Assembly: GCA_037833965.1 (NCBI GenBank)
Contig: AP031356.1
Coordinates: 8,330,501 to 8,394,500 of the forward strand
Origin: Marchantia polymorpha subsp. ruderalis
Lineage: Eukaryota > Streptophyta > Marchantiopsida > Marchantiales > Marchantiaceae
Reading direction: 5' to 3'
Length of the DNA: 64,000 nt
The notes below the pieces were generated by a model, which saw nothing but the letters and a program-made list of their open reading frames with translations, searched no databases and had not been told where the DNA came from. The translations under genes were made by a program, and so were the position numbers. Positions within the stretch are counted from its first letter, which is position 1; each line of letters opens with the position of its first letter. Shown piece by piece: positions 1 to 64,000 of the stretch.

Positions 1-72
1 CGCAGGGTAATACGCTCGCGGAGTTCAAATCCGCCAATTCGAGCGTGAGAGTTTAATCGACGACGGCGGAGC

Positions 73-3000
73 GTGAAGCCGCGCGTGAGAGCGAAGACCG
101 TTCCAGCGTACAGCCGGCGCGGCCATCAAGTGAGACGTTCTTCACGACCAAGAGTCGATCATGACCTTCGACCGGGAGCGGAGAATGTCCCATTCTTGAA
201 TTCGCGATTCCAATCTCTTGTGCGCGCTGCGCGCATCCATCTGCTGGCTGCGGAACATTCTCGACGTCGTCACACAGGAGATTTCTTGTTGATTGAGGGA
301 GAAGTGAGTGCGCGTGATTTGGAATTGAGGGCGATTAGAGTTTGCCGAGAGAGAAAGAAGCGCGGGCAGTGCGGAAGTAGAATGAGCGGGCGAGCGAACC
401 CCAGGAACGCAATGACGAGACCGAGCAGATTGAGGATGGTGCCACTTCGCCTGCCGCAGAACGGGCTGCGCGCTTTCGAGGAGCGCTTAATAGCAAGAAA
501 GCTCGATTTCTTGCTATGGGGATGGAATTACATCTGTGCGAATATGGTGCGCGAGTGGCTAGAGCCACAGGGACCACCCTCGCGCGGATTGCGTCCGCAT
601 GTTGATCGGTGGACAGTCCAAGATTGGGCGCAGGCGTTGGGAAGATGTGCTGGCATGCCAGGGCATCTCCTTTTCGACAGTGAGAGCATCAAGGTGACCA
701 AGCAAGAAGAGGCGCAATTTGTGGAGCTGTTCAAGACCGGGAGGTCTACCAAGAATGGGTACAGGACCCGTGATTACAAGGATCGATTTTGCCGGACTTT
801 GTCCGCGGCGCTGATGCAATTACTGCAGCCGCACCGCGCCTGCTACATCACATTGTGGCAGGTCTCTTTTGTGGAGTGCGTCATCGAGGGAACTCCAATT
901 CACTGGGCGAGCATCCTGCACAGGGTGATGCGACAGCACGCGTTTGAGGAGAAGGGGGGAACTCTAAACCATCTTTCTCCTTTCCTCATCAATTTTTATC
1001 GACAGCGGAATTGTTTGACAGCGGCGGAGCTTGAACATTTTCCGCCATTGTCCATCGACCATCCCGGGAAGTATGTGCGGGAGAACGAGGTCGACACTGA
1101 TGCAGAGGAGTCACCGACTTCTACCCCATCAAGACGGAGGGACGAAGGGAGACACACCCCTGCAGCGCGAGTGCCGCGGAAGCGGCGATGGAGGGAAGAG
1201 TCTGAAGAGGGGCAGCATCAAGAACCCTCTGCTCCCATTCGACCGCGGCCGCTGTGCGAGCCATACAGCCGGCCGAAGCAGAAGGCACGCAGACTGGTGT
1301 TGCCAGCTGACAGTGCAGACACGGCGACGATTGCGACGGAGATAGGAAGTTCGTCGCCAGAGAGGCGAGAGGAAGCGCGGACGACCGCAGGAGCAACGGG
1401 CCACGCTGCAACCTCGTCGGGAGAGAGGCCGCCTACGGGCCAAGGGCCTCCGGAGTTACCACGTGCGATGCGGACAGATGTTCCGTTTGCGCACAGGCGA
1501 ACCTCCGCGGACGGACGAGCCTCCGCGGACCGGCGAACACAAGTGGACGTGGATCTACGCTTACGCGTGGGAAGGAGCAGTCCGCCTGTGCACAGGCGCT
1601 CACCTGTGCACAGGTCGCCTGTGCACAGGACACCTCCACACGTGCCGCCTGTGCACAAGCAAGAATCACCCTCGTTCCAACGTAGGAAGGGGAAGGAGCC
1701 GGCGGAAGAACCGCCTACGAGACACCGGCCCTCGGGGCCAGACCCTCCGGCGCACCACGCGCCGCAATTTGCGCCTTCGGCGCCAGGGCCTTCGAGCCGA
1801 GGACATACGAGCAGAGAGCGTGCGGAGGCCGCACCATCGGCGGGAAGTCCGCCGATAGATGCGCCTTCGGCGGTAGGGCCTATAGGCCAAGGAACATCGG
1901 GCGTGCGGCCCCCGGCCATGTCGCCTTCGGCGATAGATGTCCGCGGCGCTAAGCCTGCGGCGGACAAGGCGCCGGCAAATGCGCCTGCGCACGGGCCGGG
2001 CACAGCCCCCACGGACCGATCAAGGGAGCAGCAGCAGACGGAGGAGCGGAGTGACTGTCCGCGGGATGAAATCTCGATGCGCGATGCGCAATCCAACCCC
2101 GCGCAGCCACCCTCCGCTCGATCGCCTTCGGCGACGGACGACGGCGACGGAGAGAACGCAGTAGGCAATCAACAAGCGAGCGACGGGGATGCCGCTCGGG
2201 TACATTCGCCTTCCGCCTTAGACATTTTGGCGACGAGCAGCGAGGCTGCAGCCGTGCCTTCGCAGGCAGCACACGTCGAGGACGTGCAGCCCCACTCGGG
2301 GCAGTCGCCGACGCAATCAATGGCGACTGAAATTCTCCACTCGGTTGATGACGACGGAGGCTCCACGGAAGAAATGTCAGGAGCAGAAGACACCGAGGAG
2401 GAGGAGGAGGAAATTGTTGGAGCGCCGGCGGCGGCGCTCTCTGAGCAGGTGATTCCGTTGCTGCGGTACTTGGATCGCAAGGTCGATAAATACGCCGACC
2501 CACTCCAGCCGGGATCTTACATCGAGTTAGTGCGCAGGCGGACTCGCACTAAAGTCCACACCAGCAAGCTATTAGCTAGAGTGGACCAGGAGTTGAAGGA
2601 CTTGAAGGAGAAGCATGCTTGCTTGTGGGGTCAGTACAAGCTTAATCAGAAATTCTACAAGCACTCCGAGAAGATGAAGGATGAGAAACTGGGCGAGCTC
2701 ACCAAGGAGCAGGTGAAGGTCAAGGAAGCACTCGATTCTGAGCAGGCCCAGAATCGGATTTTGTCAGAGGAGCTCGTGCGACAGACGCGGTTGTTAGAAC
2801 AATGTCAGCTCGCACGGCAGGCGGATGAAGAATTAATCCGCAGGTTACAGTCAGAGTGTGGCGAATTGAGAGCGCAACGTGCTGAAGCCGAATCGCAATT
2901 AGTGACACTTGAAGAAGATCGCAGGAAGGAGGCGGATCGCACGAAGGTGGAGACGGCGAGGCGAGTCGCCCACTGTCTCAAGGGCTACGCCCACTGGGAA

Positions 3001-3207
3001 GTAAAGGCGCAGGAGAAACTCACACTGCGAGAGTTTGAATTGCGCGCAGCCGGGTTGTTGTCAGGCGACAGTAGGAGTCGACGGAAGGTAGCAAAGAAGC
3101 TCGAAGCCTTTCTGTCGAAGGCACAGGATACCATGTCCGCCCTCGAGGGGGAGGTGTCCGCGGCGTTGCAGCGGTTGGGACTGCGCAGTCGAGCGGAAGA
3201 TTGGTAG
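73..3207 (+). CDS. Family ORF of copy A, C-terminally truncated
   Basis: Product of 1,044 aa as read, of the same family as the intact ORFs of B and E. The N-terminal domain starts near residue 114 (Met, MTRPSRLRM). It is followed by a proline-rich middle containing PVHRRSPVHRS, the acidic run EEEEEE and a C-terminal coiled coil. The layout (globular N-terminal domain, low-complexity middle, coiled coil) resembles the plant retroelement-associated 'putative plant transposon protein' group; this is inference, not a database match. Two defects compared with B: the ATG that starts B's ORF is at 162 here but in another frame because of a small indel near 175, and a CAG codon has become the stop TAG at 3205-3207, removing about 30 basic residues. 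No enzymatic motif is visible. Function unknown. Confidence 0.75.
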   Translation: MKPRVRAKTVPAYSRRGHQVRRSSRPRVDHDLRPGAENVPFLNSRFQSLVRAARIHLLAAEHSRRRHTGDFLLIEGEVSARDLELRAIRVCRERKKRGQCGSRMSGRANPRNAMTRPSRLRMVPLRLPQNGLRAFEERLIARKLDFLLWGWNYICANMVREWLEPQGPPSRGLRPHVDRWTVQDWAQALGRCAGMPGHLLFDSESIKVTKQEEAQFVELFKTGRSTKNGYRTRDYKDRFCRTLSAALMQLLQPHRACYITLWQVSFVECVIEGTPIHWASILHRVMRQHAFEEKGGTLNHLSPFLINFYRQRNCLTAAELEHFPPLSIDHPGKYVRENEVDTDAEESPTSTPSRRRDEGRHTPAARVPRKRRWREESEEGQHQEPSAPIRPRPLCEPYSRPKQKARRLVLPADSADTATIATEIGSSSPERREEARTTAGATGHAATSSGERPPTGQGPPELPRAMRTDVPFAHRRTSADGRASADRRTQVDVDLRLRVGRSSPPVHRRSPVHRSPVHRTPPHVPPVHKQESPSFQRRKGKEPAEEPPTRHRPSGPDPPAHHAPQFAPSAPGPSSRGHTSRERAEAAPSAGSPPIDAPSAVGPIGQGTSGVRPPAMSPSAIDVRGAKPAADKAPANAPAHGPGTAPTDRSREQQQTEERSDCPRDEISMRDAQSNPAQPPSARSPSATDDGDGENAVGNQQASDGDAARVHSPSALDILATSSEAAAVPSQAAHVEDVQPHSGQSPTQSMATEILHSVDDDGGSTEEMSGAEDTEEEEEEIVGAPAAALSEQVIPLLRYLDRKVDKYADPLQPGSYIELVRRRTRTKVHTSKLLARVDQELKDLKEKHACLWGQYKLNQKFYKHSEKMKDEKLGELTKEQVKVKEALDSEQAQNRILSEELVRQTRLLEQCQLARQADEELIRRLQSECGELRAQRAEAESQLVTLEEDRRKEADRTKVETARRVAHCLKGYAHWEVKAQEKLTLREFELRAAGLLSGDSRSRRKVAKKLEAFLSKAQDTMSALEGEVSAALQRLGLRSRAEDW
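1583..1659 (+). repeat. Palindrome cluster CCTGTGCACAGG within the ORF
   Basis: Four copies of the core CCTGTGCACAGG or a near variant occur within 77 bp, some extended to CGCCTGTGCACAGGCG. In frame they encode the repeated residues PVHR. The same palindrome also occurs outside coding sequence, in the 5' leader of B and E. Other clades of the family (C, D, I) carry GCCTACGCGTAGGC-type palindromes at the corresponding place. Confidence 0.85.
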
Positions 3208-3336
3208 GGTAGGGAGTTAGTGCGCGGCAGACGGCCGCGCAGGAGGCGTAGTACAGGTTCCGCGGAGTGTAGTGTAGCGTGGTTCCGTGCAGGCGTGTAG
3301 CGTAGTGCAGTGTAGTGTTAGGTAGGACTTAGAAGG

Positions 3337-3365
3337 TATAAAATAGTTCCAGGCGTTTTGCCTGG
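3337..3365 (+). promoter_or_regulatory. TATA box plus conserved hairpin, copy A
   Basis: TATAAAAT at 3337-3344 is followed at 3349-3365 by a perfect 6-bp stem (CCAGGC, loop GTTTT, GCCTGG). It lies about 130 bp after the ORF and 950 bp before the element's 3' end. The same arrangement occurs in B, D, E, J, F and H. A TATA box downstream of the ORF suggests that transcription from this site would leave the unit, as in the U3-R-U5 layout of an LTR. Confidence 0.6.
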
Positions 3366-4313
3366 GGTTCTTTCCCATCAGAAGTGCAGATCAGGAACCC
3401 ATTTCCTTTGCGTGTTTGTGTCCTTGAGTTCTGTCACCACGCACGAGGAGTTACAACTTAGCGTTCCGCATTTTGTAGCTGAAGGCCTTCGGCCGAATGT
3501 TCAGAGCTAGTACATTGGTTAGAGACTTGAGTAGTTCGGAACTGCACCTGCGGGTGACTGCCGATGCTCAGAGCCAGTGACTAGTTAGATACTTGAACAG
3601 TTTCGCCCCTACACCTTCGAGTGTTTCTTTCTGATTGTACTCCTTTGGGATTTTTCCCCTGAATGCCAAAGTGAAGTTTTGCTACTTCGTGTAAGCCTTG
3701 GTTGTAAATTCAGGTTACGCTGCAGCAGGTGCCTTGAGGGTAACCCCTGTAGTATTTCTGGGAATGACAAGTGCCTGAGAATTCAAACTCTTCAATAGAC
3801 TGTTGTTGTGTTACTGGAATGTTTCACAGTGAGTCCTCCAGTGCGGACCTGTGTTCTCTGCGCGTTTTGCGAGTTGAGAGTGTTGTTCACCGCATATGAG
3901 TGACTTCGATCCGAAGTAGGCAGTCCAAACTGGGTTTCCTACACTAGCAGCAAGCTAGTGGAAGTGTTGTAAAAGCCGGAGTTGGAAGTCACTACCCGCA
4001 GCTTCGCCGAGTGTGCTCGCGAGAGACTTTCCCCCCCTGAAATCTTGAGTAGAGGTCCTAACGGATCTCTAGGTTGTGTTTCTGTAGTTTCAGGTGTGTG
4101 TGTGTGTGTGTGTGTTACGCTGCACTGTGCGACCTCCGAGTGCGCTCCGAGTGGACACTTGCAGTATTTCTGGGAGTGACAGTTGCCTGAGAATTCAAAC
4201 TCCTCAATAGTCTGTTAAAACGTGACACTTTGTATCCTGTGTGTTCCTCTGTCCCTGTGGGTTCGACCTTTCTACCACTATATTGCAGTTTTAGCCTTTA
4301 GTGGGTTATTACA

Positions 4314-6395
4314 CCAACGGTAACCCAACCCCATGATGGGTAATGGATGTAACACTGGTGTCGGGGCATTGAATGATGCCCTCACTCGATCACAAACCAT
4401 GCAATGTGATACCAACTGCTGTACCTGAGTATGCATACCACGCCACCAATACTGACCAAGGAGTAAGCTGTATGTACGCTTCACTTCAAAATGTCCCAAC
4501 TCCTCATGAGCATGCCTCACAATGCGTGCTCTCTGGGCTGGATGTGGTACTACTCGTACCCTACCGTCCTCCCACACTCGGAGAACATGTGATTCCTCCA
4601 ATCGGTACCTCTTGGCCCGTTGGAGAACACGATCTCGCTCCTTGGCACCCACTGTGCCTGGCACCATGCTGGTTCGTAGGAACTCCAACACCAATGCATC
4701 ATCGTGTACATCACGCTGATCCACACCACCATCCTCAACCTCAGGATCTGGAGATCGACCATCTACTCTCTGACTAGAGTAAGATGTCAGATGATCCTCT
4801 CTGCTGGAGTTCCCACGTAACCAACACATGAAGGCAGATGCATGCCAACCAGGCACCATCTCTTGATCAACCTCACCATGCCATCTAGCTCCAGTGTCAT
4901 CCTCCTGGCTAGTGCATGGGTTTCGACTCAAACCATCGGCATCTAGGTTCGCAACTCCAGGTCTATGCACCACCTGAAAGTCGTACTCCTGTAAGATGAG
5001 AGCCCACCGTGCAAGCTTCCCTGTAAGCTTGTCGGACTCCATCAACCACTTGAGCGGTTGATGATCAGTAACAAGGGTGAACTGCGTACCAAACAAGTAA
5101 CACCTGAAGTGCGCCACAGCCCACACCGCTGCCAAGCACTCTCCCTCGTACGAACTATACCGCGACTCCGCTGCATTGTTCGAACGACTAGCGTACGCAA
5201 CCACAAACTTCTTGCCCTCATCATCACGCTGCGTCAACACCGCTCCAAGTCCCAACATACTCCAATCAGTGTGCAATTGGTATGGACGACCTCTGATAGG
5301 TCTCCTCAAGATGGGAGCGGCCACCAACCTGGCCTTTAGCTCAACAAAAGCTCTCTCTTGCTCATCTCCCCATTGCCACTCCTGATCTGACTTCAGCAAC
5401 TGGTTCAAAGGCTTGGCTATAGCACTGAACCCCTTCACATACCTCCGGTAGTAGTTCGCTAAACCCATAAATGCACGAACTCTACTCACATCCGTGGAAC
5501 GAGGGATGCGTGCAATAGCCTCCACCTTTGCTTGCTGAACTCCTAAACCACCTGGGTATATCACATGACCCAAGTACTCAACCTTCTCCTGGAAGAACTT
5601 ACACTTCCCAGGATGTAACCTCAAACCATGAGCCCTCAATCGCTCAAACACAATCTGCAAGTGTATCTGGTGTTGCTCCACAATGTCACTAAACACCAAG
5701 ATATCATCAATGTAACATCTGACAAAATCCAGCCCCGCCAGGATTCTGTCCATAACCCTCTGAAACTCGGCAGGTGCATTCTTCAACCCAAAGGGTAAGA
5801 ATCGCCACTGATACAAACAATCCTTGCCGTGGGAGTTGACGCCCCAAAACGCTGTCTTGGTTTTGTCCTCCTCCCGAATTGGCAACTGATGGTATCCTGC
5901 CCGAAGATCCAAAGTACTAAAAATCCTCGCATGTTCCACCACATCGAAGATCTCCTAAGGTGTAGGCATGGCATACTTATCGGACTTCGTCTGCCGATTG
6001 ATAGGACGGTAGTCTCCACACATGCGCCTATCCGTGTAGTTGCCATGTACATCCTTCTTCACCGGCATGACAGTGGCTGACGCATACTCACCATGCGATA
6101 ACTCCACTAGTCCAGCCTCCAGTAGGTCCAACGTCCTACTCCGAATCAAATCTCTTTCCATCTCACTGTATCGATAAGGACGACGGAAGATTGGCGTATC
6201 ACTAGCCAATTCTATCCGTATACCGGGTCCAATCAAAGCATCCAACTCCTTCATACTGAAAGCAAAACAACTCCTATAGTCTCGTAGGAATTGTGTCAAT
6301 CGTCGCCTCTCTCCTCCTGTGATCTGGGAACCAATCAATGGCTCCCATTCCTCCTCCATATGCACACTAGAGGGAGGCGACACTGTCAATGGTTG
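4314..6395 (-). pseudogene. pol: Reverse transcriptase, RNase H and integrase N-terminus of the gypsy element
   Basis: In frame with the methyltransferase block above. RT N-terminal part: MPVKKDVHGNYTDRRMCGDY. After TAG at 5955-5957 come the catalytic motif STLDLRAGYHQ, FLPFGLKNAPAEFQRVMD and the active-site YIDD (CYIDDILVFS, residues 77-80 after the stop). RNase H: YQLHTDWSMLGLGAVLTQ and LVTDHQPLKWL. Integrase HHCC zinc finger: HAHEELGH ... CMVCDRV. The frame then runs into PLPIMGLGYRW and is cut by copy A at 4313. The TAG at 5955 sits where relatives have Gln or Glu (MPTP-x-EIF), so a CAG-to-TAG change is likely. Defective copy. Confidence 0.92.
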
Positions 6396-7589
6396 CTACG
6401 CTACACACTGCAAAGAAGGGTTCTCCATACCCTCCTTCGTAGCCACCTCCACGTGAGAATCCTCTCCAACTGCATGGGCTGCAACTCTGGCAAGTCCTTT
6501 CGTCACGTCCCATAAACTCCAAGGATGACGAATATCTTGCCTGTCGCCCCCAGCCATTGCCACTACCGTCCCGGTAGGCAATGAGCTAATAAGTGGTGTT
6601 ACGACCACCAAATTTGCGCGCAAACGGCGTTGCTCGGCCAAACCCAAGCTCACAATCCACGTCAAGCAGTTCAGGTCCATAGCCTGACCCAAAACTTGAC
6701 TACGCGACGCCTCTGAAATTGAAGAAGCCGCGGTCACACCAGTAAGAAACCCCATCGCACGCTCTCTCTCATCAGCGTTGGGCTCCACCAACTGATGTAG
6801 GGTACTGTTCCATAGTAGTCCATGTCCACCATCACGATATGCATGTGATGCCGGATAACTGACAAATGTAGGTAAAGCCATCCAAGGCTGACCTACGCGG
6901 TTCACCAACGCCATAGGTGACCGGTCAGCAACTCTCACTACTTGAGAGTGCCGGGAAACATCCAAGATACTGTCAACGGTGAGGGTAGTATCACGCTTCA
7001 CCGAATCATAGGCATGACGCAATATCTCACGTGGCAAAAGGTTGGTCCACCACAAACGTGCACGATGCGCCCGTGATCCAACCCTCGCAGCATCCAACAA
7101 TACTGCTGATTCAATCCATGCTCGGACTTGATGGACACTCGCCATCAACTGGGCCCGAGTGTCACCCAACAATGGTATGTTCTCCAGAATGTATGCTGGA
7201 GAACGTGTCTGCTGCACTTGGAGATGACGTAACACTCGCATCATCTCCCAAAACATCCGAGATCTGGGATCATGGAACCCTGTCCCATGTCCAGCGCGTG
7301 TGTGTCCCTGACATGGCCAGCCCGCAATCACCATATCAATATGGCCAACGCGGTCAAGGTCTGGCGCCCCAGCAACAAAATGTCTGAAGGCAACGCCTTC
7401 TGGAATCCTCGGACAGCTGATCGCGGCAACAACGAAGGAAAACGCCGCATCAACTGTGCAACATGTCGTGAAGAGACTCGACGTGCAGTCTCGTCTTTCT
7501 CCACATATAAGTATCTCCGTACGAGAATACCTGACTGCAACACTGCAGCCAAACCTGTGCTGATTCCAGCAAAAAGATCCAGCAAACAA
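6396..7589 (-). pseudogene. Cytosine-5 DNA methyltransferase domain (DNMT3-like) in gypsy pol
   Basis: C5-methyltransferase motifs occur in the correct order: motif I LLDLFAGISTGLAAV (about 7585-7541), motif II YVEKDETARRV (about 7510-7480), motif IV MVIAGWPCQG with the catalytic Cys of PCQ (about 7330-7300), motif VI LENI (about 7184), motif VIII AHRARLWW (about 7073), and motifs IX-X with RERAMGFLTGVTA and SQVLGQAMDLNCLTWIV (6782-6650). The spacing of 'DA-x-V-x3-HRAR-x-WW-x-NL' and 'ER-x-x-GF ... LG' is closest to DNMT3-type enzymes, judged from family knowledge. A single-nucleotide frameshift in a T-rich stretch near 7380 separates motifs II and IV. The domain is followed in frame by TAG at 6396-6398 and then RT. 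The family methylates carbon 5 of cytosine in DNA. Confidence 0.88.
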
Positions 7590-8590
7590 ACACCCTCTGA
7601 GGAATACTCCCATGCAATAGGTGTAGTAACCAATGGAGACAATGCGCTAGACCCACTTACTAGCCGATCAGCTGAAGCCCTGTCTGGCTCTGCTGGTAAA
7701 GAGGCTTCACTCCAAGCCTTTTTCACCAACCTATCAGCCTCCAACTGTAGTGCCTGGCACGAACTCCACAGTGGAACATCTAAGGGTGAAGTCACCGCTG
7801 CTGTGCAACCCACAATCTCCTCCACATCCTCGTAGAGTGAGGTATCGTTGGCAGTCATGTTCCCCTCCAACAAGTCATCAGGCCAAGTAAGCACTCCGCT
7901 AAAACCCGCAACATATGCCAAGACCGCTGATGAAGATCCAAGAGGTCGATCCCGAGAAATAAATCTCACTGGCAGCTCGCTCAGACGTCCATCTCCGGAC
8001 TGCCAACCAGGACGATATGCGGCAGTCTCCGTCCAATAGTCCATCCGAAAGCCCATCGGGTATAACACCACTCCACCAACAAGCACATCATATGACTCTG
8101 CTGATGTAACCACAGCACGAACTCCAAACTGCGAGCTATCATGAGGGTGATCATGCCTCAACTGCACCGCTATGCTCTCCTTGGTCATAAAGTAAGACCT
8201 ATTGCTGGCGCCACCAAGGGATGTCTGGATCTGGAATGGGCAAGGTTCCAACTCTGACCTCCGAATGCCCAAACTAATGCATGCAGCCTTGCCCAACATC
8301 AAGGGCTGTGCACTAGAATCCAACAAAACTCTGGCTGGGACATACACCTGTCCAGTAGAACTCACTAACCGAAATAGACCACTTCGGTTGTCCACCATAC
8401 ATACATCAGGAACAATACTCTCGCGATCAATGGCTGGGCGAGCTGGTAAGGACTCCATCCTCGCCGCTGCGGCCTGCCAAGTCGTCTCCTCGAACAATGT
8501 AGACGTTGAGGATGGGTCCTCAACTGTATCCTCACGTATCTCGGCACTCGTAGCAGCGACTCTCCCATGCTCACACGACGTGGCTGCCAC
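7590..8590 (-). pseudogene. Retropepsin-like aspartic protease region
   Basis: The active-site signature is VLLDSSAQPLMLG, with the catalytic Asp at about residue 91 of this block (codon near 8318), in the D-[ST]-[SG]-A form of retroviral-type proteases. A second conserved-looking strand, ESYDVLVGGVVLYPMG, follows about 75 residues later and resembles the 'DVILGMDWL' strand of gypsy proteases. The region continues without interruption into the methyltransferase motif I at about 7585, so protease and methyltransferase were translated as one polyprotein. The upstream stop at 8591 makes this copy inactive. Assignment rests on the motif and its place between gag and RT. Confidence 0.7.
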
Positions 8591-9169
8591 TCAAAATACT
8601 CGAGCCAAATCAATACCAGAGTCTATCAACTTCGTGGCTGAAAACAATGGAGATCGCAAGACTGAAATGGCCATCCGCATCACTGCACTAGATGGCACGT
8701 CTGCGTCCACCACAGATGATGTAAGAACCTCAGTTCTCACTCTAGTGTCACTAGGCGGTGCATGTCTCATAGATGAACTGCTACCCACCTCTGACAACAA
8801 AAAGGACTGGGGAAGTCTAGACTGACGTCCACCCTCACCCCTCTGAGGGTCCAACTCCACAGTCGCACCACGTGGCTCTGAAGTGCGAGCACCACCTCTG
8901 GTTACTGCAACTGATGCCTCAACCTGTGCTGCACTGGCCAAATAGGAGAAATCCTCTCCCTCGTAAGATGTGGAAGTGCTCGTCCCCAGACCAGCCATAG
9001 CAGCAAGCCTCTGCTCCAACTGCTCAATCCGAGCAGCCATAGCGCTCTCTGTGGCGGAAGTAGCACTCGCTGCAGTACGCTCAATGGTTCCAGTACCTCT
9101 ACCACCTCTACCGCCTCTGCCACCTCGACCACCTCGGCCTCGTGGAGCATCACCTCCACGACCTCTACC
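8591..9169 (-). pseudogene. Gag-protease linker (RG-rich, coiled coil)
   Basis: This continues the gag frame beyond the TGA at 9170. It opens with a glycine/arginine-rich stretch (GRGRGGDAPRGRGG), followed by a short heptad-like segment (ARIEQLEQRLAAMAGL) and a low-complexity serine/threonine-rich tail. It ends at TGA 8591-8593, and the next open block follows in the same frame. No catalytic motif is seen. Basic RG repeats next to zinc knuckles fit nucleic-acid binding, which is inference. Confidence 0.6.
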
Positions 9170-10467
9170 TCAAGATCTCAACTGAGGATGAAGGTCAAAG
9201 CAACGCTCTCGAGGGTGACCCGGTCGATGACAATGATCACAGGTCACCTGTGCCGGCTGTGGCCTAGCATGTGGAGTTTGTCCCCCTCGCTCTTGGGGAC
9301 AATCCTTCCTCATATGGCTACCTCCGCATGTCCAACATGACGGTCCCTGTGGCTGGCCCGAAAATGAAGGCAGTGGTGGCCGCGCACTAGGCTCTCTATG
9401 ACCTGAAGGATGTCGTGTATGACCTCCACGACTCCCACTTATGGGGCGAGACTGTGCTGGGCTATGTGGGATACGCGAGGTAGTGGTCGTGTCCCTCACA
9501 AATGTAGACGTCACCACCCTCTCCTCCACCATGTTAAGCTCAATCTTCTCAGAAAGAGCAAACACATGGGCTAATGTGGGTGATGAGTCGCTTATGAGAG
9601 TAGCATCACGCACTCTCCTCCGCAACTCTCTGTCCAAGATCCGATACCAGTACTGGACAGCCTGTGCCTCAGTCACACCGTGAGTAACTTAGATGAGCCG
9701 TCGCATACGAGTGTATGCCTCACGAAGACTCTCACCAGTCTTTCGCTCAAACTCCTGGAGGCTCCTCAACTTCTCCGTTTTCACCCCCTGATAATTCTTC
9801 CTCAATCTCTGGAAGAACTCAGGGATGGGGCTAAACGAAGGTACGCCACTAGCATCTCCCCTCGTGCTGCCACCGGCAATGCTAACAGTACCGCTGCTGG
9901 TACTAGTACCAGTTGCGCCAACTGCTCCACTGGTACCCTCGCTGATGCTACTACTCTCACCTCCACTGATGCCGATACTCGCAGCTCCACTGGTACTCAC
10001 ACCACCCTGGGTAATGGATGAGTAGTTCGGAGACCAATGCCGTCTCCATGCATCAATCTCTACAGCATACTCTCTCCCAAACTCATGATAATCGTCCATG
10101 GGAGGCCCCTCCAAATGCTGGAATAATCCCTTCCATGCAAAGAAGGGTGTAAACAACGTGGGGTTACGCAGAAACTGCATATCACACCACGTGTCAAACT
10201 CCTGAATAAAATCATCAAGCTCGATGGTGCCCACTGCACCAGAGTAACGTCGAGGACCCTTCGCGGCCCCGTACATCCCGTCCATGTCCCAAATCAATGG
10301 GGTGGGGACACTGGACGATATCACCACCAAAGGCTCTGTGTCTGCAACACTCTGGTCGTGCTCCGCAGCAACTGGCAAAATAGGTGAAGGTAGCCGATAC
10401 CTCAACCCGCTCCGCGTAAATCCACCGCGGTCCTCAACAGGACCACTAGACTGCTCCGTGATGACGA
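9170..10467 (-). pseudogene. gag: gag of the gypsy element
   Basis: Structural nucleocapsid polyprotein. The first block (9689-10467) contains ELDDFIQEFDTWCDMQ and YHEFGREYAVEIDAWRR, typical of a gypsy gag core. The second block (9170-9676) contains VQYWYRILDRELRRRVRDA and then two CCHC zinc knuckles, CWTCGGSHMRKDC (CX2CX3HX4C) and CDHCHRPGHPRERC (CX2CX4HX4C), which bind RNA. The blocks are in one frame, interrupted by TAA at 9689-9691. No ATG is obvious at the very 5' end of the open stretch; the first plausible one is in MDGMYGAAKGP. The reading frame ends at TGA 9170-9172 inside a run of Arg-Gly codons, best explained as a CGA-to-TGA change. Confidence 0.85.
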
Positions 10468-10470
10468 GAC

Positions 10471-11105
10471 CTCAACTGGCACCACTGCCAGATCTCCACC
10501 CAATAACCCAATCCGCCCCTGACGTCGTGCCGCACTGAGTTACTCTAGCCCTACTAGCTAAGGGGTATGGGCAACCTAACCTGTCATCACAGCAAGAAGA
10601 CTCTCACGGTCTACTGGTCATCACTCCAGTCTCACCGTGAGAGAAACATAGAAATCAGCGTCATCCCTACACGGGCACGCACTAGGAAGCAAGACTGGAG
10701 AGGATCCAAACACAAGCAACCAGCTAGCAACGACTCTCCAGTCTAAAGGAAACACAGCACAAAACAAGACAACACACACGGGACATCGCATCGCTTCGCG
10801 ATCCCGATTCGATCTCCATCGCCCTCCATATACGTGGGCCTCCAATGCCTATGATGCCCTCTTCCACCAAATTGCAAACAAAAATTGTTTGAAAACTTCT
10901 CTTTTTTTTTCTTTTTTTTCTTTTCTTCACACAGGGGTCACACTGCCCCTCAACAAACACACTACACACTGAAAGCTCAATATATTGACTACGTCATATA
11001 TATATTTACAATGCTTTCAAAACATCACGTTTACAGGTAGTGAGACCGCGTGCAAACTCCCGATCACTTCAGTACCTCCTGTCTAAACGATACAAGTATT
11101 TGCTA
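10471..11105. other. Probable gypsy 5' LTR/leader region, boundaries unresolved
   Basis: No coding sequence is seen. There is a pyrimidine-rich run on the + strand at about 10900-10925 and an AT-rich TATATATAT segment near 10999-11010. By position this should contain the gypsy 5' LTR and primer-binding site, but the other LTR is outside the window, so the ends cannot be defined. The right part may instead be the 3' flank of the split host ORF. Confidence 0.35.
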
Positions 11106-11323
11106 TCAATCCTTTGGAAGACTATCAAGAAATTTCTCTAGTACAAGAATTTCTTCTGAAAGACAGTCTTGAACATACTGAACATCTCTCAAATGGTCAG
11201 CAATATCCTGCGGAAGGTCTAGTAACTCATCATCACATACCCTGTACTCTAGGCCGGATTCCTCTAGAAGTTTTTCCACGGCTAGTGCCTCGTCCCAATC
11301 TAACCCGGAATCTTTTTCTTCTA
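11106..11323 (-). pseudogene. C-terminal part of unidentified host ORF, split by copy B
   Basis: Encodes about 71 residues starting EKDSGLDWDEALAVEKLLEE, acidic and leucine-rich, ending LEKFLDSLPKD then stop. The N-terminal part is at 16721-16888. Removing copy B and one TTCTA copy joins the two in the same frame (56 + 71 codons), so this was one continuous exon. I do not recognise the protein. Coordinates include the 5-bp duplication. Confidence 0.6.
11319..11323. repeat. Target-site duplication TTCTA of copy B
   Basis: TTCTA here immediately precedes TGTGGTACCCCAC, and TTCTA at 16721-16725 immediately follows GTGGGTTATTACA. This perfect 5-bp duplication defines the exact ends of the element. 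Confidence 0.95.
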
Positions 11324-11830
11324 TGTGGTACCCCACTTTTGGCAATTTTGAGGAAATTAAAACATTTTTGAAAAACTGTACCCTGGCAGCCTTGTAAATA
11401 GCCTTCGGTACATCAAAACAGAGTGAATCCGGAAGATCGCGGGGATTCTCGAGGGATCTTGTAGAATCTGGGATTTGGGGTGCCGCAGCAAGGACAGGCA
11501 CCACCCTCCCTGCGAGCTCCGCAGTTAGGATCTCTACGGCGCAAGGCGCAAAACCCGCCTTCGGAGGTTGCGTCCGCGGCTGTAGGGAAACCCCCCGTAA
11601 TTAGGTAAACCCTCGGGCGCCTTGACCAAGTTAGGGTCCCGTTGGAAAGAGCTCGACGCGCTGATTCTAACGAGCCCAAGAACGCTTGGAACGGACGAGG
11701 ACTTAGGGAGTTATCGCTACTGGAAGAAACGGAGGCGGTCGCCTACGGCGGAAGGAGTTCGCCACCGGCGCGAATTCCGCCTACGCGGAAGAGGGAATCA
11801 AGTTTTGTCCTATGCGCGGGCGAAGGCGTT

Positions 11831-12284
11831 CGCCTGTGCACAGGCGAAGTAGGGTGAGGGAAGGCGCGAAGTCCGCCTACGCACAGGCGTTCGCCTGTGC
11901 ACAGGTATTTCGGCGTCGGCGGGAAATCCGCCTTGGGCCCTAGAAATGCGCCTTGTGAGGTAGAAAGTGTACGGCGCCTTCCGCGCCAGCGCAGCGCCGC
12001 GTACGTCGGAAGAGCCGCCAGAGTAATCCAACAGGTACGGACCGTGCGGACGGCACGGGTGGATGCGCTCTTGGACGGACGGAGTTGCGGCGGCGGAAGC
12101 GCCGACGGAGAGACAAGGAACGGACAGACTGGACGGAGACGGCTGACCACGGTCAACGCCTTCCGCGCCAGCGCAGCGCCGCGGACGGAATTCGCCTGCG
12201 CACAGGCGAACGCCTGTGCACAGGAGGATGTTCAAGTTCCGCGCCGGCGGAGAATCCGCCGAGGCCCCTGCCTGCGCACAGGCA
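11831..12284. repeat. Palindrome-rich 5' leader of copy B
   Basis: Contains CGCCTGTGCACAGGCG at 11831-11846, another GCCTGTGCACAGG near 11893, a mixed GCCTGCGCACAGGC and CGCCTGTGCACAGG pair near 12193-12224, and GCCTGCGCACAGGC near 12269. A 26-bp stretch ending GCGCAGCGCCGCG occurs twice (about 11970 and 12161). The degenerate W-box palindrome is at 12142-12157. No ORF of note. Confidence 0.8.
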
Positions 12285-12570
12285 GGAGTTGAATTTTTGT
12301 CCGACATGCGGACACACGCGTCAAGGCAGAAGGAGATTGGCCGAGGGGCGGTACGAACAAGTGTACCGCGCAAGGCGGAAAACTCGCCTTCGGCGCTACG
12401 CCCCCATGTCCACAGGGTGACACGCTCGCGGAGTTCAAATCCGCCAATTCGAGCGTGAGAGTTTAATCGACGACGGCGGAGCGTGAAGCCGCGCGTGAGA
12501 GCGAAGACCGTTCCAGCGTACAGCCGGCGCGGCCATCAAGTGAGACGTTCTTCACGACCAAGAGCCGACC

Positions 12571-15500
12571 ATGACCTTCGACCGGGCGGCGGAGAACGTC
12601 CCATTCTTGAATTCGCGATTCCAATCTCTTGTGCGCGCTGCGCGCATCCATCTGCTGGCTGCGGACCATTCTCGACGTCGTCACACAGGAGATTTCTTGT
12701 TGATTGAGGGAGAAGTGAGTGCGCGTGATTTGGAATTGAGAGCGATTAGAGTTTGCCGAGAGAGAAAGAAACGCGGACAGTGCGGAAGTAGAATGAGCGG
12801 GCGAGCGAACCCCAGGAACGCAATGACGAGACCGAGCAGATTGCGGATGGTGCCACTTCGCCTGCCGCAGAACGAGCTGCGCGCTTTCGAAGAGCGCTTA
12901 ATAGCAAGAAAGCTCGATTTCTTGCTATGGGGATGGAATTACATCTGCGCGAATATGGTGCGCGAGTGGCTAGAGCCACAGGGACCACCCTCGCGCGGAT
13001 TGCGTCCGCATGTTGACCGGTGGACAGTCCAAGATTGGGCGCAGGCGTTGGGAAGATGTGCTGGCATGCCAGGGCATCTCCTTTTCGACAGTGAGAGCAT
13101 CAAGGTGACCAAGCAAGAAGAGGCGCAATTTGTGGAGCTGTTCAAGACCGGGAGGTCTACCAAGAATGGGTACAGGACCCGTGATTACAAGGATCGATTT
13201 CGCCGGACTCTGTCCGCGGCGCTGATGCAATTACTGCAGCCGCACCGCGCCTGCTACATCACATTGTGGCAGGTCTCTTTTGTGGAGTGCGTCATCGAGG
13301 GAACTCCAATTCACTGGGCGAGCATCCTGCACAGGGTGATGCGACAGCACGCGTTTGAGGAGAAGGGGGGAACTCTAAACCATCTTTCTCCTTTCCTCAT
13401 CAATTTTTATCGACAGCGGAATTGTTTGACAGCGGCGGAGCTTGAACATTTTCCGCCATTGTCCATCGACCATCCCGGGAAGTATGTGCGGGAGAACAAG
13501 GTCGACACTGATGCGGAGGAGTCACCGACTTCTACCCCATCAAGACGGAGGGATGAAGGGAGACACACTCCTGCAGCGCGAGTGCCGCGGAAGCGGCGAT
13601 GGAGGGAAGAGTCCGAAGAGGAGCAGCATCAAGAACCCTCTGCTCCCATTCGACCGCGGCCGCTGTGCGAGCCATGCAGCCGGCCGAAGCAGAAGGCACG
13701 CAGACTGGTGTTACCAGCTGACAGTGCAGACACGGCGACAATTGCGACGGAGATAGGAAGTGCGTCGCCAGAAAGGCGAGAGGAAGCGCGGACGACCCAA
13801 GGAACAACGGGCCACGCTGCAACCTCGTCGGGAGAGAGGCCGCCTACGGGCCAAGGGCCTCCGGAGTTACCACGTGCGATGCGGACAGATGTTCCGTTTG
13901 CGCACAGGCGAACCTCCGCGGACGGACGAGCCTCCGCGGACCGGCGAACACAAGTGGACGTGGATCTACGCTTACGCGTGGGAAGGAGCAGTCCGCCTGT
14001 GCACAGGCGCTCACCAGTGCACAGGTCGCCTCTGCACAGGACACCTCCACACGTGCCGCCTGTGCACAGGCAAGAATCACCCCCGTTCCAACGCAGGAAG
14101 GGGAAGGAGCCGGCGGAAGAACCGCCTACGAGACACCGGCCCTCGGGGCCAGACCCTCCGGCGCACCACGCGCCGCAATTTGCGCCTTCGGCGCCAGGGC
14201 CTTCGAGCCGAGGGGATACGAGCAGAGAGCGTGCGGAGGCCGCACCATCGGCGGGAAGTCCGCCGATAGATGCGCCTTCGGCGGTAGGGCCTATAGGCCA
14301 AGGAACATCGGGCGTGCGGCCCCCGGCCATGTCGCCTTCGGCGATAGATGTCCGCGGCGCTACGCCTGCGGCGAACAAGGCGCCGGCAAATGCGCCTGCG
14401 CACGGGCCGAGCACAGCCCCCACGGACCGATCAAGGGAGCAGCAGACGGAGGAGCGGAGTGACTGTCCGCGGGATGAAATCTCGATACGCGATGCGCAAT
14501 CCAACCCCGCGCAGCCACCCTCCGCTCAATCGCCTTCGGCGACGGACGACGGCGACAGAGAGAATGCGGTAGGCAATCAACCAGCGAGCGACGGGGATGC
14601 CGCTCGGATACATTCGCCTTCCGCCTTAGACATTTTGGCGACGAGCAGCGAGGCTGCAGCCGTGCCTTCGCAGGCAGCACACGTCGAGGACGTGCAGCCC
14701 CACTCTGGGCAGTCGCCGACACAATCAATGGCGACTGAAATTCTCCACTCGGATGATGACGACAGAGGCTCCACGGAAGAAATGTCAGGAGCAGAAGACA
14801 CCGAGGAGGAGGAGGAGGAAATTGTTGGAGCGCCGGCGGCGGCGCTCTCTGAGCAGGTGATTCCGTTGCTGCGGTACTTGGATCGCAAGGTCGATAAATA
14901 CGCCGACCCACTCCAGCCGGGATCTTACATCGAGTTAGTGCGCAGGCGGACTCGCACTAAAGTCCACACCAGCAAGCTATTAGCTAGAGTGGACCAGGAG
15001 TTGAGGGACTTGAAGGAGAAGCATGAGTGCTTGTGGGGACAGTACAAGCTTAATCAGAAATTCTACAAGCACTCCGAGAAGATGAAGGATGAGAAACTGG
15101 GCGAGCTCACCAAGGAGCAGGTGAAGGTCAAGGAAGCACTCGATTCTAAGCAGGCCCAGAATCGGATTTTGTCAGAGGAGCTCGTGCGACAGACGCGGTT
15201 GTTGGAACAATGTCAGCTCGCACGGCAGGCGGATGAAGAATTAATCCGCAGGTTACAGTCAGAGTGTGGCGAATTGAGAGCGCAACGTGCTGAAGCCGAA
15301 TCGCAATTAGTGATGATTGAAGAGGATCGCAGGAAGGAGGCGGATCGCACGAAGGTGGAGACGGCGAGGCGAGTCGCCCACTGTCTCAAGGGCTACGCCC
15401 ACTGGGAAGTGAAGGCGCAGGAGAAACTCACACTGCGTGAGTTTGAATTGCGCGCAGCCGGGTTGTTGTTAGGCGACAGTAGGAGTCGGCGGAAGGTAGC

Positions 15501-15708
15501 GAAGAAGCTCGAGGCCTTTCTGTCGAAGGCACAGGATACCATGTCCGCCCTCGAGGGGGAGGTGTCCGCGGCGTTGCAGCGGTTGGGGCTGCGCAGTCGA
15601 GCGGAAGAGTGGCAGGGTAGGGAGTTAGTGCGCGGCAGTCGGCCGCGCAGGAGACGTAGTACAGGTTCCGCGGAGTGTAGTGTAGCGTGGTTCCGTGCAG
15701 GCGTGTAG
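12571..15708 (+). CDS. Intact 1,045-aa family protein, copy B
   Basis: The start at ATG 12571 (MTFDRAAENVPFLNSRF) is chosen because the corresponding Met is conserved in E, D and C. Residues 85-305 form the conserved domain (PLRLPQNELRAFEERL, WTVQDWAQALGRC, GYRTRDYKDRFRR, GGTLNHLSPFLINFY). PRKRRWREE near 340 is a likely nuclear localisation signal. Residues 316-706 are Pro/Ser/Ala-rich and encoded largely by palindromes. An acidic EEEEEE run lies near 745, a coiled coil at about 808-937, and a basic tail with RPRRRRSTGS at the end. No transposase DDE, RT or protease motif is visible. The layout resembles plant retroelement-associated 'putative plant transposon' proteins (inference). A DNA- or RNA-binding, self-associating role is possible but unproven. 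Confidence 0.85.
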   Translation: MTFDRAAENVPFLNSRFQSLVRAARIHLLAADHSRRRHTGDFLLIEGEVSARDLELRAIRVCRERKKRGQCGSRMSGRANPRNAMTRPSRLRMVPLRLPQNELRAFEERLIARKLDFLLWGWNYICANMVREWLEPQGPPSRGLRPHVDRWTVQDWAQALGRCAGMPGHLLFDSESIKVTKQEEAQFVELFKTGRSTKNGYRTRDYKDRFRRTLSAALMQLLQPHRACYITLWQVSFVECVIEGTPIHWASILHRVMRQHAFEEKGGTLNHLSPFLINFYRQRNCLTAAELEHFPPLSIDHPGKYVRENKVDTDAEESPTSTPSRRRDEGRHTPAARVPRKRRWREESEEEQHQEPSAPIRPRPLCEPCSRPKQKARRLVLPADSADTATIATEIGSASPERREEARTTQGTTGHAATSSGERPPTGQGPPELPRAMRTDVPFAHRRTSADGRASADRRTQVDVDLRLRVGRSSPPVHRRSPVHRSPLHRTPPHVPPVHRQESPPFQRRKGKEPAEEPPTRHRPSGPDPPAHHAPQFAPSAPGPSSRGDTSRERAEAAPSAGSPPIDAPSAVGPIGQGTSGVRPPAMSPSAIDVRGATPAANKAPANAPAHGPSTAPTDRSREQQTEERSDCPRDEISIRDAQSNPAQPPSAQSPSATDDGDRENAVGNQPASDGDAARIHSPSALDILATSSEAAAVPSQAAHVEDVQPHSGQSPTQSMATEILHSDDDDRGSTEEMSGAEDTEEEEEEIVGAPAAALSEQVIPLLRYLDRKVDKYADPLQPGSYIELVRRRTRTKVHTSKLLARVDQELRDLKEKHECLWGQYKLNQKFYKHSEKMKDEKLGELTKEQVKVKEALDSKQAQNRILSEELVRQTRLLEQCQLARQADEELIRRLQSECGELRAQRAEAESQLVMIEEDRRKEADRTKVETARRVAHCLKGYAHWEVKAQEKLTLREFELRAAGLLLGDSRSRRKVAKKLEAFLSKAQDTMSALEGEVSAALQRLGLRSRAEEWQGRELVRGSRPRRRRSTGSAECSVAWFRAGV

Positions 15709-15744
15709 CGTAGTGCAGTGTAGTGTTAGTTAGGACTTAGAAGG

Positions 15745-15773
15745 TATAAAATAGTTCCAGGCGTTTTGCCTGG
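15745..15773 (+). promoter_or_regulatory. TATA box plus hairpin, copy B
   Basis: TATAAAAT at 15745-15752 and stem-loop CCAGGC-GTTTT-GCCTGG at 15757-15773, the same as in copies A, E and J. Confidence 0.6.
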
Positions 15774-16720
15774 GGTTCTTTCCCATCAGAAGTGCAGATC
15801 AGGAACCCATTTCCTTTGCGTGTTTGTGTCCTTGAGTTCTGTCACCACGCACGAGGAGTTACAACTTAGCGTTCCGCATTTTGTAGCTGAAGGCCTTTGG
15901 CCGAATGTTCAGAGCTAGTACATTGGTTAGAGACTTGAGTAGTTCGGATCTGCACCTGCGGGTGACTGCCGATGCTCAGAGCCAGTGACTAGTTAGATAC
16001 TTGAACAGTTTCGCCCCTACACCTTCGAGTGTTTCTTTCTGATTGTACTCCTTTGGGATTTTTCCCCTGAATGCCAAAGTGAAGTTTTGCTACTTCGTGT
16101 AAGCCTTGGTTGTAAATTCAGGTTACGCTGCAGCAGGTGCTTTGAGGGTAACCCCTGTAGTATTTCTGGGAATGACAAGTGCCTGAGAATTCAAACTCTT
16201 CAATAGACTGTTGTTGTGTTACTGGAATGTTTCACAGTGAGTCCTTCAGTGCGGACCTGTGTTCTCTGCGCGTTTTGTGAGTTGAGAGTGTTGTTCACCG
16301 CGTAGGAGTGACTTCGATCCGAAGTAGGCAGTCCAAACCGGGTTTCCTACACTAGCAGCAAGCTAGTGGAAGGGTTGTAAAAGCCGGAGTTGGAAGTCAC
16401 TGCCCGCAGCTTCACCGAGTGTGCTCGCGAGAGACTTTCCCCCTGAAATCTTGAAGTAGAGGTCCTAACGGATCTCTGGGTTGTGTTTCTGTAGTTTCAG
16501 GTGTGTGTGTGTGTGTGTGTTTTACGCTGCACTGTGCGACCTCCGAGTGCGCTCCGAGTGGACACTTGCAGTATTTCTGGGAGTGACAGTTGCCTGAGAA
16601 TTCAAACTCCTCAATAGTCTGTTAAAACGTGACACTTTGTACCCTGTGTGTTCCTCTGTCCCTGTGGGTTCGACCTTTCTACCACTATATTGCAGTTTTA
16701 GCCTTTAGTGGGTTATTACA

Positions 16721-16888
16721 TTCTACCACAACAGGGTTTACCACATTCTCTTCTACTTGAGGCTGCACCCTCACCTCCTGCTCCTGATCACGTTCCTCGG
16801 TGCTGACGACCTCCACTGTCTGGATTTCTTGTATATCACTATCGTCCGCTTTTCCTCCAAGCGGCATTTCTTCTTCACGCGTCAACAC
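16721..16888 (-). pseudogene. N-terminal part of the host ORF split by copy B
   Basis: 56 codons, very acidic and glutamine-rich (DIQEIQTVEVVSTEERDQEQ), ending ...NPVVVE exactly at the insertion. The frame is open upstream to a stop at 16910-16912. The first ATG is MPLGGKADDSD, so this may be an internal exon with a splice acceptor near 16890. With 11106-11318 it forms one ORF of about 127 residues. Unidentified. Confidence 0.55.
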
Positions 16889-19800
16889 TTCAGTGTGTAC
16901 AAGGATTGCTTATAGAGTATCTATAAACTAAATCTGAAGGGAAAACTGAAAACTATTTAACTATAAAACTATTAATAGGGTTTAATAGTTTCAAAGAACT
17001 GGGCATGAACAAATTCACTTCAACCAGTGAAATCGAAATTTTCTATTGCAAACTTAGCACTGCTGTATTTTATCACTAGAAACTGATACGATAAAATAAA
17101 AGGTGGTTATATGAGTAGGGATGCCAAATCTAAGTTTTTTATCTATATAGATTGGTCCATCAATCAATGTTTTGTCTATATATCAGGGGGGTCAATCAAT
17201 ACCTGCCTTTGACCAAAACCTCCGAAGAAATTGTACACTCCGAAGGTAAGTTCTGACATAGAGGTTGCACTCCAGTGGTACAGCGTCACGGTGATATGAT
17301 AATTTTGAATAGATGGCCACGAGGGTTTCTTGACCAGTTCTCGACCACAGTCACTGAGATGGGAGTGAACTTTATCTTTATGGAGACATGGTGCAGCTGA
17401 AATCTAATGTGAAAGTACAGAAAATTCAGGGTTTAGGGTCGTGCACATTCCAAAGTGAAACTCCTGACACCTAACTCAAAAACTTTCACCATTTACCAAC
17501 CATCCAAAAGTTCTCCTGTTTGCTGTCAAAGGCGGCAAGTGTTTCCGATGGCCACCTTGAACTAAGTTATCTTTATCTAAATTCTTTTCTAAGCTATTTC
17601 CATGACCTTTGATAGTGAAGTATCTGCCCTCCACCTACTGCCCGTCAGGCCAAATGTGCGATCGCGAGCTGGAGACTCCATGATTGCTGCCGAACCATGG
17701 TTGAACCTCAGAAGTGAAACTACCTTCTCTACATCAAGAACAATCCTGCGTAATTGGAAATGGCCCTCCTAAAAGCACCATCCTTTCTTGTACACCAAAC
17801 TAATAGATCAGTCCACACACGAGAACCGACCCCACCGTGCTGGAGCTAGCCTTCGACTAGTTTATCAACTTGCAAACTCCGCTCAAGAGCTACTATCCAG
17901 TCCAGGGCTCCCGCCAAGTCCGTATGTGCGACTGCAAGGTGTGGAATTATGAGTCTCCTCCAGTGTCTCAAATTTCACCCGCAGCCCAATACACTCAGAA
18001 GTTCAGGGTACGGTGGAAACAGAGATTCTGTCTGTTCCTGATGCTGAAGAATTCCACAATCCGCACCCAGTGATTCCTCAATTTGAATACAGACGGTGAA
18101 TCATTAAACAGGTCTTCTACGCAGTCTACGTGCAGCCATTTGCGCTGGTTGGTGCTGAAGTGAGCAGAATTACGCCGCAAACTTGCATACTAGAACGCAA
18201 TGTCTCTTCCCTGCCCACGAATTAGGGTGAACTCCTGCTTGTGACGGAGAAAGAGGTTGACGAGCCATTCCAACTCACATCGAAAGCGTGGCTGCAGGCT
18301 TTCCTCCTCCGTCAGAAGGCGTGCGCAGAAACAGCTTCCCCTTTCTCCAGACACGAAAAGCTGATCCACGAGTTCCGTCTCCGCGCCACAGATACAAATT
18401 ACAAAAATCGCCTCACCGTCATCCCCTGGAGCCAAGAGAAGAACCAGTGCGCCGTCTCATCCTCGTACCGGGGCAAAATCAGTACAAGATTTCTCGAACA
18501 GTGGATCCACGGGCTTCATTCCACAATGCAAACCCAAACAAAACCAATTCCCCCACACGACGTTTCTAAACCTGACGCAGCAGGTACGGCACGGAAAGGC
18601 AATGCTTCAAGAATGAGATCACAAAACTGAAGCCTGAAGAACATCAATGTCTCACATCAAGGGAGACATACGAACGAAGACTATGGACTAAGTAGACATG
18701 CCGCTACGATGAAAACTTCCAGTTCACAAAGGGGTAAACTGGGGGAAACTGTGTAATCTTGAGACGACTTCACGAACTTGTCGGAAATCTGTCAGGCTGG
18801 AGTGCACGAGCTTCTAAACCCCGTTGCGTCGATCTCAAGCTGTTGGAATCGATAACAGGCTTTTGTCGTTTCACAAGGTTTGTATCCTTCACGCGATCTA
18901 TGCAACTCGCTCGAAGAAACATCAAACACATCCCCATGTATTACCACTTCCCAAAACAGCTCCGAAATGGGAACCACCACTCCCTAGGTCTGAAGCAGCC
19001 GCTTTCATACTTTTTTCCAGTATACCGACTTAAAGCTGTCTGCTGTATTGAGCCTCAAGGATAGACATACCACCGCTTTGCTATGGTTTCGATACAAATA
19101 AAACAGAGCCCTTACAGACGCCTGTAATTATCCATAAACTTCCACAACTAGGGCTAGATGCTAAGAAAAACACCAAATGCGAAGTCCCGAGGAGTTCAAA
19201 ACTCAAACGAAAGTGCGAATTTGACCAAGAATCCTCGAACACCGTCTCGTCATTCCAGCCTGCCAAGCAGGAATCTCCCGAGGAAATCAGAACTCAGCCA
19301 AAGGGCAGGCATCAACACAAGAAAGGTGTGAAGAGCGCCCAGCTTGGTCCAGGCAGCAATCTTGCTCGACCGACTCCCCTGTCACCAAATCCCTAAACCT
19401 CAAGCTCCGAATTTCCTCCGTTCGGTAACACCTAAAACTCGTCTCTTGGCCGAAGACGCATTCACTCGTGAGCACCAAAATCCTCAGTACAGATTCACCC
19501 TTCCATGCACGGCTTGAGATGAAGAAGAGAATTTGAAATCCCTACTAAATCCCAACCCTGCGTTTTTACAACACTTACAGTCAAACGAACAATCGATGCA
19601 ACTAAACAAACTCTCCAACCGAATAATCAATAACCTGTCTGAAGTTCCGCCAGATCAACTTATTACTCAGTCGTTCAATTGCTTCACGAAAAACACAAAA
19701 AATGAGTACAACCAGAAACCGTCGGTGGTAACGATTTCAATGAATAGAGTTCTTCGAGTGAAAATTGACAGGTGATTCCCCACTGGAATTCCCGTCGGTC

Positions 19801-20040
19801 AATTACCCTACTGGCAACAAACCGTCACCGTCACAAACATGAGTCAAGCCCAACCCACTCCACACTCGGAGAATCCAGGTCGACGCAAAGGGGAAAGTCA
19901 CTATACGCTCCCAACGCTTCCAGGCTCGACTCGAAGAACTAACGTTCTTCGAGCCGTCCCCGACTGTATACCCCTCGTGACCCAAACCCTAACTTCACGG
20001 CTAAATATAGTAAGTGTCTAAACTTCGTGAGCCGACTCGT
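16889..20040. other. Spacer without a recognisable gene
   Basis: AT-rich to mixed sequence. Short open frames exist on both strands (for example 18241-18630 plus and 18190-18435 minus, overlapping), but none shows a domain, a repeat pattern or a conserved neighbour. Upstream exons, introns or the promoter of the split minus-strand host ORF may lie here; I see no convincing splice pattern. Confidence 0.5.
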
Positions 20041-21850
20041 AACTACATGACACGGCTTATGACGCGGACGCGGACGCCTGCGAGTGCATAGGCAAACGCC
20101 TTCGGCGGAAGAGTAAAACCGTCATAACTTTCTCCATTCTTAACGGTTTGACTTAGTTAGGGTCTCGTTGGAAAGAGCACAACACGCTTGTTCCAACGAG
20201 CACAAGAACGTTTCGAACAAAGCAGGGATCTGTGAGTTATGAGCGACGGGGGTGATTGTTATAGATAGGCGACTCCATGCGGACGGGAGACTGCCTGCGC
20301 ATAGGAGAGCGCCTACGCATAGGCGAGACTCACCTCCGGTGCAGCGCAGGAAAGGAAAGGAGCCGGCGGAAAATCCGCCTTCGGCTCAAGGGACTTCGGT
20401 GCCACGTGGCAGAAGATTCTCGATGGCGGAAGTTGGCGGGATTATGTCAAGTGTGGGACACAGAACGGCTGGACGTGAAGTTGCACGTGAGGAGCAGGCC
20501 GTTACCCATAATCGCGGGAATGGCATTCAAGCGGCGTGTGGGTCCCCCGGACTTCGGATTTTGGAGAAGGAATTTTGGCCTAGGTTCAGAGATCTTGCGC
20601 GGCCCATATCTTTGCAATGGAGGGTCGGATGGATCTGAAATTTTGTGGGGCCGTTGATCTCGGCCGGCCACTAATGCCTGCAAATTTTCAGCCTCAGATC
20701 TTGGATGGAAAGGCGCTGGCGGCTCTGTATAGTAGGCTTAGGATTTAGATTTAGGGTTAGGGTTAGATTTAGGTTGTAAGTTAGAGGGGAAGGCAGCCGC
20801 CGACTCCTCAGGTGTAGGATCTGTTGCGGCTCGCACCATGGCGTAGTGCAGTGTAGTGCTGGTTAGGACTTAGAAGGTATAAAGTAGTTCAAGGCGTCTT
20901 GCCTTGGGATCTTTCCCAACATCAGAAGTGCAGATCAGGAACTCATTTTCTCTCCGTGTTTGTGTCTTTAGTTCTGTCACCACGCACGAGGAGCTACACC
21001 TTAGCGGTCCGCATTGTGTAGCTGAAGGCCTTCGGTTGAATGTTCAGAGCTAGTACATTGGTTAGAGACTTGAGTAGTTCGGATCTACACCTGCGGGTGA
21101 TTGCCGATGCTAAGAGCCAGTGACTAGTTAGATACTTGAATAGTTTCGCCCCTACACCTTCGAGTGTTTGTTCCTGATTGTACTACTTCGAGATTTTTCC
21201 CCTGAATGCCAAAGTGAAGTTTTGCTACTTCGTGCAAGCCTTGGTTGTAAATTCAGGTTACGCTGCAGCAGGTGCCTTTGGGGTAACCCTCTGTAGTATT
21301 TATGGGAATGACAAGTGCCTAAGAATTCAAACTCTTCAATAGACTGTTGTGGTGTTACTGGAATGTTTCTCAGTGAGTCCTTCTGTGTGGACCTGTGTTC
21401 TCTGCGCGTTTAGTGAATTGAGAGTGTTGTTCACCGCGTATGAGCGACTTCGATCCGAAGTAGGAAGTCCAAACCGGGTTCCCTACGCTAGCAGACAGCT
21501 AGTGGAAGGGTTGTACAAGCCGGAGTTGGGAGTCACTACCCGCAGCTTCGCTGAGTGTGCTCGCGAGAGACTTCCCCCCTGAAATCTTGAGTAGAGGTCC
21601 TAACGGATCTCTGGGTTGTGTTTCTGTAGTTTCAGGTGTGTGTGTGTGTGTGTTACGCTGCACTGTGCGACCTCCGAGTGCGCTCCGAGTGGACACTTGC
21701 AGTATTTCTGGGAGTGACAGTCGCCTGAGAATTCAAACTGCTCAATAGTCTGTTAAACGTGACACTTTGTACCCTGTGTGTTCCTCTGTCCATGTGGGTT
21801 CGACCTTTCTACCACTATATTGCAGTTTTAGCCTTTAGTGGATTATTACA
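20041..21850 (+). mobile_element. Family copy F, internally deleted
   Basis: Plus-strand family sequence. It has the leader motif around 20155-20240 (GTTGGAAAGAGC and following), a short piece of ORF middle encoding QRRKGKEPAENPPS (about 20340-20400), about 400 bp of unplaced sequence, then the complete 3' part from 20840 with TATA (20878) and hairpin to the terminus GTGGATTATTACA at 21850. The TGTGG 5' terminus is absent and almost the whole ORF is deleted. The hairpin type (CAAGGC) places it with C and D. The left boundary is approximate. Confidence 0.75.
20878..20906 (+). promoter_or_regulatory. TATA box plus hairpin, copy F
   Basis: TATAAAG at 20878-20884 and stem-loop CAAGGC-GTCTT-GCCTTG at 20890-20906. 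Relative to A, B, E and J the second base pair of the stem is A-T instead of C-G, so pairing is kept. Confidence 0.55.
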
Positions 21851-23872
21851 TCGTGCGATCTGCCTCTCGCCTGCGATCGTCTTCAATTACTACCAACTGC
21901 GATTCGGCCTCCGTACGCTGTGCTCTCAATTCTCCACAATCCGACTGCAGCCTGCGGATTAATTCCTCATGCGCCTGTCGTGCGAGCTGACACTGCTCCA
22001 ACAACCGCGTCTGTCGCACTAGCTCCTCTGACAGCACCTGATTCTGTGTCTTCTCAGAAATCAGTGCTTTTGTGGTCTTCACCAGATCCTTGGTGAGCTC
22101 TTCTAGTCTCCCATTCTTCACCTTGTCGTAGTGGGTGTACGTTATCCGAACGAGATTGTACTGACCCCACAAGCATTCATGCTTCTATCGCAGCTCCTTA
22201 AGTTCCGGTCCACCCGAGCTAGCAGCTTGCTGGTGTGGACTTTAGTGCGAATTCGCCTGCGCACTAACTCGACGTAGGACCCAGGCTGGCGAGGATCCGC
22301 GTACTTATCGATCTTGCGATCCAAGTACCTCAGCAGAGGTACTACGTGCTCACAGAGCGCCGCCGTCGGCGCACCAACGATTTCTTCCTCCTCCTCCTCG
22401 ATGTCTCCCGATCCCGACACTGATTCCGTGGATCCTCCTTCATCATCATCCGAAGGGAGGATTTCGGTCGCCATTGATTGTGTTGGCGACTGGCCCGAGT
22501 GGGGCTGCTAGTGGTCTACGGATGCTGCCGCTGATGGCACTCCTGCAGCTTCGCTGCTCCCCGCTGAGGTCCACGTCCGCTTGAGGTCGTCTATCCGCTG
22601 GAAATCGCCTGTGCGTAGGCGGAACACTCGTCCGCATCGCACGTGGCAACTCCGAAGGCCCTTGGCCCGAAGGCCGCCTCTCGTCCGCCGGAGGTGTAGC
22701 GTGGTCCGTCGCTCCTGCGGACGTCCGCGCTCTCTCGACCCTCTCCGGTGACGCACTTCCCTTCTCCGTGGCGATCGTCGCCGTGTCCGCGCTGCTGCTG
22801 GTAACACAAGCCTGCGTGTCTTCTGCTTCGGCCGGCTGCACACTTCGTGCAGTGGCCGCTGTCGTATGGGAGCAGTGGGTTCTCGATGCTGCTCCTCCTC
22901 TGATTCCTCTCTCCATCGCCGCTTCTGTGGCACTCTTGCTGCGGGTGTGCTCCTTCTCTCGTCCCGCCGTGTCGGCGGAGTAGAAGCTGGTGAATCCTCT
23001 GCATCGGTGTCGACCTCGTTATCCCGCACATACTTCCCGGGATGGTCGACGGACAATGGCGGAAAGCGAGCGAGCTCCGCCGCGGTCAGACAGTTGCTCT
23101 GCCGATAGAAGTTTATCAAGAAAGGGGAGAGGTGATTGAGAGTTCCCCCCTTCTCCTCGAAGGCGTGCTGTCGCATCACTCTGTGCAAGATGCTCGCCCA
23201 GTGAACTGGAGCTCCGGCCAAGATGAGCTCCACAAAAGAAACCTGCCACAAGGTGATGTATGAGGTGCGGTGTGGCTGCAGCAATTGCAGCAGCGCTGCC
23301 GCTAAAGTTCGGCGGAAGCGATCTTTGTAGTCGCGGGTCTTGTACCCATTCTTGGTAGACCTCTCCCGTTTGAACAATTCCACAAATTGCGCCTCGTCCT
23401 GCTTCGACACCTTGACGCTCTCACTATCAAAGAGGAGGTACCCGTCGATGCCGGCACACCTCCCCAATGCCTGCGCCCAATCTTGGACGGTCCATCGATC
23501 TACGTGCGGACGCAATCCGCGCGTAGGTGGTCGTTGTGGCTCCAGCCATTCGCGCACCATGTCCACACAAATGTAATTCCATCCCCACAGCAAGAAATCA
23601 AGTTTTCTTGCAATCAGCCGCTCCTCGAAGGCACGCAACCCGTTCTGTGGAAGCCGAAGCGGCAGCATCCGCAATCTGTTCAGCTTTGACATCGCGTTCT
23701 TGAAATTAGCTTGCTCGCCAACTCTCTCTCTCTCTGCTCCGCTCGAGCTTCTTGCTCCCCCTGCAAACTCTAATCTCCCACAATTCCAAATCGCGCGCAC
23801 TCAATTCTCTCTTAGTCAACAAGTAATCCTCCGCGCGGCGATGTCTGGAATGTTTAACAGCTAGCAGGTGGA
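21851..23872 (-). pseudogene. Broken family ORF of copy I
   Basis: The conserved domain is readable at 22900-23800: MSKLNRLRMLPLRLPQNGL, WTVQDWAQALGRCAG, GGTLNHLSPFLINFY. Downstream the frame shifts several times (frames ending near 22508, 22446 and 22142) and the coiled-coil part (LLEQCQLARQAHEELIRRL) ends at the junction with F. About 300 bp of the middle seems deleted compared with B. Pseudogene of the C/D clade. Confidence 0.75.
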
Positions 23873-24348
23873 CGCGCGCACTAGAAAATGAAATCGCGAA
23901 TTCAAGAATGGGGCGTCCTCCGTCTCCTGGTTGAAGGTCATGGTCGGCTCTCGGTCGTGAGGGTCGAATCACTTGATGGCCGCGCCGGCTCCGCGCTAAA
24001 ACGGTCTCCTCTCTCACGCGCGGCTTCACGCTCCGCCGACGCCGATTTAACTCACACGCTCGAATTGGCAAATTTGAACTCCGCTAGCGTACTACGCAGC
24101 GGACACGGGTGCGCAGCGCCGAAGGCGGATTTCTCGCCTTGCGCGCTACACTCGTTCGTGCCACTCTTCGGCCAATCTCCCTCCGCCGAAGGCGATCGTC
24201 CGCGCATCGGACAAAAGTTGAACTCCCTTCTGCGTAGGCGGAATCCCCGGCGGAATCTCCGCCGGCGCGGAACTTCATCTGCCTGTGCGTAGGCGCTCGC
24301 CTACGCGTAGGCAAATTCCGTCCGCGCTGCTGCGCTGGCGCCGAAGGC

Positions 24349-24364
24349 GTTGACCGCGGTCAAC
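24349..24364. repeat. 16-bp palindrome with inverted W-boxes, copy I
   Basis: GTTGACCGCGGTCAAC is a perfect palindrome of two facing TTGAC cores. The same sequence is at 43735-43750 (C) and 51490-51505 (D), with degraded forms in B and E. Confidence 0.7.
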
Positions 24365-25179
24365 AGGCTCCGTCCAGTCTGTCCATTTCTTGCCTCCCCG
24401 TCGGCGCTCTTGTCGCCGTCACTCCGTCCGACCGAAGACGCATCCATCCGTTCCGTCCGTACAGTCCGTACGGTCCGTACAGATTTTACTACTCCGGTGG
24501 GTCCTCGCCCGTCCGCGCTGCTGCGCTGGCGCGAAAGGCGCCGTACAATTTCTAACCCCGAAGGCGCATTTCTAGGGCCGAAGGCGGATTTCCTGCCGAC
24601 GCCGAAGCGCCTGTGCGTAGGCGAACTTCGCTCGTCCGCCTGGGCAGAGGTTTCCTCGTCTACGAGTAGGCGACATTCGCGGCGGACATCGCGCCGACGA
24701 CAAACCCTATTTTGCCTACGCGTAGGCGAATTGCCTTCGTCCGCGCATAGGACAAACTTTCCTCGCCTACTCGTAGGCGAGAAGCTGAGTATCTTGCGAC
24801 CTTCATAACTCCCGGAGTCCTCATCCGTTCGTGGCGTTCTTGGGCTCGTTAGAATCAGCGCGTCGAGCTCTTTCCAACAAGACCCTAACCAAGTCGAGGC
24901 GTTCGGAAATTGACCAAGTTCTGAAGGATTCCTCTAGCGCCGAAGGCGGATTTTTCTCCTTGCGCCGAAGGGGTTATTCCTTCAGAGCCCGCATGTAGGG
25001 TGGTGTCCGTCCCCGACGTTGCACCCAACTCCTGGATTCTACAAGTTCTCTCGAGAATCTCTGCGATCTTCCGATTTCACTCTGTTTTGATGCACCGAAG
25101 GCTATTTACACTGCTGCCGCGGTACAGTTTTCCAAAAATGTTTTAATTTACTCAATAATACCAAAAGTGGGGTACCACA

Positions 25180-26907
25180 AAATGATAATCGGTTATAAAA
25201 GTTAAATATTGTTAGTGTATTTGATGCACAATAAGTGATGGTGTCAATGATGTGATACTCAAAATGGTAAAAATTGAAAGAGAAATGGAGAAAAGTAAGG
25301 TATATTGAGGTTAACTCCTGTTTGGGAGTAACTTCAGTCATGAAATTTTTGGTATTATTCCCACTTAGATTTATTTAGATAATTTTTTGCTAGTTCATTA
25401 TGATTCTAGAAGGTAAAGAATTTTTAATGTGACTATGTTACAAATACACTTTCACATAATCTCTTCATTCATTACTCATTTCCCTCATGTGAGATCCAAA
25501 GTAGAGCTCATGAGTTATTATGAGCTGTCCATCTTGCCGACTCTCCAAGTTCGAGTGAAATTCAGAAGTAAGTTTTAATGGGCATTAAAAATTAAAACTA
25601 AATCCTGTAGCCATTTTGAACTCAATATCCATAATGAGCCGATATTTCTCTTCAAATTTCAACTCAAAGGTTTCATTCTCATTTATCTCTTTTGCATGAA
25701 CAACATTTATGCAATGCGATGATTACTTGGTGACATCTTAGAATTGGGTTGATCAAGACCATCTTATTCTTCGGGGTCAACCTCATTTTTAGGTTCATCC
25801 TTTGAGGATTCTGATCCAGGTTCAAGCACAAGTTCACAATGAATAAGAGCTTTGCCCCTTGCCTTTTGAGCTTAAGTATGTATGCCATTCTTCGATACAA
25901 CTTGGTCCTTAGTCTTCAGTCCCATTTTTTACCACAACCTGATACCACAGGGCACACACACACAGATATATATATATTTTTTTCACAATAGAGTCAATTT
26001 AGCAAGTGAGGTTCAACAAGAGCAAGAACATTTTAATAGTTCATATATACATCAAATATAAGCTCCAAGTTCTGCGAGAAGGTTCTAGAATTGATTATCA
26101 TTCTTGTTACATTTGAATGGTCCTAATCGAAATAAGTTATAAAGGTTGCGCTGCCATATTTTCGCCCGTAGTGGTTTCGATCCTCAAACTTGTGGACTGA
26201 TATGCATCAACGTTGTAACAAGGTACGTCTCCCAGTGAAGGGGCTCATTGATTGGAGTTAGTTTTAACATGTGGCGGGTCTCCATTGGAAGCAAAAGAAC
26301 GGGCTGTACTAAATTGTCTGTGACATTGACGGGGGACTCGCCTGATCAGGACGTCGAAGTCGATCTTGCTTGGTTGAACATGCATCTAATCAGCTTCCTG
26401 TGGATTGTCTTTCTCGATTCCAGCTGCAGTCTTATGGAAGCCGACACTTTCTGGAAGTCTGAGCGCATCTGGAAAGCGGCCAGGTTACGTTCAGCGAATA
26501 GATCCGAGAATCATTTCCCAATCTCATAAATCGAAAGTGTGGAAGTCTCGTCGCTGGAAGTGGACCCCGTCGAGAGCAAAGGATTCCTGAGTTCTTCAGG
26601 GAGGAGCGACATGCATTTCCGTCAAATGTGGTCCTATCATAAAATGAAACGTGGTGGGTCCCATCAACTGATTTGAGTCTCCAACGGTCCCATCAAGTAA
26701 TTACAATGAAGCTTCTCCAATCTGGAGACAAAAGCTTCCAAGAGGGGTAATCCTGCAATCATGAATCGTCGTGAAATCCGGCTCTACTTTACGCATTCCA
26801 ATTGGAACAACTCAGTGCAGACAACGCTGTGCTATCTACAGGCCCAGCAGCAGTAGCACATGCGTATGGCGGACAACGAGTCCCCATTCATGCGGAATCT
26901 CGTAAGC
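25180..26907. other. AT-rich spacer
   Basis: No gene is supported. A dinucleotide-rich patch (CACACACA then TATATATA) lies at about 25953-25977. A short minus-strand open frame at 25679-25900 has a retroelement-like composition but no motif I can defend. The segment 26240-26530 is more GC-rich without a recognisable product. Confidence 0.5.
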
Positions 26908-26935
26908 CCCGGCTGGACCCCGGGGTCCAGCCGGG
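26908..26935. repeat. Perfect 28-bp palindrome, 3' of the LRR gene
   Basis: The arm CCCGGCTGGACCCC (26908-26921) is followed without spacer by its reverse complement (26922-26935). It lies about 50 bp beyond the stop codon of the LRR gene, in its likely 3' UTR or terminator region. It could extrude as a cruciform or fold in RNA. Confidence 0.9.
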
Positions 26936-26985
26936 TGCAAAGCGAGCAGTCGCGTAAGCATCAGTCAGCTGCTGAATGATTCAGT

Positions 26986-29900
26986 CTATGTCGGTTCGTT
27001 GAACACTCCGTATCTACCTTTACTGAAATGGCGAGCGAAATCTTGTGTATGCAGTAGCCAGTGTCGTGCGCAGGGCATTGTTCTCAGCATTCCGATCACG
27101 ACCCCGATCACAATCACGATCCCGATCGGAATTCCGATCTCGAAGGCCCGCCAGAATGTACCATCCAGGAGCTCGAACGGCGGAGCCCCGAGTGTGGCCG
27201 AGCTTCCGCTTGCGTTGCTGTCTTGCGCCGCACAAGTGGTCTCGAGCGGGGCCCCGCAGAGCTGATCGTTCCCGGGCTTGAAGGACGAAATGTCGTACCT
27301 CGTGGAGAAAGCATTCGCCGTGGGGATCTCGCCCTCGAGGAAGTTGTAGGAGAGATTCAGATAGCTCAAGCTGGGCCTGCTCAGCACCGCAGGAATCTTC
27401 CCCGTGAGATAGTTGGCAGACAAATCCAGCGACTGGAGACGCAGCAGATCTTCGAAAACCTGAGGGATTTCGCCCGAGAAATTATTGTGCTTCAGATTCA
27501 AGTACGTCAACCCGCGCAGGTCTCCAAGCGCGTACGTGAGCCTCCCAGAGAGCTGGTTGTATGACAGGTCGATGGAGAATAGAGTCTCGAGGACGTACTC
27601 GAGTTCGAGTCGCGAACCTTTGGCCTCAATGGAGATTTGCTCGAGCAATTTCCCCCCGTCCACCTGGACACGTACCGGGATGAAGTCGTCGATGACACTG
27701 CTGGCGACGTCTGGCGACGCTTCGAGTCGAATAAAGCCTTCCAAGCCCGAGAGATTGGTCGGGCACACTCCCGTGAACGAGTTGTGCGACAAGTCGAGCA
27801 CTTGCAGCTGCGGAAGCTTCCAGACCCAGCCGGGCACGCTACCGCCGAATTTATTGGATGATAATTTCAAAACTCGCAACTCGCGCAGCACAGGCTGAGA
27901 GTACTCGTACTTGTCGGGGAGCTCATCTGAGAATCCATTGTTGCTCAGGTCCAGGAGCTTCAGTTCCGTGCAGTTGTACACGCTCACGGGAAACTCTCCG
28001 CTCAGCTGGTTCCCGTTGACAGAGAAGGTCTCGAGGGATCGCAGCTGCAAGAAGTCAATCTGAGTGACTGTGCCCGTGAGCTTGTTTTTGCTCAGCCTAA
28101 TTTTTCTCAGGGAGCTGCAGTTCGCCAGAGATGCGGGAATGGTTCCCGTGAGGTTGTTGCTGTGGAGGACGAGATACTCCATGTACTGCAGTCGCCCCAG
28201 CTCTGGAGGGATTCCTCCCGTCAGAGAATTGTTGCCCAGATTGATCTCGTTGATGCTCTCTAGGTCGGCCAAGCTCGTTGGTATGAGCCCCGACAGCCCG
28301 TTATTGTGCAGGAAGAGGAGCTTCAAGCTCGACAGCTTGCCGAGCTCGGCGGGAATGTGGCCTCGAAAGTTGTTGTCGTTCAGGAGCAAGTACATGATGC
28401 CGTTCGAGAGCATCAAGAGATCTCTCAGCGGCTCCAGAGTGCCATTGAGATTGTTGTTCGATGCGTGCAGGTACCAGAGCATCGAGAGGTTTCGCAGCGG
28501 CTCCAGCGTGCCCGTGAGCCTGTTGTACCCTACGGACAGGACTTGGAGCCGCAAGAGGTTTCTCAGCGGGTCCAGCGTGCCCGTGAGATTGTTGTTCGCT
28601 GCATTTATCCAATAGAGCAGCGAGAGGTTTCTCAGCGGCTCCAGCGTGCCCGTGAGCCTGTTGTACCCTACGGACAGGACTTGGAGCCGCAAGAGGTTTC
28701 TCAGCGGGTCCAGCGTGCCCGTGAGATTGTTGTTCGCTGCATTTATCCAATAGAGCAGCGAGAGGTTTCTCAGCGGCTCCAGCGTGCCCGTGAGCCTGTT
28801 GGACTCTACGGACAGGGATCTGAGCAGCGAGAGATTTCTCAGCGGGTCCAGCGTGCCCGTGAGATTGTTGTTCGCTGCATTTATCCAATAGAGCAGCAAG
28901 AGGTTTCTCAGCGGCTCCAGCGTGCCCGTGAGCCTGTTGGACTCTACGGACAGGGATCTGAGCAGCGAGAGATTTCTCAGCGGGTCCAGCGTGCCCGTGA
29001 GATTGTTGTTCGCTGCATTTATCCAATAGAGCAGCGAGAGGTTTCTCAGCGGGTCCAGCGTGCCCGTGAGATTGTTATTCGCTGCTCCTATCGAACTGAG
29101 CAGGAAGAGGTTTCTCAGCGGCTCCAGCGTGCCCGTGAACCTGTTGTACCCTACGTACAGGGATTTGAGCAGCGAGAGGTTTCTCAGCGGGTCCAGCGTG
29201 CCCGTGAGATTGTTCTTCGTTGCTTCTATCAAAAAGAGCAGCGAGAGGTTTCTCAGCGGCTCCAGCGTGCTATTGAACCTGTTGTACCTTACGAACAGAG
29301 ATTCGAGCATCGAGAGGTTTCTCAATGGATCCAGCGTGCCCGTGAGCCTGTTGTACGCTGCGTGCAGGTAAGCGAACGTCGAGAGGTTTCTAAGCGGGTC
29401 CAGCGTGCCCGTGAGCATGTTGTTCGATGCAAACAGGGAATAGAGCAGCGAGAGGTTTCTCAGCGGGTCCAGCGTGCCCGTGAGATTGTTGTTAGCTGCT
29501 TCTATCAAATTGAGCAGCGAGAGGTTTCTCAGCGGCTCCAGCGTGCCCGTGAATCTGTTGGTCCCTGCGTACAGGGATTCGAGCAGCGAGAGGTTTCTCA
29601 GCGGGTCCAGCGTGCCCGTGAGATTGTTGTTCGCTGCTTCTATCAAATTGAGCAGCGAGAGGTTTCTCAGCGGCTCCAGCGTGCCCGTGAACCTGTTGTA
29701 CCCTACGGACAGGGATTCGAGCAGCGAGAGGTTTCTCAGCGGGTCCAGCGTGCCCATGAGGTTGTTGCTCGCTGCCTGCAGCCATTGGAGCTGCGTGCAG
29801 TTGTTGAGGCTGTCGGGCAATTCCCCGTCCAGCTGGTTGCTGCGGAAATCGAACACTTGGAGGTTGGCCAGCTGCCCCAGGTTCTCGGGGAGGCCGCCGG

Positions 29901-30864
29901 TGAACTTGTTGTCGAACATGTATAAGATCGTCAGCGCCGTCATGGCCGTCATAGCTTTGGGAAAGACGCCATGAAAGTTGTTCCCGTCGATGAAGAGCTT
30001 TTCGAGCCGACTCCACGAAGTGGACTCCACTGTCAGAAAACTCCCCGTCAAGAAGTTGTTGCTCACGTTCAGGAACTTGAGCTCCGACAGCGACGCCAGC
30101 TCCACGGGGAACTCTCCCTCCAAGGCATTATTTCCCAAGTGCAGATACTTGATCTTCGTCAGGTTGCCCAGCTCGGATGGGATGGAGCCTGTGAAATTGT
30201 TCTGCTCGAAGCTCAGATACTCCAGATTGACGAGCTGGCCGTACTCTCTCGGAATGGGACCCGTCAGATAGTTGTTGCCGAAGAAATCCAAGTACCACAG
30301 CTTCGTGCAGTTGGCGATGGACTTGGGAATGGGGCCTCTCATCTCGTTCGACTGGTAACGGAAGTACTCCTGCTTGGCGTCGAAATTGAAGACCGCGCCC
30401 AGGGCCAGAACCTCGAGCTCAGAGAGCAGACCCAGCTCCTCCGGAATGAACCCGTTGAAGAACTCGTCCTGTGCTCCGATGTAGAGGACTCGTAGGCTGG
30501 ACATGTTGCCGTACTCGGCGGGAACTCCACCGAAGAGAAAATTATCGTGGACGTTCAAGGTCTGCAGTCTCTGCAGCCGGCCCCATTCCACGGGAAGCTC
30601 GCTCAACAGGAAATTGTGGCTCAGATCGAGGTCCACGAGGTATTCGAGCTTGCTCAACGAATGACCCAGAGTGCCGTTCATCTTCAGCCTGGAGAAGTTG
30701 AGGGAGATCACGTGCAGCTCATCGTCGCAGATGACCCTCGTCCACGAGCAGTAGGCGGAGCGATTCCCCGTTGTCCATCCATCCAAAGCGTTGTCCGTGT
30801 AGTTTTCGATTTCGGCCTTGAATTGCAGGAGCGCATCGGCCTCCCTGCGACAGTGGCAACACAT
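26986..30864 (-). CDS. LRR receptor-like protein without kinase, 1,292 aa
   Basis: Plant cell-surface LRR receptor-like protein. It begins with an LRRNT-type cap (EADALLQFKAEI ... YCSWTRVICDD, residues 8-50) and has plant-type LRRs (LxGxIPxxLGxLxxL) to about residue 370. A tandem array of 19 near-identical 23-residue LRRs follows (about 373-813), then more canonical LRRs. An island-like segment lies at about 1048-1101 (VRVQVDGGKLLEQIS). Final LRRs, one transmembrane helix near 1238-1258 (GIPIGIVIVIGVVIGML) and a tail of about 34 residues without kinase end the protein. Proteins of this class sense ligands and signal through partner kinases. The ORF lacks its own signal peptide; an in-frame upstream ORF (30880-31485) has a hydrophobic N-terminus and may supply it. 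The frame is intact over 3.9 kb. Confidence 0.9.
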   Translation of the reverse strand: MCCHCRREADALLQFKAEIENYTDNALDGWTTGNRSAYCSWTRVICDDELHVISLNFSRLKMNGTLGHSLSKLEYLVDLDLSHNFLLSELPVEWGRLQRLQTLNVHDNFLFGGVPAEYGNMSSLRVLYIGAQDEFFNGFIPEELGLLSELEVLALGAVFNFDAKQEYFRYQSNEMRGPIPKSIANCTKLWYLDFFGNNYLTGPIPREYGQLVNLEYLSFEQNNFTGSIPSELGNLTKIKYLHLGNNALEGEFPVELASLSELKFLNVSNNFLTGSFLTVESTSWSRLEKLFIDGNNFHGVFPKAMTAMTALTILYMFDNKFTGGLPENLGQLANLQVFDFRSNQLDGELPDSLNNCTQLQWLQAASNNLMGTLDPLRNLSLLESLSVGYNRFTGTLEPLRNLSLLNLIEAANNNLTGTLDPLRNLSLLESLYAGTNRFTGTLEPLRNLSLLNLIEAANNNLTGTLDPLRNLSLLYSLFASNNMLTGTLDPLRNLSTFAYLHAAYNRLTGTLDPLRNLSMLESLFVRYNRFNSTLEPLRNLSLLFLIEATKNNLTGTLDPLRNLSLLKSLYVGYNRFTGTLEPLRNLFLLSSIGAANNNLTGTLDPLRNLSLLYWINAANNNLTGTLDPLRNLSLLRSLSVESNRLTGTLEPLRNLLLLYWINAANNNLTGTLDPLRNLSLLRSLSVESNRLTGTLEPLRNLSLLYWINAANNNLTGTLDPLRNLLRLQVLSVGYNRLTGTLEPLRNLSLLYWINAANNNLTGTLDPLRNLLRLQVLSVGYNRLTGTLEPLRNLSMLWYLHASNNNLNGTLEPLRDLLMLSNGIMYLLLNDNNFRGHIPAELGKLSSLKLLFLHNNGLSGLIPTSLADLESINEINLGNNSLTGGIPPELGRLQYMEYLVLHSNNLTGTIPASLANCSSLRKIRLSKNKLTGTVTQIDFLQLRSLETFSVNGNQLSGEFPVSVYNCTELKLLDLSNNGFSDELPDKYEYSQPVLRELRVLKLSSNKFGGSVPGWVWKLPQLQVLDLSHNSFTGVCPTNLSGLEGFIRLEASPDVASSVIDDFIPVRVQVDGGKLLEQISIEAKGSRLELEYVLETLFSIDLSYNQLSGRLTYALGDLRGLTYLNLKHNNFSGEIPQVFEDLLRLQSLDLSANYLTGKIPAVLSRPSLSYLNLSYNFLEGEIPTANAFSTRYDISSFKPGNDQLCGAPLETTCAAQDSNASGSSATLGAPPFELLDGTFWRAFEIGIPIGIVIVIGVVIGMLRTMPCARHWLLHTQDFARHFSKGRYGVFNEPT
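28429..29739 (-). repeat. Tandem array of 19 x 69 bp encoding 23-aa LRR units
   Basis: Exactly 1,311 bp, that is 19 units of 69 bp, each encoding LRNLSLL...N.LTGTL[DE]P. Units alternate between a type ending NRLTGTLEP or NRFTGTLEP and a type ending NNNLTGTLDP, giving a 138-bp higher-order period. Neighbouring 138-bp blocks near 28510-28785 and 28797-28960 look identical at the DNA level, so the array expanded recently. A twentieth partial unit (LRDLLML) follows. Confidence 0.92.
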
Positions 30865-30879
30865 TGGACTCGTATGGCG

Positions 30880-31485
30880 TTAGAGATGAATTTCACTCAC
30901 GCGCCCAAGCATGCGCATTGCTGTGCACATGCTCGGACGAAGGACAAAAGCGACAGGTGCAGAACTGTGCACTTCTCTATCAGATGATATCTTGCTGCTA
31001 AATGTCACTGACCCGAAGCTGTCTTGGAGCAAAGTGCGGGATATTGCTCTGGAGTGTGCAGATTCCTCCTGAAAACGATGGAGAGGCTCATGACGATTCG
31101 TTAACAAAGTTTCGACGGCTTGGTCCTGAAGTTTAAACTGCTGCAGCTCTCGCTGGCTCCTGGGACCGCCGTGTGCTTGTTGCTGGCCCATTTGCGCCTC
31201 GACGGAGGAAGCCAGAGGAAGTCCACTCTCGATGTTGATGCTGCCATGCTCTTTCGCGGCCGATTCTGCACGTGCGTCGAAATCTGGATCCTGTAGAGTC
31301 TCAACAAGAGTCTCGATTGTGCTTATTTCTCTGAAGGTGGTATCCTCCTGACCAACGGCGCAAGCACCGAGCTGGATGCAACTAAGCACCAGAATCACCA
31401 ACATCCTGAAGCGTTTGCGGAGAGTGGGCAGATCAGGAGCGTAAACGACCGATGCCCGACCTGTAGATCTTCTGAGTAAGTGCAT
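30880..31485 (-). CDS. Signal-peptide-like ORF upstream of and in frame with the LRR gene
   Basis: 201 aa from ATG at 31483-31485 (MHLLRRSTGRASV). The basic N-terminus is followed by a hydrophobic segment (MLVILVLSCIQLGACAVG, residues 28-45), a plausible signal peptide or anchor. The remainder is acidic and polar with no recognised domain. It ends at TAA 30880-30882, 15 nt before the ATG of the LRR ORF and in the same frame. LRR receptor-like proteins normally have a signal peptide before the LRRNT cap, so this may be exon 1 of the same gene with an intron spanning the stop; GTGAGT at 30900-30895 resembles a splice donor, but no matching in-frame acceptor is clear. The 5' 193 bp are duplicated at 34398-34590. 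Confidence 0.55.
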   Translation of the reverse strand: MHLLRRSTGRASVVYAPDLPTLRKRFRMLVILVLSCIQLGACAVGQEDTTFREISTIETLVETLQDPDFDARAESAAKEHGSINIESGLPLASSVEAQMGQQQAHGGPRSQRELQQFKLQDQAVETLLTNRHEPLHRFQEESAHSRAISRTLLQDSFGSVTFSSKISSDREVHSSAPVAFVLRPSMCTAMRMLGRVSEIHL

Positions 31486-31544
31486 GGTGTCCACCTCCAG
31501 AGAAATATAAAACTCAATTCTCCATGTATTGTTCAATCTCCATG
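31352..31544. repeat. 193-bp direct repeat, left copy (host gene 5' end)
   Basis: Same length as 34398-34590 with two mismatches and no gap. It covers the start codon, the signal-peptide region and about 60 bp upstream of the gene at 30880-31485. Both copies begin at CCAAC, the flanking pentamer of copy J. Confidence 0.95.
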
Positions 31545-33389
31545 TTACCACGTGCGATGCGGACAGATGTTCCGTTTGCGCACAGACGAGCCTCCGCGGA
31601 CGGACGAGCCTCCGCGGACCGGCGAACACAAGTGGACGTGGATCTACGCTTACGCGTGGGAAGGAGCAGTCCGCCTTTGCACAGGCGCTCGCCTGTGCAC
31701 AGGTCGCCTGTGCACAGGACACCTCCACACGTGCCGCCTGTGCACAGGCAAGTATCACCCCCGTTCCAACGTAGGAAGGGGAAGGAGCCGGCGGAAGAAC
31801 TGCCTACGAGACACCGGCCCTCGGGGCCAGACCCTCCGGCGCACCACGCGCCGCAATTTGCGCCTTCGGCGCCAGGGCCTTCGAGCCGAGGAGATACGAG
31901 CAGAGAGCGTGCGGAGGCCGCACCATCGGCGGAAAGTCCGCCGATAGATGCGCCTTCGGCGGTAGGGCCTATAGGCCAAGGAACATCGGGCGTGCGGCCC
32001 CCGGCCATGTCGCCTTCGGCGATAGATGTCCGCGGCGCTACGCCTGCGGCGGACAAGGCGCCGGCAAATGCGCCTGCGCACGGGCCGGGCACAGCCCCCA
32101 CGGACCGATCAAGGGAGCAGCAACAGACGGAGGAGCGGAGTGACTGTCCGCGGGATGAAATCTCGATGCGCGATGCGCAATCAAACCCCGCGCAGTCACC
32201 CTCCGCTCGATCGCCTTCGGCGGTGGACGACGGCGGCAGAGAGGAGGCGGTAGACAATCAACAAGCGAGCGACGGGGATGCCGCACGGGTACATTCGCCT
32301 TCCGCCTTAGACATTTTGGCGACGAGCAGCGAGGCTGCAGCCGTGCCTTCGCAGGCAGCACACGTCGATGACGTGTAGCCCCACTCGGGGCAGTCGCCGA
32401 CGTAATCAATGGCGACTGAAATTCTCCACTCGGATGATGACGACGGAGGCTCCACGGAAGAAATGTCAGGAGCAGAAGACACCGAGGAGGAGGAGGAGGA
32501 AATTGTTGGAGCGCCGGCGGCGGCGCTCTCTGAGCAGGTGATTCCGTTGCTGCGGTACTTGGATCGCAAGGTCGATAAATACGCCGACCCACTCCAGCCG
32601 GGATCTTACATCGAGTTAGTGCGCAGGCGGACTCGCACTAAAGTCCACACCAGCAAGCTATTAGCTAGAGTGGACCAGGAGTTGAAGGAATTGAAGGAGA
32701 AGCATGCGTGCTTGTGGGGTCAGTACAAGCTTAATCAGAAATTCTACAAGCACTCCGAGAAGATGAAGGATGAGAAACTGGACGAGCTCACCAAGGAGCA
32801 GGTGAAGGTCAAGGAAGCACTCATTTCTGAGCAGGCCCAGAATCGGATTTTGTCAGAGGAGCTCGTGCGACAGACGCGGTTGTTGGAACAATGTCAGCTC
32901 GCACGGCAGGCGGATGAAGAGTTAATCCGCAGGTTACAGTCAGAGTGTGGCGAATTGAGAGCGCAACGTGCTGAAGCCGAATCGCAATTAGTGATAATTG
33001 AAGAGGATCGCAGGAAGGAGGCGGATCGCACGAAGGTGGAGACGGCGAGGCGAGTCGCCCACTGTCTCAAGGGCTACGCCCACTGGGAAGTGAAGGCGCA
33101 GGAGAAACTCACACTGCGTGAGTTTGAATTGCGCGCAGCCGGGTTGTTGTCAAGCGACAGTAGGAGTCGGCGGAAGGTAGCAAAGAAGCTCGATGCCTTT
33201 CTGTCGAAGGCACAGGATACCATGTCCGCCCTCGAAGGGGAGGTGTCCGCGGCGTTGCAGCGGTTGGGACTGCGCAGTCGAGCGGAAGATTGGCAGGGTA
33301 GGGAGTTAGTGCGCGGCAGTCGGCCGCGCAGGAGACGTAGTACAGGTTCCGCGGAGTGTAGTGTAGCGTGGTTCCGTGCAGGCGTGTAG
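31545..33389 (+). pseudogene. C-terminal half of family ORF, copy J
   Basis: In frame with host sequence for a few codons, then LPRAMRTDVPFAHRR, the palindrome-encoded PVHR repeats, the acidic run and the coiled coil to CSVAWFRAGV. Two in-frame stops replace Gln codons of B: TAG at 32376-32378 (CAG) and TAA at 32403-32405 (CAA). After these the frame is open again from 32409 to 33389. Confidence 0.85.
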
Positions 33390-33425
33390 CGTAGTGCAGT
33401 GTAGTGCTAGGTAGGACTTAGAAGG

Positions 33426-33454
33426 TATAAAATAGTTCCAGGCGTTTTGCCTGG
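33426..33454 (+). promoter_or_regulatory. TATA box plus hairpin, copy J
   Basis: TATAAAAT at 33426-33433 and stem-loop CCAGGC-GTTTT-GCCTGG at 33438-33454. Confidence 0.6.
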
Positions 33455-34397
33455 GGTTCTTTCCCATCAGAAGTGCAGATCAGGAACCCATTTCCTTTGC
33501 GTGTTTGTGTCCTTGAGTTCTGTCACCACGCACGAGGCGTTACAACTTAGCGTTCCGCATTTTGTAGCTGAAGGCCTTCGGCCGAATGTTCAGAGCTAGT
33601 ACATTGGTTAGAGACTTGAGTAGTTCGGAACTGCACCTGCGGGTGACTGCCGATGCTCAGAGCCAGTGACTAGTTAGATACTTGAACAGTTTCGCCCCTA
33701 CACCTTCGAGTGTTCCTTTCTGATTGTACTCCTTTGGGATTTTTCCCCTGAATGCCAAAGTGAAGTTTTACTACTTCGTGTAAGCCTTGGTTGTAAATTC
33801 AGGTTACGCTGCAGCAGGTGCCTTGAGGGTAACCCCTGTGGTATTTCTGGGAATGACAAGTGCCTGAGAATTCAAACTCTTCAATAGACTGTTGTTGTGT
33901 TACAGGAATGTTTCACAGTGAGTCCTTCAGTGCGGACCTGTGTTCTCTGCGCGTTTTGTGAGTTGAGAGTGTTGTTCACCGCGTAGGAGTGACTTCGATC
34001 CGAAGTAGGCAGTTCAAACCTGGTTTCCTACACTAGCAGCAAGCTAGTGGAAGTGTTGTAAAAGCCGGAGTTGGAAGTCACTGCCCGCAGCTTTGCCGAG
34101 TGTACTCTTGAGAGACTTTCCCCCTGAAATCTTGAAGTAGAGGTCCTAAAGGATCTCTAGGTTGTGTTTCTGTAGTTTCAGGTGTGTGTGTGTGTGTGTT
34201 ACGCTGCACTGTGCGACCTCCGAGTGCGCTCCGAGTGGACACTTGCAGTATTTCTGGGAGTGACAGTTGCCTGAGAATTCAAAATCCTCAATAGTCTGTT
34301 AAAACGTGACACTTTGTACCCTGTGTGTTCCTCTGTCCCTGTGGGTTCGACCTTTCTACCACTATATTGCAGTTTTAGCCTTTAGTGGGTTATTACA

Positions 34398-34590
34398 CCA
34401 ACGGCGCAAGCACCGAGCTGGATGCAACAAAGCACCAGAATCACCAACATCCTGAAGCGTTTGCGGAGAGCGGGCAGATCAGGAGCGTAAACGACCGATG
34501 CCCGACCTGTAGATCTTCTGAGTAAGTGCATGGTGTCCACCTCCAGAGAAATATAAAACTCAATTCTCCATGTATTGTTCAATCTCCATG
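34398..34590. repeat. 193-bp direct repeat, right copy (host gene 5' end)
   Basis: Contains the start codon (34529-34531, minus) and signal-peptide codons of the gene at 30880-31485, cut off from its body by copy J. It differs from the left copy at two bases, changing Thr to Ala and Ser to Cys in the encoded peptide. Confidence 0.95.
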
Positions 34591-35386
34591 CATCGTGGAA
34601 TTGCGAATTATAAATCAAGTGCACGGTCAAGTGCAATTTTCCATTCTTCACCCATCCGTCTCACCGAGCGCTCCCTCCCTCAGCTCTCGTCCTACACAAA
34701 AACCAAGCTGCATACGGTCGTCGTCTTCTGCTTCTTCTTGCCAAAATTTGTCAGAAAATTCTACCCGACAATTTGCCCTGACCTCCGAACGCCTCCACAC
34801 AAATTCACACCGCCATCCTCCCCACCTGATCTACGCGTCTACTGCCTCGCACCGAGAACCACCACCTAATCCTCGATTGCCGTCCGTCGTCGCCAGATCA
34901 CTCGACTCGCCCGCCACCAACAACAACAACTCGCCACAATGTCTCCACCCTGCAGCAGCAGCAGCTCCTTCGCCACCGCCCGCCCTCCGCTTCACGAAAT
35001 CCGACCTCCTCATCGCCCGCCCTCCCGCACTAACCCTGCATCTCTACCGAGCGCCTTACGAATCCATCGCCTCCTCCTCCTCCTCCTCCTTCCTTGCCTT
35101 CCATGCGCTCAGATCGATCCGACCCTGCGCTCCTCGTCTCCCCTGCTGGGTTCCGAGAATGGGCAGCTAAGCCCTCACTTCACTTTGAGGATCGAATGCT
35201 TTCTGTACGCCTCCCTGGGCACGCATGAACGAACTAGGTGGTCTACGGTCATGGAAATTTTAATTATCAACTCCCCGCTCGGATTCATCGGCCACCATGC
35301 AAAGCTTTTAATCGTCGTGACGTGTGCAAAGACTTTTTGGCGGGGCTTCCTTTTCTTCCTCACATTGTCTCCTTTGAAAGGCTAAT
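34591..35386 (+). pseudogene. C/T-rich region, possible 5' part of P450 remnant
   Basis: Pyrimidine-rich sequence with CTC and CAG triplet runs. An open frame at 34939-35385 begins MSPPCSSSSSF and is low-complexity. In another frame TKSDLLIARPPALTLHLY loosely resembles the 'FASRP' region of plant P450s, and near 35390-35460 FLPLLLEAKFINLQGY resembles the 'FxxFLDLQGY' segment. These weak similarities, on the same strand as the clear P450 C-terminus downstream, suggest a decayed P450, but this is uncertain. Confidence 0.3.
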
Positions 35387-35796
35387 CTACGCCAATGAGC
35401 CTTCTTTCCTTCCTCTTCTCTTGGAAGCAAAGTTCATCAACCTGCAGGGTTACATGATTCTGGAGTGGAATTTGATTACATCCGCAAGTACATAAATCTT
35501 GAATTGAGCATCAAGATATGTGAACAGATTGCCCAATTCTAGCATATATAAAGTAATGGTGAAGAGATCTGAAGGACAGCAAGCTTGAATTGCAAAATCT
35601 ATGCATTTGCTGTACTGTTCTCAGAGGAGAGAACCGTACTCTGTCGCTGAGATGTCGACTCTGGTTGCGGTGTGAGCTGAAGGGCAGAATGCCAAGTTTC
35701 GTTCTCCATTTGGGAAGCAAGCTACTGTTGAAGACAAAAGGTCTCAAACCTGACTGACCAACTGTTTGGTGTCCCCGTTATTGATTCTAACGTTTG

Positions 35797-35832
35797 TTCC
35801 GGAGGTCTGGTTGAAGAACCAGACCTCCGGAA
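35797..35832. repeat. Perfect 16-bp inverted repeat with 4-nt loop
   Basis: TTCCGGAGGTCTGGTT (35797-35812), loop GAAG, then the exact reverse complement (35817-35832). The right arm lies in P450-like coding sequence (EEPDLRN), so the left arm looks like a fold-back copy made at the boundary of the remnant. Confidence 0.92.
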
Positions 35833-36344
35833 TCTCGAGTATCTGCAGGCAGTGGTGAAGGAAACACTACGGCTGCACCCACCCGCTATGCTGGGAGTTC
35901 CTCACTCAACGACCGAAGCACCAAAAGTAGCAGGATACGATATCCCCCGCCAACACCCGGGTTATTGTGAACGTTCATGCCATTAGTACAGATCCCAAGG
36001 TTTGGGAAAATCCTTTCAAGTTTGATCCTTCAAGATTCTTAAACAGCCGTATGGATGTGAAAGGGCAGCATTATGAGATTCTGCCCTTCAGTTCTGGGCG
36101 AAGGCTGTGTCCAGGCATGAATCTGGCGCTCGTCTCTGTGGCCTACACCCTCGCCCAGCTGGTTCATGCTTGTTCAATCTCACTGCCCGAAGGCCTGACT
36201 CCCCTGGACGTAGATGTTGAACAGAGGTTCGGTATCACGGTAGGGAAGCGGAATCCTTTGAATCTACTCTTAACGAGGCGACTGCCTTCGGATGTCTACC
36301 AGATACAATCACTTCTCGGCACAACCACTATTCTATATGTATGA
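35817..36344 (+). pseudogene. Cytochrome P450 C-terminal remnant
   Basis: Haem-thiolate monooxygenase fragment. K-helix ExxR: YLQAVVKETLRLHPP (about 35845-35890). PERF-like region: FKFDPSRFLNS. Haem-binding loop: FSSGRRLCPG at 36087-36116, with the cysteine ligand and the FxxGxRxCxG pattern complete. C-terminus: LNLLLTRRLPSDVY. One extra nucleotide in a C-run at about 35944-35951 shifts the frame between GYDIPR and NTRVIVNVHA; downstream the frame is open from 35967. The N-terminal two thirds are not clearly present. Plant A-type P450 by motif; subfamily not determined. Confidence 0.85.
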
Positions 36345-38592
36345 ACAATACAAGTAGCTGACTCCACGCTTAGATACGACGAAGTGTTTATATTTGTAGG
36401 TTTATCATCTATAATGGTTTCCAAGTTTGAAATCTTGCAGCTATTTCGTGTCGAAAACACGAAGCAATGTAATGCGAAACGGTGATGAATATAATGCTAA
36501 TTTGATGTTATAATTAGCTCAATATATGGATTCTAATGTATCAAGAGCATCAGAACTTACATCTCAGTAATATAAAATACCTGTTTTCAAGATGGTGGAA
36601 TTAGTCATGAGAGGACTGGTGCTCAAGATTCTGATAAGGAGAATAACTCATCAATAAATTTATTGGTAAGAACATGTAATCACTTCACATAATATGTGTG
36701 TTTAAAAACTTGTCATTCACAAACTTGAATATCATCGGACATTAGCTTACACTACTTCGAGTTTTTCTTATCGGGTTGATCAATAACTAGAGGAAAGGTG
36801 ATGTAAACTTCCAGAAATCAGATTAGTTCGGAGGTTCCTGTAATTAGCAGTAGTGAGATTGTGTTGTCTTCGAAGCTATCGGCTGATCAGATTCGCTACT
36901 GCTATATATCGAATATGTATGGAGGGAGATCGCTCTGCAGACCGGTTGACATGGTAGGAGATGTGACCAGGATTGCTACAAAAATCTGATAGTTTAAGGT
37001 TTCACTTCCAGCTACACAACCGTTCCAGAATCAGATGCAGCATAGTAGCACCACAACAAAAGGTTTCATCCAGTTCGATTAGAGAATACTTCACATAGCA
37101 GATTCCTGCAGTTTTCATCGAAAGTTATGTTAGGCGTCCAGCACAACATCAGTGACGGGATGCATGATTTCAAATCTGAGAGATTTGGTTCCTGTGTCCA
37201 TTATATGAACAGCATTTGTTGGGTGCTAAGTCAGCAGCAGGTATGAACAGCAAAGTACTCTGATTCATTCAGTGCAAATTGTGATGTAGACTTGTGATTG
37301 AGGTCTGGTGATTGAATGTCTCTCAGAAAGTCACAATACCCACACAAAGCATCTTAATACTTTTCTTTTTACCCACTTATGAGATGCTTTGGGCCACAGA
37401 TAAAGGAGTGTGGGAGATGCCCAGATTCTGTGCAGCATTTGCATTTTGTTCTGTAAAGCTAAGATTGGCATCTGTCATATTTAGGCTCAAATATGAGGAC
37501 AGACCGACTATGCTTAGCTGTGCACATTTTAATAACGCCGTGCAAGATTCCATCTTACCTTCAACTCGTCGAGTTTTGGGACTTTCTTAGTATTGGCCCG
37601 GACTCTGGAAGACGTAGTTCTTCAAATCTTCCAAGTCATCAGCATTTTCACTTGAAACCTGGCTGTATGAACAAAACATGAAAAATAATTTAATATAATT
37701 AATTTATACGCATGAGGAGGAAAGAGAGCACTAGAAGTGAAATATTTCATTTTTCCATTTTCGATTTTGAGAAGGAAAAAGAGCTCTAACAACGAAATTG
37801 TTTTGAAATCTGGTAGGGTATGTAGTAGACTGAGCGAAATAATATAGTGCATGATAGTGATGATGATAATAGAGTGCATGACAGTGGAGCACATTGTTTA
37901 TTGACCAATAAAAGTAATGGAAGTAAAGCAAATTTACTAACAAAAATGAAAAACTAGGCGATCTTTCTGATTCTAAAGCGCTACCTCTTAGGCATGGCAA
38001 GAATTTAATTATTCAGAATAGCACAAAAATTCGCTATACACTTATCCACATTGGCTTCTTGTTGGTTGATGGGCAATTCCGTCAACTTACAACTTTGCTT
38101 CGAATAAAAGGACTTGGTCAAAATAAGCTCGTACTTCAGCAGTTATTTCTTATTATTTTTCGAAAAGAAATTCTATCTGCAGTACCCCAATCATACGAAA
38201 TGCAGGGATAGTAGAGTTTCGACTTTTCTCAAAGCCGCTTTCCACTTTTGTCGCCTGGAATTGACTTTTCTCAAAGCCGACTACCTGAAAGTAAGGATTC
38301 GCATTCCGCAATTCAGATGTTGACAGATGTCAACATCCTACCATACTTAACGTACTATGCGGTTGTACCTTCTCGCCGCTTTTAAACCACATTACTGCTT
38401 CTCGACCGCGTAGAACTTTTCGCAGTACCTTTTCGCACGCTGCTCAACCGCGTTACCCCTGCTTGTCCGGGTAGAAACTTACGTACATTACAGTTTCCAG
38501 GCCATGATTGGGCATAGAAACATATCATGATATGATCATGAAATAGATTCAGCATGATTCAGGTAGCAGTAATTCTCAATAACGCTCCTTAC
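36345..38592. other. AT-rich spacer
   Basis: No gene, RNA or element recognised. Short open frames on both strands are AT-rich and lack motifs. Confidence 0.5.
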
Positions 38593-38736
38593 TGTAATTG
38601 AGATCTGAGGGGAAGGAGATTGTAAAATCTGAGGGGATGAGACTAACTGTGGCGTCATTTGAGGTGACCCCACTTTGAGCTGTTGTTGTGATTGCTGCTT
38701 TTGCATTTGCTGCTGATAGAGTTGTCTTTGCTTCAT
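38593..38736 (-). pseudogene. Mediator subunit 15-like exon fragment
   Basis: Encodes about 48 residues: glutamine-rich (QLYQQQMQKQQSQQQ) followed by GSPQMTPQLVSSPQ and ILQSPSPQ. This Q-rich then SPQ-repeat pattern is characteristic of the C-terminal half of plant MED15 proteins (family knowledge, not an alignment). GTAAGG at 38592-38587 right after the coding run looks like a splice donor. No further exons are seen. The fragment directly abuts a gypsy integrase remnant on the same strand. Confidence 0.35.
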
Positions 38737-38745
38737 TTGCTCTTA

Positions 38746-39120
38746 GAACACAATGGAATCCACACAAACTTCAATACACCACTAATCTTACTTCGGATTG
38801 ATGTAGGTAATTCAATCTCTCTACCAAAAATCAACTTGTATGGTGAAAAGGAGGCCAGTGATGCCTGCTTACTGAATCGATAAACCTTGTCCAACCATGG
38901 CAGTTGCAAGTCTCAATCACTTACATGCCCAATCTGCAAGCCATACTTGCATAATGCCTTCTTCACGGTCTTCAAAATCCTCTCAACCATACCATCTGAT
39001 TCTGGGTGATCTTGAGATGTGGTGCGGTTTTCAATCAATCACTTGTTGAGAAAGTCTTGGAAATCACTCAAAAACTCTGTACCTTGGTCAGTAAACGCTT
39101 TTGCTTGAGCCAAAGATGGC
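38746..39120 (-). pseudogene. Ty3/gypsy integrase remnant
   Basis: The integrase catalytic core is readable on the minus strand: FTDQGTEFLSDF (39100-39060), RTTSQDHPESDGMVERIL (about 39040-38975), then LQLPWLDKVYRFSKQASLAS and a PYKLIFGREIELP-like end. Two in-frame stops break it (near 39045 and 38923). It is distinct from the DNMT-bearing gypsy element. Only this piece of pol is recognisable. Confidence 0.8.
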
Positions 39121-39955
39121 AACGAGGGAGGCACTTTTCAATAAAACAATCCTGAGTATAGGATCATCATTAGAGTCTCAAAAAACATGTCCATGATAAG
39201 AACTTTTGAGCCACTAGGCAGAGTAAGTGACATTATTTGTTCATGTTTGATAGATATCAGATTTCTCATACTCTCAACAGGAAAATTTCGGCATTCAAGA
39301 ACCATTTTCATGTTCAAGTATGCTTCCAAACTGCTATTGAACATGTACATGAACAGTAGATTCCTTCTAATAACAACACTAACTGCATGTTCTTCATGCT
39401 ATCACTTTACAAAAATGCTAACTTCTCAACATGATTAAAGTTAACATATTTGCATTCATTCTCACCACTCACATAGCAGCATCCATACCTCGGAGAATAC
39501 AACGGTGATATGGCAGATATAATAGTTAGATCATTTCTGTATTAAACATCGATTGCACTATTATCGTTGATAAACAATCCTTATAGGAGATCAAGGTATT
39601 ATGGACAGAGTTTAAATTTGGGTTGAGAACGTTCGATTTTCTCTAGCAGATTAAGTGGTTGAGGTTAAGAGTTAACAAAGCACGAACGTGAAGTCCTTCA
39701 ATAACAGAATTAATTTTTTAAAAAAAATTACACTTTTTCGAAATAACTGAAGGTCATTGAACTCACCAGACGGTGAATCTGGGAATTATCCCTCGTTCCA
39801 AAGAGTAATATCTATAGGTGCTGAAGATAGTGGTAAGGTAGGCTGATTACAATTAGAAGTTCGTCATCAAATCTTCTACTTTACTTGCTACAGGGATGAG
39901 TACGGACTCACTAGCCCACATGCTTTGAGGACGAACTTGAAGATTTGAAAATGAC
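39121..39955. other. Spacer
   Basis: AT-rich sequence without a supported feature. Confidence 0.5.
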
Positions 39956-40112
39956 TGGCACATTTTCAAGTCAGTCAAGTTGATTGACTTGAAGTCAAGT
40001 CAAGTCAATCAACTTCAAGTCAAGTTGAAGTTGACTTGAAGTTAAGTCAAACTTCAAGTCAAGTTGAAGTTTGACTGAACTTCAAACTTCAAATTTGAAG
40101 TTTGAAGTTGAC
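39956..40112. repeat. CAAGT/GAAGT self-complementary array
   Basis: About 155 bp built of CAAGT, GAAGT, ACTTC and ACTTG words in both orientations, so the tract can fold on itself in many ways. It contains a perfect 32-bp palindrome at 40078-40109 (arm AACTTCAAACTTCAAA). It is followed by a 9-bp inverted repeat TGACACGAC / GTCGTGTCA around 40109-40136. Confidence 0.85.
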
Positions 40113-41859
40113 ACGACAACTTCGATCGTCGTGTCATAGGAAACATTTTCTGCATTCTGACCACTATGATGGTGACCGTGTTAAGAATCTGATTAGAAAA
40201 ATCAGAAATCCACATGCAGTAAAAGCGAAGAAGATTGGATTCCAAGATGGTAAACTGATCCTCGGTTTTTGTTACTAGATTACTCATGCTCATCGCTCAC
40301 AATGACTTATTTGCGATACGATTACAAAGCGTTTCCCGTTTTGTTTATAAGCAAACAGGAATGGCTTGACGGTAAAGTGTGGAGTATAAAGTAATTGTAG
40401 ACATGGAAGTCAATTGATGATGGATTTGTGTGAGGTTAGCTGGCAGCCCATTAATTCAATTACTGGGCTTCATTAATGGGATACCATTAATTAATCACCA
40501 TGGAATCATGATGATGATCATCAATTAAGGTGATATAGTCAGCATAGAAACATGCAGCCTTGATCACTTGATCAAGGCTGCATGTTATTTGAATAGAGCA
40601 AGTTCACAAGTTATTTGAAAGGAGCAAAAGTTCACAACCGTCAATTAGCAAGCCTTCAACATGAAAGCGGGAACTCTGTTCACTGAAGAAAAGTAAAGTT
40701 TCTTCATAGACGTCTCTCAACTTTCGGTGTCAAAATTCTTTAAGTACTCCGTGACCTCTTTACACTTCCGACAGCGATCTTACCACCAAGTTTTTACTCT
40801 CAATGTTAACCTTGGACCCAGAAGACTCGTTATTTTCATAATGATTTGTAATTTCTTCATATGTTGATTCTTAAAAATAGAGTAGCAACGGCACATGGTA
40901 AAACTCTTTAAGAGTATTACCTTAACAGCTTGCGGAGTACACAGTAGGATTCAAATCATTATACCATAGCTTCATCCCATGTTTCCTCTAAGGTTTTGCC
41001 CTTTCGTGCGTCAAAGTCAAAAGTATTGTGAAATGTTCGATATAGAATTTACTCCCTCGATTCACTCGCACGTTTCTACGTGCCAGAGGTCACTGAGCAA
41101 ATAGGATGCTCTTGCATTAGCGATTTTCTTTCAATATAAGACATTGAGGACAACACAATGAAGGACGAAAAGATTTGAATAAGACCTAACAGAATAAGTC
41201 CTGATACTCAGACTTCGAATATAACCAGGAAGTCAGAAATAGCCGGATTTTGGGCTATTTATCTCTCAGTCTATACTAATATGCAAATACTGCACATATT
41301 CACACTGATGATAGACAGAGAGATAGATAGAGTACATACATTTGCACAGCTGCAAGGGTACTATGAACAAGTGAAGGTACTATTGGATAATGACGATAAT
41401 TGATTCCGAACGAAATAGAAATACTCAGTATATTGTAAAATTACATATGTGGATTGTAAAAAAAATTGAAGACATAAAAATTTATGAAAATTATTTCTAA
41501 ATTAATCCCATACGTATTATCATAGTTCAACAAGCAATAGTTGGATATTCTATTGTATGTTGAATATCTATTCTAGCAATTTATAATTTCATTTTGGAGT
41601 TTTGACATGCAATGATACTTTCTTGATAGCATTCTTGTCTGAATTGCAAAAACCAAAACTCACTTCATCACTGGTACAAAATGAAAGATTTTGGCACATT
41701 CAAAGTTTATTTCTTTGTTCATCAGTAGCAATATATCAAAGAGGTTCTTGAGTAATGCAATCTTCATTCTATTATGATTGAGTTTGTGATGCTTCCAATA
41801 GTCCACTTTCTTCAAGCTTACACTAGTAATCATCAGTTGACATCTAGGCTTACTATTAT
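40113..41859. other. AT-rich spacer with one perfect hairpin
   Basis: No gene recognised. It holds the inverted repeat at 40549-40586 and a GATA/GACA-rich patch near 41310-41335. The end may include decayed upstream sequence of the copia remnant. Confidence 0.5.
40549..40586. repeat. Perfect 18-bp inverted repeat with 2-nt spacer
   Basis: AACATGCAGCCTTGATCA (40549-40566), CT, then its exact reverse complement (40569-40586). Stem of 18 bp in a region without genes. Confidence 0.92.
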
Positions 41860-42545
41860 ATAATATGAAAACTTAGTTTTTATGCCACTAGGCCAAATTG
41901 TCTTGTAAAATTGATGTGATGAGTACATACATGCATTCAACTCAAGAGATACACTTAGACTTTGTTTATCATATTTGTTGGTACATCAATTACATTCAAG
42001 ACTTTGGTAACCTATATAAGCGTCAAATTTCAACGATTCTTCACAAATTTTTAGACTCCAAATACTTGAGCTACCGCAATAATCACCGATGGTTTGATTC
42101 TTACTTATTCAAGTTATTTGATGATTCCATCTCTTTGTACTCAAAGCAAAAACCTAACCACTATAACAAAAATTGAGTAGAAAACCTTGTTCAAGGCAAA
42201 TAAGGGAGTTTAGATGCAACGATTGATGGCAGAGCTCCAAGTCAATACTCTGGTTCCAATTTCCATTGCATGTCAAGACTCTCAAATACAAGCTGAGCTG
42301 AAGCACGTCAACACTTCTATCTTGGTCAATTTACATGTCTTTTGACAATCAAGGTGTAGTAAAACTTGCTACCTAGCCTATTTTCATGCAAAAACAAAGC
42401 ATATTGAGAATGAGCATCACTTTGTGAGAGAACAAGTTTCAAAATGGAAAATTGAACTTGATTACATACATAAAGATGACACTTCAATGGGCTTTTTCAC
42501 AAAACTTTTACTGCATCATAAGTTTGAAAAGCATGAATCAATTCA
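41860..42545 (+). pseudogene. Ty1/copia RT C-terminus and RNase H remnant
   Basis: Decayed copia polyprotein end, read across several frames: MSTYMHSTQEIHLDFVYHI, then YLFKLFDDSISLYSKQKPN (RNase H start, 'GYLF..G..ISW.SK' in intact copies), RLMAELQVNTLVPISIACQD, and near the end EHHFVREQVSKWKIELDYIH followed by FFTKLL. These are in the order of a copia pol C-terminus. Stops and frame changes are frequent. It abuts the family fragment K at about 42546. Confidence 0.8.
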
Positions 42546-42927
42546 GGATTCGCCGCCACTTTGATCCGCGTCCGATTTCAGACCAGCTCAACGTAGTATC
42601 CACCCTACAGCGGGGATCCCGTACTTGGTCACTTTGCGATCAAGCTACCGGAGTACCACTTGCTCGCACAGCACACCGGTCGGCGTAACTCGCATCGACT
42701 GCACCTCCTCTTCCTCCGAAGGCGTGTACTCTTCTGACTCCCGGATTTTGGTTGCTGCCAAAATCCTGGGCGATTCTATAGCACTAGGCCTCGCAACCTC
42801 CTTCGCTGCGGCCTCCACTTCATGCCCTGCTAACACCTCCAACGGGGTGGGAGAACCTACTCCAAGTGGACCTGCTAAATCCTCTCACTCTGGTTCCGCC
42901 AAAGGTAGCCTGTTCGCTCCTTCCGCA
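42546..42927 (-). mobile_element. Family fragment K (H-like clade)
   Basis: Minus-strand fragment of the family ORF: VLAGHEVEAAAKEVARPS ... TPTGVLCEQVV and a degraded LDRK segment, matching copy H (TPTGVLCEQIVSLLRYLDRK) better than A or C. It is bounded on the right by the terminus of copy G at 42928. No terminus of its own is visible. Confidence 0.7.
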
Positions 42928-42931
42928 TGTG

Positions 42932-42936
42932 GTAAC
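42932..42936. repeat. Target-site duplication GTAAC of copy C
   Basis: GTAAC precedes C's TGTGGTACC, and GTAAC at 59026-59030 follows C's terminus GTGGGTTCTTACA. Confidence 0.92.
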
Positions 42937-43335
42937 TGTGGTACCCCACTTTTGGGATTTTTGCAGAATTTAAAACATTTTCGGAAAACTGTACCGCGGC
43001 AGCAGTGTAAATAGCCATCGGTGCATCAAAATAGAGTGAAACTGGATGATCTCGGAGAATCTCAAAGAATTTTGTAGAATCCAGGAGTTGGGCGCAACGT
43101 CTGGGATAGGCGCTGCCCTAAACGACGGGCTCTTAAGGAGTACCCCTTCGGCGCAAGGCGCCTAAGCCGCCTTCGGCGCTAGAGAAATCCCTCAGAATCT
43201 GATCAATACCCAAACGCCTTGACTTGGTTAGGGTTTCGTTGGAAAGAGCTTGACGCGCTGATTCCAACGAGCCCAAGAACGCCTGGAACGGATGAGGACT
43301 CAGGGAGTTGTGACGGTCAAAAGATACGAAGATCT

Positions 43336-43487
43336 TCGCCTACGCATAGGCGAAGGGAAGTTCGCCTACGCATAGGCGAAATAGGGTTTGACGTCGGCGG
43401 GATGTCTGCCGAGAATGCCGCCTACGCATAGGCGGGGAGGACTTGCACCTACGCATAGGCGGACGGAAATCGCCTACGCATAGGCGC
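43336..43487. repeat. Palindrome cluster in the leader of copy C
   Basis: Five copies of GCCTACGCATAGGC or CACCTACGCATAGGC in 150 bp, spaced irregularly. They are one transition away from the perfect palindrome GCCTACGCGTAGGC found in D and I. Confidence 0.85.
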
Positions 43488-43734
43488 TTCGGCGTCGGCG
43501 TCGGCGGGAAGTCCGCCTTCGGCCCTAGAAATCCGCCTTTGGGGTTGGAACTTGTACGGCGCCTTCGGCGCCAGCGCATCACGGATGGGCGAGGACCCAA
43601 CGGAGTAGTAAAATCCGTACAGACCGTATGGAATGTACGGACGGAACGGACGAGTGCGCCTCCGGCCGGTCGGGATTACGGAGACAAGAGCGCCGACGGA
43701 GAGGCGAGAGAAATGGACAGACTGGACGGAGTCC

Positions 43735-43750
43735 GTTGACCGCGGTCAAC
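43735..43750. repeat. 16-bp palindrome with inverted W-boxes, copy C
   Basis: GTTGACCGCGGTCAAC, perfect, in the 5' leader about 440 bp before the ORF start. Confidence 0.7.
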
Positions 43751-46700
43751 GCCTTCGGCACAGCCGCCTTCGGCGCTGCGCCTACGGCGAGGAACCTGCG
43801 CGGACGAACGTCCTGTGTGCGGACGAAATCCGCCTACGCACAGGCAGATGAAGTTCTGCGCCGGCGGAAACTCCGCCGGGGATTTCGCCTACGCAGAAGG
43901 GAGTTCGACTTTTGTCCTATGTGCGGACGAACGCCTTCGGCGGAGCGGGATTAGCCAAATTGAAGTACGAAGGAGTGTAGCGCGCCGGCGAGAAATCCGC
44001 CCTCGGCGCTGCGCGCCCATGTCCGCGGCGTGATACGTTGGTGGAGTTCAAATTACCAATTCGAGCGTGTGAGTGAAGTCGGCGTCGGCGGAGCGTGAAG
44101 CCGCGCGTGAGAGAGAAGGCCGTTATACCGCGGAGCCGGCGCGGCCATCAAGTGATTCGACCTTCACGATCGAGAGTCGACCATGACCTCCTACGAGGAG
44201 ACAGAGGACACCCCATTCTTGAATTCGCGATTTCAATTTCTGGTGCGAGCTGCACGCGTCCACCTGCTAGCTGAAAGACGTTCTAGACATCACCGCGCGG
44301 AGAGTTACTCGGTGGCTGAGAGAGAATTGAGTGACCGACAGTTGGAATTGAGAGAAATTAGAGTTTGCAGAAGAGGCAGGAGCGCGAGCAAGAGACTCGG
44401 AGAGTTGCGCGAACCAATTTCAAGAACGCAATGTCGAAATCGATGAGGCTGCGGATGGTGCCACTCAAGCTTCCGCAGAATGGGTTGCGTGCTTTTGAGG
44501 AACAGCTGATTGCAAGGAAACTTGAGTTCTTGTTGTGGGAATGGAATTACGTGTGCGTAGACATGGTGCGCGAATGGTTGGACGAGGAGCGACCACCTAC
44601 GCGCGGATTGCGTCCGCACGTAGATAGATGGACTGTCCACGATTGGGCACAGGCATTGGGGAGGTGCGCAGGTGACGACGGGTACCTCCTATTTGAGAGT
44701 GAGAGCGTCAAGGTAACGAAGCAGGACGAAGCCTCCTTCGTGGAATTATTCAAGCGAAAGAGGTCTTCTAAGAACGGGTACAGGACCCGCGACTACAAAG
44801 ACCGTTTCCGCATGACCCTAGTGATGGCGCTGCTGCAATTGTTGCAGCCGCATCGCACTACGTACATCACGTTGTGGCAGGTGTCCTTCGTGGAGCTCAT
44901 CTTGGCCGGAGCTCTAGTTCACTGGTCGCGTATCCTACATAGGGTGATGCGACAGCATGCGTTTGAGGAGCGGGGAGGAACTCTCAATCACCTCTCCCCC
45001 TTCTTGATAAACTTTTATCGGGAGATGAATTGTTTAACCGCGGCGGAGCGTGCTCGATTTCCGCCATTGGCAGTCGACCATCCCGGGAGGTATGTGCGGG
45101 ATAACGAGGTAGACACCGACGCGGAGGATTCGCCAACTTCCACTCCACCGACTCAACAGGATGTAGGAAGAGACACACCCGCAGCAAGAGTACCGCGGAA
45201 GCGAAGATGGAGAGAGGAACCAAAGAGCGAGCAACATCGAGAACCCACTGCTCTCATACGGAAGCGGCCACTGCACGAAGTTTGCAGCCGGCCGAAGCAG
45301 AAGGCGCGCAGGCTTCTGTTACCAACCAGCAGGGCGGAAACGGCGACGATCGCCGACGAGAAGGAAAGTTCGTTTCCGGAGAAGCATGGGACTACGCGGA
45401 CGGCCGAAGGGGCGGTAGACCACGCTACGCCTTTGGCGCAAGAAAGACGGCCTTCGGGTCAGGAGTTACCACGTGCGGTGCGGACGAGTGTGCCGCATAC
45501 ACATTGGCGACTCCATGTGGATAGGCGACCCCTTGCGGACGTGGATCTGTGCCTATGCATAGGCAGAGAAAGTCTGCCTACGCATAGGCGGCCGCCTACG
45601 CATGGGCAGGACTCACCCCAGGTACAACGCAGGAAGGAGAAAGAGCCGGCGGAAGATCCGCCTTCGGCTCAAGGGCCTTCGGGGCAAGGCCCTCCGGCGG
45701 AAAGAGCGCCGAGATTTGCGCCTTCGCCGCCAGGGCCTTCGGGCCAGCGAGTTACAAACAGGGAGCCGGCGGAAGCTGCACCTTTGGCGGAGGATCCGCC
45801 GGGAGATGCGCCTTCGGCGGAAGGGCCTTCGGGCCAAGGAACATCGGGCGGGCCGCCTTCGGCACTGCGCCTTCGGCGGATGAAGCGCCGGGATTTGTGC
45901 CTACGCGTAGGCCGGACGCATCCCTCGCGCAGAACCTAACGGGGGAGCAGGACCGATCAGGGGAGCAGGACCTAACGGAGGAGCGAATTGTCTATCCGCA
46001 GGATGAAATTCATGCGCACGATGCACAATTACACCCCGGGCAAACACATTCCGCACGATCGCCTTCGGCGGTAGACGCCGGCGGCGAAGAAGTTACAGTT
46101 GCGGCACGACAGGCGGACGATGGGGATGTGGTACGGCCGCATTCACCCACCGCCTTGGACATTTTAGCAGGGAGCAGCGAGGCTGCAGGAGCGTCATCGG
46201 CGGCAGAACGCGCAGCCATCTCGCAGCCCCACTCAGGCCAGTTGCCGACGCAATCAATGGCGACCGAAATCCTCAAATTGGAGGATGATGAAGAAGGAGG
46301 ATCCACGGAATCAGTGTCGGGATCGGAATCCACCGAGGAGGAGGAGGAGGAATTAATTGGAGCACCGGCGGCGGCGCTCTGTGAGCAGGTAGTACCTCTG
46401 CTGAGATACTTGGATCGCAAGATGGAGAAATACGCGGATCCTCGCCAGCCTGGGTCCTACGTAGAGTTAGTGCGCATGCGAACTCGCACTAAAGTCCACA
46501 CCAGCAAGTTGCTAGCTCAGGTGGACCGGGAACTTAAGGATCTGCAAGAGAAGCATGAATGCTTGTGGGGTCAGTATAACCTCAATCAGAAATTCTACAA
46601 GTACTTCGAGAAGGTGAGGGATGGGAGACTGGAAGAGCTCACCAAGGAGCAGGTGAAGGTCACGGAAGCACTGATTTCTGAGCAGACCCAGAATCGGATT

Positions 46701-46968
46701 TTGTAAGAGGAGCTCGTGCGATAGACACGGTTGTTAGAGCAGTGTCAGCTCGGACGACAGGCGGATGAGGAATTAATCCGCAGGCTGCAATCCGAGTGCG
46801 GAGAATTGAGAGCACAGCATGCGGAGGCCGAATCGCAGTCGGTAGAAATTGAAGACTATCGCCGACGAGAGGCAGATCGCACGAAGGAAGAGATGGCGAG
46901 GCGAGTCACCCACTGTCTCAAGGGATACGCCCACTGGGAAGTGGCGGCGCAGGAGAGACTCACACTGC

Positions 46969-46973
46969 GTGAG
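46969..46973. repeat. Target-site duplication GTGAG of copy D
   Basis: GTGAG precedes TGTAATAACCCAC and recurs at 52342-52346 right after GTACCACA. Confidence 0.95.
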
Positions 46974-47912
46974 TGTAATAACCCACTAAAGGCTAAAACT
47001 GCAATATAGTGGTAGAAAGGTCGAACCCACAGGGACAGAGGAACACACAGGGTACAAAGTGTCACAACTAACAGACTATTGAGGAGTTTGAATTCTCAGG
47101 CGACTGTCACTCCTAGAAATACTGCAAGTGTTCACTCGGAGCTCACTCGGAGGTCGCACAGTGCAGCGTAACACACACACACCTGAAACTACAGAAACAC
47201 AATCCAGAGATCCGTTAGGACCTCTACTCAAGATTTCAGGGGGAAAGTCTCTCGCGAGTGCACTCGGCGAAGCTGCGGGTAGTGATTCCCAACTCCGGCT
47301 TTTACAACCTTTCCACTAGCTTTCTGCTAGCGTAGGGAACCCGGTTTGGACTGCCTACTTTGGATCGAAGTCACTCATACGCGGTGAACAACACTCTCAA
47401 CTCACAAAACGTGCAGAGAACACAGGTCCGCATGGAAGGACTCACTGAGAAACATTCCAGTAACACACCACAACAGTCTATTGAAGAGTTTGGATTCTTA
47501 GGCACTTGTCATTCCCAGAAATACTACAGGGGTTACCCTGAAGGCACCTGCTGCAGCGTAACCTGAATTTACAACCAAGGCTTACGCGAAGTAGCAAAAC
47601 TTCACTTTGGCATTCATGAGAAAAATTCCGAAGGAGTACAATCAGAAACAACCACTCAAAGGTGTAAGGGGGAAAATGTTCAAGTATCTAACTCGTCACT
47701 GGCTCTAAGTATCGGCAATCACCCGTAGGTGTATATCCGAACTACTCAAGTCTCTAACCAATGTACTAGCTCTGAACATTCGGCCGAAGGCCTTCAGCTA
47801 CACGATGCGGATCGCTAAGGTGTAGCTCCTCTTGCGTGGTGACAGAACTAAGGACACAAACACGCAAAGAAAATGAGTTCCTGATCTGCACTTCCGATGT
47901 TGGGAAAGATCC

Positions 47913-47943
47913 CAAGGCAAGACGCCTTGAACTACTTTATACC
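47913..47943 (-). promoter_or_regulatory. TATA box plus hairpin, copy D
   Basis: GGTATAAA (minus, 47943-47936) then stem-loop CAAGGC-GTCTT-GCCTTG (47929-47913). Confidence 0.55.
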
Positions 47944-47977
47944 TTCTAAGTCCTAACTAACACTATACTGCACTACG

Positions 47978-50900
47978 CTACACGCCGGCACGGAACCACG
48001 CTACACTACACTCCGCGGAACCTGTGCTTCGCCTCCTACGCGACGGACTGCCGCGCTCTAACTCCCTACCCTGCCAGTCCTCAGCTCGACTGCGCAGTCC
48101 CAATCGCAGCAACACCGCGGAAACGGTGTCAAGGGTGGACATGGTGTCCCGCGCCTTCGATAGAAAAGAGTCCAGCTTCTTCGCTACTCGCCGCCGACTC
48201 CGACTATCACCCCTCAACAACCCGGCTGCACGAAGCTCTAACTCACGAAGTGTGAGTCTCTCCTGCGCCGCCACTTCCCAGTGGGCGTAGCCCTTGAGAC
48301 AGTGGGCGATTCGCCTCGCCATCTCTTCCTTCGTGCGATCTGCCTCTCGCCGGCGATCGTCTTCAATTACTACCAACTGCGATTCGGCCTCCGCACGCTG
48401 TGCTCTCAATTCTCCACACTCCGACTGCAGCCTGCGGATTAATTCCTCATTCGCCTGTCGTGCGAGCTGACACTGCTCCAACAACCGCGTCTGTCGCACT
48501 AGCTCCTCTAACAGATCCTGATTCTAAGTCTTCTCAAAAATCAGTGCTTCCGTGGCCTTCACCAGATCCTTGGTGAGTTCTTCCAGTCTCCCATTCTTCA
48601 CCTTGTTGTAGTGGGTGTACGTTCTCCGAATGAGATTGTACTGACCCCACAAGCATTCATGCTTCTCCTGCAGTTCCTTAAGTTCCCGGTCCACCCGAGC
48701 TAGCAGCTTGCTGGTGTGGACTTTAGTGCGAGTTTGCCTGCGCACTAATTCGACGTAGGACCCAGGCTGGCGAGGATCCGCGTACTTATCCATCTTGCGA
48801 TCCAAGTACTTCAGCAGATGTACTACCTGCTCACAGAGTGCCGCCGCCGGCGCACCAACTATTTCTTCCTCCTCCTCCTCCTCAGTGGATCCCGATCCCC
48901 ACACTGATTCCGTGGATCCTCCTTCTTCATCATCATCCGAAGGTAGGATTTTGGTCGCCATTGATTGCGTTGGCGACTGGCCTGAGTGGGGCTGCGAGTG
49001 GTCTGCGTGTTCTGCCGCCGATGGTGCTCCTGCAGCCTCGCTGCTCCCTGCTAAAATGTTCAAGGCGGTGGGTGAATGCGGCCGTGCCACATCCCCATCG
49101 TCCGCTTGTCGTGCGTCGATCGTAACTCCCTCGCCGTCGGCGTCCATCGCCGAAGGTGATCGCGCGGAATGTGTTTGCGCGAGGTGCAATTTTGCATCGC
49201 GCACGCGAATTTCATCCTGCGGACAGACAATCCGCTCCTCCGTTAGGTCTTGCTCCCTCGATCGGTCCTGCTCCCTCAATCAGTCCTGCGCAAGGGATGC
49301 GTCCGGCCTACGCGTAGGCGTAAATCCCGGCGCGTTATCCGCCGAAGGGGATAGGGCCGAAGGCCGCCCGCCCGATGTCCCTTGGCCCGAAGGCCCTTCC
49401 GCCGAAGACGCATCTTCCGGCGGATTCCCCGCCGAAGGTGCGGCCTCCGCACGCTCCCTGCTTGTAACTCGTTGGCTCGAAGGCCCTGGCGCCGAAGGCG
49501 CAAATCCCGGCGCTCTGTCCGCCGGAGGGCCTTGCCCCGAAGGCCCTTGAGCCGAAGGCGGATCTTCTGCCGGCTCCTTCCCCTTCCTACGTTGCACCGG
49601 GGGTGAGTCCTGCCTACGCGTAGGCGGCCGCCTATGCGTAGGCGAACTTTCTCTGCCTACGCGTAGGCAGAGGTCCACGTCTGCAAGGGGTCGCCTATCC
49701 ACAGAAAGTCGCCTGTGCGTAGGCGGCACACTCGTCCGCACCGCACGTGGTAACTCCTGACCCGAAGGCCGTCTCTCGTCCGCTGAAGGCGTAGCGTGGT
49801 CCACCGCTCCTGCGGACGTCCGTGCGGTCTTCTCCTTCTCCGGGGACAAACTTCTCTTCTCCGTGGCGATCATCGCCGTTTCCGCGCTGCTGGCTGGTAA
49901 CACAAGCCTGCGCGCCTTCTGCTTCGGCCGGCTGCACACTTCGTGCTGTGGCCGCTTCCGTATGAGAGCAGTGGGTTCTCGATGTTGCTCTCCGTCCGGT
50001 TCCTCTCTCCATCTTCGTTTCCGCGGCACTCTCGCTGCGGGTGTGTTTCTTCCCTCATCCTGCTGAGTCGGTGGAGTGGAAGTTGGCGGATCCTCCGCGT
50101 CGGTGTCTACTTCGTTATCCCGCACATACTTTCTGGGATGGTTGATTGACAATGGCGGAAAGCGAGCATGCTCCGCCGCGGTCAAACAATTCCTCTGTCA
50201 ATAAAAGTTTATCAAGAAGGGGGAGAGATGATTGAGAGTTCCTCCTTTCTCCTCATATGCATGCTGTCGCATCACCCTATGTAGGATGCGCGCCCAGTGA
50301 ACTGAAGCTCCGGCTAATGTGAGCTCTACAAAAGATACCTGCCACAACGTGATGTACGAAGTGCGGTGCGGCTGCAACAATTGCAGCAGCGCCGCTGCTA
50401 CAGTCCTGCGGAAACGATCTTTGTAGTCGCGGATCTTGTACCCGTTCTTGGAAGACCTCTCCCGCTTGAACAATTCCACGAATTGCGCTTCGTTTTGCTT
50501 CGACACCTTGACGCTCTCACTATCAAATAGGAGGTACCCGTCGTTGCCTGCACACCTCCCCAATGCCTGTGCCCAATCGTGGACGGTCCATCTATCTACG
50601 TGTGGACGCAATCCGCGCGTAGGTAGTCGCTCCGCATCCAACCATTCGCGCACCATGTCTACACACACGTAATTCCATCCCCACAGCAAGAACTCAAGTT
50701 TCCTTGCAATCAGTTGGTCCTCAAAAGCACGCAACCCATTCTGTGGAAGCCGGAGTGGCATCATCCGCAGCCTGTTCAACTTCGACATCGCGTTCTTGAA
50801 ATTAGTTTGCGCAACTCTCTCTCTGCTCTGCTCGAGCCTCTTGCTCTTGCTTTTGCCTCCTCTGCAAACTCTAATTTCTCTCAATTCCAACTGCTGCGCA

Positions 50901-51049
50901 CTCAATTCTCTCTCAGCCACCGAGTAATTCTCCGCGCGGCGATGTCTAGAGTGTCTATCAGCTAGCAGGTGGACGCGCGCAGCTCGCACCAGAAAGTGAA
51001 ATCGCGAATTCAAGAATGGGGCGTCCTTCGTCTCCTCGTTGAAGGTCAT
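47978..51049 (-). pseudogene. Family ORF of copy D, full length with three stops
   Basis: From ATG 51049 (MTFNEETKDAPFLNSRF) to 47978 in one frame, 1,023 residues, with all parts of the family protein: MSKLNRLRMMPLRLPQNGL, GGTLNHLSPFLINFY, Pro-rich middle, EEEEEE, coiled coil, SPSRRRRSTGS tail. Three in-frame stops: TGA at 50198 (CGA in FYRQRN of relatives), TGA at 49280 (CGA in relatives) and TAG near 48524 (CAG in relatives). No frameshift. A single-base reversion at each site would restore the frame, so decay is recent and by point mutation only. Confidence 0.88.
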
Positions 51050-51489
51050 GGAGGTCGGTCGTGAAGGTCGGATCACTTGATGGCCGCGCCGGCTCCGCGC
51101 TATAACGGCCTTCACGCTCTCACGCGCGGCTTCACGCTCCGCCGACGCCGACTTAACTCACACGCTCGAATTGGCAATTTGAACTCCGCTAGCGTACTAC
51201 GCCGCGGACATGGGTGCGAAGCGCCGAAGGCGGATTTCTCGCCGGCGCGCTACACTCCTTCGTACTTAACTTTGGCTAGTCCCACTCCGCCGAAGGCGCC
51301 GAAGGCGTTCGTCTGCGCATAGGACAAAAATCGAACTCCCTTATGCGTAGGCGGAATCCCTGGCGGAATCTCCGCCGGCGCAGAACTTCATCTGCTTGTG
51401 CATAGGCGCTCTCGCCTACGCGTAAGCGAATTCCGTCCGCGCAGTTCCCTCGCCGTAGGCGCAGCGCCAAAGGCGGCTATGCCAAAGGC

Positions 51490-51505
51490 GTTGACCGCGG
51501 TCAAC
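51490..51505. repeat. 16-bp palindrome with inverted W-boxes, copy D
   Basis: GTTGACCGCGGTCAAC, perfect, in the leader of D. Confidence 0.7.
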
Positions 51506-52586
51506 GGACTCTGTCCGGTCTGTTCATTTCTCTCGCCTCTCCGTCGGCGCTCTTGTCCCCATAATCCCGACCGGCCGAAGGCGCACTCGTCCGTTCCGTC
51601 CGTACAGTCCGTACGGTCTGTACGGATTTACTACTCCGTCGGGTCCTCGCCCGTCCGTGATGCGCTGGCGCCGAAGGCGCCGTACAATTTCCAACCCCGA
51701 AGGCGCATTTCTAGGGCCGAAGGCGGGCTTCCCGCCGACTCCGAAGCCGAAGCCGAAGCCGAAGCGCCTATGCGTAGGCGACATTCGCGTCCGCCTGTGC
51801 GTATGTGCAAGTCCTCCCCGCCTACGCGTAGCCGCAATTTGCGTCGGACATCCCGCCAACGTCAAACCCTATTTTGCCTATGCGTAGGCGAACTTCCCTC
51901 GTCCGCGCATAGGACAAACTTTCCTCGCCTACGCGTAGGCGAAGATCTTCGTATCTTTCGACCTTCACAACTCCCGGAGTCCTCATCCATTCGTGGTGTT
52001 CTTGGGCTCGTTAGAATCCGCGCGTCAAGCTCTTTCCAACGAAACCCTAACCAAGTTGAGGCGTTTTGGAATTGTTCAGGTTCTGAAGGATTTCTCTAGC
52101 GCCAAAGGCGGATTACGCGCCTTGCGCCGAAGGGGTACTCCTTCCGAGCCCGTCGTTTAGGGCGGCGCCTGTCCCAGTCGTTGCGCTCAACTCCTGGATT
52201 CAAGGAGATCTTTTGAGATTCTCCGAGATCATCCAGTTTCATTCTATTTTGATGCACCGAGGGCTATTTACACTACTGCCGCGGTACAATTTTCCAAAAA
52301 TGTTTTAAATTCCTCAAAAATACCAAAAGTGGGGTACCACAGTGAGTTAGAGCTTCGTGCAGCCGGGTTGTTGACGGGTGACAGTCGGAGCCGGCGGCGA
52401 GTAGCGAAGAAGCTGGATTCTTTTCTATCGAAGGCGCGAGATACCATGGCCACCCTTGAGACGGAGGTTTCCGCGGTGTTGCGGCGATTGGGACTGCGCA
52501 GTCGAGTTGAGGACTGGCAGGGTAGGGAGTTAGTGCGCGGCAGTCCGTCGCGCAGGAGGCGAAGCACAGGTTCCGCGGAGTGTAGT

Positions 52587-52591
52587 GTAGC
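52587..52591. repeat. Target-site duplication GTAGC of copy E
   Basis: GTAGC precedes TGTAATAACCCAC and recurs at 57986-57990 after GTACCACA. Confidence 0.95.
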
Positions 52592-53535
52592 TGTAATAAC
52601 CCACTAAAGGCTAAAACTGCAATATAGTGGTAGAAAGGTCGAACCCACAGGGACAGAGGAACACACAGGGTACAAAGTGTCACGTTTTAACAGACTATTG
52701 AGGAGTTTGAATTCTCAGGCAACTGTCACTCCCAGAAATACTGCAAGTGTCCACTCGGAGCGCACTCGGAGGTCGCACAGTGCAGCGTAAAACACACACA
52801 CACACACACCTGAAACTACAGAAACACAACCCAGAGATCCGTTAGGACCTCTACTTCAAGATTTCAGGGGGAAAGTCTCTCAAGAGCACACTCGGCAAAG
52901 CTGCGGGCAGTGACTTCCAACTCCGGCTTTTACAACACTTCCACTAGCTTGCTGCTAGTGTAGGAAACCCGGTTTGGACTGCCTACTTCGGATCGAAGTC
53001 ACTCCTACGCGGTGAACAACACTCTCAACTCACAAAACGCGCAGAGAACACAGGTCCGCACTTAAGGACTCACTGTGAAACATTCCAGTAACACAACAAC
53101 AGTCTATTGAAGAGTTTGAATTCTCAGGCACTTGTCATTCCCAGAAATACTACAGGGGTTACCCTCAAGGCACCTGCTGCAGCGTAACCTGAATTTACAA
53201 CCAAGGCTTACACGAAGTAGCAAAACTTCACTTTGGCATTCAGGGGAAAAATCCCAAGGAGTACAATCAGAAAGAAACACTCGAAGGTGTAGGGGCGAAA
53301 CTGTTCAAGTATCTAACTAGTCACTGGCTCTGAGCATCGGCAGTCACCCGCAGGTGCAGATCCGAACTACTCAAGTCTCTAACCAATGTACTAGCTCTGA
53401 ACATTCGGCCGAAGGCCTTCAGCTACAAAATGCGGAACGCTAAGTTGTAACTCCTCGTGCGTGGTGACAGAACTCAAGGACACAAACACGCAAAGGAAAT
53501 GGGTTCCTGATCTGCACTTCTGATGGGAAAGAACC

Positions 53536-53564
53536 CCAGGCAAAACGCCTGGAACTATTTTATA
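53536..53564 (-). promoter_or_regulatory. TATA box plus hairpin, copy E
   Basis: TATAAAAT (minus, 53564-53557) then stem-loop CCAGGC-GTTTT-GCCTGG (53552-53536). Confidence 0.6.
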
Positions 53565-53600
53565 CCTTCTAAGTCCTAACTAACACTACACTGTACTACG

Positions 53601-56600
53601 CTACAAGCCTGCACGGAACCACGCTACACTACACTCCGCGGAACCTGTACTACGTCTCCTGCGCGGCCGACTGCCGCGCACTAACTCCCTACCCTGCCAA
53701 TCTTCCGCTCGACTGCGCAGTCCCAACCGCTGCAACGCCGCGGACACCTCCCCTTCGAGGGCGGACATGGTATCCTGTGCCTTCGACAGAAAGGCTTCGA
53801 GCTTCTTGGCTACCTTCCGCCGACTCCTACTGTCGCCTGACAGCAACCCGGCTGCGCGCAATTCAAACTCACGCAGTGTGAGTTTCTCCTGCGCCTTCAC
53901 TTCCCAGTGGGCGTAGCCCTTGAGACAGTGGGCGACTCGCCTCGCCGTCTCCACCTTCGTGCGATCCGCCTCCTTCCTGCGATCTTCTTCGAGTATCACT
54001 AATTGCGATTCGGCTTCAGCACGTTGCGCTCTCAATTCGCCACACTCTGACTGTAACCTGCGGATTAATTCTTCATCCGCCTGCCGTGCAATCTGACATT
54101 GTTCTAACAACCGCGTCTGTCGCACGAGCTCCTCTGACAAAATCCGATTCTGGGCCTGCTCAGAGTTGAGTGCTTCCTTGACCTTCACCTGCTCCTTGGT
54201 GAGCTCGCCCAGTTTCTCATCCTTCATCTTCTCGGAGTGCTTGTAGAATTTCTGATTAAGCTTGTACTGACCCCACAAGCACTCATGCTTCTCCTTCAAG
54301 TCCTTCAACTCCTGGTCCACTCTAGCTAATAGCTTGCTGGTGTGGACTTTAGTGCGAGTCCGCCTGCGCACTAACTCGATGTAAGATCCCGGCTGGAGTG
54401 GGTCGGCGTATTTATCGACCTTGCGATCCAAGTACCGCAGCAACGGAATCACCTGCTCAGAGAGCGCCGCCGCCGGCGCTCCAACAATTTCCTCCTCCTC
54501 CTCCTCGGTGTCTTCTGCTCCTGACATTTCTTCCGTGGAGCCTCCGTCGTCATCATCCGAGTGGAGAATTTCAGTCGCCATTGATTGCGTCGGCGACTGC
54601 CCCGAGTGGGGCTGCACGTCGTCGACGTGCACTGCCTGCGAGGGCACGGCTGCAGCCTCGCTGCTCGTCGCCAAAATGTCTAAGGCGGAAGGCGAATGTA
54701 CCCGTGCGGCATCCCCGTCTCTCGCTTGTTGATGGTCTACCGCATTCTCTCTGTCGCCGTCGTCCGCCGCCGAAGGCGGTCGAGCGGAGGGTGGCTGCGC
54801 GGGGTTTGATTGCGCATCGCGCATTGAGATTTCATCCCGCGGACAGTCACTCCGCTCCTCCGTCTGCTGCTCCCTTGATCGGTCCGTGGGGGCTGTGCCC
54901 GGCCCGTGCGCAGGCGCATTTGCCGGCGCCTTGTCCGCCGCAGGCGTAGCGCCGCGGACATCTATCGCCGAAGGCGACATGGCCGGGGGCCGCACGCCCG
55001 TTGTTCCTTGGCCTATAGGCCTTACCGCCGAAGGCGCATCTATCGGCGGACTTCCCGCCGATGGTGCGGCCTCCGCACGCTCTCTGCTCGTATCCCCTCG
55101 GCTCGAAGGCCCTGGCGCCGAAGGCGCGAATTGCGGCGCGTGGTGCGCCGGAGGGTCTGGCCCCGAGGGCCGGTGTCTCGTAGGCGGTTCTTCCGCCGGC
55201 TCCTTCCCCTTCCTGCGTTGGAACGGGGGTGATTCTTGCCTGTGCACAGGCGGCACGTGTGGAGGTGTCTTGTGCACAGGCGACCTGTGCACAGGCGAGC
55301 GCCTGTGCACAGGCGGACTGCTCCTTCCCACGCGTAAGCGTAGATCCACGTCCACTTGTGTTCGCCGGTCCGCGGAGGCTCGTCCGTCCGCGGAGGTTTG
55401 CCTGTGCGCGAACGGAACATGTGTCCGCATCGCACGTGGTAACTCCGGAGGCCCTTGGCCCGTAGGCGGCCTCTCTCCCGACGAGGTTGCAGCGTGGCCC
55501 GTTGCTCCTGCGGTCGTCCGCGCTTCCTCTCGCCTCTCTGGCGACGCACTTCCTATCTCCGTCGCAATCGTCGCCGTGTCTGCACTGTCAGCTGGCAACA
55601 CCAGTCTGCGTGCCTTCTGCTTCGGCCGGCTGTATGGCTCGCACAGCGGCCGCGGTCGAATGGGAGCAGAGGGTTCTTGCTGCTGCTCCTCTTCGGACTC
55701 TTCCCTCCATCGCCGCTTCCGCGGCACTCGCGCTGCAGGGGTGTGTCTCCCTTCGTCCCTCCGTCTTGATGGGGTAGAAGTCGGTGACTCCTCTGCATCA
55801 GTGTCGACCTCGTTCTCCCGCACATACTTCCCGGGATGGTCGATGGACAATGGCGGAAAATGTTCAAGCTCCGCCGCTGTCAAACAATTCCGCTGTCGAT
55901 AAAAATTGATGAGGAAAGGAGAAAGATGGTTTAGAGTTCCCCCCTTCTCCTCAAACGCGTGCTGTCGCATCACCCTGTGCAGGATGCTCGCCCAGTGAAT
56001 TGGAGTTCCCTCGATGACGCACTCCACAAAAGAGACCTGCCACAATGTGATGTAGCAGGCGCGGTGCGGCTGCAGTAATTGCATCAGCGCCGCGGACAAA
56101 GTCCGGCGAAATCGATCCTTGTAATCACGGGTCCTGTACCCATTCTTGGTTGACCTCCCGGTCTTGAACAGCTCCACAAATTGCGCCTCTTCTTGCTTGG
56201 TCACCTTGATGCTCTCACTGTCGAAAAGGAGATGCCCTGGCATGCCAGCACATCTTCCCAACGCCTGCGCCCAATCTTGGACTGTCCACCGATCAACATG
56301 CGGACGCAATCCGCGCGAGGGTGGTCCCTGTGGCTCTAGCCACTCGCGCACCATATTCGCACAGATATAATTCCATCCCCATAGCAAGAAATCGAGCTTT
56401 CTTGCTATTAAGCGCTCCTCGAAGGCGCGCAGCCCGTTCTGCGGCAGGCGAAGTGGCACCATCCGCAATCTGCTCGGTCTTGTCATTGCGTTCCTGGGGT
56501 TCGCTCGCCCACTCATTCTACTTCCGCACTGCCCGCGTTTCTTTCTCTCTCGGCAAACTCTAATCGCTCTCAATTCCAAATCACGCGCACTCACTTCTCC

Positions 56601-56738
56601 CTCAATCAACAAGAAATCTCCTGTGCGACGGCGTCGAGAATGTTCCGCAGCCAGCAGATGGATGCGCGCAGCGCGCACAAGAGATTGGAATCGCGAATTC
56701 AAGAATGGGACGTTCTCCGCCGCCCGGTCGAAGGTCAT
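53601..56738 (-). CDS. Intact 1,045-aa family protein, copy E
   Basis: Same length as the ORF in B, from the conserved start MTFDRAAENVPFLNSRF. Domains as in B: conserved N-terminal domain from residue 85 (MTRPSRLRMVPLRLPQNGL), PRKRRWREE basic motif, Pro/Ser-rich palindrome-encoded middle, acidic run, coiled coil and arginine-rich tail ending CSVAWFRAGL. It differs from B by scattered substitutions only; small differences in the middle keep the frame. Two intact copies of this length among several decayed ones suggest the protein matters for amplification of the element. No catalytic motif recognised. Confidence 0.85.
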   Translation of the reverse strand: MTFDRAAENVPFLNSRFQSLVRAARIHLLAAEHSRRRRTGDFLLIEGEVSARDLELRAIRVCRERKKRGQCGSRMSGRANPRNAMTRPSRLRMVPLRLPQNGLRAFEERLIARKLDFLLWGWNYICANMVREWLEPQGPPSRGLRPHVDRWTVQDWAQALGRCAGMPGHLLFDSESIKVTKQEEAQFVELFKTGRSTKNGYRTRDYKDRFRRTLSAALMQLLQPHRACYITLWQVSFVECVIEGTPIHWASILHRVMRQHAFEEKGGTLNHLSPFLINFYRQRNCLTAAELEHFPPLSIDHPGKYVRENEVDTDAEESPTSTPSRRRDEGRHTPAARVPRKRRWREESEEEQQQEPSAPIRPRPLCEPYSRPKQKARRLVLPADSADTATIATEIGSASPERREEARTTAGATGHAATSSGERPPTGQGPPELPRAMRTHVPFAHRQTSADGRASADRRTQVDVDLRLRVGRSSPPVHRRSPVHRSPVHKTPPHVPPVHRQESPPFQRRKGKEPAEEPPTRHRPSGPDPPAHHAPQFAPSAPGPSSRGDTSRERAEAAPSAGSPPIDAPSAVRPIGQGTTGVRPPAMSPSAIDVRGATPAADKAPANAPAHGPGTAPTDRSREQQTEERSDCPRDEISMRDAQSNPAQPPSARPPSAADDGDRENAVDHQQARDGDAARVHSPSALDILATSSEAAAVPSQAVHVDDVQPHSGQSPTQSMATEILHSDDDDGGSTEEMSGAEDTEEEEEEIVGAPAAALSEQVIPLLRYLDRKVDKYADPLQPGSYIELVRRRTRTKVHTSKLLARVDQELKDLKEKHECLWGQYKLNQKFYKHSEKMKDEKLGELTKEQVKVKEALNSEQAQNRILSEELVRQTRLLEQCQIARQADEELIRRLQSECGELRAQRAEAESQLVILEEDRRKEADRTKVETARRVAHCLKGYAHWEVKAQEKLTLREFELRAAGLLSGDSRSRRKVAKKLEAFLSKAQDTMSALEGEVSAALQRLGLRSRAEDWQGRELVRGSRPRRRRSTGSAECSVAWFRAGL

Positions 56739-59700
56739 GGTCGGCTCTTGGTCGTGAAGAACGTCTCACTTGATGGCCGCGCCGGCTGTACGCTGGAACG
56801 GTCTTCGCTCTCACGCGCGGATTCACGCTCCGCCGTCGTCGATTAAACTCTCACGCTCGAATTGGCGGATTTGAACTCCGCGAGCGTGTCACCCTGCGGA
56901 CATGGGGGCGTAGCGCCGAAGGCGAGTTTTCCGCCTTGCGCGGTACACTTGTTCGTACCGCCCCTCGGCCAATCCCCCTCTGCCTTGACGCGTGTGTCCG
57001 CATGTCGGACAAAAATTCACCTCCTGCCTGTGCGCAGGCAGGAGCCTCGGCGGGTTCTCCGCCGGCGCGGAACTTGAACATCCTCCTGTGCACAGGCGTT
57101 CGCCTGTGCGCAGGCGAATTCCGTCCGCGGCGCTGCGCTGGCGCGGAAGGCGTTGACCGTGGTCAGTCGTCTCCGTCCAGTCTGTCCGTTCCTTGTCTCT
57201 CCGTCGGCGCTTCCGCCGCCGCAACTCCGTCCGTCCAAGAGCGCATCCACCCGTGCCGTCCGCATGGTCCGTACCGATTGGATTACTCTGGCGGCTCTTC
57301 CGACGTACGCGGCGCTGCGCTGGCGCGGAAGGCGCCGTACACTTTCTACCTCACAAGGCGCATTTCTAGGGCCCAAGGCGGATTTTCCGCCGACGCCGAA
57401 GTGCCTGTGCACAGGCAAACGCCTGTGCGTAGGCGGACTTCGCGCCTTCCCTAACCCTACTTCGCCTGTGCACAGGCGAACGCCTTCGTCCGCGCATAGG
57501 ACAAAACTTGATTCCTCCTTCCGCGTAGGCGGAATTCGCGCCGGTGGCGAACTCCTTCCGCCGTAGGCGACCGCCTCCGTTTCTTCCAGTAGCGATAACT
57601 CCCTAAGTCCTCATCCGTTCCAAGCGTTCTTGGGCTCGTTAGAATCACCGCGTCGAGCTCTTTCCAACGGGATCCTAACTTGGCCAAGGCGCCCGAGGTT
57701 TGACCTAACTATGGAGGGTTTCCCTACAGCCGCGGACGCAACCTCCGAAGGCGGTTTTTGCGCCTTGCGCCGTAGAGATCCTAACTGCGGAGCTCGCAGG
57801 GAGGGTGGTGCCTGCCCTTACTGCGGCACCCCAAATCCCAGATTCTACAAGATCCCTCGAGAATCCCCGCGATCTTCCGGATTCACTCTGTTTTGATGTA
57901 CCGAAGGCTATTTACAATGCTGCCAGGGTACAGTTTTCCAAAAATGTTTTAATTTCCTCAAAATTGCCAAAAGTGGGGTACCACAGTAGCGTGGTTCCGT
58001 GCAGGCGCATAGCATAGTGCAGTGTAGTGCTAGTTAGGACTTAGAAGGTAAAAAGTAGTTCAAGGCGTCTTGCCTTGGGATCTTTCCCAATTTTGGAAGT
58101 GCAGATCAGGAACTCATTTTCTCTACGTGTTTGTGTCCTTAGTTCTGTCACCACGCAAGAGGAGCTACAACTTGGCGTTCCGCATTTTGTAGCTGAAGGC
58201 CTTCGGCCGAATGTTCAGAGCTAGTACATTGGTTAGAGACTTGAGTAGCTCGGGTCTGCACCTACGGGTGATTGCCGATGCTCAGAGCCAGTGACGAGTT
58301 AGATACTTGAACAGTTTCCCCCGTACACCTTTGAGTGGTTGTTTCTGATTGTACTCCTTCGGGATTTTTCCCCTGAATGCCAAAGTGAAGTTTTGCTACT
58401 TCGTGTAAGCCTTGGTTGTAAATTCAGGTTACGCTGCAGCAGGTGCCTTCAGGGTAACCCCATGTAGTATTTCTGGGAATGACAAGTGCCTAAGAATTCA
58501 AACTCTTCAATAGACTGTTATGGTGTGTTACTATAACGTTTCTCAGTGAGTCCTTCCGTGCGGACCTGTGTTCTCTGCGCGTTTTGTGAGTTGAGAGTGT
58601 TGTTCACCGCGTGTGAGTAACTTCGATCCAAAGTAGGAAGTCCAAACCGGGTTCCCTACGCTAGCAGAAAACTAGTGGAAGGGTTGTAAAAGCCGGAGTT
58701 GGGAGTCACTACCCGCAGCTTCGCTGAGTGTACTCGCGAGAGACTTTCCCCCTGAAATCTTGAGTAGAGGTCCTAACCGATCTCTGGGTTGTGTTTCTGT
58801 AGTTTCAGCTGTGTGTGTGTGTGTGTGTTACGCTGCACTGTGCGACCTCTTAGTGAGCTCCGAGTGGACACTTGCAGTATTTCTGGGAGTGATAGTCGCC
58901 TGAGAATTCAAACTCCTCAATAGTCTGTTAAAAGTGACACTTTGTACCCTGTGTGTTCCTCTGTCCCTGTGGGTTTGACCTTTCTACCACTATATTGCAG
59001 TCTTAGCCTTTAGTGGGTTCTTACAGTAACCCACTTTTTTGTTTTTGTGCGGAATTTAAACATTTTTGGAAAACAATACCATAGCACAACTGTAAATAGT
59101 AATCGGTACACTAAAATAGAGTGAAAATGGATGATCGCGGGTCTTGTAGAATTCAGGAGAATCCAGGAGTTGGGCGCAATGTCCGGGACAAGCGCCCTGG
59201 CCCGAACGGACGGTTCTTACTCAGGGGAAGCGCCTTGAGCGCGAGCCGGAGAAAGTGCCTTCGGCTCAAGCGCCTTTGGCGCTAGAGAAATTCCTCATGA
59301 ATGTCAGAATTCGTAACGCCTTGACTTGATTAGGGTCTCGTTGGAAAGAGCTCAACGCGCTTGTTCTAATGAGCTCAAGAACTCTTGGAACGGATAAGGG
59401 ATCACTGAGTTACGAGTGTCGGGAGTTACTGATAGGGAACGCCTTCGGCGACGGACGATACGCCTTCGGCAGAAGCGCCTTCGGGTCAACGCCTTCGGGG
59501 AAGCGACTCCGTGGGGTACGCCTTCGGCGGTACGTCCTAGGTAGATGTAATAACCCACCAAAGGCTAAAACTGCAGTATGGTGGTAAAAAGATCGAACCC
59601 ACAGGGACAGAGGCAACACACAGAGTAAAAGTGTCACGTTTAACAGACTTTTGTAGAGTTTGAATTCTAGGCGACTGTCACTCCGAGAAATACTGCAGTG

Positions 59701-60475
59701 CTCGACTCGGAGGCTCGACTCGGAGGAGGATCTCGACTCGGAGGCTCGACTCGGAGGAGGATCTCGACTCGGAGATGCTCGGAGGATGCACAGTACAGCG
59801 TGGTCACTCAACACACACACACACACACACACACCTGAAACTGGCAAAAAGCACAACTCGGAGGTCGGTCAGGACCTCCGCTTCGGATTTCAGGAGGAAA
59901 GTGTCTCAAAAGTTCACTCAGAGGCTCTGCAGGTAGTGCCTCCCACTCTGGCTATTACTGCCCTTCCGCCAGGAACTAGCGTAGGGTACCCGGACTGGAC
60001 TTCCCACTTCGGAACAAAGCCTCTTCATACGCCGTGGACGTCACCCTCGACTATCACACCAAACGCAGGGAGTGCAGACCCGACTGAGAACTTAACTGAG
60101 ACACGATCCAGTAACACACACAACCTGAATTACAAACCAAGGTTTACACGAAGTAATAAAACTTCACATTGGCATTCAGGGGAAACTTCCCGTAGGAGTA
60201 CAATCAGGATATGTCACTCGAAGGAGTAAGGGGGAACTGTTCAAGTATCTAACTCGCAGCCGGCTCTGAGCATCAGAAATCACCCGCAGGTGCAGATCCG
60301 CACTACTCAAGTCTCTAACCGGGTACTAGCTCTGAACATTCAGCCGAAGGCCTTCAACTACAACATACGGTAACTTCGCTATGCTGCAGCTTCTCTACGT
60401 GGTGCCAGGACCAAAATGCACAAACACGCCAAGAAAGTGAGTTCCTGATCTGTACTTCCGAAACTGGAAGAGTCC

Positions 60476-60505
60476 CAAGGCAAAACGCCTTGATCTACTT
60501 TATAC
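60476..60505 (-). promoter_or_regulatory. TATA box plus hairpin, copy H
   Basis: GGTATAAAG on the minus strand near 60505 then stem-loop CAAGGC-GTTTT-GCCTTG (60492-60476). The stem matches the C/D type, the loop the A/B type. Confidence 0.55.
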
Positions 60506-60536
60506 CCTCAAAGGTCCTAACTAGCACTACGCTATC

Positions 60537-63380
60537 CTATCTACTACTCGCAACATCTGCGCGAAACCAAACTATTCTACTGCACTCGGCGGATCCGGTG
60601 CTGCGCCTCCTGCGCGCCGGACTGCTCCGCTCGCTGTCTCTACCTTGCCAGTCTTCCGACCGGCTGCGCAACCCCAGGCGTCGGAGCGCTGCAGTGACTT
60701 CCGACTCTAAGTGCGCCATAGTGTCGCGCGCACCCGACAAGAAGGTTTCTAATTTCCTCGCCACTCGCCGCCGACTCCGACTGTCACCCTCCGTCAATGC
60801 CGCCGCCCGAAGCTCGAACTCCCTGAGTGTGATCTTCTCTTGAGCTACCACCTCCCAATGGGCGTATCCTTTTAGACAACGAGTCAGCCGTGTCGCCAAC
60901 TCTCCTCGCGCCCTGCAGCTGCTTTCCACCTCTCCTAGCTGCATTTCCGCTTCCGCACGTTGTGCCCTCAAATCCGAGCACTCGGATTGCAAGTTGCGCA
61001 ACAACTCCTCATCCTCCTTGCGGGCTCTTTGACTTTCTTCTAAGGCGCGCGTCTGGCGCGCAAGCTCGGATGCTAGGACGTGGTTTTGTCTCCGCTCTTC
61101 CTGCAATTCCGACTCGATCTTTGCCCGCATAAGCTCGGCATCCGCCTGACTTTTCGTCGCCGCATCCTCCCTCTGCTGCTGCAAGGCTTGGTATAGCTTC
61201 TGTGTGACCGCCAGGTGTTGTCGGAGGGCGGTGTTCCTATCCACATATACTTGGCACCTAGAGGCCCACCTTGCCACCTTGCTCCTCGTCCTTCGCCTGA
61301 TAGTCTCCACATAAGACTGCGGTTTTCCAGTACCCGCATACTTGGATGTCTTGCGATCCAGATATCGCAGGAGTGAGACTATCTGCTCGCACAACACCCC
61401 TGTTGGCGTTTTCTGCACCGAATCCGCTTCCTGCTCTTCCGAGCTCGTCTCATCCTCAGTCTCGAGGATTTCAATCGCCACCGAATCCCTTGGCGACTCC
61501 CTGGAACTGTGGCGCGCAGCAGCTTCCGCTGCGACTGCTGCTCCACTGCCTGCTAAAATATCCAGGGCAGTGGGAGATCCCACTGCTTGAGCCCCTGTTC
61601 CGGCTCGATCTTCGGTCTCCGAAGGGGTCGACGCCGCAGTGACTCTTGTCACTTTTGCACCGCCCGCTTCTGCTGCCTGCCCTTCCGGCGCAATCTGCGC
61701 GGAAGGTGTCTTCGCTGAAGGTGCGTCCGCCGAAGGCGTCCGCACACTGGTCGCCGGCCCTGTCCGTCTCGCAGTCGGCGAATCCGGCCGACTCTCTGTT
61801 GACCGACTCGCAGTCGGCCGACCAGCAGTTGTCCGACTGGGAGTCGGATACACCCTGCGCGTCTTGACTCAACTTGGCCTGCTTGCTGGTGGCGTTTTCC
61901 CAGAAGTGCCTTCCGCCGAAGACGACCCTCTCAGGGTTGTTGCCTCGTCAGCCAAACTCTCTTCTGCTTCCGGCCTGCTGTCCGGTTCAACGCGCCGTTC
62001 AGTTGGCCTTCCTTCCGCTTGTCGGCCTTCAGTCGCCCGACTCGTAGTCGGCCGACTGTCAGTCCGTCCATCTCCTCCCGAAGGCATTGGTGCCTTCTGT
62101 GCAGAGGTATTTGTCGTCTTCCCTAGAATCTGTGCGATTATCTACTCCTGTGTGAGATTCCGCCGGATCGGAGTACGCCCGGTCCCCTCAGTACCAGTTG
62201 GCATTTTGCGTGCCCTCTGTTTTGGTCGATTGTGAGGCTCGGGGGTGGGCCGACCACGAGTCGGCGCAGCTGGCACTTCCGGCTGCCTGTCCTCAGGTCT
62301 CTCATCCCACTTCCGCTTTCGCGGAATGCGCTCACTTCGACGTTCTTCTGCTGCTCTTGCTAGAGCCGGAGCCGGAGGCGGACTGGCAGGTTCCTCGTCC
62401 GGATCCGTGTCTACTTCGGCCTCCCTCGAGTATCTACCTGGATAGCTCCGGGTCAGCTGCGGAAACCGTGTTTTCTCAGAATTTGTCAAACATCCCATCG
62501 CCCGATAAAACACGATCAAGTAAGGCGATAGATGATTGAGGGTTCCTCCTTTCTCTTCTTGCGCATGTTGGCGCGTCACCTTCCACAGGAGCCGTGCCCA
62601 ATGCACTGGAGCTCCTGACAACACTAGCTCCACAAATTCTACTTGCCAACCATGCATGTAAGCGGTCTTGGTCGGCTGCAATATCTGCAGCAATGCAGTC
62701 GCGACATTTCTCCGCAATTGATCTTTGTAATCCCGTGTCCGGAAACCGTTCTTGGGATGCCTGGCAACTTTGAAGAGCTCATTGTAGGAGATTTCTTCCT
62801 CCTGGGACACCTTCACGCTATCGGCCTCGAAGAGGAGATCCCCTTCCTCGCCGGCACACCTGCATAACACCTGCGCCCAGTTACAAATGTCCCATCTTTC
62901 TGGATGTGGACGAAATCCGCGAGAGGGCTTGTGTCTCTCCTGCAGATACTCGCGCACCATCTCCGGACATGTCCAGTTCCACCCCCACAGGAGAAAATCG
63001 AGCTTCAGCCCCAACAGCACATCTTGAAATGCGCGTAGACCGATCTGCGGCACCCTGAGTGGAGACACTCGCAGCTGGGGAACCTTCGACATTGCGTTTC
63101 CTGCACACACAAACGTTCTCCCTTTCGCTCGCTCTCTCACAATCGCCACTGCGCGTCGGCCGCTCAAGCACTGACTGCTCACTCTCTCTTCGCTCACGCT
63201 CAAGTTCGCTACTCGCAATTCTTTCCAAGGTCTGTCAAGATCCTTGCGCAACTCGTCTCCGCACTCTCTTCTCTCACTGCAGGTCGCTCCGCTCTTGCGC
63301 GTAATCTTGGAAACTGGAAATCGCAAAATCAAGAATGAGAGAATGAGACTGGAGCGCAGTCTTTTCTTCTCCGATTTCAA
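60537..63380 (-). pseudogene. Family ORF of copy H, two in-frame stops
   Basis: One frame of about 948 codons. The N-terminal block (62142-63380) contains MSKVPQLRVSPLRVPQIGL, FLLWGWNWTCPEMVREYL, GFRTRDYKDQLRRNVATA and GGTLNHLSPYLIVFYR, the same domain as B at moderate identity. The middle is short of palindromes but rich in Pro/Ser/Arg and RPT-like words. The C-terminal block (60537-61853) has TPTGVLCEQIVSLLRYLDRK and the coiled coil. Stops are TAG at 62142 and TGA at 61869. The true start is probably the conserved MSK near 63094 or an upstream ATG; the ORF's first Met (63380) has no counterpart in B. The conserved domain in so divergent a copy argues for selection on the protein. Confidence 0.8.
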
Positions 63381-64000
63381 GAACGTCCAACGTTCTTACT
63401 TGTTACAACATACGCAGCCGGCTATACGGCCTAACGGTTCGCCCTTTGCATGCGCGAATTCACGTCTCCGCACTGCGCGCATTCGCATGCGTGAATGTTG
63501 AATTCTCCCGCCGCCGCCACCTTCCGGACTCGAGTCCGCCGCAGGGTATACGTCGGCTATGTTGTCTTTTCCCAACCCGTTCATCACCGAAGGCGTGTCG
63601 CCGCTAGTGCGTTCCTTATCCGTCGGCGCCTTGCTGGAGGCGCACATCTAGTCGGAGCGAATTACGCCGGCGCGCAGTCGTACCGCTTATTTTGTCCTTT
63701 ATGCCTCGTCCATTGCTGACGGCGCATATCCGCCAGCGCAAATCATGCCAGCGCATCCGGCCGTCAGCGCCACGTCGGAGGCGTACATCCGACCGGCGCT
63801 TTCCTTCCATGAACAGCCGCCAAAGGCGCTTCCGACTCTGAGTTGGTTTCCTCCTATGAGCGCGTGATTCCGCCGAAGGCGCATCGCCGAGGGCGTACGG
63901 GAATCCTTTCCGGCTGTGAACCCTAGCGCGAACGGCGCATGTCCGGCTACAAGTTTTCCGACGCTCATAGCTTCTCCGTCCCTGATCCATCTCCAACGCT

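Follow-up and report, generated by a model that had tools for sequence, protein, structure and literature searches.

The closest described systems are KnitGypsy-Dnmt3 of Klebsormidium nitens, in which a Dnmt3 lies within a gypsy polyprotein, and SymbioDIRS-Dnmt3 of Symbiodinium (de Mendoza et al., 2018, PMC5890265). The layout A-coding region-B-A-B is given for DIRS elements in the legend of Fig. 1 of that report. SymbioDIRS-Dnmt3 was described there as methylating CG de novo in yeast, and KnitGypsy-Dnmt3 gave no methylation in yeast, a result that the authors rated as inconclusive because human DNMT3B failed there too. In a different context, the motif CAR YYA placed 3′ of UAG was described as indispensable for stop-codon readthrough in TMV RNA, and the rice gypsy element RIRE2 was named as a readthrough candidate (PMC2754532).

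Judged by its features, the element reported here, found in a window of 64,000 nucleotides (the whole stretch of Marchantia polymorpha DNA that was analysed), belongs to the known KnitGypsy-Dnmt3 type. As in the description of KnitGypsy-Dnmt3, a Dnmt3-like C5-methyltransferase (MTase) is encoded without introns within the ORF for a gypsy-type polyprotein, DIRS-like repeats are combined with gypsy domains, and purifying selection was found (Ka/Ks < 0.2 there and 0.17 here) (PMC5890265). The Dnmt3-like domain in a polyprotein and the A-coding-B-A-B repeats are also common to SymbioDIRS-Dnmt3, which has a tyrosine recombinase, whereas a DDE integrase and 4-bp target duplications were found here (PMC5890265). 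Unlike KnitGypsy-Dnmt3 as described, the present element has a land-plant host and at least 144 matches, a UAG-CARYYA between MTase and RT, and a PHD finger on the integrase; the main text of PMC5890265 names neither a PHD finger nor readthrough and mentions a stop codon once (in a legend, for other elements), while its figures and supplements may show such features. The succession of UAG and CARYYA is shared with TMV (PMC2754532). Unlike in TMV-type readthrough systems, the stop is placed after an MTase, so that translation ending there already includes the MTase. The land-plant host, the conserved stop that sets the enzyme on the Gag side and the PHD integrase are apparently new.

A relative (L003/L224) was found on contig CADCWO010000201.1, which is filed with a cyanobacterial MAG but whose host is, by inference, another organism and a eukaryote. 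It has the same order of gag-PR-MTase, UAG CAATCA and RT-RH-INT, with 48% identity to the present element in the MTase and 67% in RT-RH-INT, and PHD-like cysteines were recognised in it by eye. This contig has identical 127-base ends, and a search found no split repeats in it.

The features of the window copy are collected in Table 1. The C5 cytosine methyltransferase lies between the protease and the RT of a broken gypsy-type element, in a minus-strand run of domains from 10471 down to 4314 (CCHC knuckles, protease-like region, MTase, RT, RNase H and H2C2 finger). RT, RNase H and the integrase H2C2 finger were matched in 6389-4314 with E values of 3.7e-31, 1.5e-36 and 9e-15, respectively, and the protease-like region has DSS here and DSG in the complete copy L216.

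Table 1. Features of the window copy and of the insertions that interrupt it (window coordinates).
Feature	Position	Strand	Remarks
5′ terminal repeat A1 (TGTCATGTAG...)	19747..20052	-	sequence shared with internal repeat A2 of complete copies
5′ region, A1 to leader	16721..19746	-	differs among copies; small acidic ORF, first part 16909-16721
C element	11324..16720	+	5397 bp; 1045-aa ORF; TGTGG...TTACA; duplication TTCTA (5 bp)
Remaining 5′ region	10472..11323	-	last part of the small acidic ORF, to 11106; untranslated leader
ORF1 (gag-protease-methyltransferase)	6399..10471	-	three stops and one frame change here; 1361 codons in L215 and L216
gag, two CCHC zinc knuckles	about 9196..9339	-	from translation, motif recognised by eye
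Aspartic protease-like (retropepsin-like) region	about 7890..8410	-	weak Pfam match PF08284, E 0.19
C5-MTase domain, motifs I to X	6630..7590	-	PF00145, E 1.5e-9
UAG then CAACCA (UAG-CARYYA), MTase/RT boundary	6396..6398	-	conserved stop, readthrough probably programmed
ORF2 (RT, RNase H, integrase H2C2 finger)	4314..6395	-	one internal stop; end cut at 4314
Second C element, cutting off the retrotransposon	1..4313	+	flanks GGGCA left, CCAAC right

The MTase motifs quoted in the initial annotation are real, and all were found on the minus strand in the order given there: I LLDLFAG, IV GWPCQG, VI LENI, VIII AHRARLWW, and IX/X ERERAMGF with LGQAMDL. That annotation had also read the frame as continuous apart from one shift and stops. 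There is indeed a single frame change, located within the MTase domain after motif I and before motif IV, and over the two frames traced, of 1021 and 1027 codons, five stops were counted against about 98 expected from shuffles; the stop at 6398, however, is probably programmed rather than a sign of decay, since the UAG is kept in other copies. The span 4314..10470 that it assigned to the element is right for the remaining ORF1 and ORF2 but is not the whole element, the 5′ repeat of which starts at 20052. Window A1 (19775-20052) is 96.8% identical to L216 8977-8700, and 19 of 42 aligned rows start no more than 4 bases from this 5′ end. The stretch 11323-10651 of the remaining 5′ region is 93.9% identical to L216 267-952 and matches at 39 further scored places. 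A 5′ LTR at about 10955-10490 was considered and rejected, the true 5′ end being at 20052. Likewise, the flanking repeats of 4.3-5.4 kb were rejected as LTRs of the element; they belong to an unrelated inserted element, run in the opposite orientation and have 5-bp duplications of their own. One of them, the C element at 11324-16720, is a foreign insertion that splits the 5′ region and lies outside the retrotransposon proper. At the second, the flanks form no target duplication, and the junction is therefore rearranged. The window lacks the 3′ repeats, integrase core and PHD finger of its own copy, and Rfam and tRNA scans gave no match. The window copy is broken, and copies with both ORFs open are present elsewhere in the same genome.

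Three complete copies show split repeats in the arrangement A-coding-B-A-B, and all three have TG...CA ends and 4-bp target duplications (GGTT, AAAG and ATCT). The full order is A1, a 5′ region with the small acidic ORF, ORF1, UAG CARYYA, ORF2, B1, A2 and B2, and the identity of A1 with A2 was 99.0% and 99.7% in the two complete copies measured. The search for intact copies that the initial annotation proposed was successful, as both ORFs are open in L215 and L216. In these copies, the intronless ORF1 (gag-protease-methyltransferase) has 1361 codons with PF00145 inside, and the complete ORF2 of 1042 codons, which follows the UAG, encodes RT-RNase H-integrase and a C-terminal PHD finger. ORF2 of both copies matched PF00078, PF17917/PF17919, PF17921 and PF00665, and the PHD finger matched PF00628 (E 3.6e-10 in L215 and 9.4e-11 in L216). 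No Pfam match to a tyrosine recombinase was obtained in ORF1 and ORF2 of L215 or in ORF2 of L216; a DDE core is present instead, and together with the 4-bp duplications this sets the element apart from DIRS retrotransposons. Self-comparison of L215 and L216 showed B1/B2 alone, with A1/A2 split, and no single pair of long terminal direct repeats. The element is thus no standard LTR retrotransposon, its repeats being split as in DIRS elements, and the Ty3/gypsy assignment of the initial annotation holds for the gypsy RT, RNase H, DDE integrase, TG...CA ends and 4-bp duplication but not for the repeats.

In the same genome (241 Mb, nine contigs), 144 scored matches to the MTase were found among 565 candidates; they are 85-100% identical and spread over all nine contigs, and for 25 of them the surrounding frame runs for at least 1351 codons without a stop, about the length of ORF1. 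These matches, together with the place of the domain in ORF1 of L215 and L216, confirm that the MTase belongs to a repeated gypsy-type element. Its proposed membership of the pol polyprotein was only partly borne out: the domain is within the element, but it falls outside the RT-integrase product, as the conserved UAG divides gag-PR-MTase from RT-RH-INT. Among 46 copies, GWPCQG is kept in 42, LENV in 44 (with LENI in one more) and AHRARLW in 45. The dN/dS of the MTase was 0.173 (95% 0.118-0.246; 46 copies), compared with 0.148 for the protease (41 copies), 0.363 for the linker 5′ of the MTase (45 copies) and 0.634 for the tail just 3′ of it; the value for RT was 0.341, comparable in only 27 of the 46 copies, so that the two halves of the element were measured on unequal material. 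These ratios indicate that the MTase is kept under purifying selection, near the level of the protease, across many copies. Pairing of 40 3′ ends with MTase places put one 3.0-4.8 kb off on the expected side for 26 ends and nearer or farther (1.8-12 kb) for seven, with none in the list for the other seven. This pairing is weak, since it drew on 61 of the 144 match rows (some picked for nearness to a 3′ end) and four other places, and left the MTase strand out.

The MTase piece 6603-7400 matched solved DNMT3A chains with an E value of 4.7e-7, and its motif order is linear (I-IV-VI-VIII-X), as in the DNMT3 family and unlike the rearranged order of DRM, which two host DRM-like genes show. In the fold comparison, the modelled domain came closest to DNMT3A/B and M.HhaI, with M.HhaI and DNMT3A tied within 1 Z, which suggests a generic fold; the alignment behind the model consisted chiefly of prokaryotic and viral sequences, and single-sequence prediction gave a pLDDT of 35.5. 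When two control phage MTases were compared with solved structures, one had DNMT3B first and the other M.HhaI first with DNMT3B a close second. Descent from DNMT3 on the best PDB match alone was therefore rejected, and of the DNMT3-type resemblance noticed initially, the linear motif order and the nearest solved fold stand, while the tree tests are compatible with more than one origin. Bacterial contamination, the objection foreseen in the initial annotation, was rejected as unlikely: among the matches listed, prokaryotic and viral identity did not exceed 41% (the closest over about 110 residues or fewer), apart from one match of 48%, to a contig that carries a gypsy element and was wrongly assigned to a cyanobacterial MAG. 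Viral contigs scanned with the MTase and RT pieces from the window yielded no relative; the query labelled A2 gave three weak matches, and the query labelled A1 gave generic MTases of at most 39% identity among the best 80 of 466. A first scan of genome contigs with one sequence as query gave no match.

Derivation of the MTase from a prokaryote or phage C5-MTase, and not by capture of a host DNMT3, is quite possible, if somewhat short of even. A Vibrio phage MTase scored 67.8 bits against the window piece, compared with 50.8 bits for DNMT3A, motif IV (GWPCQG) is phage-like, and grouping with 33 prokaryote/phage rows was not rejected in the AU test (p 0.37). However, groupings with host DNMT3 were equally unrejected (p 0.41 and 0.29), and the best tree placed the MTase beside DNMT3 and DRM, with a weak support of 85/38, an unsettled bootstrap and retroelement rows of unusual composition; by the motif rule, 51 of 164 prokaryote/viral loci had a usable ORF for this tree, and 45 were left after dereplication. 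As to the stop, 44 of 46 copies retain the TAG (44 of 45 aligned, 97.8%) amid a fast-evolving stretch with just 6.9% invariant codons, and CARYYA follows it in 42 of 44. Of the 23 copies whose listed frame ends at this TAG, 17 keep that frame open behind it for the remaining 431 codons of the locus. The relative L003, at 48% identity in the MTase, again has TAG CAATCA, behind a tail that no longer aligns. The UAG-CARYYA is thus probably a programmed readthrough stop. An ordinary fixed stop, with ORF2 made by reinitiation, from an internal start or from a separate RNA, seems improbable against such conservation and the continued frame, even though a downstream codon could start ORF2, the two remaining copies carry CAACAA, at odds with YYA, and readthrough is here a prediction from sequence.

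For the role of the enzyme, we lean towards a recently active large family in which the MTase is a working part at Gag-side dose, cDNA is methylated in the particle and the PHD finger steers insertion. Most ribosomes would halt at the UAG and yield Gag-PR-MTase, so that the MTase would be packed in the particle at a Gag-like dose, and a minority would read through to the RT-integrase part. The enzyme would then methylate new double-stranded cDNA inside the particle, ahead of integration, and the copy would thereby arrive with host-like marks. The split repeats imply that the cDNA is completed by way of an intermediate that is circular or bears a junction, not by ordinary LTR strand transfer; the DDE integrase would insert it, and its PHD finger may read histone H3 and steer the insertion. 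It is rather unlikely that the MTase acts instead on host chromatin, integrated copies or element RNA, competing with or mimicking silencing. The generic fold and the chromatin contact suggested by the PHD integrase would agree with such a target, as would the CpG loss of the window copy (CpG o/e 0.68, TpG+CpA 1.30), of the kind seen for methylated DNA, but this loss is silent on which enzyme methylated, and the position 5′ of the conserved stop favours delivery in the particle. A passenger MTase with no role, acquired in a single capture and spread by hitchhiking, appears very improbable: stops occur in the domain in 8 of 46 copies and the related KnitGypsy enzyme was inactive in yeast (PMC5890265), yet its dN/dS is close to that of the protease and well below the flanking stretches, and it is kept in the second lineage, L003/L224.

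Taken as a whole, and tentatively, the element could represent a class of streptophyte retroelements that is old, is still mobile and runs from charophytes to land plants, with a matched epigenetic kit (a methylation writer at Gag dose that marks its own cDNA and a histone-reading PHD integrase that chooses the landing chromatin) and a hybrid replication route that joins a gypsy integrase to DIRS-type split repeats. Elements of this kind have been reported not to occur in land plants, yet one may well be alive in that group; 144 scored matches in a liverwort, including 25 that lie in a full-length ORF1 frame, would run counter to that statement in its wide form. The question open since 2018, what a mobile element gains from its own DNA methyltransferase, becomes testable in a tractable plant, where predictions follow from the conserved stop (for the amount and location of the enzyme) and from the PHD finger (for a targeting partner).

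The element in the window is a broken copy of a gypsy-type retrotransposon (see table), in which gag carries two CCHC knuckles and the part of the integrase that is present is the H2C2 finger, following RT and RNase H. Along its coding path 5 stops were counted in 2048 codons, against about 98 expected from shuffles, and the one frame change was located within the C5 cytosine methyltransferase (MTase). When the MTase piece at 6603-7400 was compared with solved structures, DNMT3A was the best match (E 4.7e-7), and weaker matches were obtained with M.HaeIII (7.4e-4), M.HhaI (2.5e-3), DNMT2 (0.02) and DRM2 (0.65). The CpG observed/expected ratio of this copy was 0.68 (TpG+CpA 1.30), as against 1.04-1.08 for CpG in the C elements, an unrelated insertion family; such CpG depletion fits the decay of methylated DNA.

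Features of the window, in window positions
Feature	Position	Strand	Remark
Gypsy-type coding region, broken	10471 to 4314	minus	gag, protease-like, MTase, RT, RNase H, H2C2 in that order
C5 methyltransferase	6630-7590	minus	between protease-like stretch and RT
C element	1-4313	plus	repeat flanking the retrotransposon; cuts its integrase
C element	11324-16720	plus	splits the retrotransposon 5' region
Further C-element stretches	20841-25179, 31544-34404, 42935-46974, 46974-52341, 52592-57985, 57986-59025		nested
LRR receptor-like ORF	26989-30879	minus	1297 codons
Open frame	28306-29925	plus	539 aa; antisense to repeats of the LRR receptor-like ORF
Cytochrome P450 fragment	35732-36341	plus	PF00067; two frames; probably exon pair or pseudogene
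A+T-rich island	36000-42900		GC 0.385, CpG o/e 0.66; repeats around it G+C-richer

The window copy was 97.7% identical over 6349 columns to L216, which, like L215, is a complete-coding copy elsewhere in the same genome. In both of these, ORF1 (gag, protease and MTase; 1361 codons) is separated by a single UAG from ORF2 (1042 codons) in the same frame, and ORF2 encodes RT, RNase H, H2C2 and the integrase core, with a PHD finger at its C-terminal end (PF00628; E 3.6e-10 and 9.4e-11 in the two copies). No LTR pair was found in complete copies; they carry split repeats, with A1 at the 5' end and B1, A2 and B2 at the 3' end, and where A1 was compared with A2, in two copies, the identity was 99.7% and 99.0%. 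TG...CA ends were present in three complete copies (contig C6 at 25.23 and 28.80 Mb, contig C9 at 10.16 Mb), with 4-bp flank repeats read by eye as ATCT, GGTT and AAAG. A B-A-B set in the same orientation, some 28 kb leftward (C7:8305798-8306509), is a candidate 3' end of the window copy. The stretch from A1 to the leader differs among copies; L215, with both ORFs open, diverges from L216 upstream of base 777, so that its 5' region is missing or exchanged. A small acidic ORF adjoining the leader is kept in L220 and also in the window, where it is split by an insertion. In one complete copy (L217, C6:25230194-25234693) this stretch holds a fragment, at about 2981-3739 on the minus strand, that by eye resembles the BRR2 helicase, the stretch being the one from A1 to the leader, as if the variable 5' region had captured pieces of host genes.

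The genome comprises 9 contigs totalling 241,466,482 bases; one measures 5.59 Mb and the other eight 24-33 Mb (C5 by subtraction). A search of it for the MTase yielded 565 candidates with at least 144 scored matches, which were 85-100% identical and occurred on every one of the contigs. In 25 of the 144 the MTase lay in a reading frame open for 1351 codons or more (hand count). Host DNMT-type genes were also seen, one DNMT3-like and two DRM-like (L194 from C6:12457920, L196 and L212); motif IV of the DNMT3-like gene reads GFPCQDLS. Taken with the contig sizes, the cytochrome P450 and the LRR receptor-like ORF, these genes would fit a liverwort host such as Marchantia (n = 9). Mean pairwise dN/dS over codons within the family was 0.173 for the MTase (46 copies; 95% 0.118-0.246), 0.148 for the protease (41 copies), 0.363 for the linker (45), 0.341 for RT (27) and 0.634 for the fast-evolving tail upstream of the stop (46); pairwise means overstate the ratio under selection, because selected branches are mixed with neutral post-insertion ones. 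The MTase region was stop-free in 38 of the 46 copies, and motif IV was intact in 42, LENV in 44 (LENI in one more) and AHRARLW in 45.

The codon separating MTase from RT was TAG in 44 of the 46 copies examined, the remaining two showing a gap and other sequence, respectively, and the hexamer 3' of it was CAACCA in 40 copies, CAACTA in 2 and CAACAA in 2. The MTase frame ended at this TAG in 23 of 28 copies listed with their frame (an earlier or other stop in 5), and behind it the frame stayed open to the locus end (431 codons) in 17 of those 23. Invariant codons near the stop amounted to only 6.9%. UAG followed by CAR YYA is described as essential for TMV readthrough (PMC2754532).

An alignment-based scan of prokaryote genome contigs revealed one outlier among the best 80 of 85 relatives, CADCWO010000201.1 (48% identity, 248 residues), the second-highest identity among these 80 being 41% over 105. 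This is a gypsy contig with a single gag-PR-MTase ORF, then RT-RH-INT, 67% identical to the family of the window copy, and PHD-like cysteines. Its tail gave no alignment with the family tail (best E 0.46); the stop between is nevertheless UAG CAATCA. Domain order, stop and PHD finger are thus common to two lineages. We take the contig for eukaryote DNA misbinned in a cyanobacterial MAG. Its first 127 bases are identical to its last 127, so it closes into a circle, which is perhaps an extrachromosomal circle or a repeat-driven assembly effect.

In Klebsormidium, KnitGypsy-Dnmt3 was reported to hold a Dnmt3 within the gypsy polyprotein, with DIRS-like repeats and Ka/Ks < 0.2; in yeast, SymbioDIRS-Dnmt3 enzymes methylated CG and KnitGypsy-Dnmt3 gave zero methylation, a test called inconclusive by its authors (PMC5890265). 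DNMT3s in retrotransposons of streptophytes and dinoflagellates are restated in PMC12344493, passages of PMC6453930 contain nothing on retrotransposon DNMTs, and land plants are said to be without such transposons in PMC6338049. Among the papers listed from an open-licence library, no title or abstract beginning concerned a land-plant MTase retrotransposon, a gypsy PHD integrase or readthrough of this kind; six listed papers do mention PHD finger, integrase and gypsy, so that such a case may well exist in print.

Three complete copies of the C element are 5368-5397 bp long. The element has TGTGG...TTACA termini with imperfect inverted ends (13/19 by eye), and is flanked in four copies by 5-bp target duplications (TTCTA, GCTAC, CTCAC, GTAAC). 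Its one ORF, of 1045 aa, gave no Pfam match above the cut-off, and no LTR pair was seen. It is a mobile element whichever class applies, a DNA transposon or a giant solo LTR with an ORF. At the junction of the left C element with the retrotransposon a target duplication was absent, and the roughly 390 bases left of this C element (locus L214) resemble by eye the plus-strand integrase C-terminus of another gypsy element, which adjoins a C element of opposite orientation; the junction is therefore rearranged.

The anatomy of the complete copies speaks for the MTase being carried into the particle on the Gag side. Methylation of the cDNA inside the particle would be its most natural use, since cDNA is the DNA at hand there, and it might protect or disguise the cDNA. 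The DDE integrase combined with split repeats suggests that completion of the cDNA is unusual, as judged from the repeats, and integration is likely to be guided by chromatin through the PHD finger.
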